A DNA stretch of 49,279 bases from Methylococcaceae bacterium (GTDB lineage Bacteria; Pseudomonadota; Gammaproteobacteria; Methylococcales; Methylomonadaceae), in the NCBI GenBank assembly GCA_007280895.1, contig QYQN01000096.1:1-49279 (forward strand), read 5' to 3'. Made by a program: the position numbers and the translations under genes. The notes beneath the pieces were generated by a model. The model saw nothing but the letters and a program-made list of their open reading frames with translations. It had not been told where the DNA came from and did not search any database. Positions 1 to 49,279 of the stretch are shown one piece after another. Numbering within the stretch: the stretch's first letter is position 1; each line of letters begins with the position of its first letter.

Positions 1-2919
1 ACTACCCACAACTGCGCTTGCAAACTTCTCGACGAACAAACTTTATGGGGACAGACGGTTTGCCGTGTTTGGCTGCCTACCCAAGATATAGTTGTACGCC
101 TTCCACGTTCTGCTTTACAACCACTGACCGCTCAGCTTTCACCCGAACTGGAAGGGTTTCGGATTGGTTATATTGCTTCTGCAGCTAAAGTAGCCGAAGT
201 TTTAGAAGGTGGAAGTACTGGCACAGAGGGGCCGGTATTATTGGCTCCCATGGAATGTAACGTTATTCCTTTACCGCATCAACTAGAAGCTTTAACGCGT
301 GCTGTTGCCGGCGATGGTATACGTTATTTACTGGCAGATGAAGTAGGCTTGGGTAAAACGATTGAGGCCGGTTTAGTGCTGCGCGAGCTAAAATTACGCG
401 GTTTGGTACGTAGAACTTTAGTAGTGGCACCTAAAGGCTTGGCGACCCAGTGGCTTAGTGAAATGCGCACCCATTTTTCTGAAGATTTTCAATTGATTTT
501 AGGTGAGGACCTCGCGACCTTAAAACGCATGAACGGCGGTGACCAGGCGCGTTACTGGTCACAACAAAACAAGCTACAGTACTTGGAGGAACCGGATACT
601 TGGCAACAAGCAAATCCTTGGCGGACTTTTACTCAAGTTGTCGTCTCCTTGGATTCCGTTAAACCCTTAGAAAAACGCCGAGGCTGGAGTCAAGAAAAGC
701 TTGACCAGTACAATAGCAGTCGCTTTGAAGATTTGATAACAGCCGGTTGGGATTTGGTTATTATTGATGAGGCGCATCGTTTAGGCGGTAGCAGTGAGCA
801 AGTCGCCCGTTATAAATTAGGCCGTGGTTTGGCTGAAGCAGCGCCTTATCTACTTCTTTTATCAGCAACGCCACACCAAGGTAAAAGTGATGCTTTTCAT
901 CGGTTGTTAACACTACTTGATGCTGAAGCCTTTCCTGAGCAAGGCAGCGTGACGCGTCAACGCGTCGCCCCTTTTGTTATTCGCACCGAAAAACGTAATG
1001 CCTTGACGGCAGAGGGTAAGCCGTTATTTAGACCCAGACGCACACAAATGGTAGCCGTTCAATGGGAGTCTAGGCATGCTTTACAGCAGCAGTTATATGA
1101 AGCAGTCAGCGATTATGTGCGCGAAGGTTATAACCAAGCGTTGCTTGATAAAAAACGGCATTTCGGTTTTTTGATGATTTTAATGCAACGTTTGGTCGTT
1201 TCAAGTACCCGGGCTATTCGTACGACCTTAGAACGACGACTTATCGTACTTCAAGAAAACCAACAGCAAAACGCTTTACCGCTTGAAGAGCGTGAAGCTG
1301 ACCTGGAAACAAGCGATACCTTGGAGGAGTTCTATGACCAAGCTGGTCAGGAGCAATTAGACGACTTATTAAAACTAAAGGGCGAGGCCTTGCATTTAGA
1401 ATGCGCTCATGTTGAAACGCTACTCAGGGCTGCGCGCCACTGTGAGCAAGCCGGCCCTGATGCAAAAGCCGAAGCTTTACTCGACTGGCTTTATAAATTA
1501 CAAGCCAGTGAGAATGAACTTGCTTTAAAGATACTTATTTTTACTGAATTTGTGCCCACGCAAACGATGCTAAAAGAATTTCTTGAAGCGAGGGGGCTTA
1601 CCGTCGTTACGCTGAATGGTTCTATGGCCATGGAAGAGCGCAAACGGGCACAAGAAGCTTTTCAAAACCAAGCAAGAGTTTTGGTTTCTACTGATGCCGG
1701 TGGTGAAGGGTTAAATCTTCAATTTTGTCATGTCGTTATTAACTATGATTTGCCCTGGAATCCCATGCGTTTAGAGCAGCGGATTGGTCGTGTTGATCGA
1801 ATTGGTCAAAGTAAAGTTGTGCAAGCGCTTAATTTTGTCTTTGAAGAGTCTGTTGAGTTTCGGGTTAGAGAAGTTTTAGAAGAAAAACTGGCCATTATTT
1901 TTGAAGAATTTGGTATCGATAAAACCGGGGACGTACTGGATTCTGCGCAAGCCGGCCAGCTTTTTGAAGAACTCTTTACGGCGACCTTACTTAAACCAAC
2001 CACGCTGGAGGCAACAGTTGAACAAACGCTAGAAAAATTACGTGAAGAACTGCGTGAGGTAAAAGATTCCTCAGCTATCTATGCAACTTCCAAACAACCT
2101 GATCTTTTAGTTGCAGACCGCTTGCGCTCGCATCCTTTGCCTCACTGGGTAGAAAAAATGACGCTCAGTTATCTTCAGTCTGCCGGCGGCAGCATCGCTA
2201 AAAAACGAGGTGGTTGGACTTTAACTTGGCCTGAAGGCGTTAGTTTAAAAAATTGTGTGTTTACAACGCAAGAAGCCGAACGACTAGCCGGGTCAAAATT
2301 ACTTAATTTAGAAAATAACCGACTTAGAAGCTTGGCACTCGACTTACCCCAACTCACTGTTGGCCAAGCGCTACCTTGTGTCTTAATTGCCGATTTACCT
2401 GCTACTATTAAAGGTTTCTGGGGGCTTTTTGAAATCAGGCTTCAAGCTGGTTTACATAAGCAAAGTAATTTATTACGTATTCCTTCTTTGCGTAGGCGTT
2501 ATACCACCGTTTTTTTAAGTGAAGAAGGGAAGCTATTTTTGCCTACAGCTCGTCATATTTGGGATACCTTACAAACTACAGAAGTTAACGTTATCGATAA
2601 CCTGGTAGGCGCAGAGGCACAACTTGCTTATGAAAACTTGGTAACAAGTGCTGAACCAGCCGGCCAGGAAGCTTTTGAAAGTTTGCAGCAAGAACATGTA
2701 AAAGCCTTAAGCCGTGAAGAAGAACGTGGCAGGCTTTCTTTTGCTTCCCGACGTAAAGCGATTGCCGCCGTCGGTTTGCCTGGGGTCCGACACTATCGCT
2801 TGAGTAACTGCGAGGCCGAGGAAGTAGCTTGGCAAAAAGAGTTACAAGCAGCCAGGCTGCTAGTCCCTGAAATAAGACCACTGCTGTTACTGAGAATAAG
2901 ACAGGAAGCTGCTTTATGA
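1..2919 (+). CDS. brxHII: BREX-type SNF2/DEAH helicase (BrxHII-like), 5' truncated
   Basis: Superfamily 2 helicase/ATPase of the SNF2 type. The frame is open from base 1, so the true start lies outside the window; an internal start near 241 would remove conserved sequence and is not the real one. Counting from base 1, a Walker A motif (DEVGLGKT) lies near 336-359, the DEAH box (IIDEAHRLGG) at about 760-790, and the C-terminal helicase motif VI (EQRIGRVDRIGQ) near 1772-1808. About 972 residues are present, close to full length for the family. The stop overlaps the pglZ start by 4 nt (ATGA), so the two are translationally coupled. Helicase-PglZ-BrxA is the end of a type 3 BREX operon (brxF-brxC-pglXI-brxHII-pglZ-brxA), which supports a role in phage exclusion. 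The related DISARM helicase is less likely because of the pglZ partner. Confidence 0.85.
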   Translation, partial: TTHNCACKLLDEQTLWGQTVCRVWLPTQDIVVRLPRSALQPLTAQLSPELEGFRIGYIASAAKVAEVLEGGSTGTEGPVLLAPMECNVIPLPHQLEALTRAVAGDGIRYLLADEVGLGKTIEAGLVLRELKLRGLVRRTLVVAPKGLATQWLSEMRTHFSEDFQLILGEDLATLKRMNGGDQARYWSQQNKLQYLEEPDTWQQANPWRTFTQVVVSLDSVKPLEKRRGWSQEKLDQYNSSRFEDLITAGWDLVIIDEAHRLGGSSEQVARYKLGRGLAEAAPYLLLLSATPHQGKSDAFHRLLTLLDAEAFPEQGSVTRQRVAPFVIRTEKRNALTAEGKPLFRPRRTQMVAVQWESRHALQQQLYEAVSDYVREGYNQALLDKKRHFGFLMILMQRLVVSSTRAIRTTLERRLIVLQENQQQNALPLEEREADLETSDTLEEFYDQAGQEQLDDLLKLKGEALHLECAHVETLLRAARHCEQAGPDAKAEALLDWLYKLQASENELALKILIFTEFVPTQTMLKEFLEARGLTVVTLNGSMAMEERKRAQEAFQNQARVLVSTDAGGEGLNLQFCHVVINYDLPWNPMRLEQRIGRVDRIGQSKVVQALNFVFEESVEFRVREVLEEKLAIIFEEFGIDKTGDVLDSAQAGQLFEELFTATLLKPTTLEATVEQTLEKLREELREVKDSSAIYATSKQPDLLVADRLRSHPLPHWVEKMTLSYLQSAGGSIAKKRGGWTLTWPEGVSLKNCVFTTQEAERLAGSKLLNLENNRLRSLALDLPQLTVGQALPCVLIADLPATIKGFWGLFEIRLQAGLHKQSNLLRIPSLRRRYTTVFLSEEGKLFLPTARHIWDTLQTTEVNVIDNLVGAEAQLAYENLVTSAEPAGQEAFESLQQEHVKALSREEERGRLSFASRRKAIAAVGLPGVRHYRLSNCEAEEVAWQKELQAARLLVPEIRPLLLLRIRQEAAL

Positions 2920-4910
2920 GTAGTTGGCGAGAGTCGATTCTTAAAGAGTTTGTCCCAAACGTCAGTAAACTGACGTTGGTGGCTGATCCCGATGGCTTGC
3001 TTACTGAGGAAAAATTGGTTCTGGCGTTATCTCAACGAGGCTTTGAATTACTTGAGTTTACCGATCCAATTGAGTTTCGTTACGCTTATGAGCTTAATTA
3101 TCGGTCTGTCTGGGATAGGGGCGAAGCAACGGACTTGGTTATTATCCTTCGCCTGCAAGATAACGAGTTAGCCGCTTTACCTTACGATTTACTTAAAGCA
3201 GGTAGGAAATTAGCCTTTGATTTAGGCGCTTTATTTCCTAATCTAAGTTATCCAGTACTTGAGTACTTTGATCGTAGCTTATTGGATGCGCTCTTTGACG
3301 CTCAAAACAAATTCTTACCTGAGCGACTGGGTGATAACGCGACTAAGGATTTTATTTTAAGACACGTCTTTGGTATTGCCGCAGAATTACTGACAACAGA
3401 AGTTGAATTGCTAAGAGCCTTACTTCGCCTCCATTATTCCAAGACGCATCTTCCACTCCTACTTTCTGAGCGGTTGCTTCATCTACTTAAAGTACACAAT
3501 TGTTTTCAAAGCTGGCCATTAGCAGAAATTATTCCCAATGAAGCTGCTTTTTTTGCTTTCTTACAAGAGCGTTGGCCCGTATTTTTGGCACAGTTGAGTA
3601 AGGGGAATTTAATTTCTGATTTGGGTCCTACGCCCGCTTTAACTTATTCTGGGCCTACCTTTTTGCCTTTTGACGACCAAGATATTCGGCTTTATCTCGA
3701 TAATTTATTTATCGAAGGCAAGCTTAAACCCGTTTTTATGCCGGGGCTTCCCAAACAAACTGCTTCATGGCTTAAAAGCGGCTTAAAAGAATCGGGGCCT
3801 GAAGAAGAGAAATTACGTCTTTCACGCTTATTTGAGCGGCTTGAAGAAAATATACCGCCAATAGCTTGCAGGCATTCTGCTTGGCTTAGCTTTGCTCAGA
3901 ACTTTGCTGAACTGGCTTCGCTAGTGCATTGCGGTGTTAATGTAGACGCTAAAGCGAGGTTAAAAAAACTTAGCCTAACAAGCAATGTTTCCTTTGCGCA
4001 GTGGTTAAATGCAAATTATGCCGGGCTAATTAACCTGCCACCGACAACGCCAGCTATGCTTCATCACGTGCCTAGGCTTTTAGCAAGAGAGCTGGAGCAA
4101 AACAAAGCCGCAAAAGTGGCTTTGGTGGTCGTAGATGGCTTGGCCCTGGATCAATGGGTAACGCTTCGCCAACTGCTTCAAGAGCAAGACAGCACTCTCG
4201 TTATAAGAGAGTGCGCAACTTTTGCCTGGGTTCCAACACTCACTTCTGTCTCTCGACAAACCATTTTTTCCGGCAAGCTACCCCGTAATTTTCCTTTATC
4301 AATAAATTCAACCAATAACGAAGCTAAGCTCTGGAGACAATTCTGGGAAGATTTTGGACTTTCACGTTTGGATATTGCTTATCAGCGTGGCTTGGGTGAT
4401 GGTGATGTAGCGACGATTCTTGAAGGGCTAATAAATCCCAGTAAAACTAAAGTGGTTGGTTTAGTGGTAGATAAAGTAGATAAAATTATGCACGGTATGC
4501 AATTAGGTGCTGCGGGTATGCATAATCAGCTTAAACAATGGTGTCAGCCTGGTTTTCTTGGCTCTTTGCTAAGCTATCTACTGGAGCAGGGCTTTCAGGT
4601 TTGGTTAACTTCTGATCATGGTAATATTGAATGTCAAGGCAGAGGACGACCTTCAGAAGGGGTTATACCCGAATTACGGGGAGAGCGGGTAAGAGTCTAT
4701 CCTACTCAGGAGCTTCGTTCTCAAACTGCCAATACCTTTAGTTTTGCCCACGAATGGCAGCCAATAGGCTTACCACCCAATTATTTTCCGCTCGTTGCCG
4801 GTGGTCATGATGCTTTTATAAATCAAAGTGAATCAATTGTTGGTCATGGCGGCATTTCACATGAAGAAGTTCTTGTGCCATTAATTAAGTTCGAAAGGAA
4901 AGCACGTTAA
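2916..4910 (+). CDS. pglZ: BREX-3 alkaline-phosphatase-superfamily protein PglZ
   Basis: Signature BREX protein with a C-terminal alkaline-phosphatase-like PglZ domain; 664 residues. The metal-site motifs are visible: VVVDGLA with Asp407, TSDHG with Asp567 and His568, GGHDAF with His631, and GHGGISHEE with His644. The N-terminal ~370 residues are helical and show no motif I recognise. It starts in a 4-nt overlap with the helicase stop, and its own TAA overlaps the next ATG by one base, so the three genes are one transcript. In BREX systems PglZ is essential for defence and, with the methyltransferase PglX (presumably upstream, outside the window), for host DNA modification. Family assignment is strong; enzymatic activity is not shown by sequence alone. 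Confidence 0.88.
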   Translation: MSSWRESILKEFVPNVSKLTLVADPDGLLTEEKLVLALSQRGFELLEFTDPIEFRYAYELNYRSVWDRGEATDLVIILRLQDNELAALPYDLLKAGRKLAFDLGALFPNLSYPVLEYFDRSLLDALFDAQNKFLPERLGDNATKDFILRHVFGIAAELLTTEVELLRALLRLHYSKTHLPLLLSERLLHLLKVHNCFQSWPLAEIIPNEAAFFAFLQERWPVFLAQLSKGNLISDLGPTPALTYSGPTFLPFDDQDIRLYLDNLFIEGKLKPVFMPGLPKQTASWLKSGLKESGPEEEKLRLSRLFERLEENIPPIACRHSAWLSFAQNFAELASLVHCGVNVDAKARLKKLSLTSNVSFAQWLNANYAGLINLPPTTPAMLHHVPRLLARELEQNKAAKVALVVVDGLALDQWVTLRQLLQEQDSTLVIRECATFAWVPTLTSVSRQTIFSGKLPRNFPLSINSTNNEAKLWRQFWEDFGLSRLDIAYQRGLGDGDVATILEGLINPSKTKVVGLVVDKVDKIMHGMQLGAAGMHNQLKQWCQPGFLGSLLSYLLEQGFQVWLTSDHGNIECQGRGRPSEGVIPELRGERVRVYPTQELRSQTANTFSFAHEWQPIGLPPNYFPLVAGGHDAFINQSESIVGHGGISHEEVLVPLIKFERKAR

Positions 4911-5656
4911 TGAGTAAACGACATCAAAAATTAGGTATAAAACAAACGGTTCAAAGACATTGGATGGATCGCGTTGTGCGGATGTTATTAGCAGGCATGA
5001 AGGAAAAAGAGATTCGTCAAGATCTTAAATACTATTTAAGTACACAGAGGCTCAGTGGCGGAGGTGAGCGGAGTAAGGAAACTTATGGGATGGCTATTTC
5101 CTTACTTGCTTGTTGGTTTGCCCCTGAGAAAGAGTTGCTTTTGTTTCGTGACCAGGCCCTAAGTTTTGCTAGAACGTCTCTTGTGACAGAATGGTTACCT
5201 TTACATTGGGCTATCATTTCAGCAACGTATCCTTTTTGGTTTAATGTCGCTAAACAGATAGGTCGTCTCTTTAATCTTCAAGAACAAATTACTCAAGCAC
5301 AAGTTTTCAATCGCTTAAAAGAACAATATGGTGACAGAGAAACTGTTGCACGGAACGCCCGCTATACCGTTCGCTCTTTTATAGCTTGGGAAGTTTTAAA
5401 CGATTCTAAAACTAAAGGTTGTTATGAACAAGCAGCACCTCTGCAGATTTTTGAACCTGAAATAGCTGTTTTACTACTTGAAGCAACCCTGTTAGCAATA
5501 CCAGAAGGTAAAAGCGCACTTAGGCTTTTATTAGCAAGCCCAGCTTTATTTCCTTTTCAACTGCCGCTAATGACTAGTGATTTTATAGCGCTTACTTGTG
5601 CGAGGCTTAACGTAGTTTCTTATGGGGTTGATGATACGATGTTAGCGCTTGTGTAA
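4910..5656 (+). CDS. brxA: BrxA-like protein (DUF1819-type), end of BREX operon
   Basis: A 248-residue soluble, mostly helical, basic protein. The central stretch (YPFWFNVAKQIGRLF, then YGDRETVARNARYTVRS) resembles the winged-helix part of BREX-associated BrxA/DUF1819 proteins, small DNA-binding factors. The position, last gene after pglZ and starting one base inside the pglZ stop, is where type 3 BREX places brxA. It is longer than the roughly 200 residues usual for E. coli-type BrxA, so it may be a divergent class. The call depends on context as much as on similarity. Transcription probably ends soon after, because fnr starts only 68 bp downstream with its own ribosome site. Confidence 0.6.
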   Translation: MSKRHQKLGIKQTVQRHWMDRVVRMLLAGMKEKEIRQDLKYYLSTQRLSGGGERSKETYGMAISLLACWFAPEKELLLFRDQALSFARTSLVTEWLPLHWAIISATYPFWFNVAKQIGRLFNLQEQITQAQVFNRLKEQYGDRETVARNARYTVRSFIAWEVLNDSKTKGCYEQAAPLQIFEPEIAVLLLEATLLAIPEGKSALRLLLASPALFPFQLPLMTSDFIALTCARLNVVSYGVDDTMLALV

Positions 5657-5724
5657 TAGATCAATAAAATGCGGGTAAATTCTGATACACTAACTTATCG
5701 ATAGTATAAAAGGACAGTGATGTA

Positions 5725-6471
5725 ATGGAATTTACTTCAGCTAAAGTTTCATGCCCTGAATGCAGGCTAGCAGATTTATGTTTACCTTATGGGCTTCATA
5801 TCAATGAAGTAAAGCAGCTTGCTGGTATTATAAAAAATAAACGTCCACTTGCGCCGGATGAGTATTTATATCTACAAGGTGATGAGTGTCAAAGTTTATA
5901 TGTGGTTAAATCGGGTTCGTTTCGAAGTTTCATTACACACGTAGATGGCACTGAGCAAACGATGGGATTTTGTTTGCCTGGTGAGTTAATGGGGCTTGAT
6001 TCCTTCCAATATGGTCGCTTTACTTGTTCAAGTATTGCCTTGGAAACTGGCTCGGTATGCGATATACCATTATCTCGTTTAAATGAATTATGTTCTAAAA
6101 TACCTGGACTTCAACTTCAGATGATGCGCATTTTAGGTAAAGAAATTGCAGATGATCATGAAAAAATTGTGTTGCTTGGTCATCGTTCGGCAAAAGAAAA
6201 AATAGTAACTTTTTTACTGATGTTATCGCAGCGTTATGGTGCTCTTGGCTTTTCAACGACTGAATTTAATTTAAGTATGCGGCGTCAAGATATTGCTAAT
6301 TTTCTGGGTTTAACCATTGAAACAGTCAGTCGTCAATTCGCTGAACTTAGTAAACAAGGCATTATTACAGTTAAACAACGAGGTATACAAATTAATAACC
6401 TTAACTTATTAAAAGCAATTATTGAGCATTGTGCTACGCAATCCTTAGCCACAGCGTCGGTATTGAGTTGA
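5725..6471 (+). CDS. fnr: FNR-type oxygen-sensing transcription regulator
   Basis: CRP/FNR-family regulator, 248 residues. The N-terminal cluster C10-x2-C13-x5-C19 plus Cys112 (in VCDIP, matching E. coli FNR Cys122) supplies four ligands for an oxygen-labile [4Fe-4S] cluster. The middle is a cyclic-nucleotide-like beta-roll (about 35-120), followed by a dimerisation helix. The C-terminal helix-turn-helix carries E199-x2-S202-R203, the FNR recognition signature for TTGAT-N4-ATCAA. A perfect copy of that site lies 280 bp downstream at 6748-6761. An AAGGAC ribosome site precedes the ATG. It likely controls the switch to low-oxygen metabolism. A 10-bp inverted repeat (6462-6471/6495-6504) overlaps its stop codon. 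Confidence 0.92.
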   Translation: MEFTSAKVSCPECRLADLCLPYGLHINEVKQLAGIIKNKRPLAPDEYLYLQGDECQSLYVVKSGSFRSFITHVDGTEQTMGFCLPGELMGLDSFQYGRFTCSSIALETGSVCDIPLSRLNELCSKIPGLQLQMMRILGKEIADDHEKIVLLGHRSAKEKIVTFLLMLSQRYGALGFSTTEFNLSMRRQDIANFLGLTIETVSRQFAELSKQGIITVKQRGIQINNLNLLKAIIEHCATQSLATASVLS

Positions 6472-6504
6472 GGTCAGTTTTAAATTATCTGTCGTCAACT
6501 CAAT
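6462..6504. repeat. 10-bp inverted repeat over the fnr stop
   Basis: Perfect arms ATTGAGTTGA (6462-6471) and TCAACTCAAT (6495-6504) separated by 23 bp. The left arm includes the fnr TGA. There is no T-tract, so it is not a standard intrinsic terminator, but it could protect or end the fnr transcript, or the convergent lipoprotein transcript. Confidence 0.5.
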
Positions 6505-6517
6505 TCGCCGCAGATGC

Positions 6518-6637
6518 TTATTTTAAAGACTGTGAAGAGGTTGCACTGGTAGGTTTACTAGGACCTTTACCTGAATCACACGCACTAAGTGTTGCTACGG
6601 TAATAACTAACATAAATAAATAGCCAACTGTTTTCAT
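6518..6637 (-). CDS. 39-residue small lipoprotein, probably FNR-controlled
   Basis: Tiny secreted lipoprotein. The peptide starts MKTVGYLF, has a hydrophobic core VITVATLS and a lipobox L-S-A-C with Cys20, then a short Ser/Thr/Lys-rich tail (DSGKGPSKPTS). The start at 6637 is chosen because GGAGA (complement of 6645-6649) lies at proper spacing and because a longer frame reaching 6727 would bury the signal peptide. It is convergent with fnr. A perfect FNR box is centred at 6754.5, about 118 nt upstream of the start; a class II site would place the transcript start near 6713. No specific family is recognised; it resembles entericidin-like or other very short lipoproteins only in general design. 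Confidence 0.6.
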   Translation of the reverse strand: MKTVGYLFMLVITVATLSACDSGKGPSKPTSATSSQSLK

Positions 6638-6747
6638 AGACATTTCTCCACGTAATAAAAATATATCCTTTTTTACATTAAAAAAGGAAGTTTTATGACC
6701 CTCTCTCAAGGGAAGTGCTATTTTCACACAACGAATTAAATGGCAAA

Positions 6748-6761
6748 TTGATATAAATCAA
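6748..6761. promoter_or_regulatory. Perfect FNR box
   Basis: TTGAT-ATAA-ATCAA is an exact match to the FNR consensus TTGAT-N4-ATCAA. It lies in the divergent region between the small lipoprotein gene (minus) and ppa (plus), close to fnr itself. The distance fits activation of the lipoprotein gene better than of ppa, whose start is about 130 bp away. Confidence 0.75.
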
Positions 6762-6769
6762 AAGATCGC

Positions 6770-6800
6770 TATATAACTACTTATTAATTTTAGTTATATA
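6770..6800. repeat. 10-bp inverted repeat in the ppa upstream region
   Basis: Perfect arms TATATAACTA (6770-6779) and TAGTTATATA (6791-6800) with an 11-nt spacer, 9 bp from the FNR box. It is AT-rich and could be a second operator or a weak hairpin in the ppa leader. Confidence 0.45.
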
Positions 6801-6888
6801 CGTTAAAAAGCATAAACTTCACGTATAAACAATAAAAACATGTTTTGAATGGTTTATACTCTTTATCATTTTAATCAAAGAAAACCTT

Positions 6889-7539
6889 ATGCATATACAA
6901 CATAAAGCCCATCCTTGGCATGGTATTCATCCAGGCGAAAATGTACCTTCAATCGTGACCGCCTTTATTGAAATGGTACCTACGGATACCGTTAAATATG
7001 AAATTGATAAAACCTCAGGGTATCTAAAAATTGATAGACCTCAAAAATTTTCCAATACAGTCCCCACACTTTATGGCTTTATTCCGCAAACATTTTGTGC
7101 CGAAAATGTAGCTGACTATGCGTCTGTAAAATCGGGTAGAAAAGTTATGCGTGGTGATGGTGATCCTTTAGATATTTGTGTGTTAAGCGAACGCACCGTC
7201 ACTCATGGAAATATTATTTTGCAAGCAATTCCCATAGGTGGGTTTCGTTTGTTAGATAAAGATGAAGCAGACGATAAGATTATTGCAGTCATGAAGGGTG
7301 ATGAGTTTTATCGTCAATGGAACGATGTTTCAGATTGTCCAGAGTCTTATATCAACAGATTAAGGCATTATTTTTTAACCTATAAAAACTTACCTGGTGA
7401 AAAAGGCTCGTGTGAGATAACTAATGTGTATGGTCGAGAAGAGGCGCATGAAGTGATTCGATTATCAATGGAAGATTATCAATGTCATTATTTAGGAAAA
7501 GTAAATCAACATTATGATCAACCCATTGAAACAGTATAA
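6889..7539 (+). CDS. ppa: Inorganic pyrophosphatase (family I)
   Basis: Soluble cytoplasmic enzyme hydrolysing pyrophosphate to two phosphates, pulling biosynthetic reactions forward. It has the family I signature D-G-D-P-L-D-I near residue 86 and the substrate-site blocks KYEIDK (near 36) and YGFIPQTF (near 62). At 216 residues it is longer than the ~175 of E. coli Ppa, by an N-terminal HPWHGIHPG extension and C-terminal sequence, as in a distinct subgroup of family I enzymes. The downstream membrane-protein gene begins inside its 3' end (26-nt overlap), implying co-transcription. Confidence 0.88.
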   Translation: MHIQHKAHPWHGIHPGENVPSIVTAFIEMVPTDTVKYEIDKTSGYLKIDRPQKFSNTVPTLYGFIPQTFCAENVADYASVKSGRKVMRGDGDPLDICVLSERTVTHGNIILQAIPIGGFRLLDKDEADDKIIAVMKGDEFYRQWNDVSDCPESYINRLRHYFLTYKNLPGEKGSCEITNVYGREEAHEVIRLSMEDYQCHYLGKVNQHYDQPIETV

Positions 7540-8038
7540 AACTTATTATGCTGGGCTTGAACGTGCGTGGTTAAGCTTAACGCTGCTGCTTATTTGTTTG
7601 CTAAGTGCTGTTATTTATTCTTTTAATGTGGCGTCTGTTGCTCAATATATTACTGACTGGACGGAGGCACAGCGTTTAATTTTACGCACTGTTTTTTATG
7701 GGGTCAGTATTATCTTGTTACCCATTACAAATATGTTGCGTTATATTCAATTACGCTTAAATCATACGTTTGCAGTCAAGATACCTGCTGAGTATTATCA
7801 AGTAGCCCAACAGCGTTATTTTTTCACGACCTTAGTGTCTTTATGTTTAGTTGAAATTCCTGGGGTGTTTGGTTTGATTTTATTCAGACTCGGGGACGCG
7901 GTAAATAGTTTGTATATTTTATTGGGTCTATCATTACTAGGATTGTATTTGTATCGACCAAAAAAAAATGAATTTACCGCTTTAGTTCAGGCGCTTAAAG
8001 CTGATGCAGAGCCATCTAACGTACTTGATAATGTTTGA
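7514..8038 (+). CDS. Small integral membrane protein of unknown function
   Basis: 174 residues with about four membrane segments (roughly 19-40, 59-76, 105-126 and 131-147) and a short charged C-terminus. I recognise no family or catalytic motif. It overlaps the end of ppa by 26 nt and its 3' end overlaps the convergent hemE gene by 23 nt, an unusually compact arrangement. The overlap with ppa suggests co-expression with pyrophosphatase, but a functional link cannot be seen. Confidence 0.7.
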
Positions 8039-9071
8039 CCGCATTGACTAATGCAGCAACATGGTCTGGGTTAATGTCAGGCAAAATACCGTGTCCTAGG
8101 TTAAAAACATGCCCCGATCCTGCTCCATAGTTATTTAAGATTGCGGTTACTTTTTCAGTGATGATTTCTGGTGAGGCATAGAGTGCAACAGGATCTAAAT
8201 TGCCTTGTAATGCAACCTGATGGCCAACCCGTTGTCGTGCTTGATGAATCTCTGTTTGCCAATCTAAACCTAAGGCATCAAAGCCTGCATTCGCCATAGA
8301 TTCTAACCATAAACCACCGCCTTTGGTAAACCAAATAGAAGGAATACGTTGAGAGTCTTGTTCAGTAATTAATAAACTACGAATTTTTTCGCCATACGCT
8401 AATGAAAACTTTAAGTAATCTTCTGTACTTAATATACCGCCCCACGTATCAAAAATCATGACGGCTTGCGCCCCTGCTTTAATTTGTGCATTTAAATACA
8501 GCGCAACAGCATCCGCTAACTTAGTTAATAATGCGTGCATTAAGTTAGGTTGCTCGTACATTAATGCCTTGGTTTTTTGAAAGTTTTTACTACTACCACC
8601 TTCAATCATGTAAGTGGCTAAGGTCCAAGGACTGCCAGAAAAACCAATAAGAGGAACGCTACCTTGTAAATTTTTTCTGATTAAACTCACTGCATCAATA
8701 ACATAACGTAATTTTTCATCAGGATCAGGAACTACTATGTTTTTAATATCTTGTTCAGTGCTAAGTGGATGAGCAAACTTTGGCCCTTCATTTTCAGTAA
8801 AATATAAGCCCAATCCCATCGCATCAGGAATTGTTAGAATATCTGAAAACAAAATAGCTGCATCAAAATCAAAGCGTCGTAACGGTTGCAGTGTTACTTC
8901 GCAGGCTAATTCTGGATTAGTGCATAAGTTTAAAAAACTACCTGCTTGCTCTCTAAGTTGTCTGTACTCAGGTAAATAACGACCAGCCTGACGCATCATC
9001 CATACAGGCGTGCGAGGCACGGGTTGTCTTAATAACGCCTTAATAAAAATATCATTTTTTAATGTAGTCAT
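8016..9071 (-). CDS. hemE: Uroporphyrinogen decarboxylase
   Basis: Converts uroporphyrinogen III to coproporphyrinogen III by four decarboxylations in haem synthesis. The family signature [16 protein letters not shown] lies near residues 21-36, and the second conserved block [17 protein letters not shown] near 143-159. The length of 351 residues is normal. It is the last gene of the minus-strand run aroK-aroB-damX-like-hemE, 34 nt after the DamX-like gene. Its 3' end overlaps the convergent membrane-protein gene by 23 nt. Confidence 0.96.
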
Positions 9072-9105
9072 GAGTGCAAAAGAAAGAGGTAAATAATAGG
9101 GAAGG

Positions 9106-10566
9106 TTATTTTTGTAAGTTATTTAATTTTTTAATCAGAGAGCGATTAAATTCACGCGGCAATAATTGTTTTGCTTGCTGAGCTGCAATGGCATTGGGAT
9201 AGAGGCCATAAAATAATAAAAATCTTTCTTGGTTATTAATAATTTTTTTAAGAAATTTGATATCTTTTGCAAGTGCTGGGTATTTTTTCTTAATGTCTTT
9301 AATACCTTGTTCTTTAGACAATAACATGACTTGTAACGTGTAATGGGTTGTAGGTGCAGAATTTATCCAGTCTTTATCATCTGACGCGGGTGTTTCAGCA
9401 GCGCTCTTGAGTTGAGCTATTTCAGGAGCAATGGCTTGCTCTACTTTTTCTACTTTTGGTGTGGGGGCTGTTTTTTCTGGGCTTAAGGGTTTAATTTCTG
9501 GCACTACAGGTGGTTTAATTGTCTCAATGAGTGCGGTGTCTTTTTTAGGTGCAGGAATATCTTTAAGCTCTTTGGTAGTCGCTTGATTAGTAGGTAAATT
9601 CTGCTGAGTAACTAAGGGTGTTATTACCGCCGCAGGTGATTTTTGTTGTGGTAGCTCTATTGCGGCAGGTAGAGGTGTTGGTACTGGTGCCGACTCTGGT
9701 ACTATTGGTTGTGTTGGTAAAGCAGGTGCGTTAATTGGTGGCAATGTTGGCTTTATTTCAAGCTTAGCAAGAGTGGGCGGCGGTGTGGGTGCAGTCATAG
9801 CATTTTGCGCACTTAACCATTGAATAACTATCGTGGCTCCTGTTAAAGCAAGAACGGTAGCAATTAAAATACTTAATGAATTGACTGTTTTTTTAGTATT
9901 TTTTAGATTGGGAATCTGTGCAATGATTTTACCAGGAATACCATGTGATTCTTTATACACCGTTTGTATCATGTAATCATTGATATTAATTAACGCTAAT
10001 CGTGCCCATGATTTGGTAGACAACTGTTGTAAGAATTCACCACATTGGTATTCAGACAACGGTGGAATTTCAATAAAATGACATTCATCTATTAACTGGT
10101 CGGTGCTGCCTTTTATATGTAACTCATCTAGCGTCAATACAAATACCAGTCGTATTAATGGATTAGTCCAGCTGTATTGAATAAGAGACGTTAGCAGGCC
10201 GGGCACTAAGTCGCCGGCATTATCAATTAAAACAACAATTTTATTCGCTTTACCTTGAGCACCACGTTGCTTTTGGATTTTAGTGATGTGTTCATGAATG
10301 TTTTCAAAGCTAAGCTCAGCATTACCTTGAATAGGGCAGTACCGCCAAGCACTCATTTTACGTTCATACAAGGCTTGCAGCATGGTTGTTTTACCAATGC
10401 CAGAGGGGCCACAAATAACTAAGGCTTCAGTTAAATGGGTTAAAAGATGAATTAATAATTCAAGTTTTTGTTTTCGCTCTTGAGTAATTAAAGAATGATC
10501 AGTTTTATTACTTAACTCATTAAGAGACTTTTTTTTTGAGTACGTAAGCGCGCCATCATCTGCCAT
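9106..10566 (-). CDS. damX: DamX-like inner-membrane ATPase with SPOR domain
   Basis: Cell-division protein of the DamX type, 486 residues. Residues about 30-215 form an ExeA/AAA-like ATPase with Walker [10 protein letters not shown] (53-61) and Walker B VVLID (111-115). One membrane helix lies at about 231-251. A long Pro/Ala/Lys-rich periplasmic linker (about 258-400) leads to a C-terminal SPOR domain (about 408-486) that binds denuded septal peptidoglycan. It overlaps the end of aroB by 11 nt; aroB-damX adjacency is common in gammaproteobacteria. Here the ATPase part is intact, whereas E. coli DamX is reduced at the N-terminus. Confidence 0.85.
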
Positions 10567-11635
10567 AAGTTGTTAATGCGTGTGTTAAAAGGTCATGATT
10601 AATATCCATAGGCAAGGTTGCCAAACCAATATCTTTCAGTAAAATCACCCGAATATTGCCATCAATATTTTTTTTATCTACAGACATTAGCTCTATAAAT
10701 CTTTCGCATGCTAAGTTGGCGGGTGGCTTTGTAGGTAAGTTAGCGTGCTGCAATAAAGTAATAATGCGCTGTACTTGAACTTCCGTTAACCAACCTAATT
10801 GTTTTGATAAATAGGCAGCTAAACATAATCCGATGGCAACGGCTTCACCGTGTAAGTAAGTGCCATAGCCCATACCTGTTTCAAGCGCATGACCAAAGGT
10901 ATGTCCAAGATTTAATGTGGCGCGAACACCGCTTTCCGTTTCATCTTCAGCGACGATTTCAGCTTTATTTTTACATGATATTTCAATAGCATAGGCTAGT
11001 GCTAAGGGATCTTTATTAAGTAATAAAGATAAGTTATTTTCTAGCCATACAAAAAAATCAGCATCGCGTATCAAGCCATATTTAATGATTTCTGCGATAC
11101 CTGCTGCAAGTTGGCGGTTATCTAAAGTGTTTAAGACTGTTGTATCTGCAATAACACATTGTGGCTGGTAAAAAGCACCAATCATATTTTTCCCCAAGGG
11201 ATGATTAACGCCCGTTTTACCTCCTACAGAAGAATCTACTTGAGCCAGTAACGTAGTGGGAATTTGTAAAAAGGCCATGCCGCGTTGGTAACACGCTGCT
11301 GCAAAACCACCCATATCACCAATAACACCTCCTCCTAATGCGATTAATGTGGCATTCCGACTAAATTTATTTTCTAGTAAATGATCAAAAATTTGCATGA
11401 TAGATGTCATTGTTTTGTACTCTTCACCATCAGGTAATAATACAGTTTCAACAACATAGTCTTTAAGGTGCGCCAAAACTGTATCAAGATATAACGTAGC
11501 CACTGTGGGGTTGCTTACCACCATGACTTGTTTAGATTTGATATGTTTGGTCAAGAGTTCAGGCTGATTTAACAAGTCTGAACCAATATAAATGGGGTAG
11601 CTACGCGCCCCTAAAGCAACATGTAAAATTTTCAT
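10556..11635 (-). CDS. aroB: 3-dehydroquinate synthase
   Basis: Second shikimate-pathway enzyme: NAD- and metal-dependent conversion of DAHP to 3-dehydroquinate. The NAD-binding block GGGVIGDMGGF (near residue 101), the following PTTLLAQVDSSVGGK block and the metal-ligand region NLGHTFGHALE are all present. Length of 359 is standard. It starts 22 nt after aroK and its stop overlaps the DamX-like start by 11 nt, so aroK-aroB-damX is an operon. Confidence 0.97.
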   Translation of the reverse strand: MKILHVALGARSYPIYIGSDLLNQPELLTKHIKSKQVMVVSNPTVATLYLDTVLAHLKDYVVETVLLPDGEEYKTMTSIMQIFDHLLENKFSRNATLIALGGGVIGDMGGFAAACYQRGMAFLQIPTTLLAQVDSSVGGKTGVNHPLGKNMIGAFYQPQCVIADTTVLNTLDNRQLAAGIAEIIKYGLIRDADFFVWLENNLSLLLNKDPLALAYAIEISCKNKAEIVAEDETESGVRATLNLGHTFGHALETGMGYGTYLHGEAVAIGLCLAAYLSKQLGWLTEVQVQRIITLLQHANLPTKPPANLACERFIELMSVDKKNIDGNIRVILLKDIGLATLPMDINHDLLTHALTTYGR

Positions 11636-11657
11636 TTAGTAAAATAATAAAGTAACT

Positions 11658-12185
11658 TTACTGATTAAAAGAATGGTATTCCGCTAAAATCTTTTCAACA
11701 ACTTCTTTGCTTTGATGAATGCCTGTATCAATTTTGAAATCAGCACAGGCTAAATAAAGCGGTTCACGTTGCAAAAATAAATTTTCAATACGTTCTTTAG
11801 GATTTTCAGTTTTTAGTAAAGGACGTTGAGTATCGCGGCGTGTTCGTTCTAAAATGCGTTCAACAGAACACTGTAAATAAACAATAAAGCCATTATTTTT
11901 TAACAGCTCACGATTTTTTTCTCGCAAAATAGCGCCACCGCCTGTGGCTAAGACAATACCTTTTAATTCAGCTAATTGTTGAATCATTTTTTGTTCACGA
12001 TCTCTAAAACCTTCTTCGCCTTCAAACTCAAAAATAGTTGGAATATCAACGCCGGTTCTTTCTTCAATGGCTTTATCACTGTCATAAAACGGGATAGACA
12101 AGGCTTTTGCTAGTTGTCTTCCAATTGTTGTTTTTCCAGCACCCATAAGGCCAACTAAATATATATTCTCTGATTTTGTCATCAA
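11658..12185 (-). CDS. aroK: Shikimate kinase
   Basis: Phosphorylates shikimate at the 3-hydroxyl with ATP. It has Walker A GLMGAGKTT near residues 12-20, the shikimate-binding DSDK and GFRDRE, and ATGGGAI with the conserved glycines. Length of 175 residues is typical. Two ATGs are adjacent; either 12185 or 12182 could be used, preceded by an AAGG element. The usual gammaproteobacterial upstream partner pilQ is absent; instead about 350 bp of apparent non-coding DNA precedes it, so the promoter should lie there. A small hairpin (CTCCT-CGTGT-AGGAG) lies in the leader. Confidence 0.95.
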   Translation of the reverse strand: MMTKSENIYLVGLMGAGKTTIGRQLAKALSIPFYDSDKAIEERTGVDIPTIFEFEGEEGFRDREQKMIQQLAELKGIVLATGGGAILREKNRELLKNNGFIVYLQCSVERILERTRRDTQRPLLKTENPKERIENLFLQREPLYLACADFKIDTGIHQSKEVVEKILAEYHSFNQ

Positions 12186-12535
12186 AATACCTTGCTGGTC
12201 TGCTCCTACACGAGGAGATATTAAAATAATACCGCTGATTTAAAGCGCTATTGCGTACAAATTTTTTAATCAAGTGCGTTAAGTATGTGCGCATCTTTTT
12301 GATTTGTTTGAAAAGTACAACAGTGAATTAAAAAGATAATGTCAAAATTGTATAAGGTAATGCGTTCATTTTGTTTTTTGCTCTGAACAGAATCAAGCAT
12401 GGTTTGAGTGTCTGATCGTTAATTAAGAAATTGTAACAGATGAATAAAGTGCATTAATGCTAATTTTAGTTATTTAGCAATATAAAAATCCATATTATTT
12501 TTACTATAGATAAAGAAATATATGTTTGTAGCGTG
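12186..12535. other. Non-coding gap, aroK leader region
   Basis: AT-rich, with no coding frame I can support. It should hold the aroK promoter (minus strand) and the 3' end of the ATP-grasp transcript. The only visible structure is the small CTCCT/AGGAG hairpin in the aroK leader. Confidence 0.5.
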
Positions 12536-13639
12536 TTATGTAATCACTACTTTGGCAAAACCTCCATGCGGGGTATGCATATTAGTGACTTGTCCTTGGT
12601 ATAGTCTTGCCGTAATTGCAAGGGGGTGTTGATGATAAACAAATAATCTAATATCGGTTTTAAAGGTAAGATTATTTTCGTTATAGCTTACCGACGGTGG
12701 AATCCATTGCTGTATGAGCGTGTGTTCTGGCGGCAAGTTGTTTAGTTTTGTTTTTGTTAATTTATGCCCTACGTATACGCCTTGACTACCAAAGCCAATC
12801 GTAGGTTTAAACACCCATTGTTTGCGTGTAAGCCATGCGCTTTCGAGGCTTAATTCTGATAATAACTGCGTTTTAGGGATGATGTCGGCAAATAATTGAC
12901 GCTCAGCTAAGGTAAGCTGAAATTGAGCTAATTGCTCTGGATTAGACCATAATATCATTCGACGCTTATCGGCAAGTAAGCCGTATATACGGGGATTTGG
13001 GCTTAAACAGACGGTATTTTGCAGCCACGCGTCTTTAATATGACACATTGATGGTGTCGTTAAATAAAAATCACAATGGCGATTATAAATCATATCAACA
13101 CGTTGATTATCAATATAAAGCCCGTCATCTTTTAAATATAATTGTGAAGGATCTGCGATAAGCGCAGTAATGCCTGCTTGTTGAAATAACGCTACAAAAA
13201 GAGTCATTTCAGGATACAGAAATTGTGTTTTAGGCTGTTCATCCAAAATAACAAGCGTTGAAGGTTTCGCTGTGGTGGTTTGCTTAAAAAACGCATAATC
13301 GGTTAAAAAAGTATTTAATAATCGTTGTGCAAAACGACCTTCAAACTGCTTGGCTTGTTGAACATAACAGCGGTAAGCAAACCAAAGTCCACCTGCATTG
13401 GTATTGATTTCAATCAATTTTGGACCTAACGCGCTAAGATGAAAATCATATCCCATCATCACCGCGTAATGATTTAACGGATGTTGTCCTGTTATTGGTA
13501 GCTCCGTAATCAGTTGAGCTTGATAGTTTTCATCATTGGCCAACTTAGTCACCGTACCGATAAATTTCAGCATAGATGACAAGTCCTTTTTTGTTATCGA
13601 GGCAGAAAAAGCACTAATGGGTAATGGCGCTTGATTCAT
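12536..13639 (-). CDS. Orphan ATP-grasp-fold protein of unknown substrate
   Basis: 367 residues. Motifs fit an ATP-grasp ligase: IEINTNAGG near residues 77-84, the nucleotide-lysine region RKQWVFKPTIGFGSQGVYVG near 270-290, the hinge HTLIQQWIPP, DIRLFVY, and a final NMHTPHGGFAKV block. The family joins a carboxylate to an amine or thiol using ATP; the substrate here cannot be read. It has no operon partner: aroK lies 350 bp downstream and Trm112-family-kdsB is divergent. The ATG at 13639 is the only good start. Glutathionylspermidine- or RimK-like ligases are more distant alternatives. Confidence 0.6.
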   Translation of the reverse strand: MNQAPLPISAFSASITKKDLSSMLKFIGTVTKLANDENYQAQLITELPITGQHPLNHYAVMMGYDFHLSALGPKLIEINTNAGGLWFAYRCYVQQAKQFEGRFAQRLLNTFLTDYAFFKQTTTAKPSTLVILDEQPKTQFLYPEMTLFVALFQQAGITALIADPSQLYLKDDGLYIDNQRVDMIYNRHCDFYLTTPSMCHIKDAWLQNTVCLSPNPRIYGLLADKRRMILWSNPEQLAQFQLTLAERQLFADIIPKTQLLSELSLESAWLTRKQWVFKPTIGFGSQGVYVGHKLTKTKLNNLPPEHTLIQQWIPPSVSYNENNLTFKTDIRLFVYHQHPLAITARLYQGQVTNMHTPHGGFAKVVIT

Positions 13640-13740
13640 GATAAATGTAAATTACAGTAAAAAGTGGTAGATGAGAGGTGCTTATAAATGTGACTAGAGT
13701 AACACGAGTTTAACGCTAAAATTAATGCGTTTGCTTTGTT

Positions 13741-13749
13741 TGTTATAAT
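13741..13749 (+). promoter_or_regulatory. Extended -10 promoter for the Trm112-family/kdsB pair
   Basis: TG-T-TATAAT is a full extended -10 element (TATAAT at 13744-13749), with a poor -35. A transcript would start near 13756, about 68 nt before the first gene. Confidence 0.5.
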
Positions 13750-13823
13750 GCAGCCAGCGCTAATTTAAATGAGAGTGCTTTTTTATAACGCATTGAATTA
13801 ACTAAATATAAACGAGAAAAATA

Positions 13824-14018
13824 ATGATAGACAAAAAATTATTGGATATTTTAGCGTGCCCGATTTGTAAAAGTCCCTTACGTTACCGACAAGCAGAGCA
13901 AGAATTAATTTGTCGAGCCGATCGCTTAGCCTTTCCTATTCAAGATGAAATTCCCGTTATGCTTGAAGAGGAAGCGCGGCAATTAAGCAGTGACGAAGTT
14001 GACGCATTATATTCATGA
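13824..14018 (+). CDS. Trm112-family (YcaR-like) small zinc-ribbon protein
   Basis: 64 residues. The start [19 protein letters not shown] is characteristic, with the C-P-I-C knuckle and one further Cys (LICR); the fourth Cys is missing, as in many bacterial members. In eukaryotes Trm112 activates methyltransferases; the bacterial role is unclear, but the gene is typically beside kdsB or lpxK. Its TGA overlaps the kdsB ATG (ATGA at 14015-14018). Confidence 0.88.
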
Positions 14019-14806
14019 CGCTTAAGTTTAATGTAGTTATTCCTGCGCGCTATGGCTCAACTCGTTTACCGGGCAAGCCATTATTGATGCTTGCAGGTAA
14101 GCCCATGATTATACACGTCTGCGAACGGGCGAACGCTGCTGGTGCTGAGCACGTCATTGTTGCTACCGATGATGAGCGTATTTTTAATGCTGTGGTTGCT
14201 AAGGGGTTTTCGGCAATGATGACACATGTTGCGCACCAAAGTGGCACCGAGAGAATTGCTGAAGTTGCCCGCCAATGCCACTGGCAGCCAGAAGCTATTA
14301 TTGTTAATTTACAAGGTGATGAGCCCTTGATTCCCGTAGAGTATATTCGTGAAGTAGCTATTGCTTTGGCTACCCAGCAGGCGGCAGGTATCGCTACTTT
14401 GGCTGCAAAAATCAATGATATAGCAGAAATATTTAATCCAAATGCAGTTAAAGTGGTAGTTAATAAAGACCAGTACGCCCTGTATTTTAGTCGTGCCCCT
14501 ATTCCCTGGGACAGATCAACATTTACCTTGGCAGGTTGTCAGTCTGCACCTGCTATGCCGTATCTTCGTCATATTGGAATTTATGCTTATCGGGTAGCAT
14601 TTTTACAACGCTATTGTGCGTGGTCCAGTTCAGTTTTAGAGAATATCGAGGCTTTAGAGCAATTAAGAATTTTATGGGAAGGGGAGTCTATCTTTATTAA
14701 AATAGTTGCACACACCCCGCCTGCGGGCATAGATACCTTAGAAGATTTGCATCGCGTAGCTAAAATACTGTCTAAAACAGACCAGCTTCATCTCGTAAGT
14801 TTTTGA
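14015..14806 (+). CDS. kdsB: CMP-KDO synthetase (3-deoxy-manno-octulosonate cytidylyltransferase)
   Basis: Activates KDO with CTP for transfer to lipid A, so the cell makes LPS. The nucleotidyltransferase signature [13 protein letters not shown] lies at residues 11-23, with the conserved [10 protein letters not shown] near 101-110 and RAPIPWDR near 165. Length of 263 is close to the E. coli enzyme. It is translationally coupled to the Trm112-family gene. Confidence 0.96.
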
Positions 14807-15317
14807 AAAAAAAGAAATTTAATTAATTGGTTACTTTTTGTGCTAATTGATAAAAGCGTTGTGAATACAAGCAGTAAGGCACGTCTTTAACAGGTTACCC
14901 ACAATGTTATCCACAGGCTTTGTGGGTAAGCGTGTAACTATTTGTTTGCTTAGGTTTGTATGAGTTAGGTACGACTAGGGTGTGGCAATAATAGACTTAC
15001 AAATTTAATTCATCAGTGTTTTCTATATTTTTGTCATAATTTTAGGTTAAAATGCCTAGCTTTCTTAACTGGTATGATTGTGTGTAATGAATTTACTGCA
15101 TTAAATCAGTTGTAACGTTGAGCCACACTGACAGAATTTTAATGTAAATGATCTCAGTAGCACTGCAGTAATAATTAGCATCTGTAGTTAAACGTAATGA
15201 AGTCTGTGTGCGTCAATCTGAATATTTTTACAAGATAGTATTATCTTTTTAACTTAAAATATTCACCAAAAAGTTTTATACCCAATCGTTTTTTATGCCC
15301 AACTTTAGAGTAATTAC
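14807..15317. other. 511-bp non-coding gap before EF-G2
   Basis: No supportable gene. It contains a cluster of DnaA-box-like sites (14895-14929) and a small hairpin AAGATA/TATCTT (15232-15247) followed by Ts, about 70 bp upstream of EF-G2. No convincing -35/-10 pair could be placed. Confidence 0.5.
14895..14929. promoter_or_regulatory. Cluster of three DnaA-box-like 9-mers
   Basis: TTACCCACA (14895-14903), TTATCCACA (14907-14915, exact consensus) and TTACCCACA in inverted orientation (14921-14929) lie within 35 bp. The outer pair forms an inverted repeat, and CCACA/TGTGG nests inside it. There is no T-tract, so it is not a simple terminator. It could be a DnaA titration or regulatory site. 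Confidence 0.5.
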
Positions 15318-17405
15318 ATGAAAGATTTAGCGCTTTATAGAAATATCGGAATTTTCGCTCACGTAGATGCCGGAAAAACCACCACCACGGAACGTATCTT
15401 AAAACTTACCGGTAAAATTCATAAAATTGGTGAAGTGCATGATGGCGCTGCAACCACAGATTTCATGGTGCAAGAGCAAGAACGTGGTATCACCATTCAA
15501 TCAGCAGCAACCACCTGTTTTTGGAAAGATCATCGTTTCAACATTATCGACACACCTGGTCACGTTGACTTCACCATTGAAGTTTACCGCTCATTAAAAG
15601 TACTTGATGGCGGTGTGGGGGTATTTTGTGGTTCAGGCGGTGTGGAGCCACAATCAGAAACTAACTGGCGTTATGCCAATGATTCTAAAGTTGCGCGAAT
15701 TATTTATATTAATAAACTAGATAGATTAGGTGCTGATTTCTATCGTGTTGTTAAACAAATTGAAGAGGTCTTAGGGGCAACGCCAATCGTAATGACCTTA
15801 CCTATTGGAACTGAAGATCAATTTGTTGGTATGGTAGATTTATTAACTCGTCAAGCATGGGTTTGGGATGAGTCTGGCGATCCATTGAAATACGAAATTC
15901 AAGATGTACCTGCTGATATGGTGGCCGATGTTGAAACATGGCGTGCAAAATTAATTGATCAAGTAGCTGATCAATATGATGATGTCATGGAAAAATATTT
16001 GGAAGGTGAAGAACTTGATATTGACACCATCAAACGTTGTTTGCGCAAAGGGACTATTAGTATGGCGTTTTTCCCTACTTTTTGTGGCTCATCGTTCAAA
16101 AATAAAGGTGTGCAGTTGGTATTGGATGGTGTCATTGATTATTTACCTTGCCCAACCGACGTTAACCCACAACCTGAAGTAGATATAGAGGGTAACCCAA
16201 CCGGTCTTTTTGCAACGGTTGATGCCAATCATCCAGTGCGTGCGTTAGTATTCAAAATTATGGACGATCGTTTTGGCGCTTTAAACTTTGTCCGTGTTTA
16301 CTCGGGTCGCCTGAAAAAAGGTGACACCTTATTGAACACCTTTACGGGTAAAACTGAGCGTATTGGTCGTATGGTAGAAATGCATGCGGATGATCGTTCT
16401 GAAATTGAAACAGCACAAGCCGGTGACATTATTGCCTTAATTGGTTTGAAAAATGTTCAAACTGGACACACCTTATGCGATCCTGATAAACCAGCGACAT
16501 TAGAGCCTATGGTTTTTCCTGATCCTGTTATTTCCATTGCGATTGCGCCTAAAGATAAAAGTAGCAATGAAAAAATGGGTATTGCCTTAGGCAAAATGAT
16601 TCAAGAAGATCCTTCTTTCCGTGTTGAAACTGATGAAGAATCAGGTGAAACCATTATCAAAGGCATGGGTGAGTTACATTTAGATATCAAAGTGGATATT
16701 CTTAGACGTACGCACGGTGTTGAGGTAAATGTTGGTAAACCACAAGTTGCTTACCGTGAAACCATTACGAAACGTATTGAAGATGAATATGTTCATAAAA
16801 AACAATCGGGTGGTTCTGGTCAATACGCAAAAATTAACTACATCATTGAGCCAGGTGAGCCAGGCTCTGGCTTTGTCTTCGTATCAAGTGTAACAGGTGG
16901 TAACGTACCACGTGAATTTTGGCCTGCTGTTGAAAAAGGCTTTAAAGCAAGTATTGATAAAGGCGTGTTAGCTGGTTTCCCGTGTTTAGATTTCAAAGTA
17001 AATTTAACCGATGGTGGTTACCATGATGTCGATTCGTCAGCTATTGCTTTTGAAATTGCCGCGCGTGCTGCCTATCGTCAAACCATTCCTAAAGCAGCAC
17101 CACAATTATTAGAGCCCATCATGAAGGTAGACGTGTTTACACCTGAAGCACACGTCGGTGATGTTATTGGTGATTTAAATCGTCGCCGTGGCATGATTAA
17201 ATCACAAGATCCAGGCTTCACTGGTGTACGCATTAAAGCTGACGTTCCTTTAAGTGATATGTTTGGTTACATTGGTGCTTTACGCACGATGACTTCTGGT
17301 CGTGGGCAGTTCTCAATGGAGTTCTCACACTACATGCCATGTCCTAGAAACGTCGCTGATGAAGTGGTTAAAGAAGTAACCGAGCGTAATAAAGATAAAA
17401 AATAA
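15318..17405 (+). CDS. fusA2: Elongation factor G 2 (stand-alone EF-G paralogue)
   Basis: Translational GTPase of 695 residues with all EF-G domains. The G1 motif [11 protein letters not shown] (14-24), the DTPGHVDF G3 motif near 78-85 and NKLD (G4) near 130 are intact; domain IV and V blocks follow. It matches the EF-G2 subgroup found alongside the main EF-G in Vibrio and Pseudomonas relatives (for example FWKDHRFN and [20 protein letters not shown]). It lies alone, not in an rpsL-rpsG-fusA-tuf operon, with a long leader and its own terminator. Its codon use looks highly adapted. In relatives EF-G2 divides translocation and recycling duties with EF-G1; which role applies here is not visible. 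Confidence 0.9.
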
Positions 17406-17437
17406 GTCTCTACTCGCTACTTTGTAGAACGATAAAA

Positions 17438-17471
17438 GGGCTGCCAGCGTTACGTTGGCGGTCTTTTTTTT
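17438..17471 (+). terminator. Intrinsic terminator of EF-G2
   Basis: Stem of about 11-12 bp including G-U pairs (GGGCTGCCAGCG against CGTTGGCGGTC) with a TTA loop at 17450-17452, followed by eight Ts at 17464-17471. Confidence 0.85.
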
Positions 17472-17503
17472 GCTTAAAAATTGTTGCTTGCTGGCGTATT
17501 TAT

Positions 17504-18799
17504 TTACTGGCACTTGACCTTAACTAACGCTTGCCATTGAGTCGTATAGGCAGGCGAAAGATGTTCTGCTTTAGCTTGCCAAGACTGATTAAGCGTGCTT
17601 GCAAGGCGTAATTTTTTTGGGAAACGTTGATTGATTTTATCCATTGTTGTCATTAATGGTCTATTTTCACACACCTGCTGTGTACTCGTTTCAGTGAATA
17701 AAGAATACTGTTGCGCATGATTAAGAGACTGAAGTTGAGTAAGTTGTACGCCATATTTTTGGTATTGTTGCTGTTGTTTGAACAGTGATTTGAGTAGTAG
17801 CAATGCAAAATGAATAATAACGCGCGTATCCTGTGTGGGCTGTAGTAATGTCATCGTCGCCGATGTTTGCTGAGGTGGACAGTGTGAATTTACGCCATAA
17901 CTAAATGTAAAAATACTGATGCACTGCGTGGTCGAGTGTTGAAAGCGTAATTTTTCAGCTGCACGCGTACAAAACTCAGCTAATGCGGCAGCGACATCAT
18001 GATAATCCGTTAAGCGGCGTTTAAAACTTCTTGAGCAAACGAGCTGTTGTTTATCGGGGGGAGATTCTTCCCAGGTTAAGCAAGAAATGCCTTGTAATTC
18101 CTTAGCTGTGCGTGCCACAGTGATATTAAACATAGACTGTAAGTACTGGCTAGATTGATTAGCCAAATCCCAAGCACTGGTAATATTCAAGGCATTAAGT
18201 TTCGTTGCGGTTCGTGTTCCAATTCCCCAGACCTCATGGACAGGCGCAATTTTCATTAATTTTTCCCGCCTAATCGTATCGGTTAACACAACAACTCCTT
18301 GGGTTTGCGGCCATTTTTTAGCCGCAAAACTAGCCAGTTTAGCTAAGGTTTTAGTGCTGCCAATGCCAACACTGACAGGAATGCCTGTAGCACGATACAC
18401 GGTTTTTTTAAGATGCTGCGCATAGGTAATCGGGTCTGTGTCAGGAAGTGCTGTTAAGGTTAAAAATGCTTCATCGATGGAGTAGATTTCCATCATCGGG
18501 GAAAACTCTTGCAAAAGTGACATGACACGCGCCGACATATCGGCATACAAGGGGTAATTAGATGAAAATAAATGGATAGCATGTTGCTTAATCAAGGGCT
18601 GTAGTTGAAAAACGGGCGTGCCCATTTTTATACCTAAAGCTTTAACTTCTTGGCTACGCGCAATAATGCAGCCATCGTTATTGCTCATGACGGCAACAGG
18701 TTTGCCTTGTAAATCAGGTCGAAATACACGTTCACAACTGACATAAAAATTATTGCAGTCAACTAAGGCGATTAATGTGTTGGTGCTGGTCATACTCAA
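17504..18799 (-). CDS. umuC: DNA polymerase V catalytic subunit UmuC
   Basis: Y-family error-prone polymerase for SOS translesion synthesis. Catalytic blocks are present: LVDCNNFYVSCERVF near residues 12-26 and YSIDEAFL near 106-113. The C-terminal region has QYSLF, a good beta-clamp-binding motif. Length of 431 compares with 422 in E. coli. It starts 6 nt after umuD and is the last gene of the Gfo/Idh-umuD-umuC run. No LexA box of the CTGT-N8-ACAG type was found close upstream of umuD. Confidence 0.95.
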   Translation of the reverse strand: MSMTSTNTLIALVDCNNFYVSCERVFRPDLQGKPVAVMSNNDGCIIARSQEVKALGIKMGTPVFQLQPLIKQHAIHLFSSNYPLYADMSARVMSLLQEFSPMMEIYSIDEAFLTLTALPDTDPITYAQHLKKTVYRATGIPVSVGIGSTKTLAKLASFAAKKWPQTQGVVVLTDTIRREKLMKIAPVHEVWGIGTRTATKLNALNITSAWDLANQSSQYLQSMFNITVARTAKELQGISCLTWEESPPDKQQLVCSRSFKRRLTDYHDVAAALAEFCTRAAEKLRFQHSTTQCISIFTFSYGVNSHCPPQQTSATMTLLQPTQDTRVIIHFALLLLKSLFKQQQQYQKYGVQLTQLQSLNHAQQYSLFTETSTQQVCENRPLMTTMDKINQRFPKKLRLASTLNQSWQAKAEHLSPAYTTQWQALVKVKCQ

Positions 18800-18805
18800 T
18801 CATTG

Positions 18806-19312
18806 TTAAACAGAGTGAATAATATGAATAACTACGCCCCAAATAACGCAGTCTAATTCTTCATGCAGGACAATTTCTGGGTAATCAGGATTTTCGGCTT
18901 TTAGGTGCCAGAGTCCGTGTTCGTGTAATAAACGTTTAACGGTCAATTCACCATTTAAAGCGCAAATGACAATTTTTCCTGAAATGGGCTCCAGTGAGCG
19001 ATCAATGATTAATATATCATTGGGATAAATGCCAGCGTTTATCATTGATAAACCTTGAGCGCGTGCAAAAAAAGTGGCAGCAGGTTTTTTGATGAGTAAT
19101 TCATTTAAATCTAAGCTGGTTTCAATGTAATCATCTGCTGGCGAGGGAAAGCCAGCGGCCACTTTGCTGATAAATAACGGCAATAATGTTGAATTATTAG
19201 CAATGCTTGGAGTGAAAAGAGTCAGTTCACTGGGCTTAAGCTGAGCGGCTGTATGCAGCGCAGCTAATGGCGTGTCTATTGAGACCATGTGTGCTGTAAA
19301 TAAAAACGTCAT
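18806..19312 (-). CDS. umuD: UmuD, self-cleaving subunit of DNA polymerase V
   Basis: S24 peptidase-like protein, 168 residues. The cleavage site AAGFPSPADDY puts the bond at Ala53-Gly54. Catalytic Ser89 and Lys126 keep the E. coli spacing exactly (35 residues from the cleavage Gly to Ser, 37 from Ser to Lys). The N-terminus is about 29 residues longer than E. coli UmuD. The ATG at 19312 overlaps the stop of the Gfo/Idh gene (ATGA); a start at 19288 is an alternative, but both retain an extension. After RecA-stimulated cleavage UmuD' would join UmuC. Confidence 0.93.
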   Translation of the reverse strand: MTFLFTAHMVSIDTPLAALHTAAQLKPSELTLFTPSIANNSTLLPLFISKVAAGFPSPADDYIETSLDLNELLIKKPAATFFARAQGLSMINAGIYPNDILIIDRSLEPISGKIVICALNGELTVKRLLHEHGLWHLKAENPDYPEIVLHEELDCVIWGVVIHIIHSV

Positions 19313-20250
19313 ACGGCATGCAGTAAGTCGGTAATACGAATGGCAGTTTCTAAGGCTTGTCGACCTGCTTCACCCGAAACTAAGGGGGTCTTACCGGTAT
19401 GAATGCATTGAATAAAATCAGTTATTTCTGCTAATAAAGCATCGCCACTTGCAAAACTTGATTCTTCACGCTCAATTTCAGGAATACCAGGAAACATTTC
19501 CTTACTGCCAGTGCGATGTTTGGTGAGAATACGGTTTTGAAAGTCTACAGAGATATACGCACTGGGACGAAATAAACGCATTTTACGTTCTTGTTTCAGG
19601 CTAATTCGACTGGCGGTGACATTGGCAACGCAGCCATTTTTAAATTGTAGGCGGGCATTGGCAATATCCGTCCCTTGCGTTAACACCGCAGTACCGCTGG
19701 CATCAATACGCTCAATGGTAGAATCCACTAAGGCTAGAATAATATCAATATCATGAATCATTAAATCCAAGACCACGCTAACATCATTGGCACGTGGATT
19801 AAAAGGTGATAAACGATGAGACTCAATAAATAAAGGTTTTTCGTCATGATCTAAGGCAAGAATTGCGGGGTTAAAGCGTTCTAAATGCCCGACTTGTAAA
19901 ACACAGTGCTTGAGTTTAGCGATAGCAATGAGCTCATCAGCTTCAGCAACAGTGACGGTAATAGGCTTTTCAACTAAAACATGAATACCTGCATTGAGAA
20001 AATCTTTTGCTACTTGGTGATGCAGGGTAGTTGGGACAACAATACTGACTGCGTCGACAGCCTGGTCGGCGATTAAGGCATGGTAATCAGTAAGTGCCAG
20101 TGCATGGTGTTGCTGGGCAACCTCGTGCGCCGCCTCAGCATTAATATCAACCACAGCCACTAATTTACATTCAGGTAACGCCGCATATTTTTGCGCATGA
20201 AATTTACCTAAATAACCCGTGCCAATAACTGCGCATCTTAATTTTTTCAT
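19309..20250 (-). CDS. Gfo/Idh/MocA-family NAD(P)-dependent oxidoreductase
   Basis: Sugar-type dehydrogenase with an N-terminal Rossmann fold (AVIGTGYLGKFHA) and the family motif EKPITVT near residue 94. The VGHLERFNPA block resembles UDP-GlcNAc 3-dehydrogenase (GnnA)-like members that act on nucleotide sugars, but the substrate is not certain. The frame runs up to a TTG at 20283; I prefer the ATG at 20250 (MKKLRCAVIG), since the additional residues do not fit the fold. Its stop overlaps the umuD start, so it is co-translated with the SOS polymerase genes, an odd pairing. Confidence 0.85.
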   Translation of the reverse strand: MKKLRCAVIGTGYLGKFHAQKYAALPECKLVAVVDINAEAAHEVAQQHHALALTDYHALIADQAVDAVSIVVPTTLHHQVAKDFLNAGIHVLVEKPITVTVAEADELIAIAKLKHCVLQVGHLERFNPAILALDHDEKPLFIESHRLSPFNPRANDVSVVLDLMIHDIDIILALVDSTIERIDASGTAVLTQGTDIANARLQFKNGCVANVTASRISLKQERKMRLFRPSAYISVDFQNRILTKHRTGSKEMFPGIPEIEREESSFASGDALLAEITDFIQCIHTGKTPLVSGEAGRQALETAIRITDLLHAV

Positions 20251-20301
20251 TGATTTATTGTGTGTGAGGAGGGAAGCAAGCAAGACTAATGTACTGTAGT
20301 C

Positions 20302-20329
20302 ATAATAGTTAACTATTGTAAATTATCAA
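20302..20329 (-). promoter_or_regulatory. Promoter with palindromic operator for Gfo/Idh-umuDC
   Basis: Read on the minus strand: -35 TTGATA (20324-20329), a 16-bp spacer and -10 TATTAT (20302-20307). A perfect 14-bp palindrome AATAGTTAACTATT (20304-20317) covers the -10 and part of the spacer, the position of a repressor site. It could be a LexA-type operator of unusual sequence; that is inference. Confidence 0.5.
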
Positions 20330-20747
20330 CAAGGATAAACAATGATTTATCTAGTGCACCAAACGCTGAGCCACAAAGTGTCGCAATACGGCTATTGCTT
20401 ATTGCGACCTATGGGAGGGCTGTGCAAAATAATGCGATAGTTCAAAATATAGCTCCACTGCATCAATTTGTATGGACTATTAGACGTTGAACGGTAAGTT
20501 AGGTGTAACCAGACTTTAGGCTTGTTAAGTCATAGCAAAGCCATTGCATGTCAGCACGGGGGCAGCTGTAAGCAAAAGGTGCACTAAGGCTTGGCAATTG
20601 CTCCAGTGTTACTCTGCCGCCATGCCTCCATGGCATCGTTGTGCCTAGCGCTTGCTGGCATTAGGTTAAGGATTTTTCTGTTCGTGCTAGTCCTGAGCTG
20701 GTCGATTTATGCTATTATCTACCGAACGTTTGTTTTGGACTGGTTTT
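20330..20747. other. Non-coding gap between the umuDC run and the TetR gene
   Basis: No supportable gene. It contains an inverted repeat with 9-bp arms, GTCGCAATA (20380-20388) and TATTGCGAC (20400-20408), spacer 11 nt, not followed by Ts. The remainder shows no clear structure. Confidence 0.5.
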
Positions 20748-21326
20748 GTGAGTATAAAAGAAAAAATACGTAAAGAGGCGATGATTTTATTTGCAGAAAA
20801 AGGCTATTCAGCCGTATCAATGCGCCAAGTCGCCGCAACGGCTAAGGTAAGTGTTGCTGGCATTTATCATCATTATCCAGATAAAAAAGCTCTGTATTTA
20901 GATGCCGTACGTTATGCATTTTCAGGGAAAGAAGAGGTTTTTAATAAGGTCTGGGCGTTGGTGTGCCCACCCGAACAAACCTTAGTGTTATTTATTAGGG
21001 CATTATTTGAGGTGTTAATAGCAGACCGTACTTTTCATCGTTTACTGCAGTATGAAATAATGAATGCCGATGCCGAGCGTCTGCAATTATTAGCTGAAAG
21101 TATATTTCATCAGCAATTTAGTTTATTAATGCATTTGGTGCGGAAGTTAGCACCCACTCAAGATGCACATTTAATGGCGGCGACCATTATTATTTTGGTA
21201 GAAGGTATGCTACGTGCCCAGCCAATAAATCGCTATTTTCCAGGTAGAAAGCCAGAGCATGACCAACTTGAAGTGATGGCTGAGCATGTGACGCAGTTAG
21301 TGTTGCGGGCATTACAAGCACACTAA
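20748..21326 (+). CDS. TetR-family repressor, likely regulator of the efflux locus
   Basis: TetR/AcrR regulator of about 192 residues. The N-terminal helix-turn-helix reads EAMILFAEKGYSAVSMRQVA followed by SVAGIYHHYPDKKALY, the classic pattern. The C-terminal ligand-binding part is helical. I prefer the GTG at 20748 because the helix-turn-helix then begins at the usual distance; an upstream ATG at 20709 adds 13 residues without a ribosome site. It lies directly upstream of, and in the same direction as, an outer-membrane factor, adaptor and RND pump, so autoregulation and pump control are expected. Confidence 0.85.
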   Translation: MSIKEKIRKEAMILFAEKGYSAVSMRQVAATAKVSVAGIYHHYPDKKALYLDAVRYAFSGKEEVFNKVWALVCPPEQTLVLFIRALFEVLIADRTFHRLLQYEIMNADAERLQLLAESIFHQQFSLLMHLVRKLAPTQDAHLMAATIIILVEGMLRAQPINRYFPGRKPEHDQLEVMAEHVTQLVLRALQAH

Positions 21327-21417
21327 GTATGTGGCGGCTTGAGTGGTTAGTGAAGCAAGCTCACCTTTAAATTTTGTATAGATACTTACGTTCAGCGGCG
21401 ATGGTTTAAAGTAAACA

Positions 21418-22971
21418 ATGATGACATTACACACTGCATGTATACGCTCTAACACAGTACGATTACGCGGGCTGTTAGTGCTGATGAGCTCGGTATTTTT
21501 AGCCTTGTCAGCGTGCACCTTAGGGCCAGATTTTACTCGACCCGAGCCTCCAAAAGTAGCGCATTATGGCGCTGAAGCCTTAGCCGCTAAGGCGATCGTT
21601 TTGGGCAAAACCCTGCCTGGGCAATGGTGGACGTTGTATCATTCCGAAGCGTTAACAAAACTAATCCAACACGCCATTGCACATAATCCAGATTTGCATT
21701 CAGCACATGCCGCGTTAAGGCAAGCTGAAGCGATGGTGCTCGTTAAAAAAAGCTCATTGTTGCCAACGCTAGATGCCTCGGCATTCAGCACAAAGCAACA
21801 AATATCAGGCGCTCAATTTGGAAACCCAAATGCAGGCAGTTCAGTGTTCAGTTTATATAATGCGTCGGTAAAAGTGTCTTACACCTTAGATGTGTTTGGC
21901 GCGATACGACGACAAATAGAAACGCTTTCTGCACAAGTTGAGTATCAGCAATTTGAATTAGAAGCCGTTTTTTTAACACTCTCAGCCAATATAGTCACCA
22001 CGGTATTTCAAGAGGCCTCATTGCGTGCGCAACTGCTTACATCAAACGAATTATTGACAGCACAGCAACAGCAATTAGCCACGATTGAACAACAGTTTGC
22101 TTTAGGCAGTGTGCCAAAATCAATTGTATTAGCGCAGCGTGTGTTGGTGGCTCAGACGCAATCCAGTTTGCCAGCATTACAACACGCGTTAACTACAACG
22201 CGTCATCAATTAAGTGTGCTTGTGGGCACCCTACCCGATGCTGAACCTCTCGCAGAATTTTCGTTGGATGATTTTATCTTGCCAACCCCTTTGCCCGTCA
22301 GTTTACCTGCACAATTAGTTACACAACGTCCTGATATTAGAGCTCAAGAAGCGATATTTCATGCAGCAAGCGCGCAAATTGGCGTGGTCATGGCCAGTGT
22401 CTTTCCTGATTTCACCATCAGTGCCAATATGGGCAGTATTGCCACCCAAGCCGCTGGGGTGTTTACGCCTGGCAGTGAAATTTGGAGTATGACCGCAAAT
22501 ATGTTGCAGCCTGTGTTTCATGGTGGCGATTTTACGCATAAACGACAAGCAGCGGTGGCGAGCTATCAGCAAGCCGCTGAAAATTATCGAAGCAAAGTGC
22601 TGAGTGCTTTTCAAGACGTTGCAGATACACTAAGTGCCTTGCATTACGATGCGGAGACCTTAGCGAGTCAAGAGGCAGAGGTTAATGCCGCCACTGAAAA
22701 TTTATCTTTAACGGACGCGCAGTTTGGTTTAGGCAGCGTTAGTTATTTAAGTTTATTAAGCGCTCAACAAAATGTTCAGCGCGCTCGTTTAAACAAAATT
22801 AAAGCACAAACAATGCGCTTAGCGGATAGCGCCGCTTTATTTCAAGCCTTAGGTGGCGGCTGGTGGCAGCGCGGCAACCTGTCGTATTCATTAAAAAAGC
22901 AACTAGCAGCAGAAACTAAGCCCTGTGAGTTTTTTACTTGTTTAGTCAATCCGTTGCCAACACCCAAATAG
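21418..22971 (+). CDS. Outer-membrane efflux factor lipoprotein (OprM/NodT type)
   Basis: TolC-like channel of tripartite RND pumps; 517 residues. The signal sequence ends in the lipobox L-S-A-C with Cys33, followed by LGPDFTRPEPP, typical of the OprM/NodT group. Two repeated OEP helical-barrel halves follow (for example LLTSNELLTAQQQQLATIEQQF and LSLTDAQFGLGSVSYLSLLSAQQ). First of three pump genes. The gap to the adaptor gene contains two hairpins. Confidence 0.9.
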   Translation: MMTLHTACIRSNTVRLRGLLVLMSSVFLALSACTLGPDFTRPEPPKVAHYGAEALAAKAIVLGKTLPGQWWTLYHSEALTKLIQHAIAHNPDLHSAHAALRQAEAMVLVKKSSLLPTLDASAFSTKQQISGAQFGNPNAGSSVFSLYNASVKVSYTLDVFGAIRRQIETLSAQVEYQQFELEAVFLTLSANIVTTVFQEASLRAQLLTSNELLTAQQQQLATIEQQFALGSVPKSIVLAQRVLVAQTQSSLPALQHALTTTRHQLSVLVGTLPDAEPLAEFSLDDFILPTPLPVSLPAQLVTQRPDIRAQEAIFHAASAQIGVVMASVFPDFTISANMGSIATQAAGVFTPGSEIWSMTANMLQPVFHGGDFTHKRQAAVASYQQAAENYRSKVLSAFQDVADTLSALHYDAETLASQEAEVNAATENLSLTDAQFGLGSVSYLSLLSAQQNVQRARLNKIKAQTMRLADSAALFQALGGGWWQRGNLSYSLKKQLAAETKPCEFFTCLVNPLPTPK

Positions 22972-22996
22972 AGGCGCGAATTATTTTTTACTCAGG

Positions 22997-23022
22997 GCAC
23001 ACTGGCTTAATAGTTAGTGTGC
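22997..23022. repeat. Hairpin 1 between outer-membrane factor and adaptor genes
   Basis: Perfect 7-bp arms GCACACT (22997-23003) and AGTGTGC (23016-23022) with a 12-nt loop, 26 bp after the stop of the channel gene. Confidence 0.5.
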
Positions 23023-23066
23023 GTAGGCTTAGAAACACTGCCCAGCGTTAAGAATACCATTGGAGT

Positions 23067-23087
23067 AAAACAGCTTTAGCTGTTTTT
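23067..23087 (+). terminator. Possible attenuator hairpin upstream of the adaptor gene
   Basis: AAAACAGC-TTTA-GCTGTTTT followed by another T forms an 8-bp stem that ends in U's. It resembles a weak intrinsic terminator or, as DNA, an operator. It lies about 40 bp before the adaptor start, so it could lower expression of adaptor and pump relative to the channel. Confidence 0.4.
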
Positions 23088-23128
23088 ACACGCTTTACTA
23101 AAATACGAGATAAACAGGAAATAAATCA

Positions 23129-24244
23129 ATGATTAAGCGTATGCTCATTATGTTGCTGGCGGTCAGCGTGGTGTTAGGTGGAGTATTTGGCTTCATTGAC
23201 TTTAAAAAAAAGATGATTAAGCAATTTATGACGGCACAAGGCGAACCTGTCCAAACCGTTGCTACCTTATTGGCCTCTTATCAGCAATGGCAGCCTAAAT
23301 TAAAAGCCATGGGCAGCGTGCAAGCCGTACAAGGTGTCGAGTTAAGTACCGAAGTATCAGGTATGGTAACAAGCATTCATTTTCAGCAAGGGGCATATGT
23401 GCCCGTTAATGCACCCATTCTACAATTACGTGCTGAACACGAGATTGCTCATTTACATGCCTTAGAAGCCACCGTAAATTTAGCGCGCATTACTTTTCAG
23501 CGTAGTGAAGGTCAGTTTAAAGCGCGTGCCATTAGTCAGCAGGTTTTAGATATGGATCGCATTACGTTAGATATTGCACGCGCGAATCTTGCCGAGCAAC
23601 AGGCATTAGTGGAGAAAAAAACCTTACGCGCTCCTTTTTCTGGAAACTTAGGCATACGTGCAGTGAATGTTGGGCAGTTTTTAAATGCTGGCAGCAGTGT
23701 TGCCACTTTGCAAAATTTAGATAAAGTGTATGTGGATTTTTATTTACCTCAGCAAGCTTTAGTGTCCTTAACGCTTGGGCAAGCCATTGAATTATCGTGC
23801 GATACCTATCCGACTCAGCTCTTTACTGGGAAAATCACTGTTATTAATCCAAAAATAGAGGTCGCCACTAGAAATATTTTAGTGCGAGCCATGCTGGATA
23901 ATACCAAGCATCAATTGTTGCCGGGCATGTATGTCACGGTAAATGTATTCGTGGGGGCACTACAACAGCATATTACTTTGCCACACTCAGCAATTAGCTT
24001 TAATCCATTTGGTTCAACAGTTTATATCGTTAAGCAACAGACGCAAGATAAGCTAACTGTGGAGCAAGCCTTTGTGACGACGGGCGCAAGTCGGGGCGAT
24101 CAAGTAGCCATTCTCACGGGCGTTAAGGAAGGCGATCAGGTCGTTACGGCTGGACAAATCAAATTACATAATGGCTCCTCGGTGCGCATTGATAACAGCG
24201 TGCAGCCCAGTACTGAGGCGTATCCACAACCTGTTGATAAATAA
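23129..24244 (+). CDS. RND periplasmic adaptor (membrane fusion protein)
   Basis: HlyD/AcrA-type adaptor of 371 residues. It has one N-terminal membrane anchor (about 5-24) with no lipobox Cys, a biotinyl-lipoyl-like half (STEVSGMVTSIHFQQGAYV and APFSGNLGIRAVNVGQF), a coiled-coil hairpin (about 100-160), a beta-barrel and a membrane-proximal domain ending near KEGDQVVTAGQIKL. It links the inner-membrane pump to the outer-membrane channel. The RND gene starts 6 nt after its stop. Confidence 0.9.
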   Translation: MIKRMLIMLLAVSVVLGGVFGFIDFKKKMIKQFMTAQGEPVQTVATLLASYQQWQPKLKAMGSVQAVQGVELSTEVSGMVTSIHFQQGAYVPVNAPILQLRAEHEIAHLHALEATVNLARITFQRSEGQFKARAISQQVLDMDRITLDIARANLAEQQALVEKKTLRAPFSGNLGIRAVNVGQFLNAGSSVATLQNLDKVYVDFYLPQQALVSLTLGQAIELSCDTYPTQLFTGKITVINPKIEVATRNILVRAMLDNTKHQLLPGMYVTVNVFVGALQQHITLPHSAISFNPFGSTVYIVKQQTQDKLTVEQAFVTTGASRGDQVAILTGVKEGDQVVTAGQIKLHNGSSVRIDNSVQPSTEAYPQPVDK

Positions 24245-24250
24245 AAAATC

Positions 24251-27200
24251 ATGAATATAACGGATATTTTTATTCGCCGTCCGGTATTGGCTACGGTGTT
24301 AAGTTTAATTTTATTGGTGTTTGGTCTGCGCTCGTTAGTAGGCTTGCCTGTTTTACAATATCCACACACCGAAAATGCCATCGTTACTGTCACCACCGCT
24401 TATTATGGGGCGGATCCTGAAGTGATTGCTGGATTTATTACCACGCCCTTAGAAAATACCATCGCTCAAGCCAATGGTATTGATTACATTACCTCGACTA
24501 GCCAAAATGGCATTAGCACCATTACGGTAAATTTGCGGTTAAATTTCGATGCTAATAAAGCATTAACAGAAATTAACACCAAAATTAATGCCATCCTTAA
24601 TCAATTGCCCCCAGAGGCTCAGCGCCCCTCGATTAGCGTAAAAATTGGTGAAACCATTGATGCAATGTATATCGGTTTTTCTAGTAAAGAATTACCCGCC
24701 AATAATATTACTGATTACCTTATTCGAACGGTGCAACCTAAATTGCAAGCTGTTGCCGGCATTCAGACGGCAGAATTATTGGGCAGTAAATATTTTGCTA
24801 TGCGTGCGTGGTTAGATCCAGAAAAACTGGCTGCGTATGCCTTAACGGCAACAGAAGTCAGTGCAGCCTTAGCAAAAAATGATTTCATTGCAGGTTTAGG
24901 GCGCAGTAAAGGGCAAATGATTCAGGTAAATTTAAAAGCCTCAACAAGCTTGCATTCAGTCACTGAATTTGAAGAATTAATTATTGCACAAAAAAATGGT
25001 GCGCTTATTCGTTTAAAAGATGTCGCCAACGTCACCTTGGGCTCAGATGATTATGAATCAAGCGTGTCTTTTAATGGTGTTAAAGCCGTATATATCGGCT
25101 TACTGATTGCACCTGGAGCAAATTTATTAGACGTTATGGCACGTGTGCGAGCCTTATTTCCAGAGCTTGTTGCACAACTTCCAGAAGGTATGGAAGGTAA
25201 GATTGTTTATGATTCCACAGAATTTGTAGACAGTTCAATTCATGAGGTTATTGATACCTTACTAGAAGCCTTACTCATTGTCTCGTTGGTGGTGTTTTTA
25301 TTTTTAGGTTCATTACGTTCGGTATTAATACCGGTTATTGCAATACCGTTATCATTAATTGGTACGTTTAGCTTGTTATTAATGTTTGGTTTTTCTATCA
25401 ATTTATTAACTTTGCTGGCGTTAGTTTTATCAATTGGTTTAGTGGTCGATGATGCAATTATTATTGTAGAAAATGTTAATCGGCATTTAGAAGATGGCAT
25501 GGAGCCGATACCGGCAGCCATGTTAGCAGCGCGAGAATTAACGGGTCCAATTATCGCCATGACGATAGTGTTATTCGCCGTGTATGTGCCCGTGGGATTT
25601 CAAGGCGGCTTAACAGGTGCGTTGTTTTCTGAGTTTGCCTTTACGGTAGTGGGTGCGGTAACCGTGTCAGCAATTGTGGCGTTAACCTTATCCCCGATGA
25701 TGAGTTCAAAATTACTTAAGTCACATCATCTTGATCAACGTTCAGGTTGGGAAGAGCGTTTTAGTATCTTGATAGACAAGGTATTTGCTTGGTTAATGCA
25801 GCGGTATTTAAAAATATTACATGGTGTGTTGGGGTATCTTCCTGTCACCGCCGTGTTTGCAGCCATCGTTTTAGTGAGTATTTATTTTCTTTACAGCCAA
25901 GCAAACAGCGAATTAGCGCCACAGGAAGATCAAGGTATTATTATTACCAGTTCCAGTTCGGCACCCAATGCTACCTTAAAACAGCGGCAGTTATATTCGC
26001 AACAAGTGTTTGCAAAATTTACCGCGCATCCAGAAACAGATCATGTCTTTCAATTAGATATGCCGGGTCAATCTATTGCTGGAATGGTGTTAACGCCTTG
26101 GGATAAAAGAACAATGACCGCCACAGAATTACAAACTGTGGTGCAGCAACAGTTAAATGACATTGCTGGCGTGCGTGTCGCCGCATTTCAACCCCCACCC
26201 TTGCCTGGCAGTAGTGGATTGCCTATTCAATTTGTGTTGAGCACAACGGAATCTTTTGATCAATTATTTACAATGGCTCAACAATTTAAACAAGACGCAC
26301 AAAAAAGCGGGATGTTTATTTTTGTTGACAGTGATTTGAAATTTGACCAGCCGCAATCAGAAGTGATTATCGATAGAAATAAAGCGGCTTTATTAGGGTT
26401 AACCATGGAGGACGTGGGGGCTTCGTTAGCATCGATGCTAGGCGGTGGTTATGTTAATTATTTTAGTTTGGCTGGGCGCTCGTATAAAGTGATTCCACAA
26501 GTGCAGCAGCGTTATCGATTAAATGCCGAGCAATTACGCGATTACCCAATACGTGCGAGTAATGGCATGTCGGTGCCATTGGCAACCATTGCAGAGATTA
26601 CACAGCAAACGGTGCCGCAATCATTAAATCATTTCCAACAGTTAAATTCAGCGACGATTTCAGGCGTACCTTTTCCTGGCGTAACCTTAGGCGATGCCTT
26701 AGGAACGTTGCAGCAATTAGCTAAGCAAACATTGCCTTCAAGTTATTCTCTTGATTACGGTGGTCAGTCACGGCAATTGGTTAAGGAATCCAGTGGTTTT
26801 GTGATGACGTTTATGTTTGCGCTCATCATCATTTATTTAGCCTTGGCGGCACAATTTGAAAGCTTCAAAGATCCCTTAATTATTCTCGTGTCCGTGCCCA
26901 TGTCGATTGCCGGAGCATTAATTTTTATTGCCTTAGGAATTGGCCATGCCACCTTAAATATTTATACGGAAGTAGGCTTAGTCACCTTAATGGGCTTAAT
27001 TAGTAAGCACGGAATTTTAATTGTTGAATTTGCCAATAATAAACAGAAACAAGGTTTAAGTAAGCGAGAAGCCATTGAAGCCGCAGCAAGTATACGTTTA
27101 CGCCCTATTTTAATGACCACAGCGGCAATGGTGCTAGGGGTGATTCCCTTGATACTGGCAACAGGCGCAGGAGCGGTATCGCGTTTTAATATGGGCTTAG

Positions 27201-27304
27201 TTATCGCAACCGGCATCGCCATTGGCACCTTATTCACTCTTTTCGTGGTGCCTTCCGTGTACCTGATGCTAGGGCAATCATCAAAAAAAGATGAGGTTGA
27301 GTAG
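24251..27304 (+). CDS. RND (HAE1) multidrug efflux transporter
   Basis: Inner-membrane proton-driven drug exporter, 1017 residues with 12 expected membrane segments and two large periplasmic loops. It starts MNITDIFIRRPVLATV, typical of AcrB/MexB relatives. The proton-relay residues are present: Asp400 and Asp401 in TM4 (GLVVDDA) and Lys919 in TM10 (LISKHGI). Last gene of the TetR-channel-adaptor-pump set. Substrates cannot be read from sequence. Confidence 0.93.
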   Translation: MNITDIFIRRPVLATVLSLILLVFGLRSLVGLPVLQYPHTENAIVTVTTAYYGADPEVIAGFITTPLENTIAQANGIDYITSTSQNGISTITVNLRLNFDANKALTEINTKINAILNQLPPEAQRPSISVKIGETIDAMYIGFSSKELPANNITDYLIRTVQPKLQAVAGIQTAELLGSKYFAMRAWLDPEKLAAYALTATEVSAALAKNDFIAGLGRSKGQMIQVNLKASTSLHSVTEFEELIIAQKNGALIRLKDVANVTLGSDDYESSVSFNGVKAVYIGLLIAPGANLLDVMARVRALFPELVAQLPEGMEGKIVYDSTEFVDSSIHEVIDTLLEALLIVSLVVFLFLGSLRSVLIPVIAIPLSLIGTFSLLLMFGFSINLLTLLALVLSIGLVVDDAIIIVENVNRHLEDGMEPIPAAMLAARELTGPIIAMTIVLFAVYVPVGFQGGLTGALFSEFAFTVVGAVTVSAIVALTLSPMMSSKLLKSHHLDQRSGWEERFSILIDKVFAWLMQRYLKILHGVLGYLPVTAVFAAIVLVSIYFLYSQANSELAPQEDQGIIITSSSSAPNATLKQRQLYSQQVFAKFTAHPETDHVFQLDMPGQSIAGMVLTPWDKRTMTATELQTVVQQQLNDIAGVRVAAFQPPPLPGSSGLPIQFVLSTTESFDQLFTMAQQFKQDAQKSGMFIFVDSDLKFDQPQSEVIIDRNKAALLGLTMEDVGASLASMLGGGYVNYFSLAGRSYKVIPQVQQRYRLNAEQLRDYPIRASNGMSVPLATIAEITQQTVPQSLNHFQQLNSATISGVPFPGVTLGDALGTLQQLAKQTLPSSYSLDYGGQSRQLVKESSGFVMTFMFALIIIYLALAAQFESFKDPLIILVSVPMSIAGALIFIALGIGHATLNIYTEVGLVTLMGLISKHGILIVEFANNKQKQGLSKREAIEAAASIRLRPILMTTAAMVLGVIPLILATGAGAVSRFNMGLVIATGIAIGTLFTLFVVPSVYLMLGQSSKKDEVE

Positions 27305-27724
27305 TAATAATTGTATGCCTATGAAGCATAGCATCGTTGCTGCCACTGTGATGTTGACTACTAATGCTTCAGATGAACGTGGAATTGGTCTTTGTATAAA
27401 CAGTAGATACTGTTGTAACCGCAGCTACCAATGTAAGATCGAACAATTTAAGGTTAAGCAGTTCGTGGCTAAACTCAGGTTTAACCGTCAACTCTATACG
27501 ATAAACTTAGAGCGAACGCTTAAGCCTAACAATGTGTTAGTTCAGTTTAATGGTTAGAGCCGGTCATAATGAGAATGACAGCGGTAGCCAGAGGATAGGG
27601 TCAATAGCTGATTTTAATTGGCGTAATTAATGGCTTCCATAACGCTGATCTTTAATCAAGCATTAGGAAGCCAATCACTTCTTTTAGTTATTGGATTCCT
27701 ATGGCGCCAACGCTACTCTTGATA
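27305..27724. other. Convergent non-coding gap with a structured hairpin
   Basis: Lies between the RND gene (plus) and the P-type ATPase (minus). A short frame at 27291-27557 has no recognisable features and no ribosome site, so I do not call it. A composite hairpin at 27631-27673 has outer arms TGGCTTCC/GGAAGCCA and an inner GCTGAT/ATC-A-AGC stem around CTTTA; it may act as a terminator in one or both directions, though T-tracts are weak. Confidence 0.45.
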
Positions 27725-29947
27725 TTAATCCAGTTTTTGCAAACTAAGTTTACGGCTTAATTGCGTCATGGCTTCTAAAAATTGACTGCCTTTCATTTTT
27801 TCTTCCGTGTTTTTTGCTTTTAGGGTATCAATATCATCAGTTAATAACTCGCTGGTCGCGGTGTTAATACCAAAGATAAAGTTTAGAGCAAATAAGGATT
27901 CTACAATAATGAATTTATAGGGCAGAACGATAACAGCGGCTCCTGCAATTAAACTCATCGTTACGGATTGTTTGTAGTTGTTATTAAGTAAATGTTTGTA
28001 GGAATGCCCTAAATTAAAAAGAATTTTTAATTGCTTAAGGTCATCATTCATTAAAATGATTTGTGCATTATCACTCGCTACATTGGTAGCAGCTTTAAAC
28101 GAGACCGATACATCTGCGCTGCGAAGCGCAATGGCATCGTTAATACCATCACCAATGAAGCAGACTTTACGACCACCCGACTTAAGTTCTTTAACAATTT
28201 TAGCCTTTTGGTCAGGTAAGGTATTGGCAAAATAGCCATCCATACCCAATTCATTGGCAAGGCGTTGTGTGGGCGCTTCTTGGTCACCTGAGATGATGTA
28301 TAACAACATGCCCGAGGCTTTTAACCAGTTCACCACGTCTTTAGATTCAGGTCGCAAGCAGGCATCTAATTCAATCGCACCCACTAATTCTCCTTCTTCA
28401 GCAAGATAAACAATTGAAATACCCTGCGCGGTGCAACGCTCAATTTCTGGCTGGAAGCGTTCGGGAATGACAATATTTTCCATGCCCATAAAACGGTAGC
28501 TGCCCACTAATACGTTGCGATTATTGATGATAACTTTAATACCGTAACCAATTTCGTATTCAGTATTATGGGTTAGGTGTAAGTTTAAGTTGCGGGCTTT
28601 AGCTTCATTAAGAATGGCTAACGCTATTGGGTGGGTTTGTTTATATTCTGCGGTGGCAGCTAAGCTTAATATTTCATCTTCGCTGCGTTCATCTAGGCTA
28701 TGAATACGCACTAATTCAGGTTGATCTTGCGTTAATGTGCCGGTTTTATCAAACACGATGACATCAATATTATTAAGTGTTTCTAAGGCTCGCCCATCTT
28801 TAATTAAGATGCTGTGATTAGCGCCGGCATTAAGCGCCCCCAATAGGTTAATCATTTTTAAGGGTACGGTGCCAATCACATAGTTACAGCCTAATACCGC
28901 CGCTCCAGTGATTGGTCCGCCAATCATCCAGCCAACTAAGCCGCCACATAGCATGGGCCATAGGGTGTGTTCAACTTCTTCAAGGTTTTTTGCAATATCG
29001 TCTTTGCCGTCATCGATAGTATTTTTTAAAATCTCAAGAATTTGTGCTGCGGCTGTGTCATTGCCACCTTTTTCAACTTTTACGCGTAAGCGTCCTGCTA
29101 ACATTAAACTAGAAGCTAAGACAGTATCGCCAGTTTCTTTCTCAACGGGCTGTGCTTCGCCCGTTAAACGGTGCTGGTCAATTAAGGCAGCCCCTTCGAC
29201 GACGGTGCCATCAACCGGCACTGTTTGTCCGGCATCTAAAATAATGACATCACCAATACGTAGGTCTTCAATAGGAATTTCAACCTCAAGGCCATTATTA
29301 TCAACCCAAACAAATCGAGGCTGTTGATCAAAGATGCTGATTAAATTTTGGCGTGCGCCGATTTGAGTGATTAAGCGTACTTTTTGGAATAAGGCAAAGA
29401 ATAATGAGGCGAGGGTTCCAACGATAAAATGCCCCGTTAGCCACATCCAACTCACATACAGCATGATAGGCACAACAATTTTAATTTTGCGCTCTTCCAC
29501 TAAGGTTCTATAAGCTTGAACGTACCATGGCCATACGCTATATAGGCCAGCCGCAATCACAAAAGGCAAATAGGCTTGACCACTGAAGATCGCAACGGCT
29601 AATAAGCCTGAGGCACCCACACCCAACCCTAAGCGTCGGTTAGTCGCTCTTTCTTGTGGCGTGAGTACGCGCTCGCCGCCGTGCATGAGGCTTTGTAAAT
29701 GCTGTTCACGGGAGTGACCAGCAAGTAAAGGATCAATTTTTTTACTGACAAAGGTTTGAAAGCGATTGTCAGTGTCGTCTAAAAATGACATGAAACGCTG
29801 CCCAATATGAGGTGCTTTAGTTTCAATTTCTGCATTTGGATCAGGTTGTTTGGTAGGAAATAATTCCTGATGCGTAGTTTCTACAGCTTCACGAATAATA
29901 TCGGTGGTTGCAACACCTAGGACAACTAAAAAATTTAATGCAAACAT
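27725..29947 (-). CDS. P1B-like P-type ATPase lacking the CPC metal motif
   Basis: Heavy-metal-type P-type ATPase of 740 residues. The phosphorylation motif DKTGTLT has Asp400, the actuator loop TGEAQPVEK has TGE at 262-264, the P1B-specific His-Pro is H439-P440, and GDGINDAIALR closes the P domain. The membrane helix that normally has CPC/SPC reads GCNYVIGTVPLK (C354-N355-Y356), so the canonical metal site is absent. There is no N-terminal CxxC domain; instead about 100 residues of unknown function and membrane segments precede the catalytic core. The transported ion cannot be assigned. It stands alone, with a structured, possibly transposon-derived sequence upstream. Confidence 0.85.
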   Translation of the reverse strand: MFALNFLVVLGVATTDIIREAVETTHQELFPTKQPDPNAEIETKAPHIGQRFMSFLDDTDNRFQTFVSKKIDPLLAGHSREQHLQSLMHGGERVLTPQERATNRRLGLGVGASGLLAVAIFSGQAYLPFVIAAGLYSVWPWYVQAYRTLVEERKIKIVVPIMLYVSWMWLTGHFIVGTLASLFFALFQKVRLITQIGARQNLISIFDQQPRFVWVDNNGLEVEIPIEDLRIGDVIILDAGQTVPVDGTVVEGAALIDQHRLTGEAQPVEKETGDTVLASSLMLAGRLRVKVEKGGNDTAAAQILEILKNTIDDGKDDIAKNLEEVEHTLWPMLCGGLVGWMIGGPITGAAVLGCNYVIGTVPLKMINLLGALNAGANHSILIKDGRALETLNNIDVIVFDKTGTLTQDQPELVRIHSLDERSEDEILSLAATAEYKQTHPIALAILNEAKARNLNLHLTHNTEYEIGYGIKVIINNRNVLVGSYRFMGMENIVIPERFQPEIERCTAQGISIVYLAEEGELVGAIELDACLRPESKDVVNWLKASGMLLYIISGDQEAPTQRLANELGMDGYFANTLPDQKAKIVKELKSGGRKVCFIGDGINDAIALRSADVSVSFKAATNVASDNAQIILMNDDLKQLKILFNLGHSYKHLLNNNYKQSVTMSLIAGAAVIVLPYKFIIVESLFALNFIFGINTATSELLTDDIDTLKAKNTEEKMKGSQFLEAMTQLSRKLSLQKLD

Positions 29948-30014
29948 GCTTGCAGGCTCCTAAAAGGAAAATAAAGTAACGTTAAAATGATGTTTCAAGC
30001 CACGCTGATCGCAT

Positions 30015-30088
30015 CCGTCAGTGACGGTTAGCCGTAAGTTGGTGGATTATCTCGCCGTAAACGACGAGGTTTCGCTTGTTCCCAAGCG
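30015..30088 (-). ncRNA. Adjacent hairpins resembling an IS200/IS605 right end (omega-RNA-like remnant)
   Basis: Read on the minus strand: hairpin CGCTTG-GGAA-CAAGCG (complement 30073-30088, GNRA-type loop), then AAAC, then CTCGTCG-TTTA-CGGCGAG (complement 30051-30068), then CCGTCA-C-TGACGG (30015-30027). The second stem needs a U-G pair that exists only on the minus strand, which favours an RNA on that strand. Hairpins with a TTTA loop just after GAAACC/GAATCC are typical of IS200/IS605 right ends, where they form the 3' part of the omega-RNA. No tnpB is intact here; about 40 open codons precede it. Tentative. Confidence 0.3.
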
Positions 30089-30229
30089 CTAAATTTCCGT
30101 TTTCCGACGCTTCGTCCCCTTGAGTTCCAAAGCTGTTGAGATTAAATGATTATGCTGCTAGTAAGTAGAGCGTGCATTTTACTTGTCATAGCCCATTGAT
30201 GCAGCGTCACCTTAGCGAGTCGTTTTATA

Positions 30230-31072
30230 TTACAACAGGGTTGGTTGGTTGCAAACTGGGCTGAGGTGGCATAATTCAAGCTCTAATTTTAAGGGAATAT
30301 TGATAATTTTGGTATGGTAGGTGCCATCATGTATATTTTCAATAGGATTGGCATACGCCATTTTGTAATCTGTATGAGTCAAGGAGAAGCTGGCGAGTTG
30401 TTGGTGTAATTCATTAACTGCATCGCGCTCTTGCAGTGACATTGAATAATGCCAAATACTGTCATTACCGAACAAAGACTTCATGGCTTCTTCATGATGA
30501 CGGGATTGGCTGTGGTGTGTTAACAGACGTTCTGGACTGATATGGTAAATCATATCGGTTTTATTGGGTAACAATGTGGCATGGGAGCGTGCAATATCAA
30601 AAAACTCTAGCATAAAATTCTGCTCTTCAATTTGCAGCCAAATACACATAATTTCTGTGTAAGCGTTAACCCGATTTTGAAAGTTTTGCGAGGCAGGGAA
30701 GCGTAAATATTTTTGTACTTTGACTGCAAAACCAAGATTTTTATTAAGATGTTCAACCCAATAATCAATGCCTTGTAAAATCAGATCTAGCGGTTCTAAG
30801 ACTTCAAAGCCAATATGATTTAAATGCAAAAATTTAGCCTTAGTTAAGAGGGCTTGAGTAATGCTAGGTGAGGTAGGGAAAAACGTGGTGTTGAGTAGAT
30901 CGGGTAAATTAACGGATTTTAATTCAACTAAGGCATGAAGAATTTTTTCGTAATCACAACACAATACTTTTCTAAATACCCGCTCATCATGGATATGTTT
31001 TACCGCTAAAGCTTGCCGATAAGTCTGCATTAAATCAGCAATGAGTGTAGTGATGCGGGCAATTTCAACCAT
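30230..31072 (-). CDS. Unrecognised 280-residue protein, last gene of NRPS-like operon
   Basis: I do not recognise the family. Two parts each show a pattern loosely like the vicinal-oxygen-chelate (glyoxalase/dioxygenase) fold: LNHIGFEV ... FMLEFFDI (about 84-170) and WHYSMSLQ ... KLELELCHL (about 218-270), with His and Glu/Asp at possible metal positions. No signal peptide or membrane segment. It starts 21 nt after the adenylation gene on the same strand, so it is probably co-transcribed and acts on the pathway intermediate, product or self-resistance. This role is inference from context. Confidence 0.55.
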   Translation of the reverse strand: MVEIARITTLIADLMQTYRQALAVKHIHDERVFRKVLCCDYEKILHALVELKSVNLPDLLNTTFFPTSPSITQALLTKAKFLHLNHIGFEVLEPLDLILQGIDYWVEHLNKNLGFAVKVQKYLRFPASQNFQNRVNAYTEIMCIWLQIEEQNFMLEFFDIARSHATLLPNKTDMIYHISPERLLTHHSQSRHHEEAMKSLFGNDSIWHYSMSLQERDAVNELHQQLASFSLTHTDYKMAYANPIENIHDGTYHTKIINIPLKLELELCHLSPVCNQPTLL

Positions 31073-31093
31073 GATGACGGTAATGAGTTGAGG

Positions 31094-32557
31094 TTAACTG
31101 GACAGGGAAAGCGCGGCTTCCGCTTGTTTTTTTAAGGCTTGTTGATCGGGTTTGCCGCTGGGTAATAACGGTAAGTGATCAACCATAAGGAAGACATCTG
31201 GCACGCCATATTTAGGTAAGATTTTTGTGCTAGCGCTGCGTAGCTCAGCCTCAGTAGGAGCTGTAATGGCCGCTTTAACGCAAAAGGCAACCAGTGTTTG
31301 TCCTTGAATATTTCTGGAGTTAATTGGTACAACCACAGCTTGAGTGACGCTATCAAGTGTTTCTAAGGCTTTTTCAATGTCTGCTAATAAAATTAAAAAG
31401 CCGCTGCGATTAATGCTGTTATCTGCACGCCCTGTGACAATAATTTCACCCAGGTCATTTTTTTTAGCCGCATCGCCAGTACGGTGCCAATCTTGCGCAT
31501 GAAGTAGCCAGTTACCTGCTTCATCCATGTAGCCTTCAAAGCCATACGGATGTTGGCAATACAGGTCTCCCGATTCGTTGTCGCCCGTGTAGTCAATGCG
31601 CAAATTGACATCAGTCATGGGTGTGCCAATTGTGCTGATGCGTGTTGCAAAATCATCATTAGGATCACAGGCGGAAATGGGACCCATTTCAGTGCTGCCG
31701 TATTGATTAACTAAATGGTTACCACATAGGGCATCAAGTGCTGAAAATAAATCTTCACGGATGCGCTGCCCTGACGTGACAATAACTTTGTAAGGTTTAG
31801 GCGTTTTCCAGCCACGTAATAACATTTCACATAAGTTAGGGGTGATGAAGGCGACGGTGGGTGAAAAGCGTCGCTCTCTATCTAAGTATTTCAGTAAATT
31901 ACTATTTTCTTGTAAGTCAATGCAGCAGCCAAGTAAGAGTGCAGGTAAAAATTCAGCGCCAAAACCATACATGTGAAAAATAGGCACAGGAATCGTCATA
32001 CGATCTTCAGACGTAAAATTATATTTTTTAATACAATTAAAGGCACTGCTAAGCACTTTTTCTTGCTTTTGCACAACAATTTTTGCTTCTCCCATACTTC
32101 CCGAGGTGCGCGTAAACAACAAGCCTTCGGTTACGAGGTGCGTTGCACTGCTGGGATTGTCGCGGGCTTCAAGTTGATAAAACGTCTCCACTAACGCGAG
32201 TGTTGGTAATTCACCTGGCATGAGAGGCGGTGTGGCGACTTTAAGACGTACATGACAAAACTGAGGAATTGGTTTTAAGCTTGCGGCGTTATCACTCTTA
32301 TCGGACGGAGGTAAGAGCATGAAGCCAATGCGCTTTGATAGTAGATAAATCAGTAGCAATGCACTCGGCACTGAGTTAGTGCATTCCACTGCAATACAGT
32401 GCTGTGGATAAACATGATGAGCGCTTAGAAACGCGTCAATTTTTTCCAAAAAATGTGGAATTTCGGCATACTGACAGGTGAGTTTTCCATCAGTGATAAA
32501 GTTTTCTTGGGTAGTGGGGGTGTCTGTGACGGCACTGAATAGCGTTGCAAAATTCAT
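31094..32557 (-). CDS. Free-standing acyl/aryl-adenylating enzyme (AMP-binding)
   Basis: ANL-superfamily enzyme of 487 residues. Core motifs: A3 TRTSGSMGEAK (150-159), A5 QYGSTE (285-290), A7 HRTGD (358-362), A8 GRADNSINRSGF (376-387) and the A10 lysine PSGK (Lys469). Around A4 it has PIFHMYGFG (His195) rather than the Asp-containing pocket of amino-acid adenylation domains, which suggests activation of a carboxylic acid (fatty or aromatic) instead of an alpha-amino acid. It has no carrier domain, so it probably loads the free-standing ACP (40032-40337) or the PCP of the A-MT-PCP protein. It starts 23 nt after the condensation gene. Confidence 0.8.
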   Translation of the reverse strand: MNFATLFSAVTDTPTTQENFITDGKLTCQYAEIPHFLEKIDAFLSAHHVYPQHCIAVECTNSVPSALLLIYLLSKRIGFMLLPPSDKSDNAASLKPIPQFCHVRLKVATPPLMPGELPTLALVETFYQLEARDNPSSATHLVTEGLLFTRTSGSMGEAKIVVQKQEKVLSSAFNCIKKYNFTSEDRMTIPVPIFHMYGFGAEFLPALLLGCCIDLQENSNLLKYLDRERRFSPTVAFITPNLCEMLLRGWKTPKPYKVIVTSGQRIREDLFSALDALCGNHLVNQYGSTEMGPISACDPNDDFATRISTIGTPMTDVNLRIDYTGDNESGDLYCQHPYGFEGYMDEAGNWLLHAQDWHRTGDAAKKNDLGEIIVTGRADNSINRSGFLILLADIEKALETLDSVTQAVVVPINSRNIQGQTLVAFCVKAAITAPTEAELRSASTKILPKYGVPDVFLMVDHLPLLPSGKPDQQALKKQAEAALSLSS

Positions 32558-32580
32558 TGTAAGGAGGCTCGTGGCAAAAG

Positions 32581-34128
32581 TTAGGAACGACTAAGTTCAG
32601 TTAAGGCATGGTTAACTGTGTGTGTCGGTGCGTTTACCATCAGGTTTAACAAGGCTTCAAAATCTTGCATGACCGTAGCGCGTTCAGCAGGGCTAAACAG
32701 ATTTTTTTGGGGTAACCAATAGCCTGTTAAGCCTTCATGTGCTTCACCCATTTTTTCCCAGATAGTTAAGTATAAATCTGGACGAGAATATGGATTTGCC
32801 ACATGTTCCATAAAGTTTACCTGACAATTAGGTAACGTGAGTTCATTATGTGCAGTTTCGGCAAGGAAGCTTAAAATGGAATGAAATAACGGCGCTAGTT
32901 GTGTGCGTTCAGGTTGTACAAAGGGCATCACCACCCGATACGGAATATCTTGGTGTGTCATGGCATGAGCCACTTCATCGCGGATGTGTTGCAGTAAGTT
33001 TTCCCAGGTGGGATCGTCATGTAAGCTAATACGTAAACTTAATACGCTTAGCATTGAGCCAATGATGCTTTCAAATTGCCAGCGACCACGGTTGGCAAAC
33101 GTGGTGCCAATAATTACATCAGGACAGGCGGTGTATCGATACAGTAATGCAGAATATGCGGCGAGTAAGGTCATGTACAAGGTCACGCCACAACTTTGTG
33201 CCAATAACTTTAAGTTGTGCATTAACTGTTCATCAAAATGTTGCCATAATATCTCGGCTTCAAAATCTTGTGCGCGGTGTTCCTGATGTGTTTGCCATGT
33301 CCAGGGTTGCGGTTCGCCACGTGTAAACCATGATTGCCAATAAGCGCTGCGTTGCTGCATGGGGGTAGTGAGCAAGGCTTGTTGGTCTATCGCATAATCA
33401 CCATATTGCAAAGGAAGCGCAGGCAAGGAGACTGTTTTGCCGGCGAGGTTGGCGGCATAATGCACGCTGATTTCAGCAAGCAAAGCGTTTAATGAGCGTT
33501 GATCGTAAATCAGAATATGTAAACACAGCAGTAACACCTGCTCGGTGTCGGTTAACTGTATGACGCGTACCCGTAAACATGATGAGACGGATAAATCAAA
33601 GGGCACTTCAAATTCTGCGGCGATATGCTTTTTTAAAGCATCTTCACGTTGTTCTTGAGGGATTGCTCGCAAATCATAAACTTGCCAATCTGCTGGCGTA
33701 TTAGGTGAGGCCATTTGCTGCATGACACCGTCAATTTCTTTTAAGGTGGTGCGTAAGATTTCATGACGCTTGACGATTAAATTCATGCTTTGTTGTAACG
33801 CGTCAAGTGCAACTTCCCCTGAAATTTTGAATGCAAAAGGCACGGTATAAAAGCAGTCACGAGGATTTAATTGTTGTAACGTCCAAAAATGCTGTTGGGT
33901 AAATGAAAGAGGATAATAGTGCGTTTCATTTTGCGCTGCATAGTCGATATTTTGTAAGTGCGTAATAATGTCCGCTTTATGCAGAGTTAATTGCTCACGT
34001 AGCGATTCGGTTAATGCTCCTTGCGGTGCATCAAAACGTAACCGCTCACCCTCCAGTCGTAAGCGTATGTCTGCGGCGTTTAGTTGTTGAAATACGTCAG
34101 CCAAATGTGGCGGTACTGTGGTTCCCAT
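32581..34128 (-). CDS. TubC-docked condensation-domain protein with degenerate catalytic motif
   Basis: 515 residues. Residues about 8-58 match a TubC N-terminal docking domain (LADVFQQLNAADIRLRLEG ... LREQLTLHKADIITHL), which holds NRPS subunits together. A full condensation domain follows: C1 SFTQQHFWTLQQL (75-87), C4 YGDYAID and C5 IIGTTFANRGRWQFESIIG. The HHxxxDG motif reads H204-I205-L206-I207-Y208-D209-Q210; the second, catalytic His is Ile and the Gly is Gln. It may therefore not condense by the usual mechanism, or may only bind its substrate. It starts 2 nt after the A-MT-PCP gene. Confidence 0.85.
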   Translation of the reverse strand: MGTTVPPHLADVFQQLNAADIRLRLEGERLRFDAPQGALTESLREQLTLHKADIITHLQNIDYAAQNETHYYPLSFTQQHFWTLQQLNPRDCFYTVPFAFKISGEVALDALQQSMNLIVKRHEILRTTLKEIDGVMQQMASPNTPADWQVYDLRAIPQEQREDALKKHIAAEFEVPFDLSVSSCLRVRVIQLTDTEQVLLLCLHILIYDQRSLNALLAEISVHYAANLAGKTVSLPALPLQYGDYAIDQQALLTTPMQQRSAYWQSWFTRGEPQPWTWQTHQEHRAQDFEAEILWQHFDEQLMHNLKLLAQSCGVTLYMTLLAAYSALLYRYTACPDVIIGTTFANRGRWQFESIIGSMLSVLSLRISLHDDPTWENLLQHIRDEVAHAMTHQDIPYRVVMPFVQPERTQLAPLFHSILSFLAETAHNELTLPNCQVNFMEHVANPYSRPDLYLTIWEKMGEAHEGLTGYWLPQKNLFSPAERATVMQDFEALLNLMVNAPTHTVNHALTELSRS

Positions 34129-34130
34129 GA

Positions 34131-37100
34131 TTAAATTTCACCTTCTTCGCGGCTGACTTCAGTGACAGGTGTTTTACCATGCGTTGCTAAGTCGGGGTAT
34201 AAAGCCAATAAATACACGGCAAAGCTGGACACCGTTGGGGCAATAAAGATACTCATTGGGGGAATATGATCGCCAAATAGCCGTTGTAATCGGTTTGCCA
34301 CAGTCATGACTTTTAAAGAATTTCCACCTAAAGCAAAGAAATTATCTTCGACACCTATTTGTGGTAAATCAAGCACATCTGCCCATACTTCGGCTAACAG
34401 TTTTTCAAAGGGATTGTGTGCAGCCACCATCGCTTCTTCACGAATAAACTCAAATTCAACCGGTAATTCTGCCAAGGCTTTACGATCAATTTTTCCTGAA
34501 GGAGAAAGTGGCATTTCTTCTACGCGAGTAAAAATAGCGGGCACCATGTATTCAGGTAAGCTTAATTGCAGTACGTTGCGCAATTGTTTCATTAATTGAC
34601 GAGTCAATTTAATGTGTTGTGGATTATTAACATGCTGCGTTAAGTGTAATACTGGAATTTCAGAAACAAAATCAATGGCGTGCGCCGGCATGTCTTGACG
34701 TGTAAATACGGCATCAAAGGCACCATGTTCAGCACTGGATAGCCAGCTTACTTCAAGCTGATAGCCATTGTTATTTGCCAATTCAGTCAGGTCTTGTAGT
34801 TCAATGCCTGTGTAGGGATGTTCGGCAAGATACTGTCGAACAGTGTTGATGGTCATGTCTGCAGGAGCAGTGCGTAAATAATCCATTGCCCGTGTGACGG
34901 CATGTAAGCGCGCATTAGGAATCGCACGAAGCGCCAAATAGTCAGGGGTGTGGTTAGTTAATTGTTGTTGAATACTTGTTAAGGAATAATCATTCGTTGT
35001 CCAGTCTTGCCAAGGTAAGTCGCTCAGGTGAGCTTGTTCTGTATGCAAATGAAGGACGACATCAAAACGGAATAAGGTCAATTGATTATGTGCACGACCT
35101 GGTTTAGGAATAATTTGTACCTGCGCAATTTCTGGAAATAGCGTTTTTAAAGCTAAGAAAAAGGCGGGTGTAAATTGCAAATCTTTTTCAGCATCCATTT
35201 TCTGTTTAATCCCTTGCCAGACATCACTGCACGTGTCAGTGTCGTTAGCGCGGAACAATTGTACTGAGCTATGGAAAGCTTCGCGTTGTAATAAGCTGGG
35301 CACGTCACCTAAGAAAATACGGCTATTGGTTTTCATTAAGCGCAGTGCATTGCGTAACACTAATAATAAATATTCAGCATCAGGGAAATGCTGGATAACT
35401 GAGTTGATGATAATGGTGTCGATAGAGTTATCAGCAAAATCATCTAATTTATCTGCGGCGCGTTCGTAAAGAGTAATGTTGGCTAAGTCATTACGTTGAG
35501 ATTGCAAAATACGAATATTATCTAAGCCTGTGGCGGAAATATCGGCGCCGGTGTAGTGTGCACAATGTGGGGCAATACGAGAAAGTAATAAGCCCGTGCC
35601 ACAGCCTAATTCTAAAACGTGTTGGGGTTGTAAGCTGAGGATTCTTGCAACGGTAAGCTCTACCCATTCACGCATTTCATTTTCTGGAATAGGTAAATCG
35701 GTGTAGCTGCTATTCCAGCCACTGATATTAAAGCTTAAATCGCCGTCTGCGCCAATTTCGGCAGCGGTTTGTTTGTAAGTTTCTTCGTAAAGATTTTGCC
35801 ATAGCGCAACGTATTTATGTGCATCTTCATCAGTTTCTACAGCGTTTAAATCGGCAGTAAAATAAGCGACTAATTGTTTGTCTTCACGTTTATCTTGGTG
35901 AACAAGTACTACGGCTTGTTTAATGGCGGGATGTTGAGTTAAGGCAACTTCAATTTCTCCCAGCTCAATACGGAAGCCATGGACTTTAACTTGGTGATCA
36001 ATACGCCCTAAAAATTCAATATTGCCATCTGGAAGGTAGCGTGTTAAATCACCCGTGCGGTATACGCGACCTGCTGCAAAAGGATTGGCAACAAATTTTT
36101 CTGCCGTGAGTTCTGGGCGGTTGTGGTAGCCACGACCTACCTGCACACCACCAATTAATAATTCACCTGGTGTGCCAATGGGAGTTGGCTGGTTGTTTTC
36201 ATCAACAATATAAAGTGAAGTATTGGCTACAGGGCGACCAATAGGCACAATGCCTAAGGTGCTGTCTGAGTGACAAGCCCAGTGGCTGACATCAATGGCG
36301 GCTTCAGTTGGACCATATAAGTTGTGTAGTTGCGCAGTGCTTTGCGCAAAAAAGTTTTTTTGTAATTCATAAGATAAGGCTTCACCGCTACAAATTACTC
36401 TACGAATAGAATGACATTCTGCTAAATCAGAAACATCTAATAGCACATGCAACATGGGCGGGACAAAATGCAGAGTAGTGATGTGTTTGGTTTGAATTAA
36501 GAAAATTAAATAATCAGGATCTTTGTGCCCCTCTGGTTTGGCGACAACTAAACGGGCACCTGTCATTAATGGCCAAAAGAACTCCCAAACTGATACGTCA
36601 AAACTAAAAGGTGTTTTTTGTAAGAGGGCATCACTGGCATCAAGTTTAAAGGTTTCTTGCATCCATAATAAACGGTTACATATCCCGCGATGTTCATTAA
36701 GTGCACCTTTGGGTTTGCCGGTAGAGCCAGAGGTATAAATCATGTAGGCTAAATTATCTGCATTGACCGATGATTCAGGCGTGGTGCTGGCTGATTGCGC
36801 AATCGTGGCCCAATCACGGTCAAGAAAAATGCGTTCTGCCGTGCTGGCAGGTAGTTGTTCTGCTAAATGTTGTTGGGTGAGTAATACCGTTGGCGCAGCA
36901 TCCGCCATCATGAAGCTTAAGCGATCGCTAGGGTAAGTTGGATCTAAGGGGACATAGGCGCCGCCAGCTTTTAAAATGCCCAATAAGCCAATAACCATTT
37001 CCAGTGAGCGTTCAACACAGATGCCCACTAAGGTATCTGGTTTAACTCCTTTGGCTTGTAAGAAATGTCCTAGTTGATTGGCACGTGTGTTTAGTTCACG

Positions 37101-37283
37101 GTAAGTTAATGCTTCATCAATAAATTCGACTGCAATGGCGTCAGGAGTGCGTTCAACTTGTGCTTCAATCCAGTGGTGTAAGCATTTATCAAGTGGATAA
37201 TCAGTCTGGGTATTATTCCATTCGATGAGTAACTGGTGACGTTCTGCTGCTGAGATAGGGGGTGAGAGTTCAATGTTAGTCAT
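34131..37283 (-). CDS. NRPS module A-MT-PCP, predicted serine specificity
   Basis: 1050-residue non-ribosomal peptide synthetase. The adenylation domain (about 20-460) has A3 YTSGSTGKPKG (183-193); pocket residues aligned to GrsA are D229 V230 W233 H272 I297 S299 L322 I330 D331 K931, close to the known serine code. A SAM-dependent methyltransferase (motif LELGCGTG, 557-564; domain about 490-740) is inserted between A8 and the A10 lysine, the position of N-methyltransferases. The carrier domain has LGGNSL with Ser989. There is no condensation domain at the start and no thioesterase at the end; those functions sit in neighbouring genes. The product would be N-methyl-seryl-PCP. Confidence 0.9.
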   Translation of the reverse strand: MTNIELSPPISAAERHQLLIEWNNTQTDYPLDKCLHHWIEAQVERTPDAIAVEFIDEALTYRELNTRANQLGHFLQAKGVKPDTLVGICVERSLEMVIGLLGILKAGGAYVPLDPTYPSDRLSFMMADAAPTVLLTQQHLAEQLPASTAERIFLDRDWATIAQSASTTPESSVNADNLAYMIYTSGSTGKPKGALNEHRGICNRLLWMQETFKLDASDALLQKTPFSFDVSVWEFFWPLMTGARLVVAKPEGHKDPDYLIFLIQTKHITTLHFVPPMLHVLLDVSDLAECHSIRRVICSGEALSYELQKNFFAQSTAQLHNLYGPTEAAIDVSHWACHSDSTLGIVPIGRPVANTSLYIVDENNQPTPIGTPGELLIGGVQVGRGYHNRPELTAEKFVANPFAAGRVYRTGDLTRYLPDGNIEFLGRIDHQVKVHGFRIELGEIEVALTQHPAIKQAVVLVHQDKREDKQLVAYFTADLNAVETDEDAHKYVALWQNLYEETYKQTAAEIGADGDLSFNISGWNSSYTDLPIPENEMREWVELTVARILSLQPQHVLELGCGTGLLLSRIAPHCAHYTGADISATGLDNIRILQSQRNDLANITLYERAADKLDDFADNSIDTIIINSVIQHFPDAEYLLLVLRNALRLMKTNSRIFLGDVPSLLQREAFHSSVQLFRANDTDTCSDVWQGIKQKMDAEKDLQFTPAFFLALKTLFPEIAQVQIIPKPGRAHNQLTLFRFDVVLHLHTEQAHLSDLPWQDWTTNDYSLTSIQQQLTNHTPDYLALRAIPNARLHAVTRAMDYLRTAPADMTINTVRQYLAEHPYTGIELQDLTELANNNGYQLEVSWLSSAEHGAFDAVFTRQDMPAHAIDFVSEIPVLHLTQHVNNPQHIKLTRQLMKQLRNVLQLSLPEYMVPAIFTRVEEMPLSPSGKIDRKALAELPVEFEFIREEAMVAAHNPFEKLLAEVWADVLDLPQIGVEDNFFALGGNSLKVMTVANRLQRLFGDHIPPMSIFIAPTVSSFAVYLLALYPDLATHGKTPVTEVSREEGEI

Positions 37284-37320
37284 GAGTGCACGAGAAGTTG
37301 TCAGTAAATTAAAGAGAATG

Positions 37321-37956
37321 TTAGTTTATGGTGTAAACCCATACTTGAAGATTAACTTCTGGATGAGCTTGAAAACGGCCATGAAAAGGCTCAGTCACAT
37401 GATGTAAAGTCCATTTACCTTCAGTTTCTAAACGTAGCATGGTTGGTTTAAAATCAGTATTGGCATAAAATTCAGGGCGAAGGGTGAACAGAATATGACC
37501 ACCTGGCTTGGTAATTCGAATTAATTCGTCAAAGGCATTGCTGCGCGCATGAGCCATCACAAAAACACCAACAATAATAATGGCATCAAAATGGTGATCT
37601 GGAAAATCAAGCGGCCCACCTAAAGCTTGTTGATGAAACGCGCTATAACAATTTTTATTACGCGCTTGTTGTAGCATTCCTGTTGATAAGTCTAATGCTT
37701 CAAGGTGTTGGTAGCCTTGGCTTGCCAAGTGTTGACCCACTAAGCCTGTGCCACAGCCAGCGTCTAATATGCGGCCTTCTTTAGAGGTTAATAAAGCTAA
37801 TTGCTCAGCAGCTTCTTTAGGGCCTGCATGACCTTCTAAATCATTATCGTAAGAGGTTGACCATTTGTCATATTCTTTGGCAAGCTCTTCAGGCGTTGTA
37901 GCTAAGAAAACAGTTTCAACACAGTTTGTCATTTTTGTAGAATCCTTATCTATCAT
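37321..37956 (-). CDS. Class I SAM-dependent methyltransferase of NRPS-like operon
   Basis: 211 residues with the SAM motif I LDAGCGTGLVG near 69-79 and a class I fold; the order of blocks resembles the METTL27/UbiE-type group. The acceptor is unknown, perhaps an oxygen or nitrogen of the peptide product. The ATG at 37956 overlaps the sulfotransferase stop by 4 nt; a second ATG at 37932 (MTNCVETVF) has a better ribosome site (AAGGA), so the mature start is uncertain. It is followed by the A-MT-PCP gene. Confidence 0.8.
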   Translation of the reverse strand: MIDKDSTKMTNCVETVFLATTPEELAKEYDKWSTSYDNDLEGHAGPKEAAEQLALLTSKEGRILDAGCGTGLVGQHLASQGYQHLEALDLSTGMLQQARNKNCYSAFHQQALGGPLDFPDHHFDAIIIVGVFVMAHARSNAFDELIRITKPGGHILFTLRPEFYANTDFKPTMLRLETEGKWTLHHVTEPFHGRFQAHPEVNLQVWVYTIN

Positions 37957-38633
37957 GAGTTAACGGGGGTTATTAGGCCGTTGAAATCATAACCAAACAA
38001 GTTAATGTCTTTGACATAATGTTCAGCAATCATTTCGCGCGTGCGGTCGGTGTAATAGTCGCGATAATCTTTATGCTGACTTTTATTTAAGTGAGGGAGT
38101 TGTTCATTAACACCAATTTTTTGGCAAACATAAGCGACGTCTTCGGCAAGATTTTCATAGTGGCCTAGAAAATCCATGAGCAAATTGCCGTCTTTATCGA
38201 CAATCATTTCATGTTGAAATTTGGTTGTGCCTTTTGGAAAACGAAAATCAGTCGACACTACAGCTTCAATGTAAGCATCAAAAGAGCCAAAGCTTTTGAC
38301 TAAATTATGAGGCGTGGATTCGGGCTCTTTTAAAATAAAGTGGTACATTGAGACTTGCCAGTCCCAAGGATTTCTAACAAAAGCAAATTTAAAGCAATTG
38401 TTAAACGTATCGTTAGGCAATTCTTTTAATGCGTCTTGTGCTGTGGCGTGCAGTAATAAACTGCGCCAAACATCGTGAAATTTATTATGTACACCGTCGA
38501 TTTCTTTAGCAGGTTTGGCAATTTTAAATTTTTCTGGTTCTTCAGAATATTTTTCTAAAATATTGCGAACGCTCAAGCCGCCTGTTTTTGCGATATGGAT
38601 AAAAATAAATTGATGACTATTAGACAATAGCAT
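37953..38633 (-). CDS. PAPS-dependent sulfotransferase
   Basis: 226 residues. The 5'-phosphosulfate loop HIAKTGG (13-19) and the 3'-phosphate block FVRNPWDWQVSMYHF with Arg87 and Ser95 identify a sulfotransferase of the family that transfers sulfate from PAPS to hydroxyl or amine groups. There is no signal peptide, so it acts in the cytoplasm. In this operon the likely acceptor is the hydroxyl of the serine side chain or of the alcohol left by reductive release; that is inference. It is coupled to the methyltransferase by a 4-nt overlap. Confidence 0.8.
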   Translation of the reverse strand: MLLSNSHQFIFIHIAKTGGLSVRNILEKYSEEPEKFKIAKPAKEIDGVHNKFHDVWRSLLLHATAQDALKELPNDTFNNCFKFAFVRNPWDWQVSMYHFILKEPESTPHNLVKSFGSFDAYIEAVVSTDFRFPKGTTKFQHEMIVDKDGNLLMDFLGHYENLAEDVAYVCQKIGVNEQLPHLNKSQHKDYRDYYTDRTREMIAEHYVKDINLFGYDFNGLITPVNS

Positions 38634-38712
38634 GGTTTTACCAAAGGTTTAGGTGTTAAAAATTAGGTGCGTAGACGTGCGCGTTGTTGATAGTGTGCAG
38701 TCAGTTATGTGC

Positions 38713-39945
38713 TTAGGGCTTAGGGCAAAAGCCCGTTTTTTGCCAATAGTGGATATAACGTGAGATGAGTTCGTTATCAATTTTATGGCAACTAATGTCG
38801 GTTCCAGCAATGCCTTCGGCAATATTTTTGGAATCAAAATGGGGGCGTTTATAAAATAAGTAGTGGGGGACTTTTAATGCCAAGAGCAAGCGGGAATAAA
38901 ACTCTCTATCTTCTAAGTGTGATTCTTCAGGGCTATCAATGGCTTTTTTTAATTCTGCTAACCATTGTTCATAAGTAATTTCTTTCAAATCATAACCTTG
39001 AGCGTTTACTAGAGCGATTAAGTCTAGCCAACGGATAGGGTACGGATTGAAGTAATGAAAGGCTTTGCCAAAGTTAGCAGGAGACGCAGCTAAATGCACC
39101 ATGGTGCTGCTAATGTAATCCACGGGAACCATGGTGACTTCGATATCCCAGGTTGGGTAGCAGCCAAGTTTAATACAGCCTTTTAGTAATTGTGGGAGTA
39201 GTTCGCTGTTGTCGTTTAAGGCTCCAGTTATGCTATGCCCCATGATGCGTGTTGGGCGATGAATTGTTGCGGGCAAGCCACGTTCTTGTGCGGCAGCAAC
39301 TAAGCGATCGCCCACCCATTTACTTTTGCCGTAGCCACCTTTGAGACTGGCATGGAATGCGGGTACGTCGGCTTCCGTTAAAATTTGGTTTTCTGTGTTA
39401 TCAGCACTATTAAAAAAAACTGCAATACTGGAAACAAAATGCAAAGGTTTAGTTTGGTTTAAGCCAGCAAAGCGAATCGCTTCTTTTACGCCCAAAACAT
39501 TGGCAGGTTTAAGTCTTGAATAAGGATAAAGCATGTTTATCCATCCTGCGCTGTAATAAACAACATCAATTTCTGCGGCTAATTCATTATAAATGTGTTC
39601 ATCTAAACCAAAAAAGGGTTCTGTTAAATCACCAATTACAGGTAGAATCCTGTCGAAATATTCTTCATTGTATAGGCCGTATGAAGTTAAATGATTAATT
39701 AATCTTTGTTGAGCAAACTCCTCATCAATCGCCCTAACTAAGCAATAAATATTTGCAGAGCTTGTTCTAAGTAACTCATCAAGAATGTAAACGCCTAGTA
39801 ATCCAGTCGCGCCCGTTAAAAAAACAGCCTTAGGGGCTAAGTAATGTTGAGATAATGGCGCCAAAAATTGTATGTCATCTTCTAAGATGGCGTCATGTTC
39901 GATATGCGCCTCTTGATGGGTAGAAAGATTTATCGATGAGGGCAT
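38713..39945 (-). CDS. Free-standing thioester reductase (NRPS R-domain type)
   Basis: Short-chain-dehydrogenase-like reductase, 410 residues. NAD(P) motif GATGLLG (45-51) lies near the N-terminus, followed by FVSSIAVF with the catalytic Ser and GGYGKSKW with the Tyr-x-x-x-Lys pair. This is the thioester reductase fold that releases carrier-bound peptides as aldehydes or alcohols. It is normally the C-terminal domain of an NRPS; here it is a separate protein, fitting the absence of a thioesterase in the operon. The A-MT-PCP and condensation genes follow downstream. Confidence 0.87.
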   Translation of the reverse strand: MPSSINLSTHQEAHIEHDAILEDDIQFLAPLSQHYLAPKAVFLTGATGLLGVYILDELLRTSSANIYCLVRAIDEEFAQQRLINHLTSYGLYNEEYFDRILPVIGDLTEPFFGLDEHIYNELAAEIDVVYYSAGWINMLYPYSRLKPANVLGVKEAIRFAGLNQTKPLHFVSSIAVFFNSADNTENQILTEADVPAFHASLKGGYGKSKWVGDRLVAAAQERGLPATIHRPTRIMGHSITGALNDNSELLPQLLKGCIKLGCYPTWDIEVTMVPVDYISSTMVHLAASPANFGKAFHYFNPYPIRWLDLIALVNAQGYDLKEITYEQWLAELKKAIDSPEESHLEDREFYSRLLLALKVPHYLFYKRPHFDSKNIAEGIAGTDISCHKIDNELISRYIHYWQKTGFCPKP

Positions 39946-40031
39946 GTGCAGTATCCAATCAGGTCAAATTAATTCTGTGGCTAAGTAATTTATCTGTAAT
40001 ATCGATAAAATAAAAAAGTGAACGTACTACC

Positions 40032-40337
40032 TTAAGCTGTGGCCAGATTCTTTTTTACTAAGAAATCAGCAAGCGTTCTTAAATTAGTAAATACATCCAT
40101 GGTTAAATCATTTTCGCCAAAGGTAAGGTTAAAGTTATCTTCTAATAATGAAATAAATTCCACCAGCATAATAGAATCTAAGCCTAATTCGCCTTCTAAA
40201 ATAGAAGCGTTTTCATTTATTTCATGTTGTACAAGTTCAGTATTGATGCGTTCAACCAGCATGTTTTTTAGGGTGTTAATCATTTGGACGATAACGTCTT
40301 CTGGTTGGGTAGCGTTATCTGCAACGGTCTCTAGCAT
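40032..40337 (-). CDS. Free-standing acyl/peptidyl carrier protein
   Basis: 101 residues; the phosphopantetheine site is GLDSIMLVEF with Ser55. The sequence is acidic and helical, typical for a carrier. It is the first gene of the minus-strand NRPS-like operon, 86 nt before the reductase. It is likely the carrier loaded by the free adenylating enzyme and read by the condensation protein or reductase. The operon encodes no phosphopantetheinyl transferase, so a chromosomal one would be needed. Confidence 0.88.
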   Translation of the reverse strand: MLETVADNATQPEDVIVQMINTLKNMLVERINTELVQHEINENASILEGELGLDSIMLVEFISLLEDNFNLTFGENDLTMDVFTNLRTLADFLVKKNLATA

Positions 40338-40932
40338 GGTTATTAATCTCTAAATTAATGCTTGAAATAGGATTAGGGAAATATATCTTTAAATATAGAG
40401 CTTAATTAATAGATAAATAGCAAGAAAAAAAATAGTAACTAGTTATTTACTTTTTAATTAAGTTTTAATTGAAATCTTATTGCCCTGAGTTGAAATTTAT
40501 AATGTCATAAAAAAAAGAATAGAACAAATAGAATTTTTCTTAACTAAATTTTGTTTTGATGTTAAGGCACTGAGTGTGTATGTAAAGAACTTGTCATCTA
40601 GCTTAATTATAATCGGCGTTATTTAAAGTCAGGTTACGTGCTGCAGTTTTGGATATTTTATTTTCTTAACATGTTCAGGATAAGCTTAATTTGTTTGTGT
40701 TTAGCATGAAAGCTTGGTAAAAAGTTTTTGTTATACTTTTGATTAAATTTTAAGTGATGTATTCATTGATAATAAATATTACCGTTGAGTGCAGCGTTTG
40801 TTGTGCTTAAAATAGACTCAGCTTGTTAGCTGTTGCTTATAATTCAAGCAACATTTTGAATTGATCACAGTCAATTAGCTTGTTGTTCACTTAGTGTTGC
40901 TTCCTTATGTTTTTTTACAGTAAATTAAATCC
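40338..40932. other. Divergent non-coding region between NRPS-like and SPFH operons
   Basis: Strongly AT-rich 595 bp with no supportable gene. It must hold the promoters for both operons. A 10-bp palindrome TAACTAGTTA (40436-40445) lies about 100 bp upstream of the carrier-protein gene. An FNR-like site lies at 40861-40874 before the SPFH gene. Confidence 0.55.
40859..40876 (+). promoter_or_regulatory. FNR-like site upstream of the SPFH operon
   Basis: TTGAT-CACA-GTCAA (40861-40874) matches the FNR consensus at 9 of 10 positions and lies in a perfect inverted repeat AATTGA/TCAATT (40859-40864/40871-40876). Its centre at 40867.5 would give a class II start near 40909, about 24 nt before the SPFH ATG, close to a possible -10 (TTATGT). 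Confidence 0.4.
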
Positions 40933-41790
40933 ATGAAACGATCTTCAGATGCTTTAATGACGCGTTATGTGGCCTTGATCATTACCATGGTACTGATGCT
41001 TGGTTTGTTGCTCGTCTTTTTTTGGTCCTATATTGTTATTACAATTAAACCAGGAGAGGTGGGTGTATTGTTTAAACGATTTGGACAGGGTACCGTGGTC
41101 GATACACTGTATCAAGAAGGGTTAACAATAATTTTTCCTTGGAATATCATGTATAAGTACGATACGCGCGTGCAACAGCATCCGTATAAGATGTCTACGC
41201 TTACCAAAGAAGGGTTAAAGGTAGATATGGATATTTCAATTCGATTCTATCCAGAACTTGAAACTGTGGGCGTGCTTCATCAGCGTATTGGGCCAGATTA
41301 TTTAGAAAAAATTGTTGTTCCTGAAGTTGCCTCTAACGTAAGGGAGCAGGTTGGTCATTTGGGTATTGAAGATTTGTACACGCCAGATCCTACTATTTTG
41401 CAAGAAATTGTTAATATGACGATTGATGAAATGGAGCGGAATTATATTACCATTCAGGATGTTGCGATTTTAAAGATAACCTTGCCAGATACTATTGAGA
41501 ATGCGATTCAAAAGAAAATGGAGAACAAAGTGTTAGTTCAAACATATCAATACCGCTTAGAGAGTGAGCGCTTGGAAGGCGAGCGTAAGTTAACTGAAGC
41601 AAGAGGTATTCAAGCCTTTAACGATATCGTTGGAAAATCAATCACCCCTGAAATTTTAAAATATCAAGGAATTCAAGCAACCGTCGCGTTATCTACTTCT
41701 AATAATTCAAAAATTGTTGTTATTGGCAACAACTCAAAAGAAATGCCCATCATTTTAAGCGGAGATGCTGAAGCGTCTAAACCAAAATGA
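40933..41790 (+). CDS. SPFH/band-7 (prohibitin-like) membrane protein
   Basis: 285 residues. A short cytoplasmic start and one membrane helix (about 14-36) precede an SPFH domain (about 37-230; IKPGEVGVLFKRFG ... DISIRFYPELETV), then a coiled-coil region (LESERLEGERKLTEARG, about 207-225) typical of prohibitin/HflC relatives. These proteins form large membrane rings that organise proteases or other membrane complexes. No hflX/hflK neighbour is present. Its stop overlaps the next gene (ATGA at 41787-41790). Confidence 0.87.
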   Translation: MKRSSDALMTRYVALIITMVLMLGLLLVFFWSYIVITIKPGEVGVLFKRFGQGTVVDTLYQEGLTIIFPWNIMYKYDTRVQQHPYKMSTLTKEGLKVDMDISIRFYPELETVGVLHQRIGPDYLEKIVVPEVASNVREQVGHLGIEDLYTPDPTILQEIVNMTIDEMERNYITIQDVAILKITLPDTIENAIQKKMENKVLVQTYQYRLESERLEGERKLTEARGIQAFNDIVGKSITPEILKYQGIQATVALSTSNNSKIVVIGNNSKEMPIILSGDAEASKPK

Positions 41791-42986
41791 AATTATATAA
41801 ATATAGTTTACCTATCATCATAGTGCTTATAGCAAGTATTACTCCCATCAGGCTTTTAATGGGACACTTTTCCAGTTATGAGTATTCCTTAAATAAAAGG
41901 CAGGAAATAGCTAAAAGCGATGCGCCGACAATTGATATTGCAGTAGCTTCAAATAATAAGCATTTTGGTGAAAGTTTTGTTCGTGGTGCAGATTTAGCGT
42001 TGGAAGAGGAAAATAAAATAGGATTTAGTTTTTCCAAAGATATGAGAGCTCCTATTCAAAAGAAGATGGTTTTGCATTATTTTAATGAGGACAAGAAAGA
42101 TAATAAAAAAATGATTTCTGATATTGTAAGCAATACCAATATCGTGGCTACAATCAGCGCACAGGAGTCTAGCGAAGCCATTGATTCTTCGGTGCTTTTT
42201 GAGCAGCATGGCGTTTTATTTTTATCAACATTTGCGACCGATCAGCATTTAACAAATCACGGCTTTAATTATGTTTTTAGTTCAATTCCTATCGCTTTAG
42301 ATTATGCGGCGGCTTTGGTGAAATATTGTGAGATTGCTAAATATAAAAAAGTAACATACCTCTACCCTAGAGGCAGTCTTGGGGCAATGAACTTTACTGT
42401 TAGTTTTGGTACATTATTGTTTAATAAAGATATTCATATTCATTCCTCTTATTCCTTTAATGAAAAGATGGAAGATTATCGTCATATAATTAATAAGTTG
42501 GCAGAAAAAAAACCTGATGCCATTTTATTGTTAGCAAAAGGGTTAACTGCGGCAAAAATGCTTAATCAATTGCGTAGCATGGGTATTGAAACTCCGGTAT
42601 TTGGTTATATTGGATTGGATGACTTAGATATCTGGGATGCGGCAAAAGGGAAGGCTTATAATACTTTCGTAGCAACTACCTTCAAAGTTAATACGGAGGA
42701 GGATAAAAAAACAGCGATGTATCAAGCGTTTTATGCAAAATATGGGTCTTATCCAAATTATTTAGCGATTCAAGGTTATGACGCATTAAAGATGTTGGCT
42801 GCAGCAATACGAAAAGGAAATTCTTCAATTCCAATAAATATTGCAGGATCTTTAAAATACAATTTTAAAGGATTATATAAAGATTATTATTTTAATAGCT
42901 TAGGGCGTATTAAAAATCAAAGTATTAAAATTAAAGAAATGAAAAATGCTGAATTTTATAACGTAATGGATTTTGGAGTAGAGTGA
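41787..42986 (+). CDS. Membrane-anchored type-1 periplasmic-binding-like protein
   Basis: 399 residues with an N-terminal hydrophobic anchor or signal (about 7-25), then a Leu/Ile/Val-binding-protein type fold: IDIAVASNNKHFGESFVRGADLAL (first strand and helix), a hinge near IAKYKKVTYLYP and a final block NYLAIQGYDALKML. Such domains bind small ligands outside the membrane. No ABC permease or ATPase is nearby, so it looks like a sensor or accessory domain of the SPFH complex rather than a transporter part. It overlaps the SPFH gene by 4 nt and the next tiny gene by one base. Confidence 0.8.
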   Translation: MKLYKYSLPIIIVLIASITPIRLLMGHFSSYEYSLNKRQEIAKSDAPTIDIAVASNNKHFGESFVRGADLALEEENKIGFSFSKDMRAPIQKKMVLHYFNEDKKDNKKMISDIVSNTNIVATISAQESSEAIDSSVLFEQHGVLFLSTFATDQHLTNHGFNYVFSSIPIALDYAAALVKYCEIAKYKKVTYLYPRGSLGAMNFTVSFGTLLFNKDIHIHSSYSFNEKMEDYRHIINKLAEKKPDAILLLAKGLTAAKMLNQLRSMGIETPVFGYIGLDDLDIWDAAKGKAYNTFVATTFKVNTEEDKKTAMYQAFYAKYGSYPNYLAIQGYDALKMLAAAIRKGNSSIPINIAGSLKYNFKGLYKDYYFNSLGRIKNQSIKIKEMKNAEFYNVMDFGVE

Positions 42987-43138
42987 TGACGGCTGTAGTT
43001 TATGTTTTAGCAAGTTTTGTTATAGCGCTTTTTGGGATTGGTAGGCGTTTAGGGTTTTGGGGCTATTTTTTTGGATCATTATTTTTAACTCCTTTTGTCG
43101 GGGTGATTTTAGTGGCTTCATCGGGAAGGTCTGAGTAA
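42986..43138 (+). CDS. 50-residue membrane peptide in the SPFH operon
   Basis: Very small gene: MTAVVYVLASFVIALFGIGRR begins the peptide, which has two hydrophobic segments (about 3-19 and 27-45) around a short basic turn (GRRLGF), ending SSGRSE. The start codon shares its first base with the stop of the binding-protein gene (TGATG), which strongly supports translation by coupling. The length and two-helix form suit a small subunit of a membrane complex. No family recognised. Confidence 0.6.
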   Translation: MTAVVYVLASFVIALFGIGRRLGFWGYFFGSLFLTPFVGVILVASSGRSE

Positions 43139-43247
43139 TGAAATTTTTGTTCATTGATTTTTCACTAAATCAATAGAATAGAATGTGTAAGTTGGAGTTA
43201 GGTTCGTTGCAATATAGACGAGTATTAAATTTATTTTGGAGATTACC

Positions 43248-43739
43248 ATGGCAGAAAATCAAGTAATAGAAAACGAAAGAATCGAAGAAGCGCAAGAGAT
43301 CGTGCAAACAAGCATGTATTATGCTATTGGCGTGGGCATTGTTCCTGTGCCTGTTTTTGATTTTTTAGCAGTTTCAGTAGTTCAGTTGGACATGTTGAGA
43401 CGCTTATGCAAGCTTTATGATGTTAAGTTTTTAGAAAGCAAAGGCAGAAATATTTTAGGTGCGTTAATTGGTGGTGGTTTTTCTTCAACCGTTTCACCAT
43501 TAGTAGCTAGCCTTGTTAAATTAATTCCTATGGTTGGTACAACATTAGGTGCTTTAAGTATGCCTGTAATTGCTGGTTCTTCAACTTATGCTGTGGGTAA
43601 AGTATTTATTCAACATTTCGAGTCAGGCGGTACTTTCTTAAATTTTGATCCGCAAGCAGTGAAAGATTTTTATGCGCAGCAATTAAAAGAAGGCGTTGCT
43701 CTTGTTTCAAAAGTAACTAATAAACCTGCAGCTGTTTAA
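43248..43739 (+). CDS. DUF697-like membrane-associated protein
   Basis: 163 residues. The region IVQTSMYYAIGVGIVPVPVFDFLAV followed by QLDMLRRLCKLYDV is typical of DUF697 (YcjF-like C-terminal) proteins; a Gly-rich hydrophobic part (about 68-115) follows. The ATG at 43248 has GGAG at good spacing; an in-frame TTG at 43236 is not used. The gene is 109 bp after the membrane-peptide gene and ends at a strong terminator, so it closes this operon or forms its own transcript. In other bacteria DUF697 proteins are often linked with GTPases; none is present here. Confidence 0.75.
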   Translation: MAENQVIENERIEEAQEIVQTSMYYAIGVGIVPVPVFDFLAVSVVQLDMLRRLCKLYDVKFLESKGRNILGALIGGGFSSTVSPLVASLVKLIPMVGTTLGALSMPVIAGSSTYAVGKVFIQHFESGGTFLNFDPQAVKDFYAQQLKEGVALVSKVTNKPAAV

Positions 43740-43775
43740 TATAAGATATTAATTTACAATAGCTTATCGTTATGA

Positions 43776-43823
43776 CTTCACACTGATTTATTTGAAATTA
43801 GTGTGAAGATTACTCCTTTTTTT
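43776..43823 (+). terminator. Strong intrinsic terminator after the DUF697 gene
   Basis: Perfect 9-bp arms CTTCACACT (43776-43784) and AGTGTGAAG (43800-43808), extended inward by a G-T pair and ATTT/AAAT, loop ATTTG, then a T-tract (43816-43823). The rest of the gap to ychF (43824-44072) is AT-rich with a possible -10 (TATAAT in GGTATAATTG) but no certain promoter. Confidence 0.85.
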
Positions 43824-44072
43824 CCAATAATTATCCCCAGCTTTTATTTTTGTAATTAAAAATATCTTGCTTACAATCCCTTTTCTTTTTAATTAGCCAT
43901 TTAGCTTGTTATCGTTAATTTCTGTTGATTCATCAACGGGCACTTTATAATTTAAGGTATAATTGCTTGTTTATTTTATCGGCACAACTTGGCTTTGTAA
44001 CAAAGCATACATGTAATCTATTGATTTCATAATGGTGTTACTCCTCTTTTTTATTTACCAATTATTATAACT

Positions 44073-45164
44073 ATGGCTCTTTATTGCGGAATCGTTGGTC
44101 TACCAAATGTTGGAAAATCAACTTTATTTAATGCCTTAACTCGAGCAACTATTGCTGCTGAGAATTATCCATTTTGTACTATTGACCCTAATGTAGGGGT
44201 GGTTCCAGTGCCTGATCCAAGAATGGATGGGCTAGCTGAAATTGTTAAGCCTGAGCGAATATTACCTACTACTATAGAATTTGTTGATATTGCTGGTTTA
44301 GTTGCAGGGGCCTCAAAAGGTGAGGGACTAGGCAATAAGTTTTTAGCAAATATTCGTGAAACAGATGCCATTGCACATGTTGTTCGTTGTTTTCAAGATG
44401 ATAATGTGGTTCATGTTGCAGGTAAAGTAGATCCAATATCAGATATTGAAGTGATTAATACAGAATTAGCTTTAGCAGATATGGCGTCAGTTGAAAAAGC
44501 ATTGTTGCGTGTAAGTAAATCTGCTAAGTCGGGTAATAAAGAAGACGCACAAAAAAAAAGTATCCTAGAAAAAGTTTTGGCGCAGTTGGAGCAGGGTGAG
44601 GCGGTTCGTAAATTAAATTTAAATGCCGAAGAACAGCTCTTAATTAGAGACTTATGTTTAATGACATTAAAGCCCGCAATGTATATTGCAAATGTACAAG
44701 ATGATGGTTTTAAAAATAATGTATTATTAGACAGTGTAGAGAATTATGCTGCCAATGAAGGTTCAATGGTTGTGGTAGTGTGTGCGGCAATAGAAGCTGA
44801 AATTGCTTTATTGAATGAGGAAGAAAAAAAGGAATTTTTAGACGATTTAGGTTTGGAAGAGCCTGGTTTAAATCGTGTTGTGCGAGCAGGTTATCAATTA
44901 CTTAATTTGGCAACGTATTTTACCGCTGGTGTAAAAGAAGTTAGGGCGTGGACGATTCCAGTAGGTGCAACGGCACCGCAAGCAGCAGGAGTAATTCATA
45001 CGGATTTTGAAAAAGGTTTTATACGCGCTGAAGTTATTTCATATCAAGATTTTATTGCTTATAAAGGTGAACAGGGTGCTAAAGATGCTGGAAAATGGCG
45101 TTTAGAAGGCAAGGATTATGTAGTGAAAGATGGCGATGTAATGCATTTTAGATTCAATGTTTGA
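44073..45164 (+). CDS. ychF: Ribosome-associated ATPase/GTPase YchF
   Basis: OBG-type P-loop protein that prefers ATP and is linked to ribosomes and stress responses. G1 [14 protein letters not shown] (about 8-21), the [17 protein letters not shown] switch region (about 73-89) and the C-terminal TGS domain ([13 protein letters not shown] ... DVMHFRFNV) are complete. Length of 363 equals that of E. coli YchF. It is followed by tRNA-Met; pth, its frequent neighbour, is not in the window. Confidence 0.97.
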
Positions 45165-45215
45165 CATTAACTCCTGTGAGTAATTATAATTACTGGCTTA
45201 ATGTAGTAGAGACAA

Positions 45216-45292
45216 GGCGATATAGCTCAGTTGGTTAGAGCACGGGATTCATAACCCCGGGGTCGGTGGTTCAAATCCACCTATCGCCACCA
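45216..45292 (+). tRNA. tRNA-Met (CAT), elongator type
   Basis: A 77-nt cloverleaf with CCA encoded. Acceptor arms GGCGATA (45216-45222) and TATCGCC (45282-45288) pair perfectly; the D-arm has GCTCAGTTGGTTAGAGC, and the T-arm GGTTCAAATCC. The anticodon CAT is at 45250-45252. Sequence is closer to elongator tRNA-Met than to the initiator or to tRNA-Ile2(CAU), but the latter cannot be excluded without tilS-site analysis. The last anticodon-stem pair is A31-C39, a mismatch. Confidence 0.93.
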
Positions 45293-45861
45293 TCAAAACA
45301 ATAGTTTAGTAATAATTTTCTGCTAGTAAATTTCAAAGTGTACTGGTAGAGCAATTCAAAAAATACAGCAATACTTGTCATTATTTCAGGCACTAAAAAA
45401 ATAGTTTTTAACCAGTGCATGAATATTCTAAATATCCTCAGTTAAATTATCATTAAAGTCAAAAACATCAAGTTATGTTCCTTTGATTGTATTATGTATA
45501 AAAAAATTTCTGTTTTTCATAAAAGTTCATCGCGTCCCTTTTGGCATCAGTTATCACCAAGGGTCAGTTAATGTTTTCAGCTATTTTTATCCGTATTAAC
45601 GCAATGCTTTAATCAACGACGAAACTTTTTTAACGGTTATCAACGCTGTATGGTTTTGATAGTAGGTAAAAACTCGTAATGGCTTACCTGCTTACACTCT
45701 TTCACCTTATATCTTTTTTCAATCTTCTTTGGAGCTTTTCTCAAAAGGCGATAAATAAATAAATAAATACTTACTTGCTAAGTCTGTTTAACATGCGAAG
45801 GTTTAAGTAAAATCGTGGAAATTGTATTTTTTGGCAGAGTGAAAAGCCTGCTGCGTAAGCG
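45293..45861. other. 569-bp AT-rich non-coding gap
   Basis: No supportable gene. There is a short tandem ATAA repeat (ATAAATAAATAAATAAAT, 45751-45768). No copy of the tRNA 3' end was seen that would mark an attachment site. The 3' ends of tRNA-Met and of the minus-strand protease gene converge here; no strong terminator found. Confidence 0.5.
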
Positions 45862-48270
45862 TTATTCCTCCTCTTTGTCATCTTCAGCAGCGATTTCAGC
45901 AATCTCTTTAAGCCTTGAAATAGCCTTATAATTGATACTTTGCTCAGGATATTTGCCTTCTTTATCGGGCAGGCCTGCTATTTCGCCGGTTAATAATTCT
46001 AAGGCTTCATTTACCGTTGATACTGCGTAAACAGCAAATAAATTCTTCTCTACCGCGTCAATAACTTCTTTTTTTAACATCAAATTACTGCTATTTGCTG
46101 CAGGGATAATCACTCCATGCTGACCTGTTAAGCCGCGTGCTTGGCATAGTCTGAAAAAACCTTCAATTTTTTCGTTCACACCACCAATAGCTTGTACTTC
46201 ACCGTATTGATTAATTGATCCCGTGATTGCAAGGGCTTGCTTGATTGCCACGCCTGTTAACGCTGAAATTAATGAACATAATTCGGCTAAAGACGCGCTA
46301 TCACCATCAACAAAGCTGTACGACTGCTCAATGGCGATGCTTGCAGAAATTGCCAACGGAAAGTGCTGGGCATAAAAATGCCCTAAATAACCAGTTAAAA
46401 TTAAGACACCTTTGGAATGAATGGCCTGCCCTAACTCAGCTTCGCGTTCGATATCAACAATGCCTCGGGAGCCCGGTGATACGGTGGTGGTGATGCGTGC
46501 TGGCATACCAAAACCACTCCCCCCCATTTCCAATACGGTTAAGCCGTTAATTTTGCCAATCGCCTCACCTTCAGTGTCAATAAGAATAGTGCCATCTAAC
46601 ATATCATCAAGAATAGTTTGCGATACCTTGCCATTACGGTATTCCTTTGCCGCTAAGGCTTGCTCTATATCGTCAACATCTATCTGGTCTCGCAGAGTCA
46701 ATCTTGACAATAAATCTGCCTCGTCAACACAGTCTAAAATGTCTTTTATTCGTGCTGAAAATTTATGCTGTTTTTCAGATAATCGACAGCTATGCTCAAG
46801 CAATTGTGCAATAGCTGCGTTCGTTATTGGCAGCAACTGCGCTGTTTCGGCGTGATGCTTAATAAGGTGAGCAAAATGCGTAATAGTTTGTTCGGTTAAA
46901 GTAATCGCGTGATCAAAATCAACCAGCACTTTAAATAATTCATTAAATTCTTCATCGTATTCTTCTAATAGGTAATAACTTTCAGCCGTTCCAACTAAAA
47001 TAATCTTTACTTGTAAAGGAATTATTTCAGGCTTTAAGGTCATGGTTTGAATGCTGACTTCAGAAAAAGGCGATTCAATTTCTATAGAGCCTTGTTTTAA
47101 GGCTCGCTTTAACGCGTCCCAAACATAGGGATTAGCAATTATCTTTTCAGCATCAAGAATTAAATAGCCGCCATTGGCTTTATGCAGCGAGCCTGCACAA
47201 ATACGCCGATAATTGGTGATCATTGCGCCTTGATCACTACTATATTCAATACGCCCAAAGACGTTTTGATAAAGTGGATGGGGCTCGTAAATGACCGGCG
47301 CACCTTTTTCAAGCTCATGATTAAAAAGTATATTAGGTGCGTATTGCTCCATTAAGGCAGCTTTTTTTAAGCGTGGCTCTTGCTCATCAAAAGGAAGCCC
47401 TGGCATAAAGTTATTTGCAATGGTTAGATTAAGATGCCGTTCTACTTCAGTCAGATAGGCGCTGACACTCGCAATGTCTTGATATTTTACATGTAATTCT
47501 GTAAACAATGGTGCAATGGCGTGACACACTACTGAGGCGTTTAATTGTTTAATTTGCTCGGCCATGTCTCTTCGCCACTGTGGCAGATTTAATAACTGAT
47601 CGCTTAAATAATCTTCTAATAGGCGTACTTGCTCATAAAAAGACTCGCGCTCTGCTTTAGGTAGTTGGGCGAGCAATTCGTCACTTAATGGCACATTGTC
47701 TCGGATTGGTGCATAGCTAATTACATCACTTTCTTTAAACACCGCGATGCCAGAAGCCAAGGCTTGGAGCTCAACTAAGCTGATGGCTTGATCATAAAAT
47801 TGAGTAAATTGACGCTCGATGGCATTTTTTTTCTGCTGATACACTGGGCTTTCAAACGCCACGGGGAAAATAACTAATAATGCGTCCAACAAGCTTTCAA
47901 TATCTTTATTGAACTGGTGTCCAATATTGGTAGGCAGTGCTAAGGCAAGGGGCTCACGTGGCTGATCAAAATTATCAACATACGCATACGAAGCTGGGGA
48001 TACTTGGTGTTTAGCGTGCTTGGTTAAAGTTTCGTAAACGAGTGAGATGCGTCCAAAGCCTGGATCACCCATCACAAAAATATTGTAGCCAAATGTCTTC
48101 ATGGCTATGCCAAAAGCCAATGCATGTTGGGCGCGTGTCTGACCAAGCAAACCCACGGACTCCTCTGCACAGAAGGTAAGATTGGTCAAATCGACACGAC
48201 GTCTTAGCGACGTAACGGGAAGTTTTAAAAATTCAGGCATGACAAAAATAACTCTAGCTAAGTAAAACAT
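45862..48270 (-). CDS. Lon-family ATP-dependent protease (YcbZ/LonB type)
   Basis: 802 residues. N-terminal part is an AAA-like module of the AAA_32 type with the Walker-like loop GDPGFGR near 68-74, a helical insertion and a second ATPase part (GGYLILDAEK, VKIILVGT). The C-terminal Lon protease domain has Ser658 (DGDSAS) and Lys701 (NEKIEG), spaced 43 residues as in E. coli Lon (679/722). There is no Lon N-terminal substrate domain, so it is the YcbZ/LonB-like type rather than classical Lon. A start at 48240 (MPEFLKLP) is equally likely and would trim 10 hydrophobic residues. Divergent from pncC. Confidence 0.9.
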   Translation of the reverse strand: MFYLARVIFVMPEFLKLPVTSLRRRVDLTNLTFCAEESVGLLGQTRAQHALAFGIAMKTFGYNIFVMGDPGFGRISLVYETLTKHAKHQVSPASYAYVDNFDQPREPLALALPTNIGHQFNKDIESLLDALLVIFPVAFESPVYQQKKNAIERQFTQFYDQAISLVELQALASGIAVFKESDVISYAPIRDNVPLSDELLAQLPKAERESFYEQVRLLEDYLSDQLLNLPQWRRDMAEQIKQLNASVVCHAIAPLFTELHVKYQDIASVSAYLTEVERHLNLTIANNFMPGLPFDEQEPRLKKAALMEQYAPNILFNHELEKGAPVIYEPHPLYQNVFGRIEYSSDQGAMITNYRRICAGSLHKANGGYLILDAEKIIANPYVWDALKRALKQGSIEIESPFSEVSIQTMTLKPEIIPLQVKIILVGTAESYYLLEEYDEEFNELFKVLVDFDHAITLTEQTITHFAHLIKHHAETAQLLPITNAAIAQLLEHSCRLSEKQHKFSARIKDILDCVDEADLLSRLTLRDQIDVDDIEQALAAKEYRNGKVSQTILDDMLDGTILIDTEGEAIGKINGLTVLEMGGSGFGMPARITTTVSPGSRGIVDIEREAELGQAIHSKGVLILTGYLGHFYAQHFPLAISASIAIEQSYSFVDGDSASLAELCSLISALTGVAIKQALAITGSINQYGEVQAIGGVNEKIEGFFRLCQARGLTGQHGVIIPAANSSNLMLKKEVIDAVEKNLFAVYAVSTVNEALELLTGEIAGLPDKEGKYPEQSINYKAISRLKEIAEIAAEDDKEEE

Positions 48271-48354
48271 TTAATTTTATCATCAATAGGTAGATAAAAG
48301 CAGATGTACACGCCCTAATCAATCCCCTATATCAGTTATTCCTTGCCCTCATTG

Positions 48355-48870
48355 ATGACTAAAAAACTGCACCGACTTGCCCAACACTTAGGCTCAATCT
48401 TAATTGAGCATAATGCTACGCTTGCTGTGGCTGAATCTTGCACAGGCGGCTGGATTGCCAAAATTTGCACTGAAATACCAGGTAGTTCTGCATGGTTTGA
48501 TAGAGGCTTTGTGACGTACAGTAATGTTGCAAAAATTGAGATGCTGGCGGTTAATGCTGAGACTGTGGAACACTATGGCGCAGTCAGTGCACAAACAGCG
48601 ATAGAAATGGTGCGGGGGGTATTAGCGCATAGCCATGCAGACATTGCTATTGCAGTGACGGGTATTGCTGGCCCTAGTGGCGGTAATATGCACCATCCTA
48701 TTGGCACTGTGTATATTGCTTGGCAAAAACAAGGTGAAGACGTTCAGTTAATAAAAAAACAATTTCATGGCACGAGACATCGCATTCGAGCCCAAGCCGT
48801 TAACACTGCACTAAACGAGTGCGTGGAGAATAGGCATTTGTATTTTCCACGCACACATAAGAATAATTAA
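48355..48870 (+). CDS. pncC: Nicotinamide-nucleotide amidase (CinA C-terminal type)
   Basis: About 171 residues. Deamidates NMN to nicotinate mononucleotide in the pyridine-nucleotide cycle. Motifs AESCTGGWIA (catalytic Ser), FVTYSN and VTGIAGPSGG are all present. I prefer the ATG at 48355 over an in-frame TTG at 48343. No ribosome site is obvious. The gene often precedes recA in gammaproteobacteria; here a small acidic-protein gene lies convergent after it. Confidence 0.93.
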   Translation: MTKKLHRLAQHLGSILIEHNATLAVAESCTGGWIAKICTEIPGSSAWFDRGFVTYSNVAKIEMLAVNAETVEHYGAVSAQTAIEMVRGVLAHSHADIAIAVTGIAGPSGGNMHHPIGTVYIAWQKQGEDVQLIKKQFHGTRHRIRAQAVNTALNECVENRHLYFPRTHKNN

Positions 48871-48950
48871 ACACAGTAGGCTTAACCCATTAAGCACGAC
48901 TGACTGCGTACCATTAGCTATGATGACTGGTTAAACTTGACTTGTAATCA

Positions 48951-49181
48951 TTAAAAACCAAATTCAGACTCATCGAAATCATCAAATTGCTCTCTCAGCA
49001 TCTTTTTTTCCCAATAAATTTCAATTTTTCTACGTGCGTCCTTTTTTATAGATTCCTTTTCTAAATTTTCTGGAAGTGCTGAAAACTCGCTGGTTTCAAA
49101 AAGATCGTCATCATCATCCAGCTCCGTGGCTGAAGGTGATGTATTGGTTTTATTTGCAGATTTACTCGATGTTTTACTCAT
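48951..49181 (-). CDS. Small acidic/basic protein resembling the PA3496 family
   Basis: 76 residues: a Lys/Ser/Thr-rich start, an acidic stretch (ELDDDDDLFE) and a basic helical segment (KKDARRKIEIYWEKKMLREQ) followed by an acidic end (DDFDESEFGF). The layout and the final block resemble PA3496-type small proteins named as putative envelope-integrity factors. No signal peptide or membrane segment. Assignment by pattern only. Confidence 0.5.
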   Translation of the reverse strand: MSKTSSKSANKTNTSPSATELDDDDDLFETSEFSALPENLEKESIKKDARRKIEIYWEKKMLREQFDDFDESEFGF

Positions 49182-49279
49182 TTCTACCTCAAAGAATCAG
49201 ATTGTGAACAGAACACAATCCATAAAATACTTAACACAAACATTTAAATAATTTAAATGTTCAACACAGCTTAGAAAAC

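Follow-up and report, generated by a model that had tools for sequence, protein, structure and literature searches.

A dissociated NRPS-like locus with a free reductase, a sulfotransferase and a predicted docking pair in a Methylococcaceae bacterium

Eight minus-strand genes of a Methylococcaceae bacterium, a methane oxidizer from a lake, at positions 30230–40337 of the 49,279-nucleotide stretch of DNA analysed here (the window), may encode a dissociated, reductively releasing NRPS pathway made up of two co-inherited units. We hold this reading tentatively, with rather less than even confidence. It draws on the protein families at the locus, on the retention of all eight genes in four related genomes, and on a predicted docking pair that links a serine-loading carrier to an unusual condensation-fold protein. 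If correct, it describes a minimal NRPS line, found in nature and dissociated almost completely, and since every partner would be a separate small protein, carrier handling, docking and reductive release could each be tested piecewise.

Gene set and conservation

The initial annotation had described a compact run with short gaps or overlaps, and this is confirmed. Each ORF begins with ATG, and the gaps between the ACP, reductase, sulfotransferase, methyltransferase, A-NMT-PCP, condensation-fold (C), ligase and VOC genes, in order of transcription, are 86, 79, −4, 37, 2, 23 and 21 bp. Scans for promoter-like (27 vs 34.3 expected) and terminator-like sites (14 vs 13.6 expected) performed no better than on shuffled sequences. 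Pfam and NCBIfam searches matched PP-binding; TIGR01746; Sulfotransfer_2; methyltransferase; AMP-binding, methyltransferase and PP-binding; TubC_N and Condensation; and AMP-binding, so that the NRPS families AMP-binding, carrier and Condensation are all present above the Pfam cut-offs. No thioesterase family was detected in the eight proteins at E ≤ 0.001, in agreement with the earlier claim. Families and motifs likewise support the dissociated set proposed there, namely a Ser-type A domain with an inserted methyltransferase, a free ACP, a free reductase and a sulfotransferase.

All features described below lie on the minus strand. The free ACP (40032–40337, 101 aa, PF00550) was found in 4/4 orthologous loci, has its LDSIM serine at residue 55 and carries no docking tail. 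Its gene adjoins, in 4/4 loci, that of the stand-alone thioester reductase (38713–39945, 410 aa), which scores 306.9 bits against TIGR01746 (cut-off 213.35), has Rossmann and YxxxK motifs (TGATGLLG and YGKSK) and finds its best PDB relative in the MxaA reductase, 4u7w. The A-NMT-PCP protein (34131–37283, 1050 aa) has a methyltransferase inserted in its A domain, as judged from Pfam and from 5wmm, which matches residues 41–940 in one stretch. Its pocket, D-V-W-H-I-S-L-I-D, aligns with D-V-W-H-F-S-L-V-D of E. coli EntF, whose pocket positions we take as the Ser code, and the alignment supports a Ser-type specificity. The free acyl-adenylating enzyme (31094–32557, 487 aa, PF00501/PF13193) shows PIFHMYG where an amino-acid A domain would have its A4 motif, and its nearest PDB chain is a 4-coumarate-CoA ligase. 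Judged by these features it is a ligase of acyl/aryl type; as it lacks the amino-acid A4 aspartate, its acid would have no obvious alpha-amine acceptor.

The sulfotransferase (37953–38633, 226 aa, PF03567) contains AKTGGLS and RNPWDW, presumably the PAPS-binding motifs of such enzymes. From this enzyme we infer, like the earlier proposal, a sulfated product, probably derived from N-methyl-serine; it is also possible that the sulfate serves as a leaving group. Should a sulfated compound of this sort exist, it would add a new kind of metabolite to those of lake methanotrophs. Around relatives that are not orthologues (about 40%), the neighboring genes encode glycosyltransferases in three of the eight loci fetched (L041, L044, L048); at L047 the neighbour of the relative gave no family match. 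Sulfotransferase phylogeny was rejected as a guide to the substrate, since these relatives among glycosyltransferases do not identify the acceptor. The gene overlaps that of a stand-alone class I SAM methyltransferase (37321–37956, 211 aa, PF13649/PF08241). An APS kinase and one ACPS-family match are present in the genome itself.

The same four of the 20 genomes of the genus (Methylococcaceae MAGs) carry orthologues of the VOC protein, sulfotransferase, C protein and reductase, the four that were tested, and all eight genes are present in those four. They divide into an ACP-R-ST-MT-A(Ser)NMT-PCP-C unit and a ligase-VOC unit, which are collinear in two of the four genomes and rearranged in the other two. 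G000 and G003 alone have the eight in a single run. In G011 the pair of ligase and VOC genes runs divergently from ACP-R-ST-MT-A, and in G004 it occupies another contig, where an RTX gene lies upstream of the ligase gene. Identity to the window genes across the four species is 62–97%, and omega against G004, the nearest relative, is 0.025–0.137, indicating purifying selection. Retention in four species and low omega values argue that the gene set is more than a chance assembly.

The VOC protein and a neighboring P-type ATPase

The last gene of the run (30230–31072, 280 aa) had been left as an unknown protein, and no Pfam family matched it, nor did a PDB sequence search with its profile return anything. 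Its structure model (pLDDT 81) contains two babbb units, the paired arrangement of the vicinal-oxygen-chelate (VOC) superfamily, and both Foldseek (best E 6.6e-05) and VIA (top Z 8.7, a modest value) returned VOC proteins. With four candidate metal ligands (H86, E156, H208 and E264/E266) retained in 6/6 sequences, the modeled protein is a candidate metalloenzyme of VOC fold. Matches were found in 5 of 101 relatives, 2 of 369 genomes of the class and 1 of 398 of the phylum, the own genome being counted each time. A search of genome contigs gave three loci, apparently those of G004, G011 and G003, and viral contigs and plasmids gave no matches.

The initial annotation had also reported that there was no transporter. 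This has to be revised, as a conserved P-type ATPase gene (27725–29947) follows the VOC gene in 4/4 orthologous loci, at a distance of 282 bp in the window and 46 bp in G003, and makes the ATPase a transporter candidate and a candidate ninth member of the set. The protein scores 378.5 against TIGR01525 (cut-off 346.25) as a P1B type and keeps the phosphorylation motif DKTGTLT, with GCNYVIG (residues 353–359, 28871–28891) in the place of CPC; no CPC or CPx motif is present. The ATPases of 20 more distant control loci have CPC in 18 cases and DYSC in 2. NRPS-linked ATPases were counted at 7/20 other loci of the family and 0/20 controls (Fisher p 0.004), with one threshold for both sets, controls chosen from lower-ranked matches, and loci that are not independent (L077–L079 form one close group, and L061–L063 come from one genome). 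The control locus L094 gave a methyltransferase match only. If CPC-less ATPases do export natural products, a class of transporter has been overlooked beside NRPS clusters.

Other readings of this neighborhood were considered. On the G004 contig that was read, the RND efflux genes at 21418–27304 had no match next to the VOC unit, and they are therefore not counted as part of the set. A metallophore is possible, although unsupported with an ATPase that lacks CPC. Because of the ATPase, the isonitrile-lipopeptide type was considered as well, whose clusters place a ligase, an ACP and an NRPS-reductase beside a P-type ATPase. Its ordinary form was rejected: no isonitrile-forming oxygenase or thioesterase family occurs among the nine genes, and the literature search was empty.

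Docking, the condensation-fold protein and the order of assembly

The C protein (32581–34128, 515 aa) had been annotated as TubC-condensation, and both families, TubC_N and Condensation, are indeed matched. Its model (pLDDT 82.8) superimposes on Txo2 with Z 40.0 and rmsd 2.6 over 426 residues, and the condensation fold is kept. The second part of the label, an ordinary condensation enzyme, fares less well. Instead of HHxxxDG the C3 motif reads HILIYDQ (residues 204–210, 33499–33519), and the second His is absent in 4/4 orthologues, which argues against ordinary amide formation; the C3 aspartate is retained. The HH pair is kept in EntF and in 16/16 other Methylococcales C domains from the fetched loci. 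In the same four orthologues the C5 motif FVNT is changed to MLSV or SLSV, and omega for the C protein is 0.065 against G004. Should this protein prove to be active, or a platform, it would bear on the need for the C3 histidine.

Its N-terminus (residues 1–62, 33943–34128) is a TubC-type beta-hairpin docking domain, with PF18563 at residues 14–59 and predicted elements H7–18, E22–26, E29–33, H41–49 and H51–66, the abbaa order that the accessible text of PMC9113145 describes for such domains. The A-NMT-PCP protein just upstream ends in REEGEI (34134–34151), a charged-hydrophobic tail identical in 4/4 orthologues and predicted to be a short linear docking motif (SLiM); in these four loci the C start codon lies 3 bp past the A-NMT-PCP stop or overlaps it. 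Acidic tails precede TubC-type proteins in other Methylococcales NRPS systems too (EEMEEGYL, TDYEEIEL, VEYEDIAL and IELEDIEL, 4/4 seen). Contact between a SLiM-bearing PCP and a beta-hairpin-C protein is an established interaction of a carrier with its downstream domain, for example in the enacyloxin pair Bamb_5917/5915, as far as the available parts of PMC9113145 and PMC13324335 go. From the position of the tail directly before the beta-hairpin domain we predict docking of the serine carrier onto C, where it would probably be the donor; the Condensation family has a single match in the genome, so no other NRPS there can explain the docking.

We therefore prefer a serine-donor model. Serine would be activated and N-methylated on the PCP of the A-NMT-PCP protein, and the REEGEI tail would dock this PCP onto the C protein, the downstream partner handling the N-methyl-Ser thioester on its donor side. 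The C protein may then pass N-methyl-Ser to, or position it for, a unit loaded on the free ACP by the ligase; C, ligase, ACP and reductase would in this way do the work of a second NRPS module, divided among four proteins. The reductase would release an aldehyde or alcohol, to be tailored by the sulfotransferase and the free methyltransferase, while the VOC protein might prepare or finish the acid part and the ATPase move the product or a bound ion. Against the model, the docking pair could be an inherited relic that has fallen out of use, and in G004 and G011 the ligase-VOC unit stands apart from the run of the other genes. The lost second His of C, the ligase without the A4 aspartate and the acyl-first arrangement of a distant relative in G216 count against it as well.

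The main question then is whether the acid comes first, as the initial annotation had proposed. The ligase would load an acid on the ACP, the C protein would work in trans to join it to N-methyl-Ser-PCP, with the docking pair keeping it at its acceptor and the loss of the second His being tolerated, the reductase would release the product off the PCP and the sulfotransferase would sulfate a hydroxyl. We regard this order as a real possibility, yet on balance doubtful. It is favored by the acyl/aryl type of the ligase, by the retained C3 aspartate and by genome G216, from another gammaproteobacterial family, where a VOC gene stands beside a ligase-ACP-KS-AT-DH-ACP-C protein followed by A-NMT-PCP-R, an acyl-first arrangement. 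However, the condensation domain in G216 is not the same domain: it aligns at 23% identity and has an intact HHIVADA, and the A domain there lacks the Ser pocket. The direction of docking and the ACP without a docking tail also speak against this order.

Could the C protein form no bond at all? It might be a docking platform, or modify an aminoacyl thioester as glycopeptide X or dehydrating C domains do, bringing reductase, sulfotransferase or methyltransferase to N-methyl-Ser-PCP, with sulfation turning the serine hydroxyl into a group that can leave in an elimination or a ring closure. Leaving-group sulfation is known from curacin biosynthesis. The lost C3 histidine and altered C5 in 4/4 orthologues, within a fold kept under purifying selection, fit such a role. 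So do beta-hairpin/SLiM pairs ahead of many non-C domains (PMC9113145, in part) and serine dehydration by downstream C domains, proposed for solanimycin in the accessible portion of PMC10204066. We nevertheless consider it unlikely: the X domain and AmbE-CmodAA are just two among many C-fold matches of close Z, so the fold does not discriminate. A bolder joint claim would turn the His-less protein into a hub on which one serine-loading carrier docks, the sulfotransferase into an activator of the serine hydroxyl instead of a decorator of the product, and CPC-less P-type ATPases into an unrecognised exporter class for small NRPS products in methanotrophs; that all of this holds together seems decidedly unlikely. 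That ACP-R-ST-MT-A-C and ligase-VOC-ATPase are two unrelated systems adjacent by accident is very improbable: the units are separable in G011 and G004, and in G084 a VOC gene lies near a ligase with no A-NMT-PCP in the 20 kb read, but both units recur in the same 4/20 genus genomes and G216 again has VOC beside ligase, C and A-NMT-PCP-R.

Comparison with known systems

The initial annotation recognised no described pathway with this gene set, and none was found in the open-licence literature either, which is weak evidence. Several systems share parts of it. The X domain of teicoplanin (4tx2) has the C fold (427 residues, Z 37.7); X domains serve as platforms for recruitment, and their active-site motif is altered. 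By Z it cannot be told apart from active C domains (top match Z 40.0), and the nine genes include no P450. In 5wmm, which we take to be TioS, a methyltransferase sits within the A domain, and McyA has a Ser-NMT module of this construction, whereas here the A-NMT-PCP protein stands alone with no C domain in cis. The G216 cluster likewise brings VOC, acyl ligase, C, A-NMT-PCP and reductase together; it differs in that its domains are merged into two polypeptides and KS-AT-DH and an SDR are present as well, and it gave no sulfotransferase match on its 18-kb contig.

A survey of secondary metabolites in methane-oxidizing bacteria mentions NRPS-like clusters, without detail in its available text (PMC11964084). 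Aeruginosin aer clusters, in the accessible parts of PMC10744761 and PMC10143770, combine sulfotransferase tailoring (AerL) with reductive release of NRPS products, and the TubC-type domain of AerJ (8aqq) is a PDB relative. They are, by description and not gene by gene, large multimodular tetrapeptide synthetases with Choi genes, none of which occur among the nine annotated genes. The fragin/valdiazen ham cluster resembles the locus in pairing a small NRPS, which includes a reductase domain, with a separate condensation-domain protein, HamF (PMC11659414, in part). It differs in having the N-oxygenase HamC, the cupin HamB and the aminotransferase HamG, of which Pfam matched none in the eight genes; the HamC family was absent from the ATPase as well. 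The enacyloxin chain-release pair, Bamb_5917 (PCP-SLiM) and Bamb_5915 (beta-hairpin-C), shares the C-terminal carrier motif and the free beta-hairpin-C protein (PMC9113145, PMC13324335, each in part), and its structure 6cgo aligns over C-protein residues 12–274, docking domain included. In the window, by comparison, the carrier sits in a Ser-activating A-NMT-PCP protein and its predicted partner is a C protein without the second His of HHxxxDG.

A conserved, dissociated NRPS gene set

The eight minus-strand ORFs at 30230-40337 (ACP, thioester reductase R, sulfotransferase ST, methyltransferase MT, A-NMT-PCP, free condensation-fold protein C, acyl-adenylating ligase and VOC protein) carry the domains named in the initial annotation, as ORF and family annotation confirmed. 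Their intergenic gaps, in transcription order, are 86, 79, -4, 37, 2, 23 and 21 bp. Together they form a dissociated NRPS set that is real and conserved; its carrier is of the Ser-NMT type, its C protein is His-less and its release is predicted to be reductive. The assembly comprises 2.86 Mb in 160 contigs (99.9% complete), one of which is the window in its entirety, and a family search of the whole genome returned a single Condensation match, namely C of the set. Elsewhere on the contig, BREX-type defence genes (BrxHI helicase, PglZ and BrxA, by PADLOC) occupy its start at 241-5656 (plus strand), and an 802-aa LonB-like protease is encoded at 45862-48270 (minus strand).

All eight genes occur in the source genome G000 and in G003, G004 and G011, with identities to the window of 62-97%; the A-NMT-PCP of G011 is seen in two pieces because the set there is spread over two contigs. 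Among 20 genomes of the genus, some of those lacking orthologues being incomplete (76-99%), the orthologues of VOC, ST, C and R are confined to these four. Weaker homologues (E <= 0.001) occur elsewhere, in 26 of 101 genomes for ST, 45 of 101 for C and 8 of 20 for R, counts that include the four. Among named records, the closest ones that carry the VOC gene come from MAGs of uncultured Methylococcaceae. Omega for the eight genes and the adjoining ATPase gene is 0.025-0.137 (0.065 for C) in the comparison with G004; dS to the remaining two genomes is mostly saturated.

The earlier view of the set as one operon agrees with G000 and G003, where all eight genes run collinearly (with 112 bp between C and ligase in G003), but not with the other two genomes. 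The ligase-VOC pair of G011 is transcribed divergently from ACP-R-ST-MT-A, and a beta-lactamase-fold gene comes after C there; in G004, ligase, VOC and ATPase share a contig on which an RTX gene lies upstream of ligase, and ACP to C lie on a different contig. The eight genes thus fall into two units, of which ligase-VOC is separable in these two genomes, and the single operon is one of the arrangements taken by a set that the four genomes inherit together.

The adjoining ATPase and its relatives

The gene next to VOC in all four loci (27725-29947, minus strand, in the window) encodes a P1B-type ATPase by family score, with GCNYVIG where the CPC motif is expected. The general ATPase family is present in 101 of 101 genomes, so its presence alone is uninformative and the CPC-less branch is the informative one. 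NRPS domains were found near 7 of 20 CPC-less loci of other Methylococcales versus 0 of 20 control loci with more distant ATPases, with one threshold for both sets and a stretch read per locus, many CPC-less contigs being short; the p value of 0.004 counts as separate loci that are not independent. Three G087 proteins, all on contigs with NRPS domains, branch as sister to the cluster ATPase in the tree. Neighbours of CPC-less ATPases include NRPS proteins ending in a reductase (L061, L069 and L078) or a thioesterase (L062), and a PKS-thioesterase protein (L063).

At L069, in genome G070, the reductase-terminated protein is a two-module TubC-type NRPS (L069:11079-18749) situated 12 bp ahead of the ATPase (L069:8964-11066). 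A second cluster type sharing the ligase-ACP-ATPase set is seen in genomes G010 (L079:10881-15923) and G034 (L077:9283-14881), where genes for a CPC-less ATPase, an FAD-dependent oxidoreductase, an acyl ligase and a free ACP follow one another next to NRPS sequence. RTX repeat genes adjoin both the ligase-VOC-ATPase unit of G004 (L007:8958-10478) and the CPC-less ATPase of G034 (L077:5592-8939), which may be coincidence. In the window, a tripartite efflux set (outer-membrane factor, HlyD-type and AcrB-type genes; 21418-27304, plus strand) is convergent with the ATPase gene; no match to these genes was found beside the VOC unit of G004.

Sulfotransferase and VOC protein

A sulfation step is a probable part of the pathway. 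ST bears both motifs that we take to be PAPS-binding, and the genome encodes an APS kinase. Relatives of ST at about 40% identity sit among glycosyltransferases, and its acceptor is therefore not readable from homology.

The 280-aa VOC protein has no Pfam match at E 5 in three of the four members and one chance-level match in the fourth. Its predicted structure (pLDDT 81) contains two babbb units; Foldseek matched it to methylmalonyl-CoA epimerase, hydroxymandelate synthase and HPPD, and VIA to BphC and methylmalonyl-CoA epimerase with Z scores of 8.0-8.7, modest on VIA's own scale. The candidate metal ligands H86, E156, H208 and E264/E266 are retained in six of six VOC proteins. By its model, the protein has a VOC fold and is a candidate metalloenzyme.

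The probable donor to the condensation protein

The A-domain code of A-NMT-PCP is D-V-W-H-I-S-L-I-D, as compared with D-V-W-H-F-S-L-V-D in EntF, and at what we assume to be the Ser-code pocket positions it is, by alignment, Ser-type. The methyltransferase sits within the A domain, and 5wmm, presumably an interrupted A domain with N-methylation, aligns to residues 41-940 as one stretch. Similarly interrupted A domains also carry out O-methylation. By analogy, the arrangement fits N-methylation, with O-methylation a possibility.

The predicted model of C (pLDDT 82.8) adopts the condensation fold, aligning to Txo2 over 426 residues with Z 40.0 and rmsd 2.6, and carries an abbaa docking domain at its N-terminus. 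Its C3 motif is HILIYDQ in all four orthologues: the Asp is retained and the second His is absent. HH is present at C3 in all 16 remaining Methylococcales C domains of the fetched loci that passed the coverage filter, one of which (L033) reads HHIVSDG. In C domains, the active-site histidine is this second His (PMC10212144).

In all four genomes REEGEI forms the C-terminus of A-NMT-PCP, and the C gene either begins 3 bp beyond the A-NMT-PCP gene or overlaps with it. Domains of the beta-hairpin type bind short motifs at the C-terminus of carrier proteins, making contact with about five of the terminal residues (PMC9113145, PMC13324335). On the strength of this tail, the beta-hairpin domain of C and such known binding, A-NMT-PCP is predicted to dock onto C, which makes N-methyl-Ser the likely donor; the N-methyl-Ser on A-NMT-PCP would be the donor side, passed via docking to C. 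We favour this reading, tentatively when it is taken as a whole.

A close rival, which we regard as only slightly less likely, is the acyl-first order of the initial annotation, where the acid is on the carrier before being joined to N-methyl-Ser. It draws on G216, a genome from another family of the class, in which a VOC relative (41% identity) lies beside fused proteins and the acyl group comes first; the C domain there, however, is only distantly related (23%) with HH intact, and the A domain is without the Ser pocket. In G084, another VOC relative (35%) is found near an acyl ligase. The G216 cluster (L107:5063-18056), composed of the VOC gene, a 2342-aa ligase-ACP-KS-AT-DH-ACP-C protein, an SDR and a 1424-aa A-NMT-PCP-R protein, is apparently a separate hybrid pathway that shares the VOC family.
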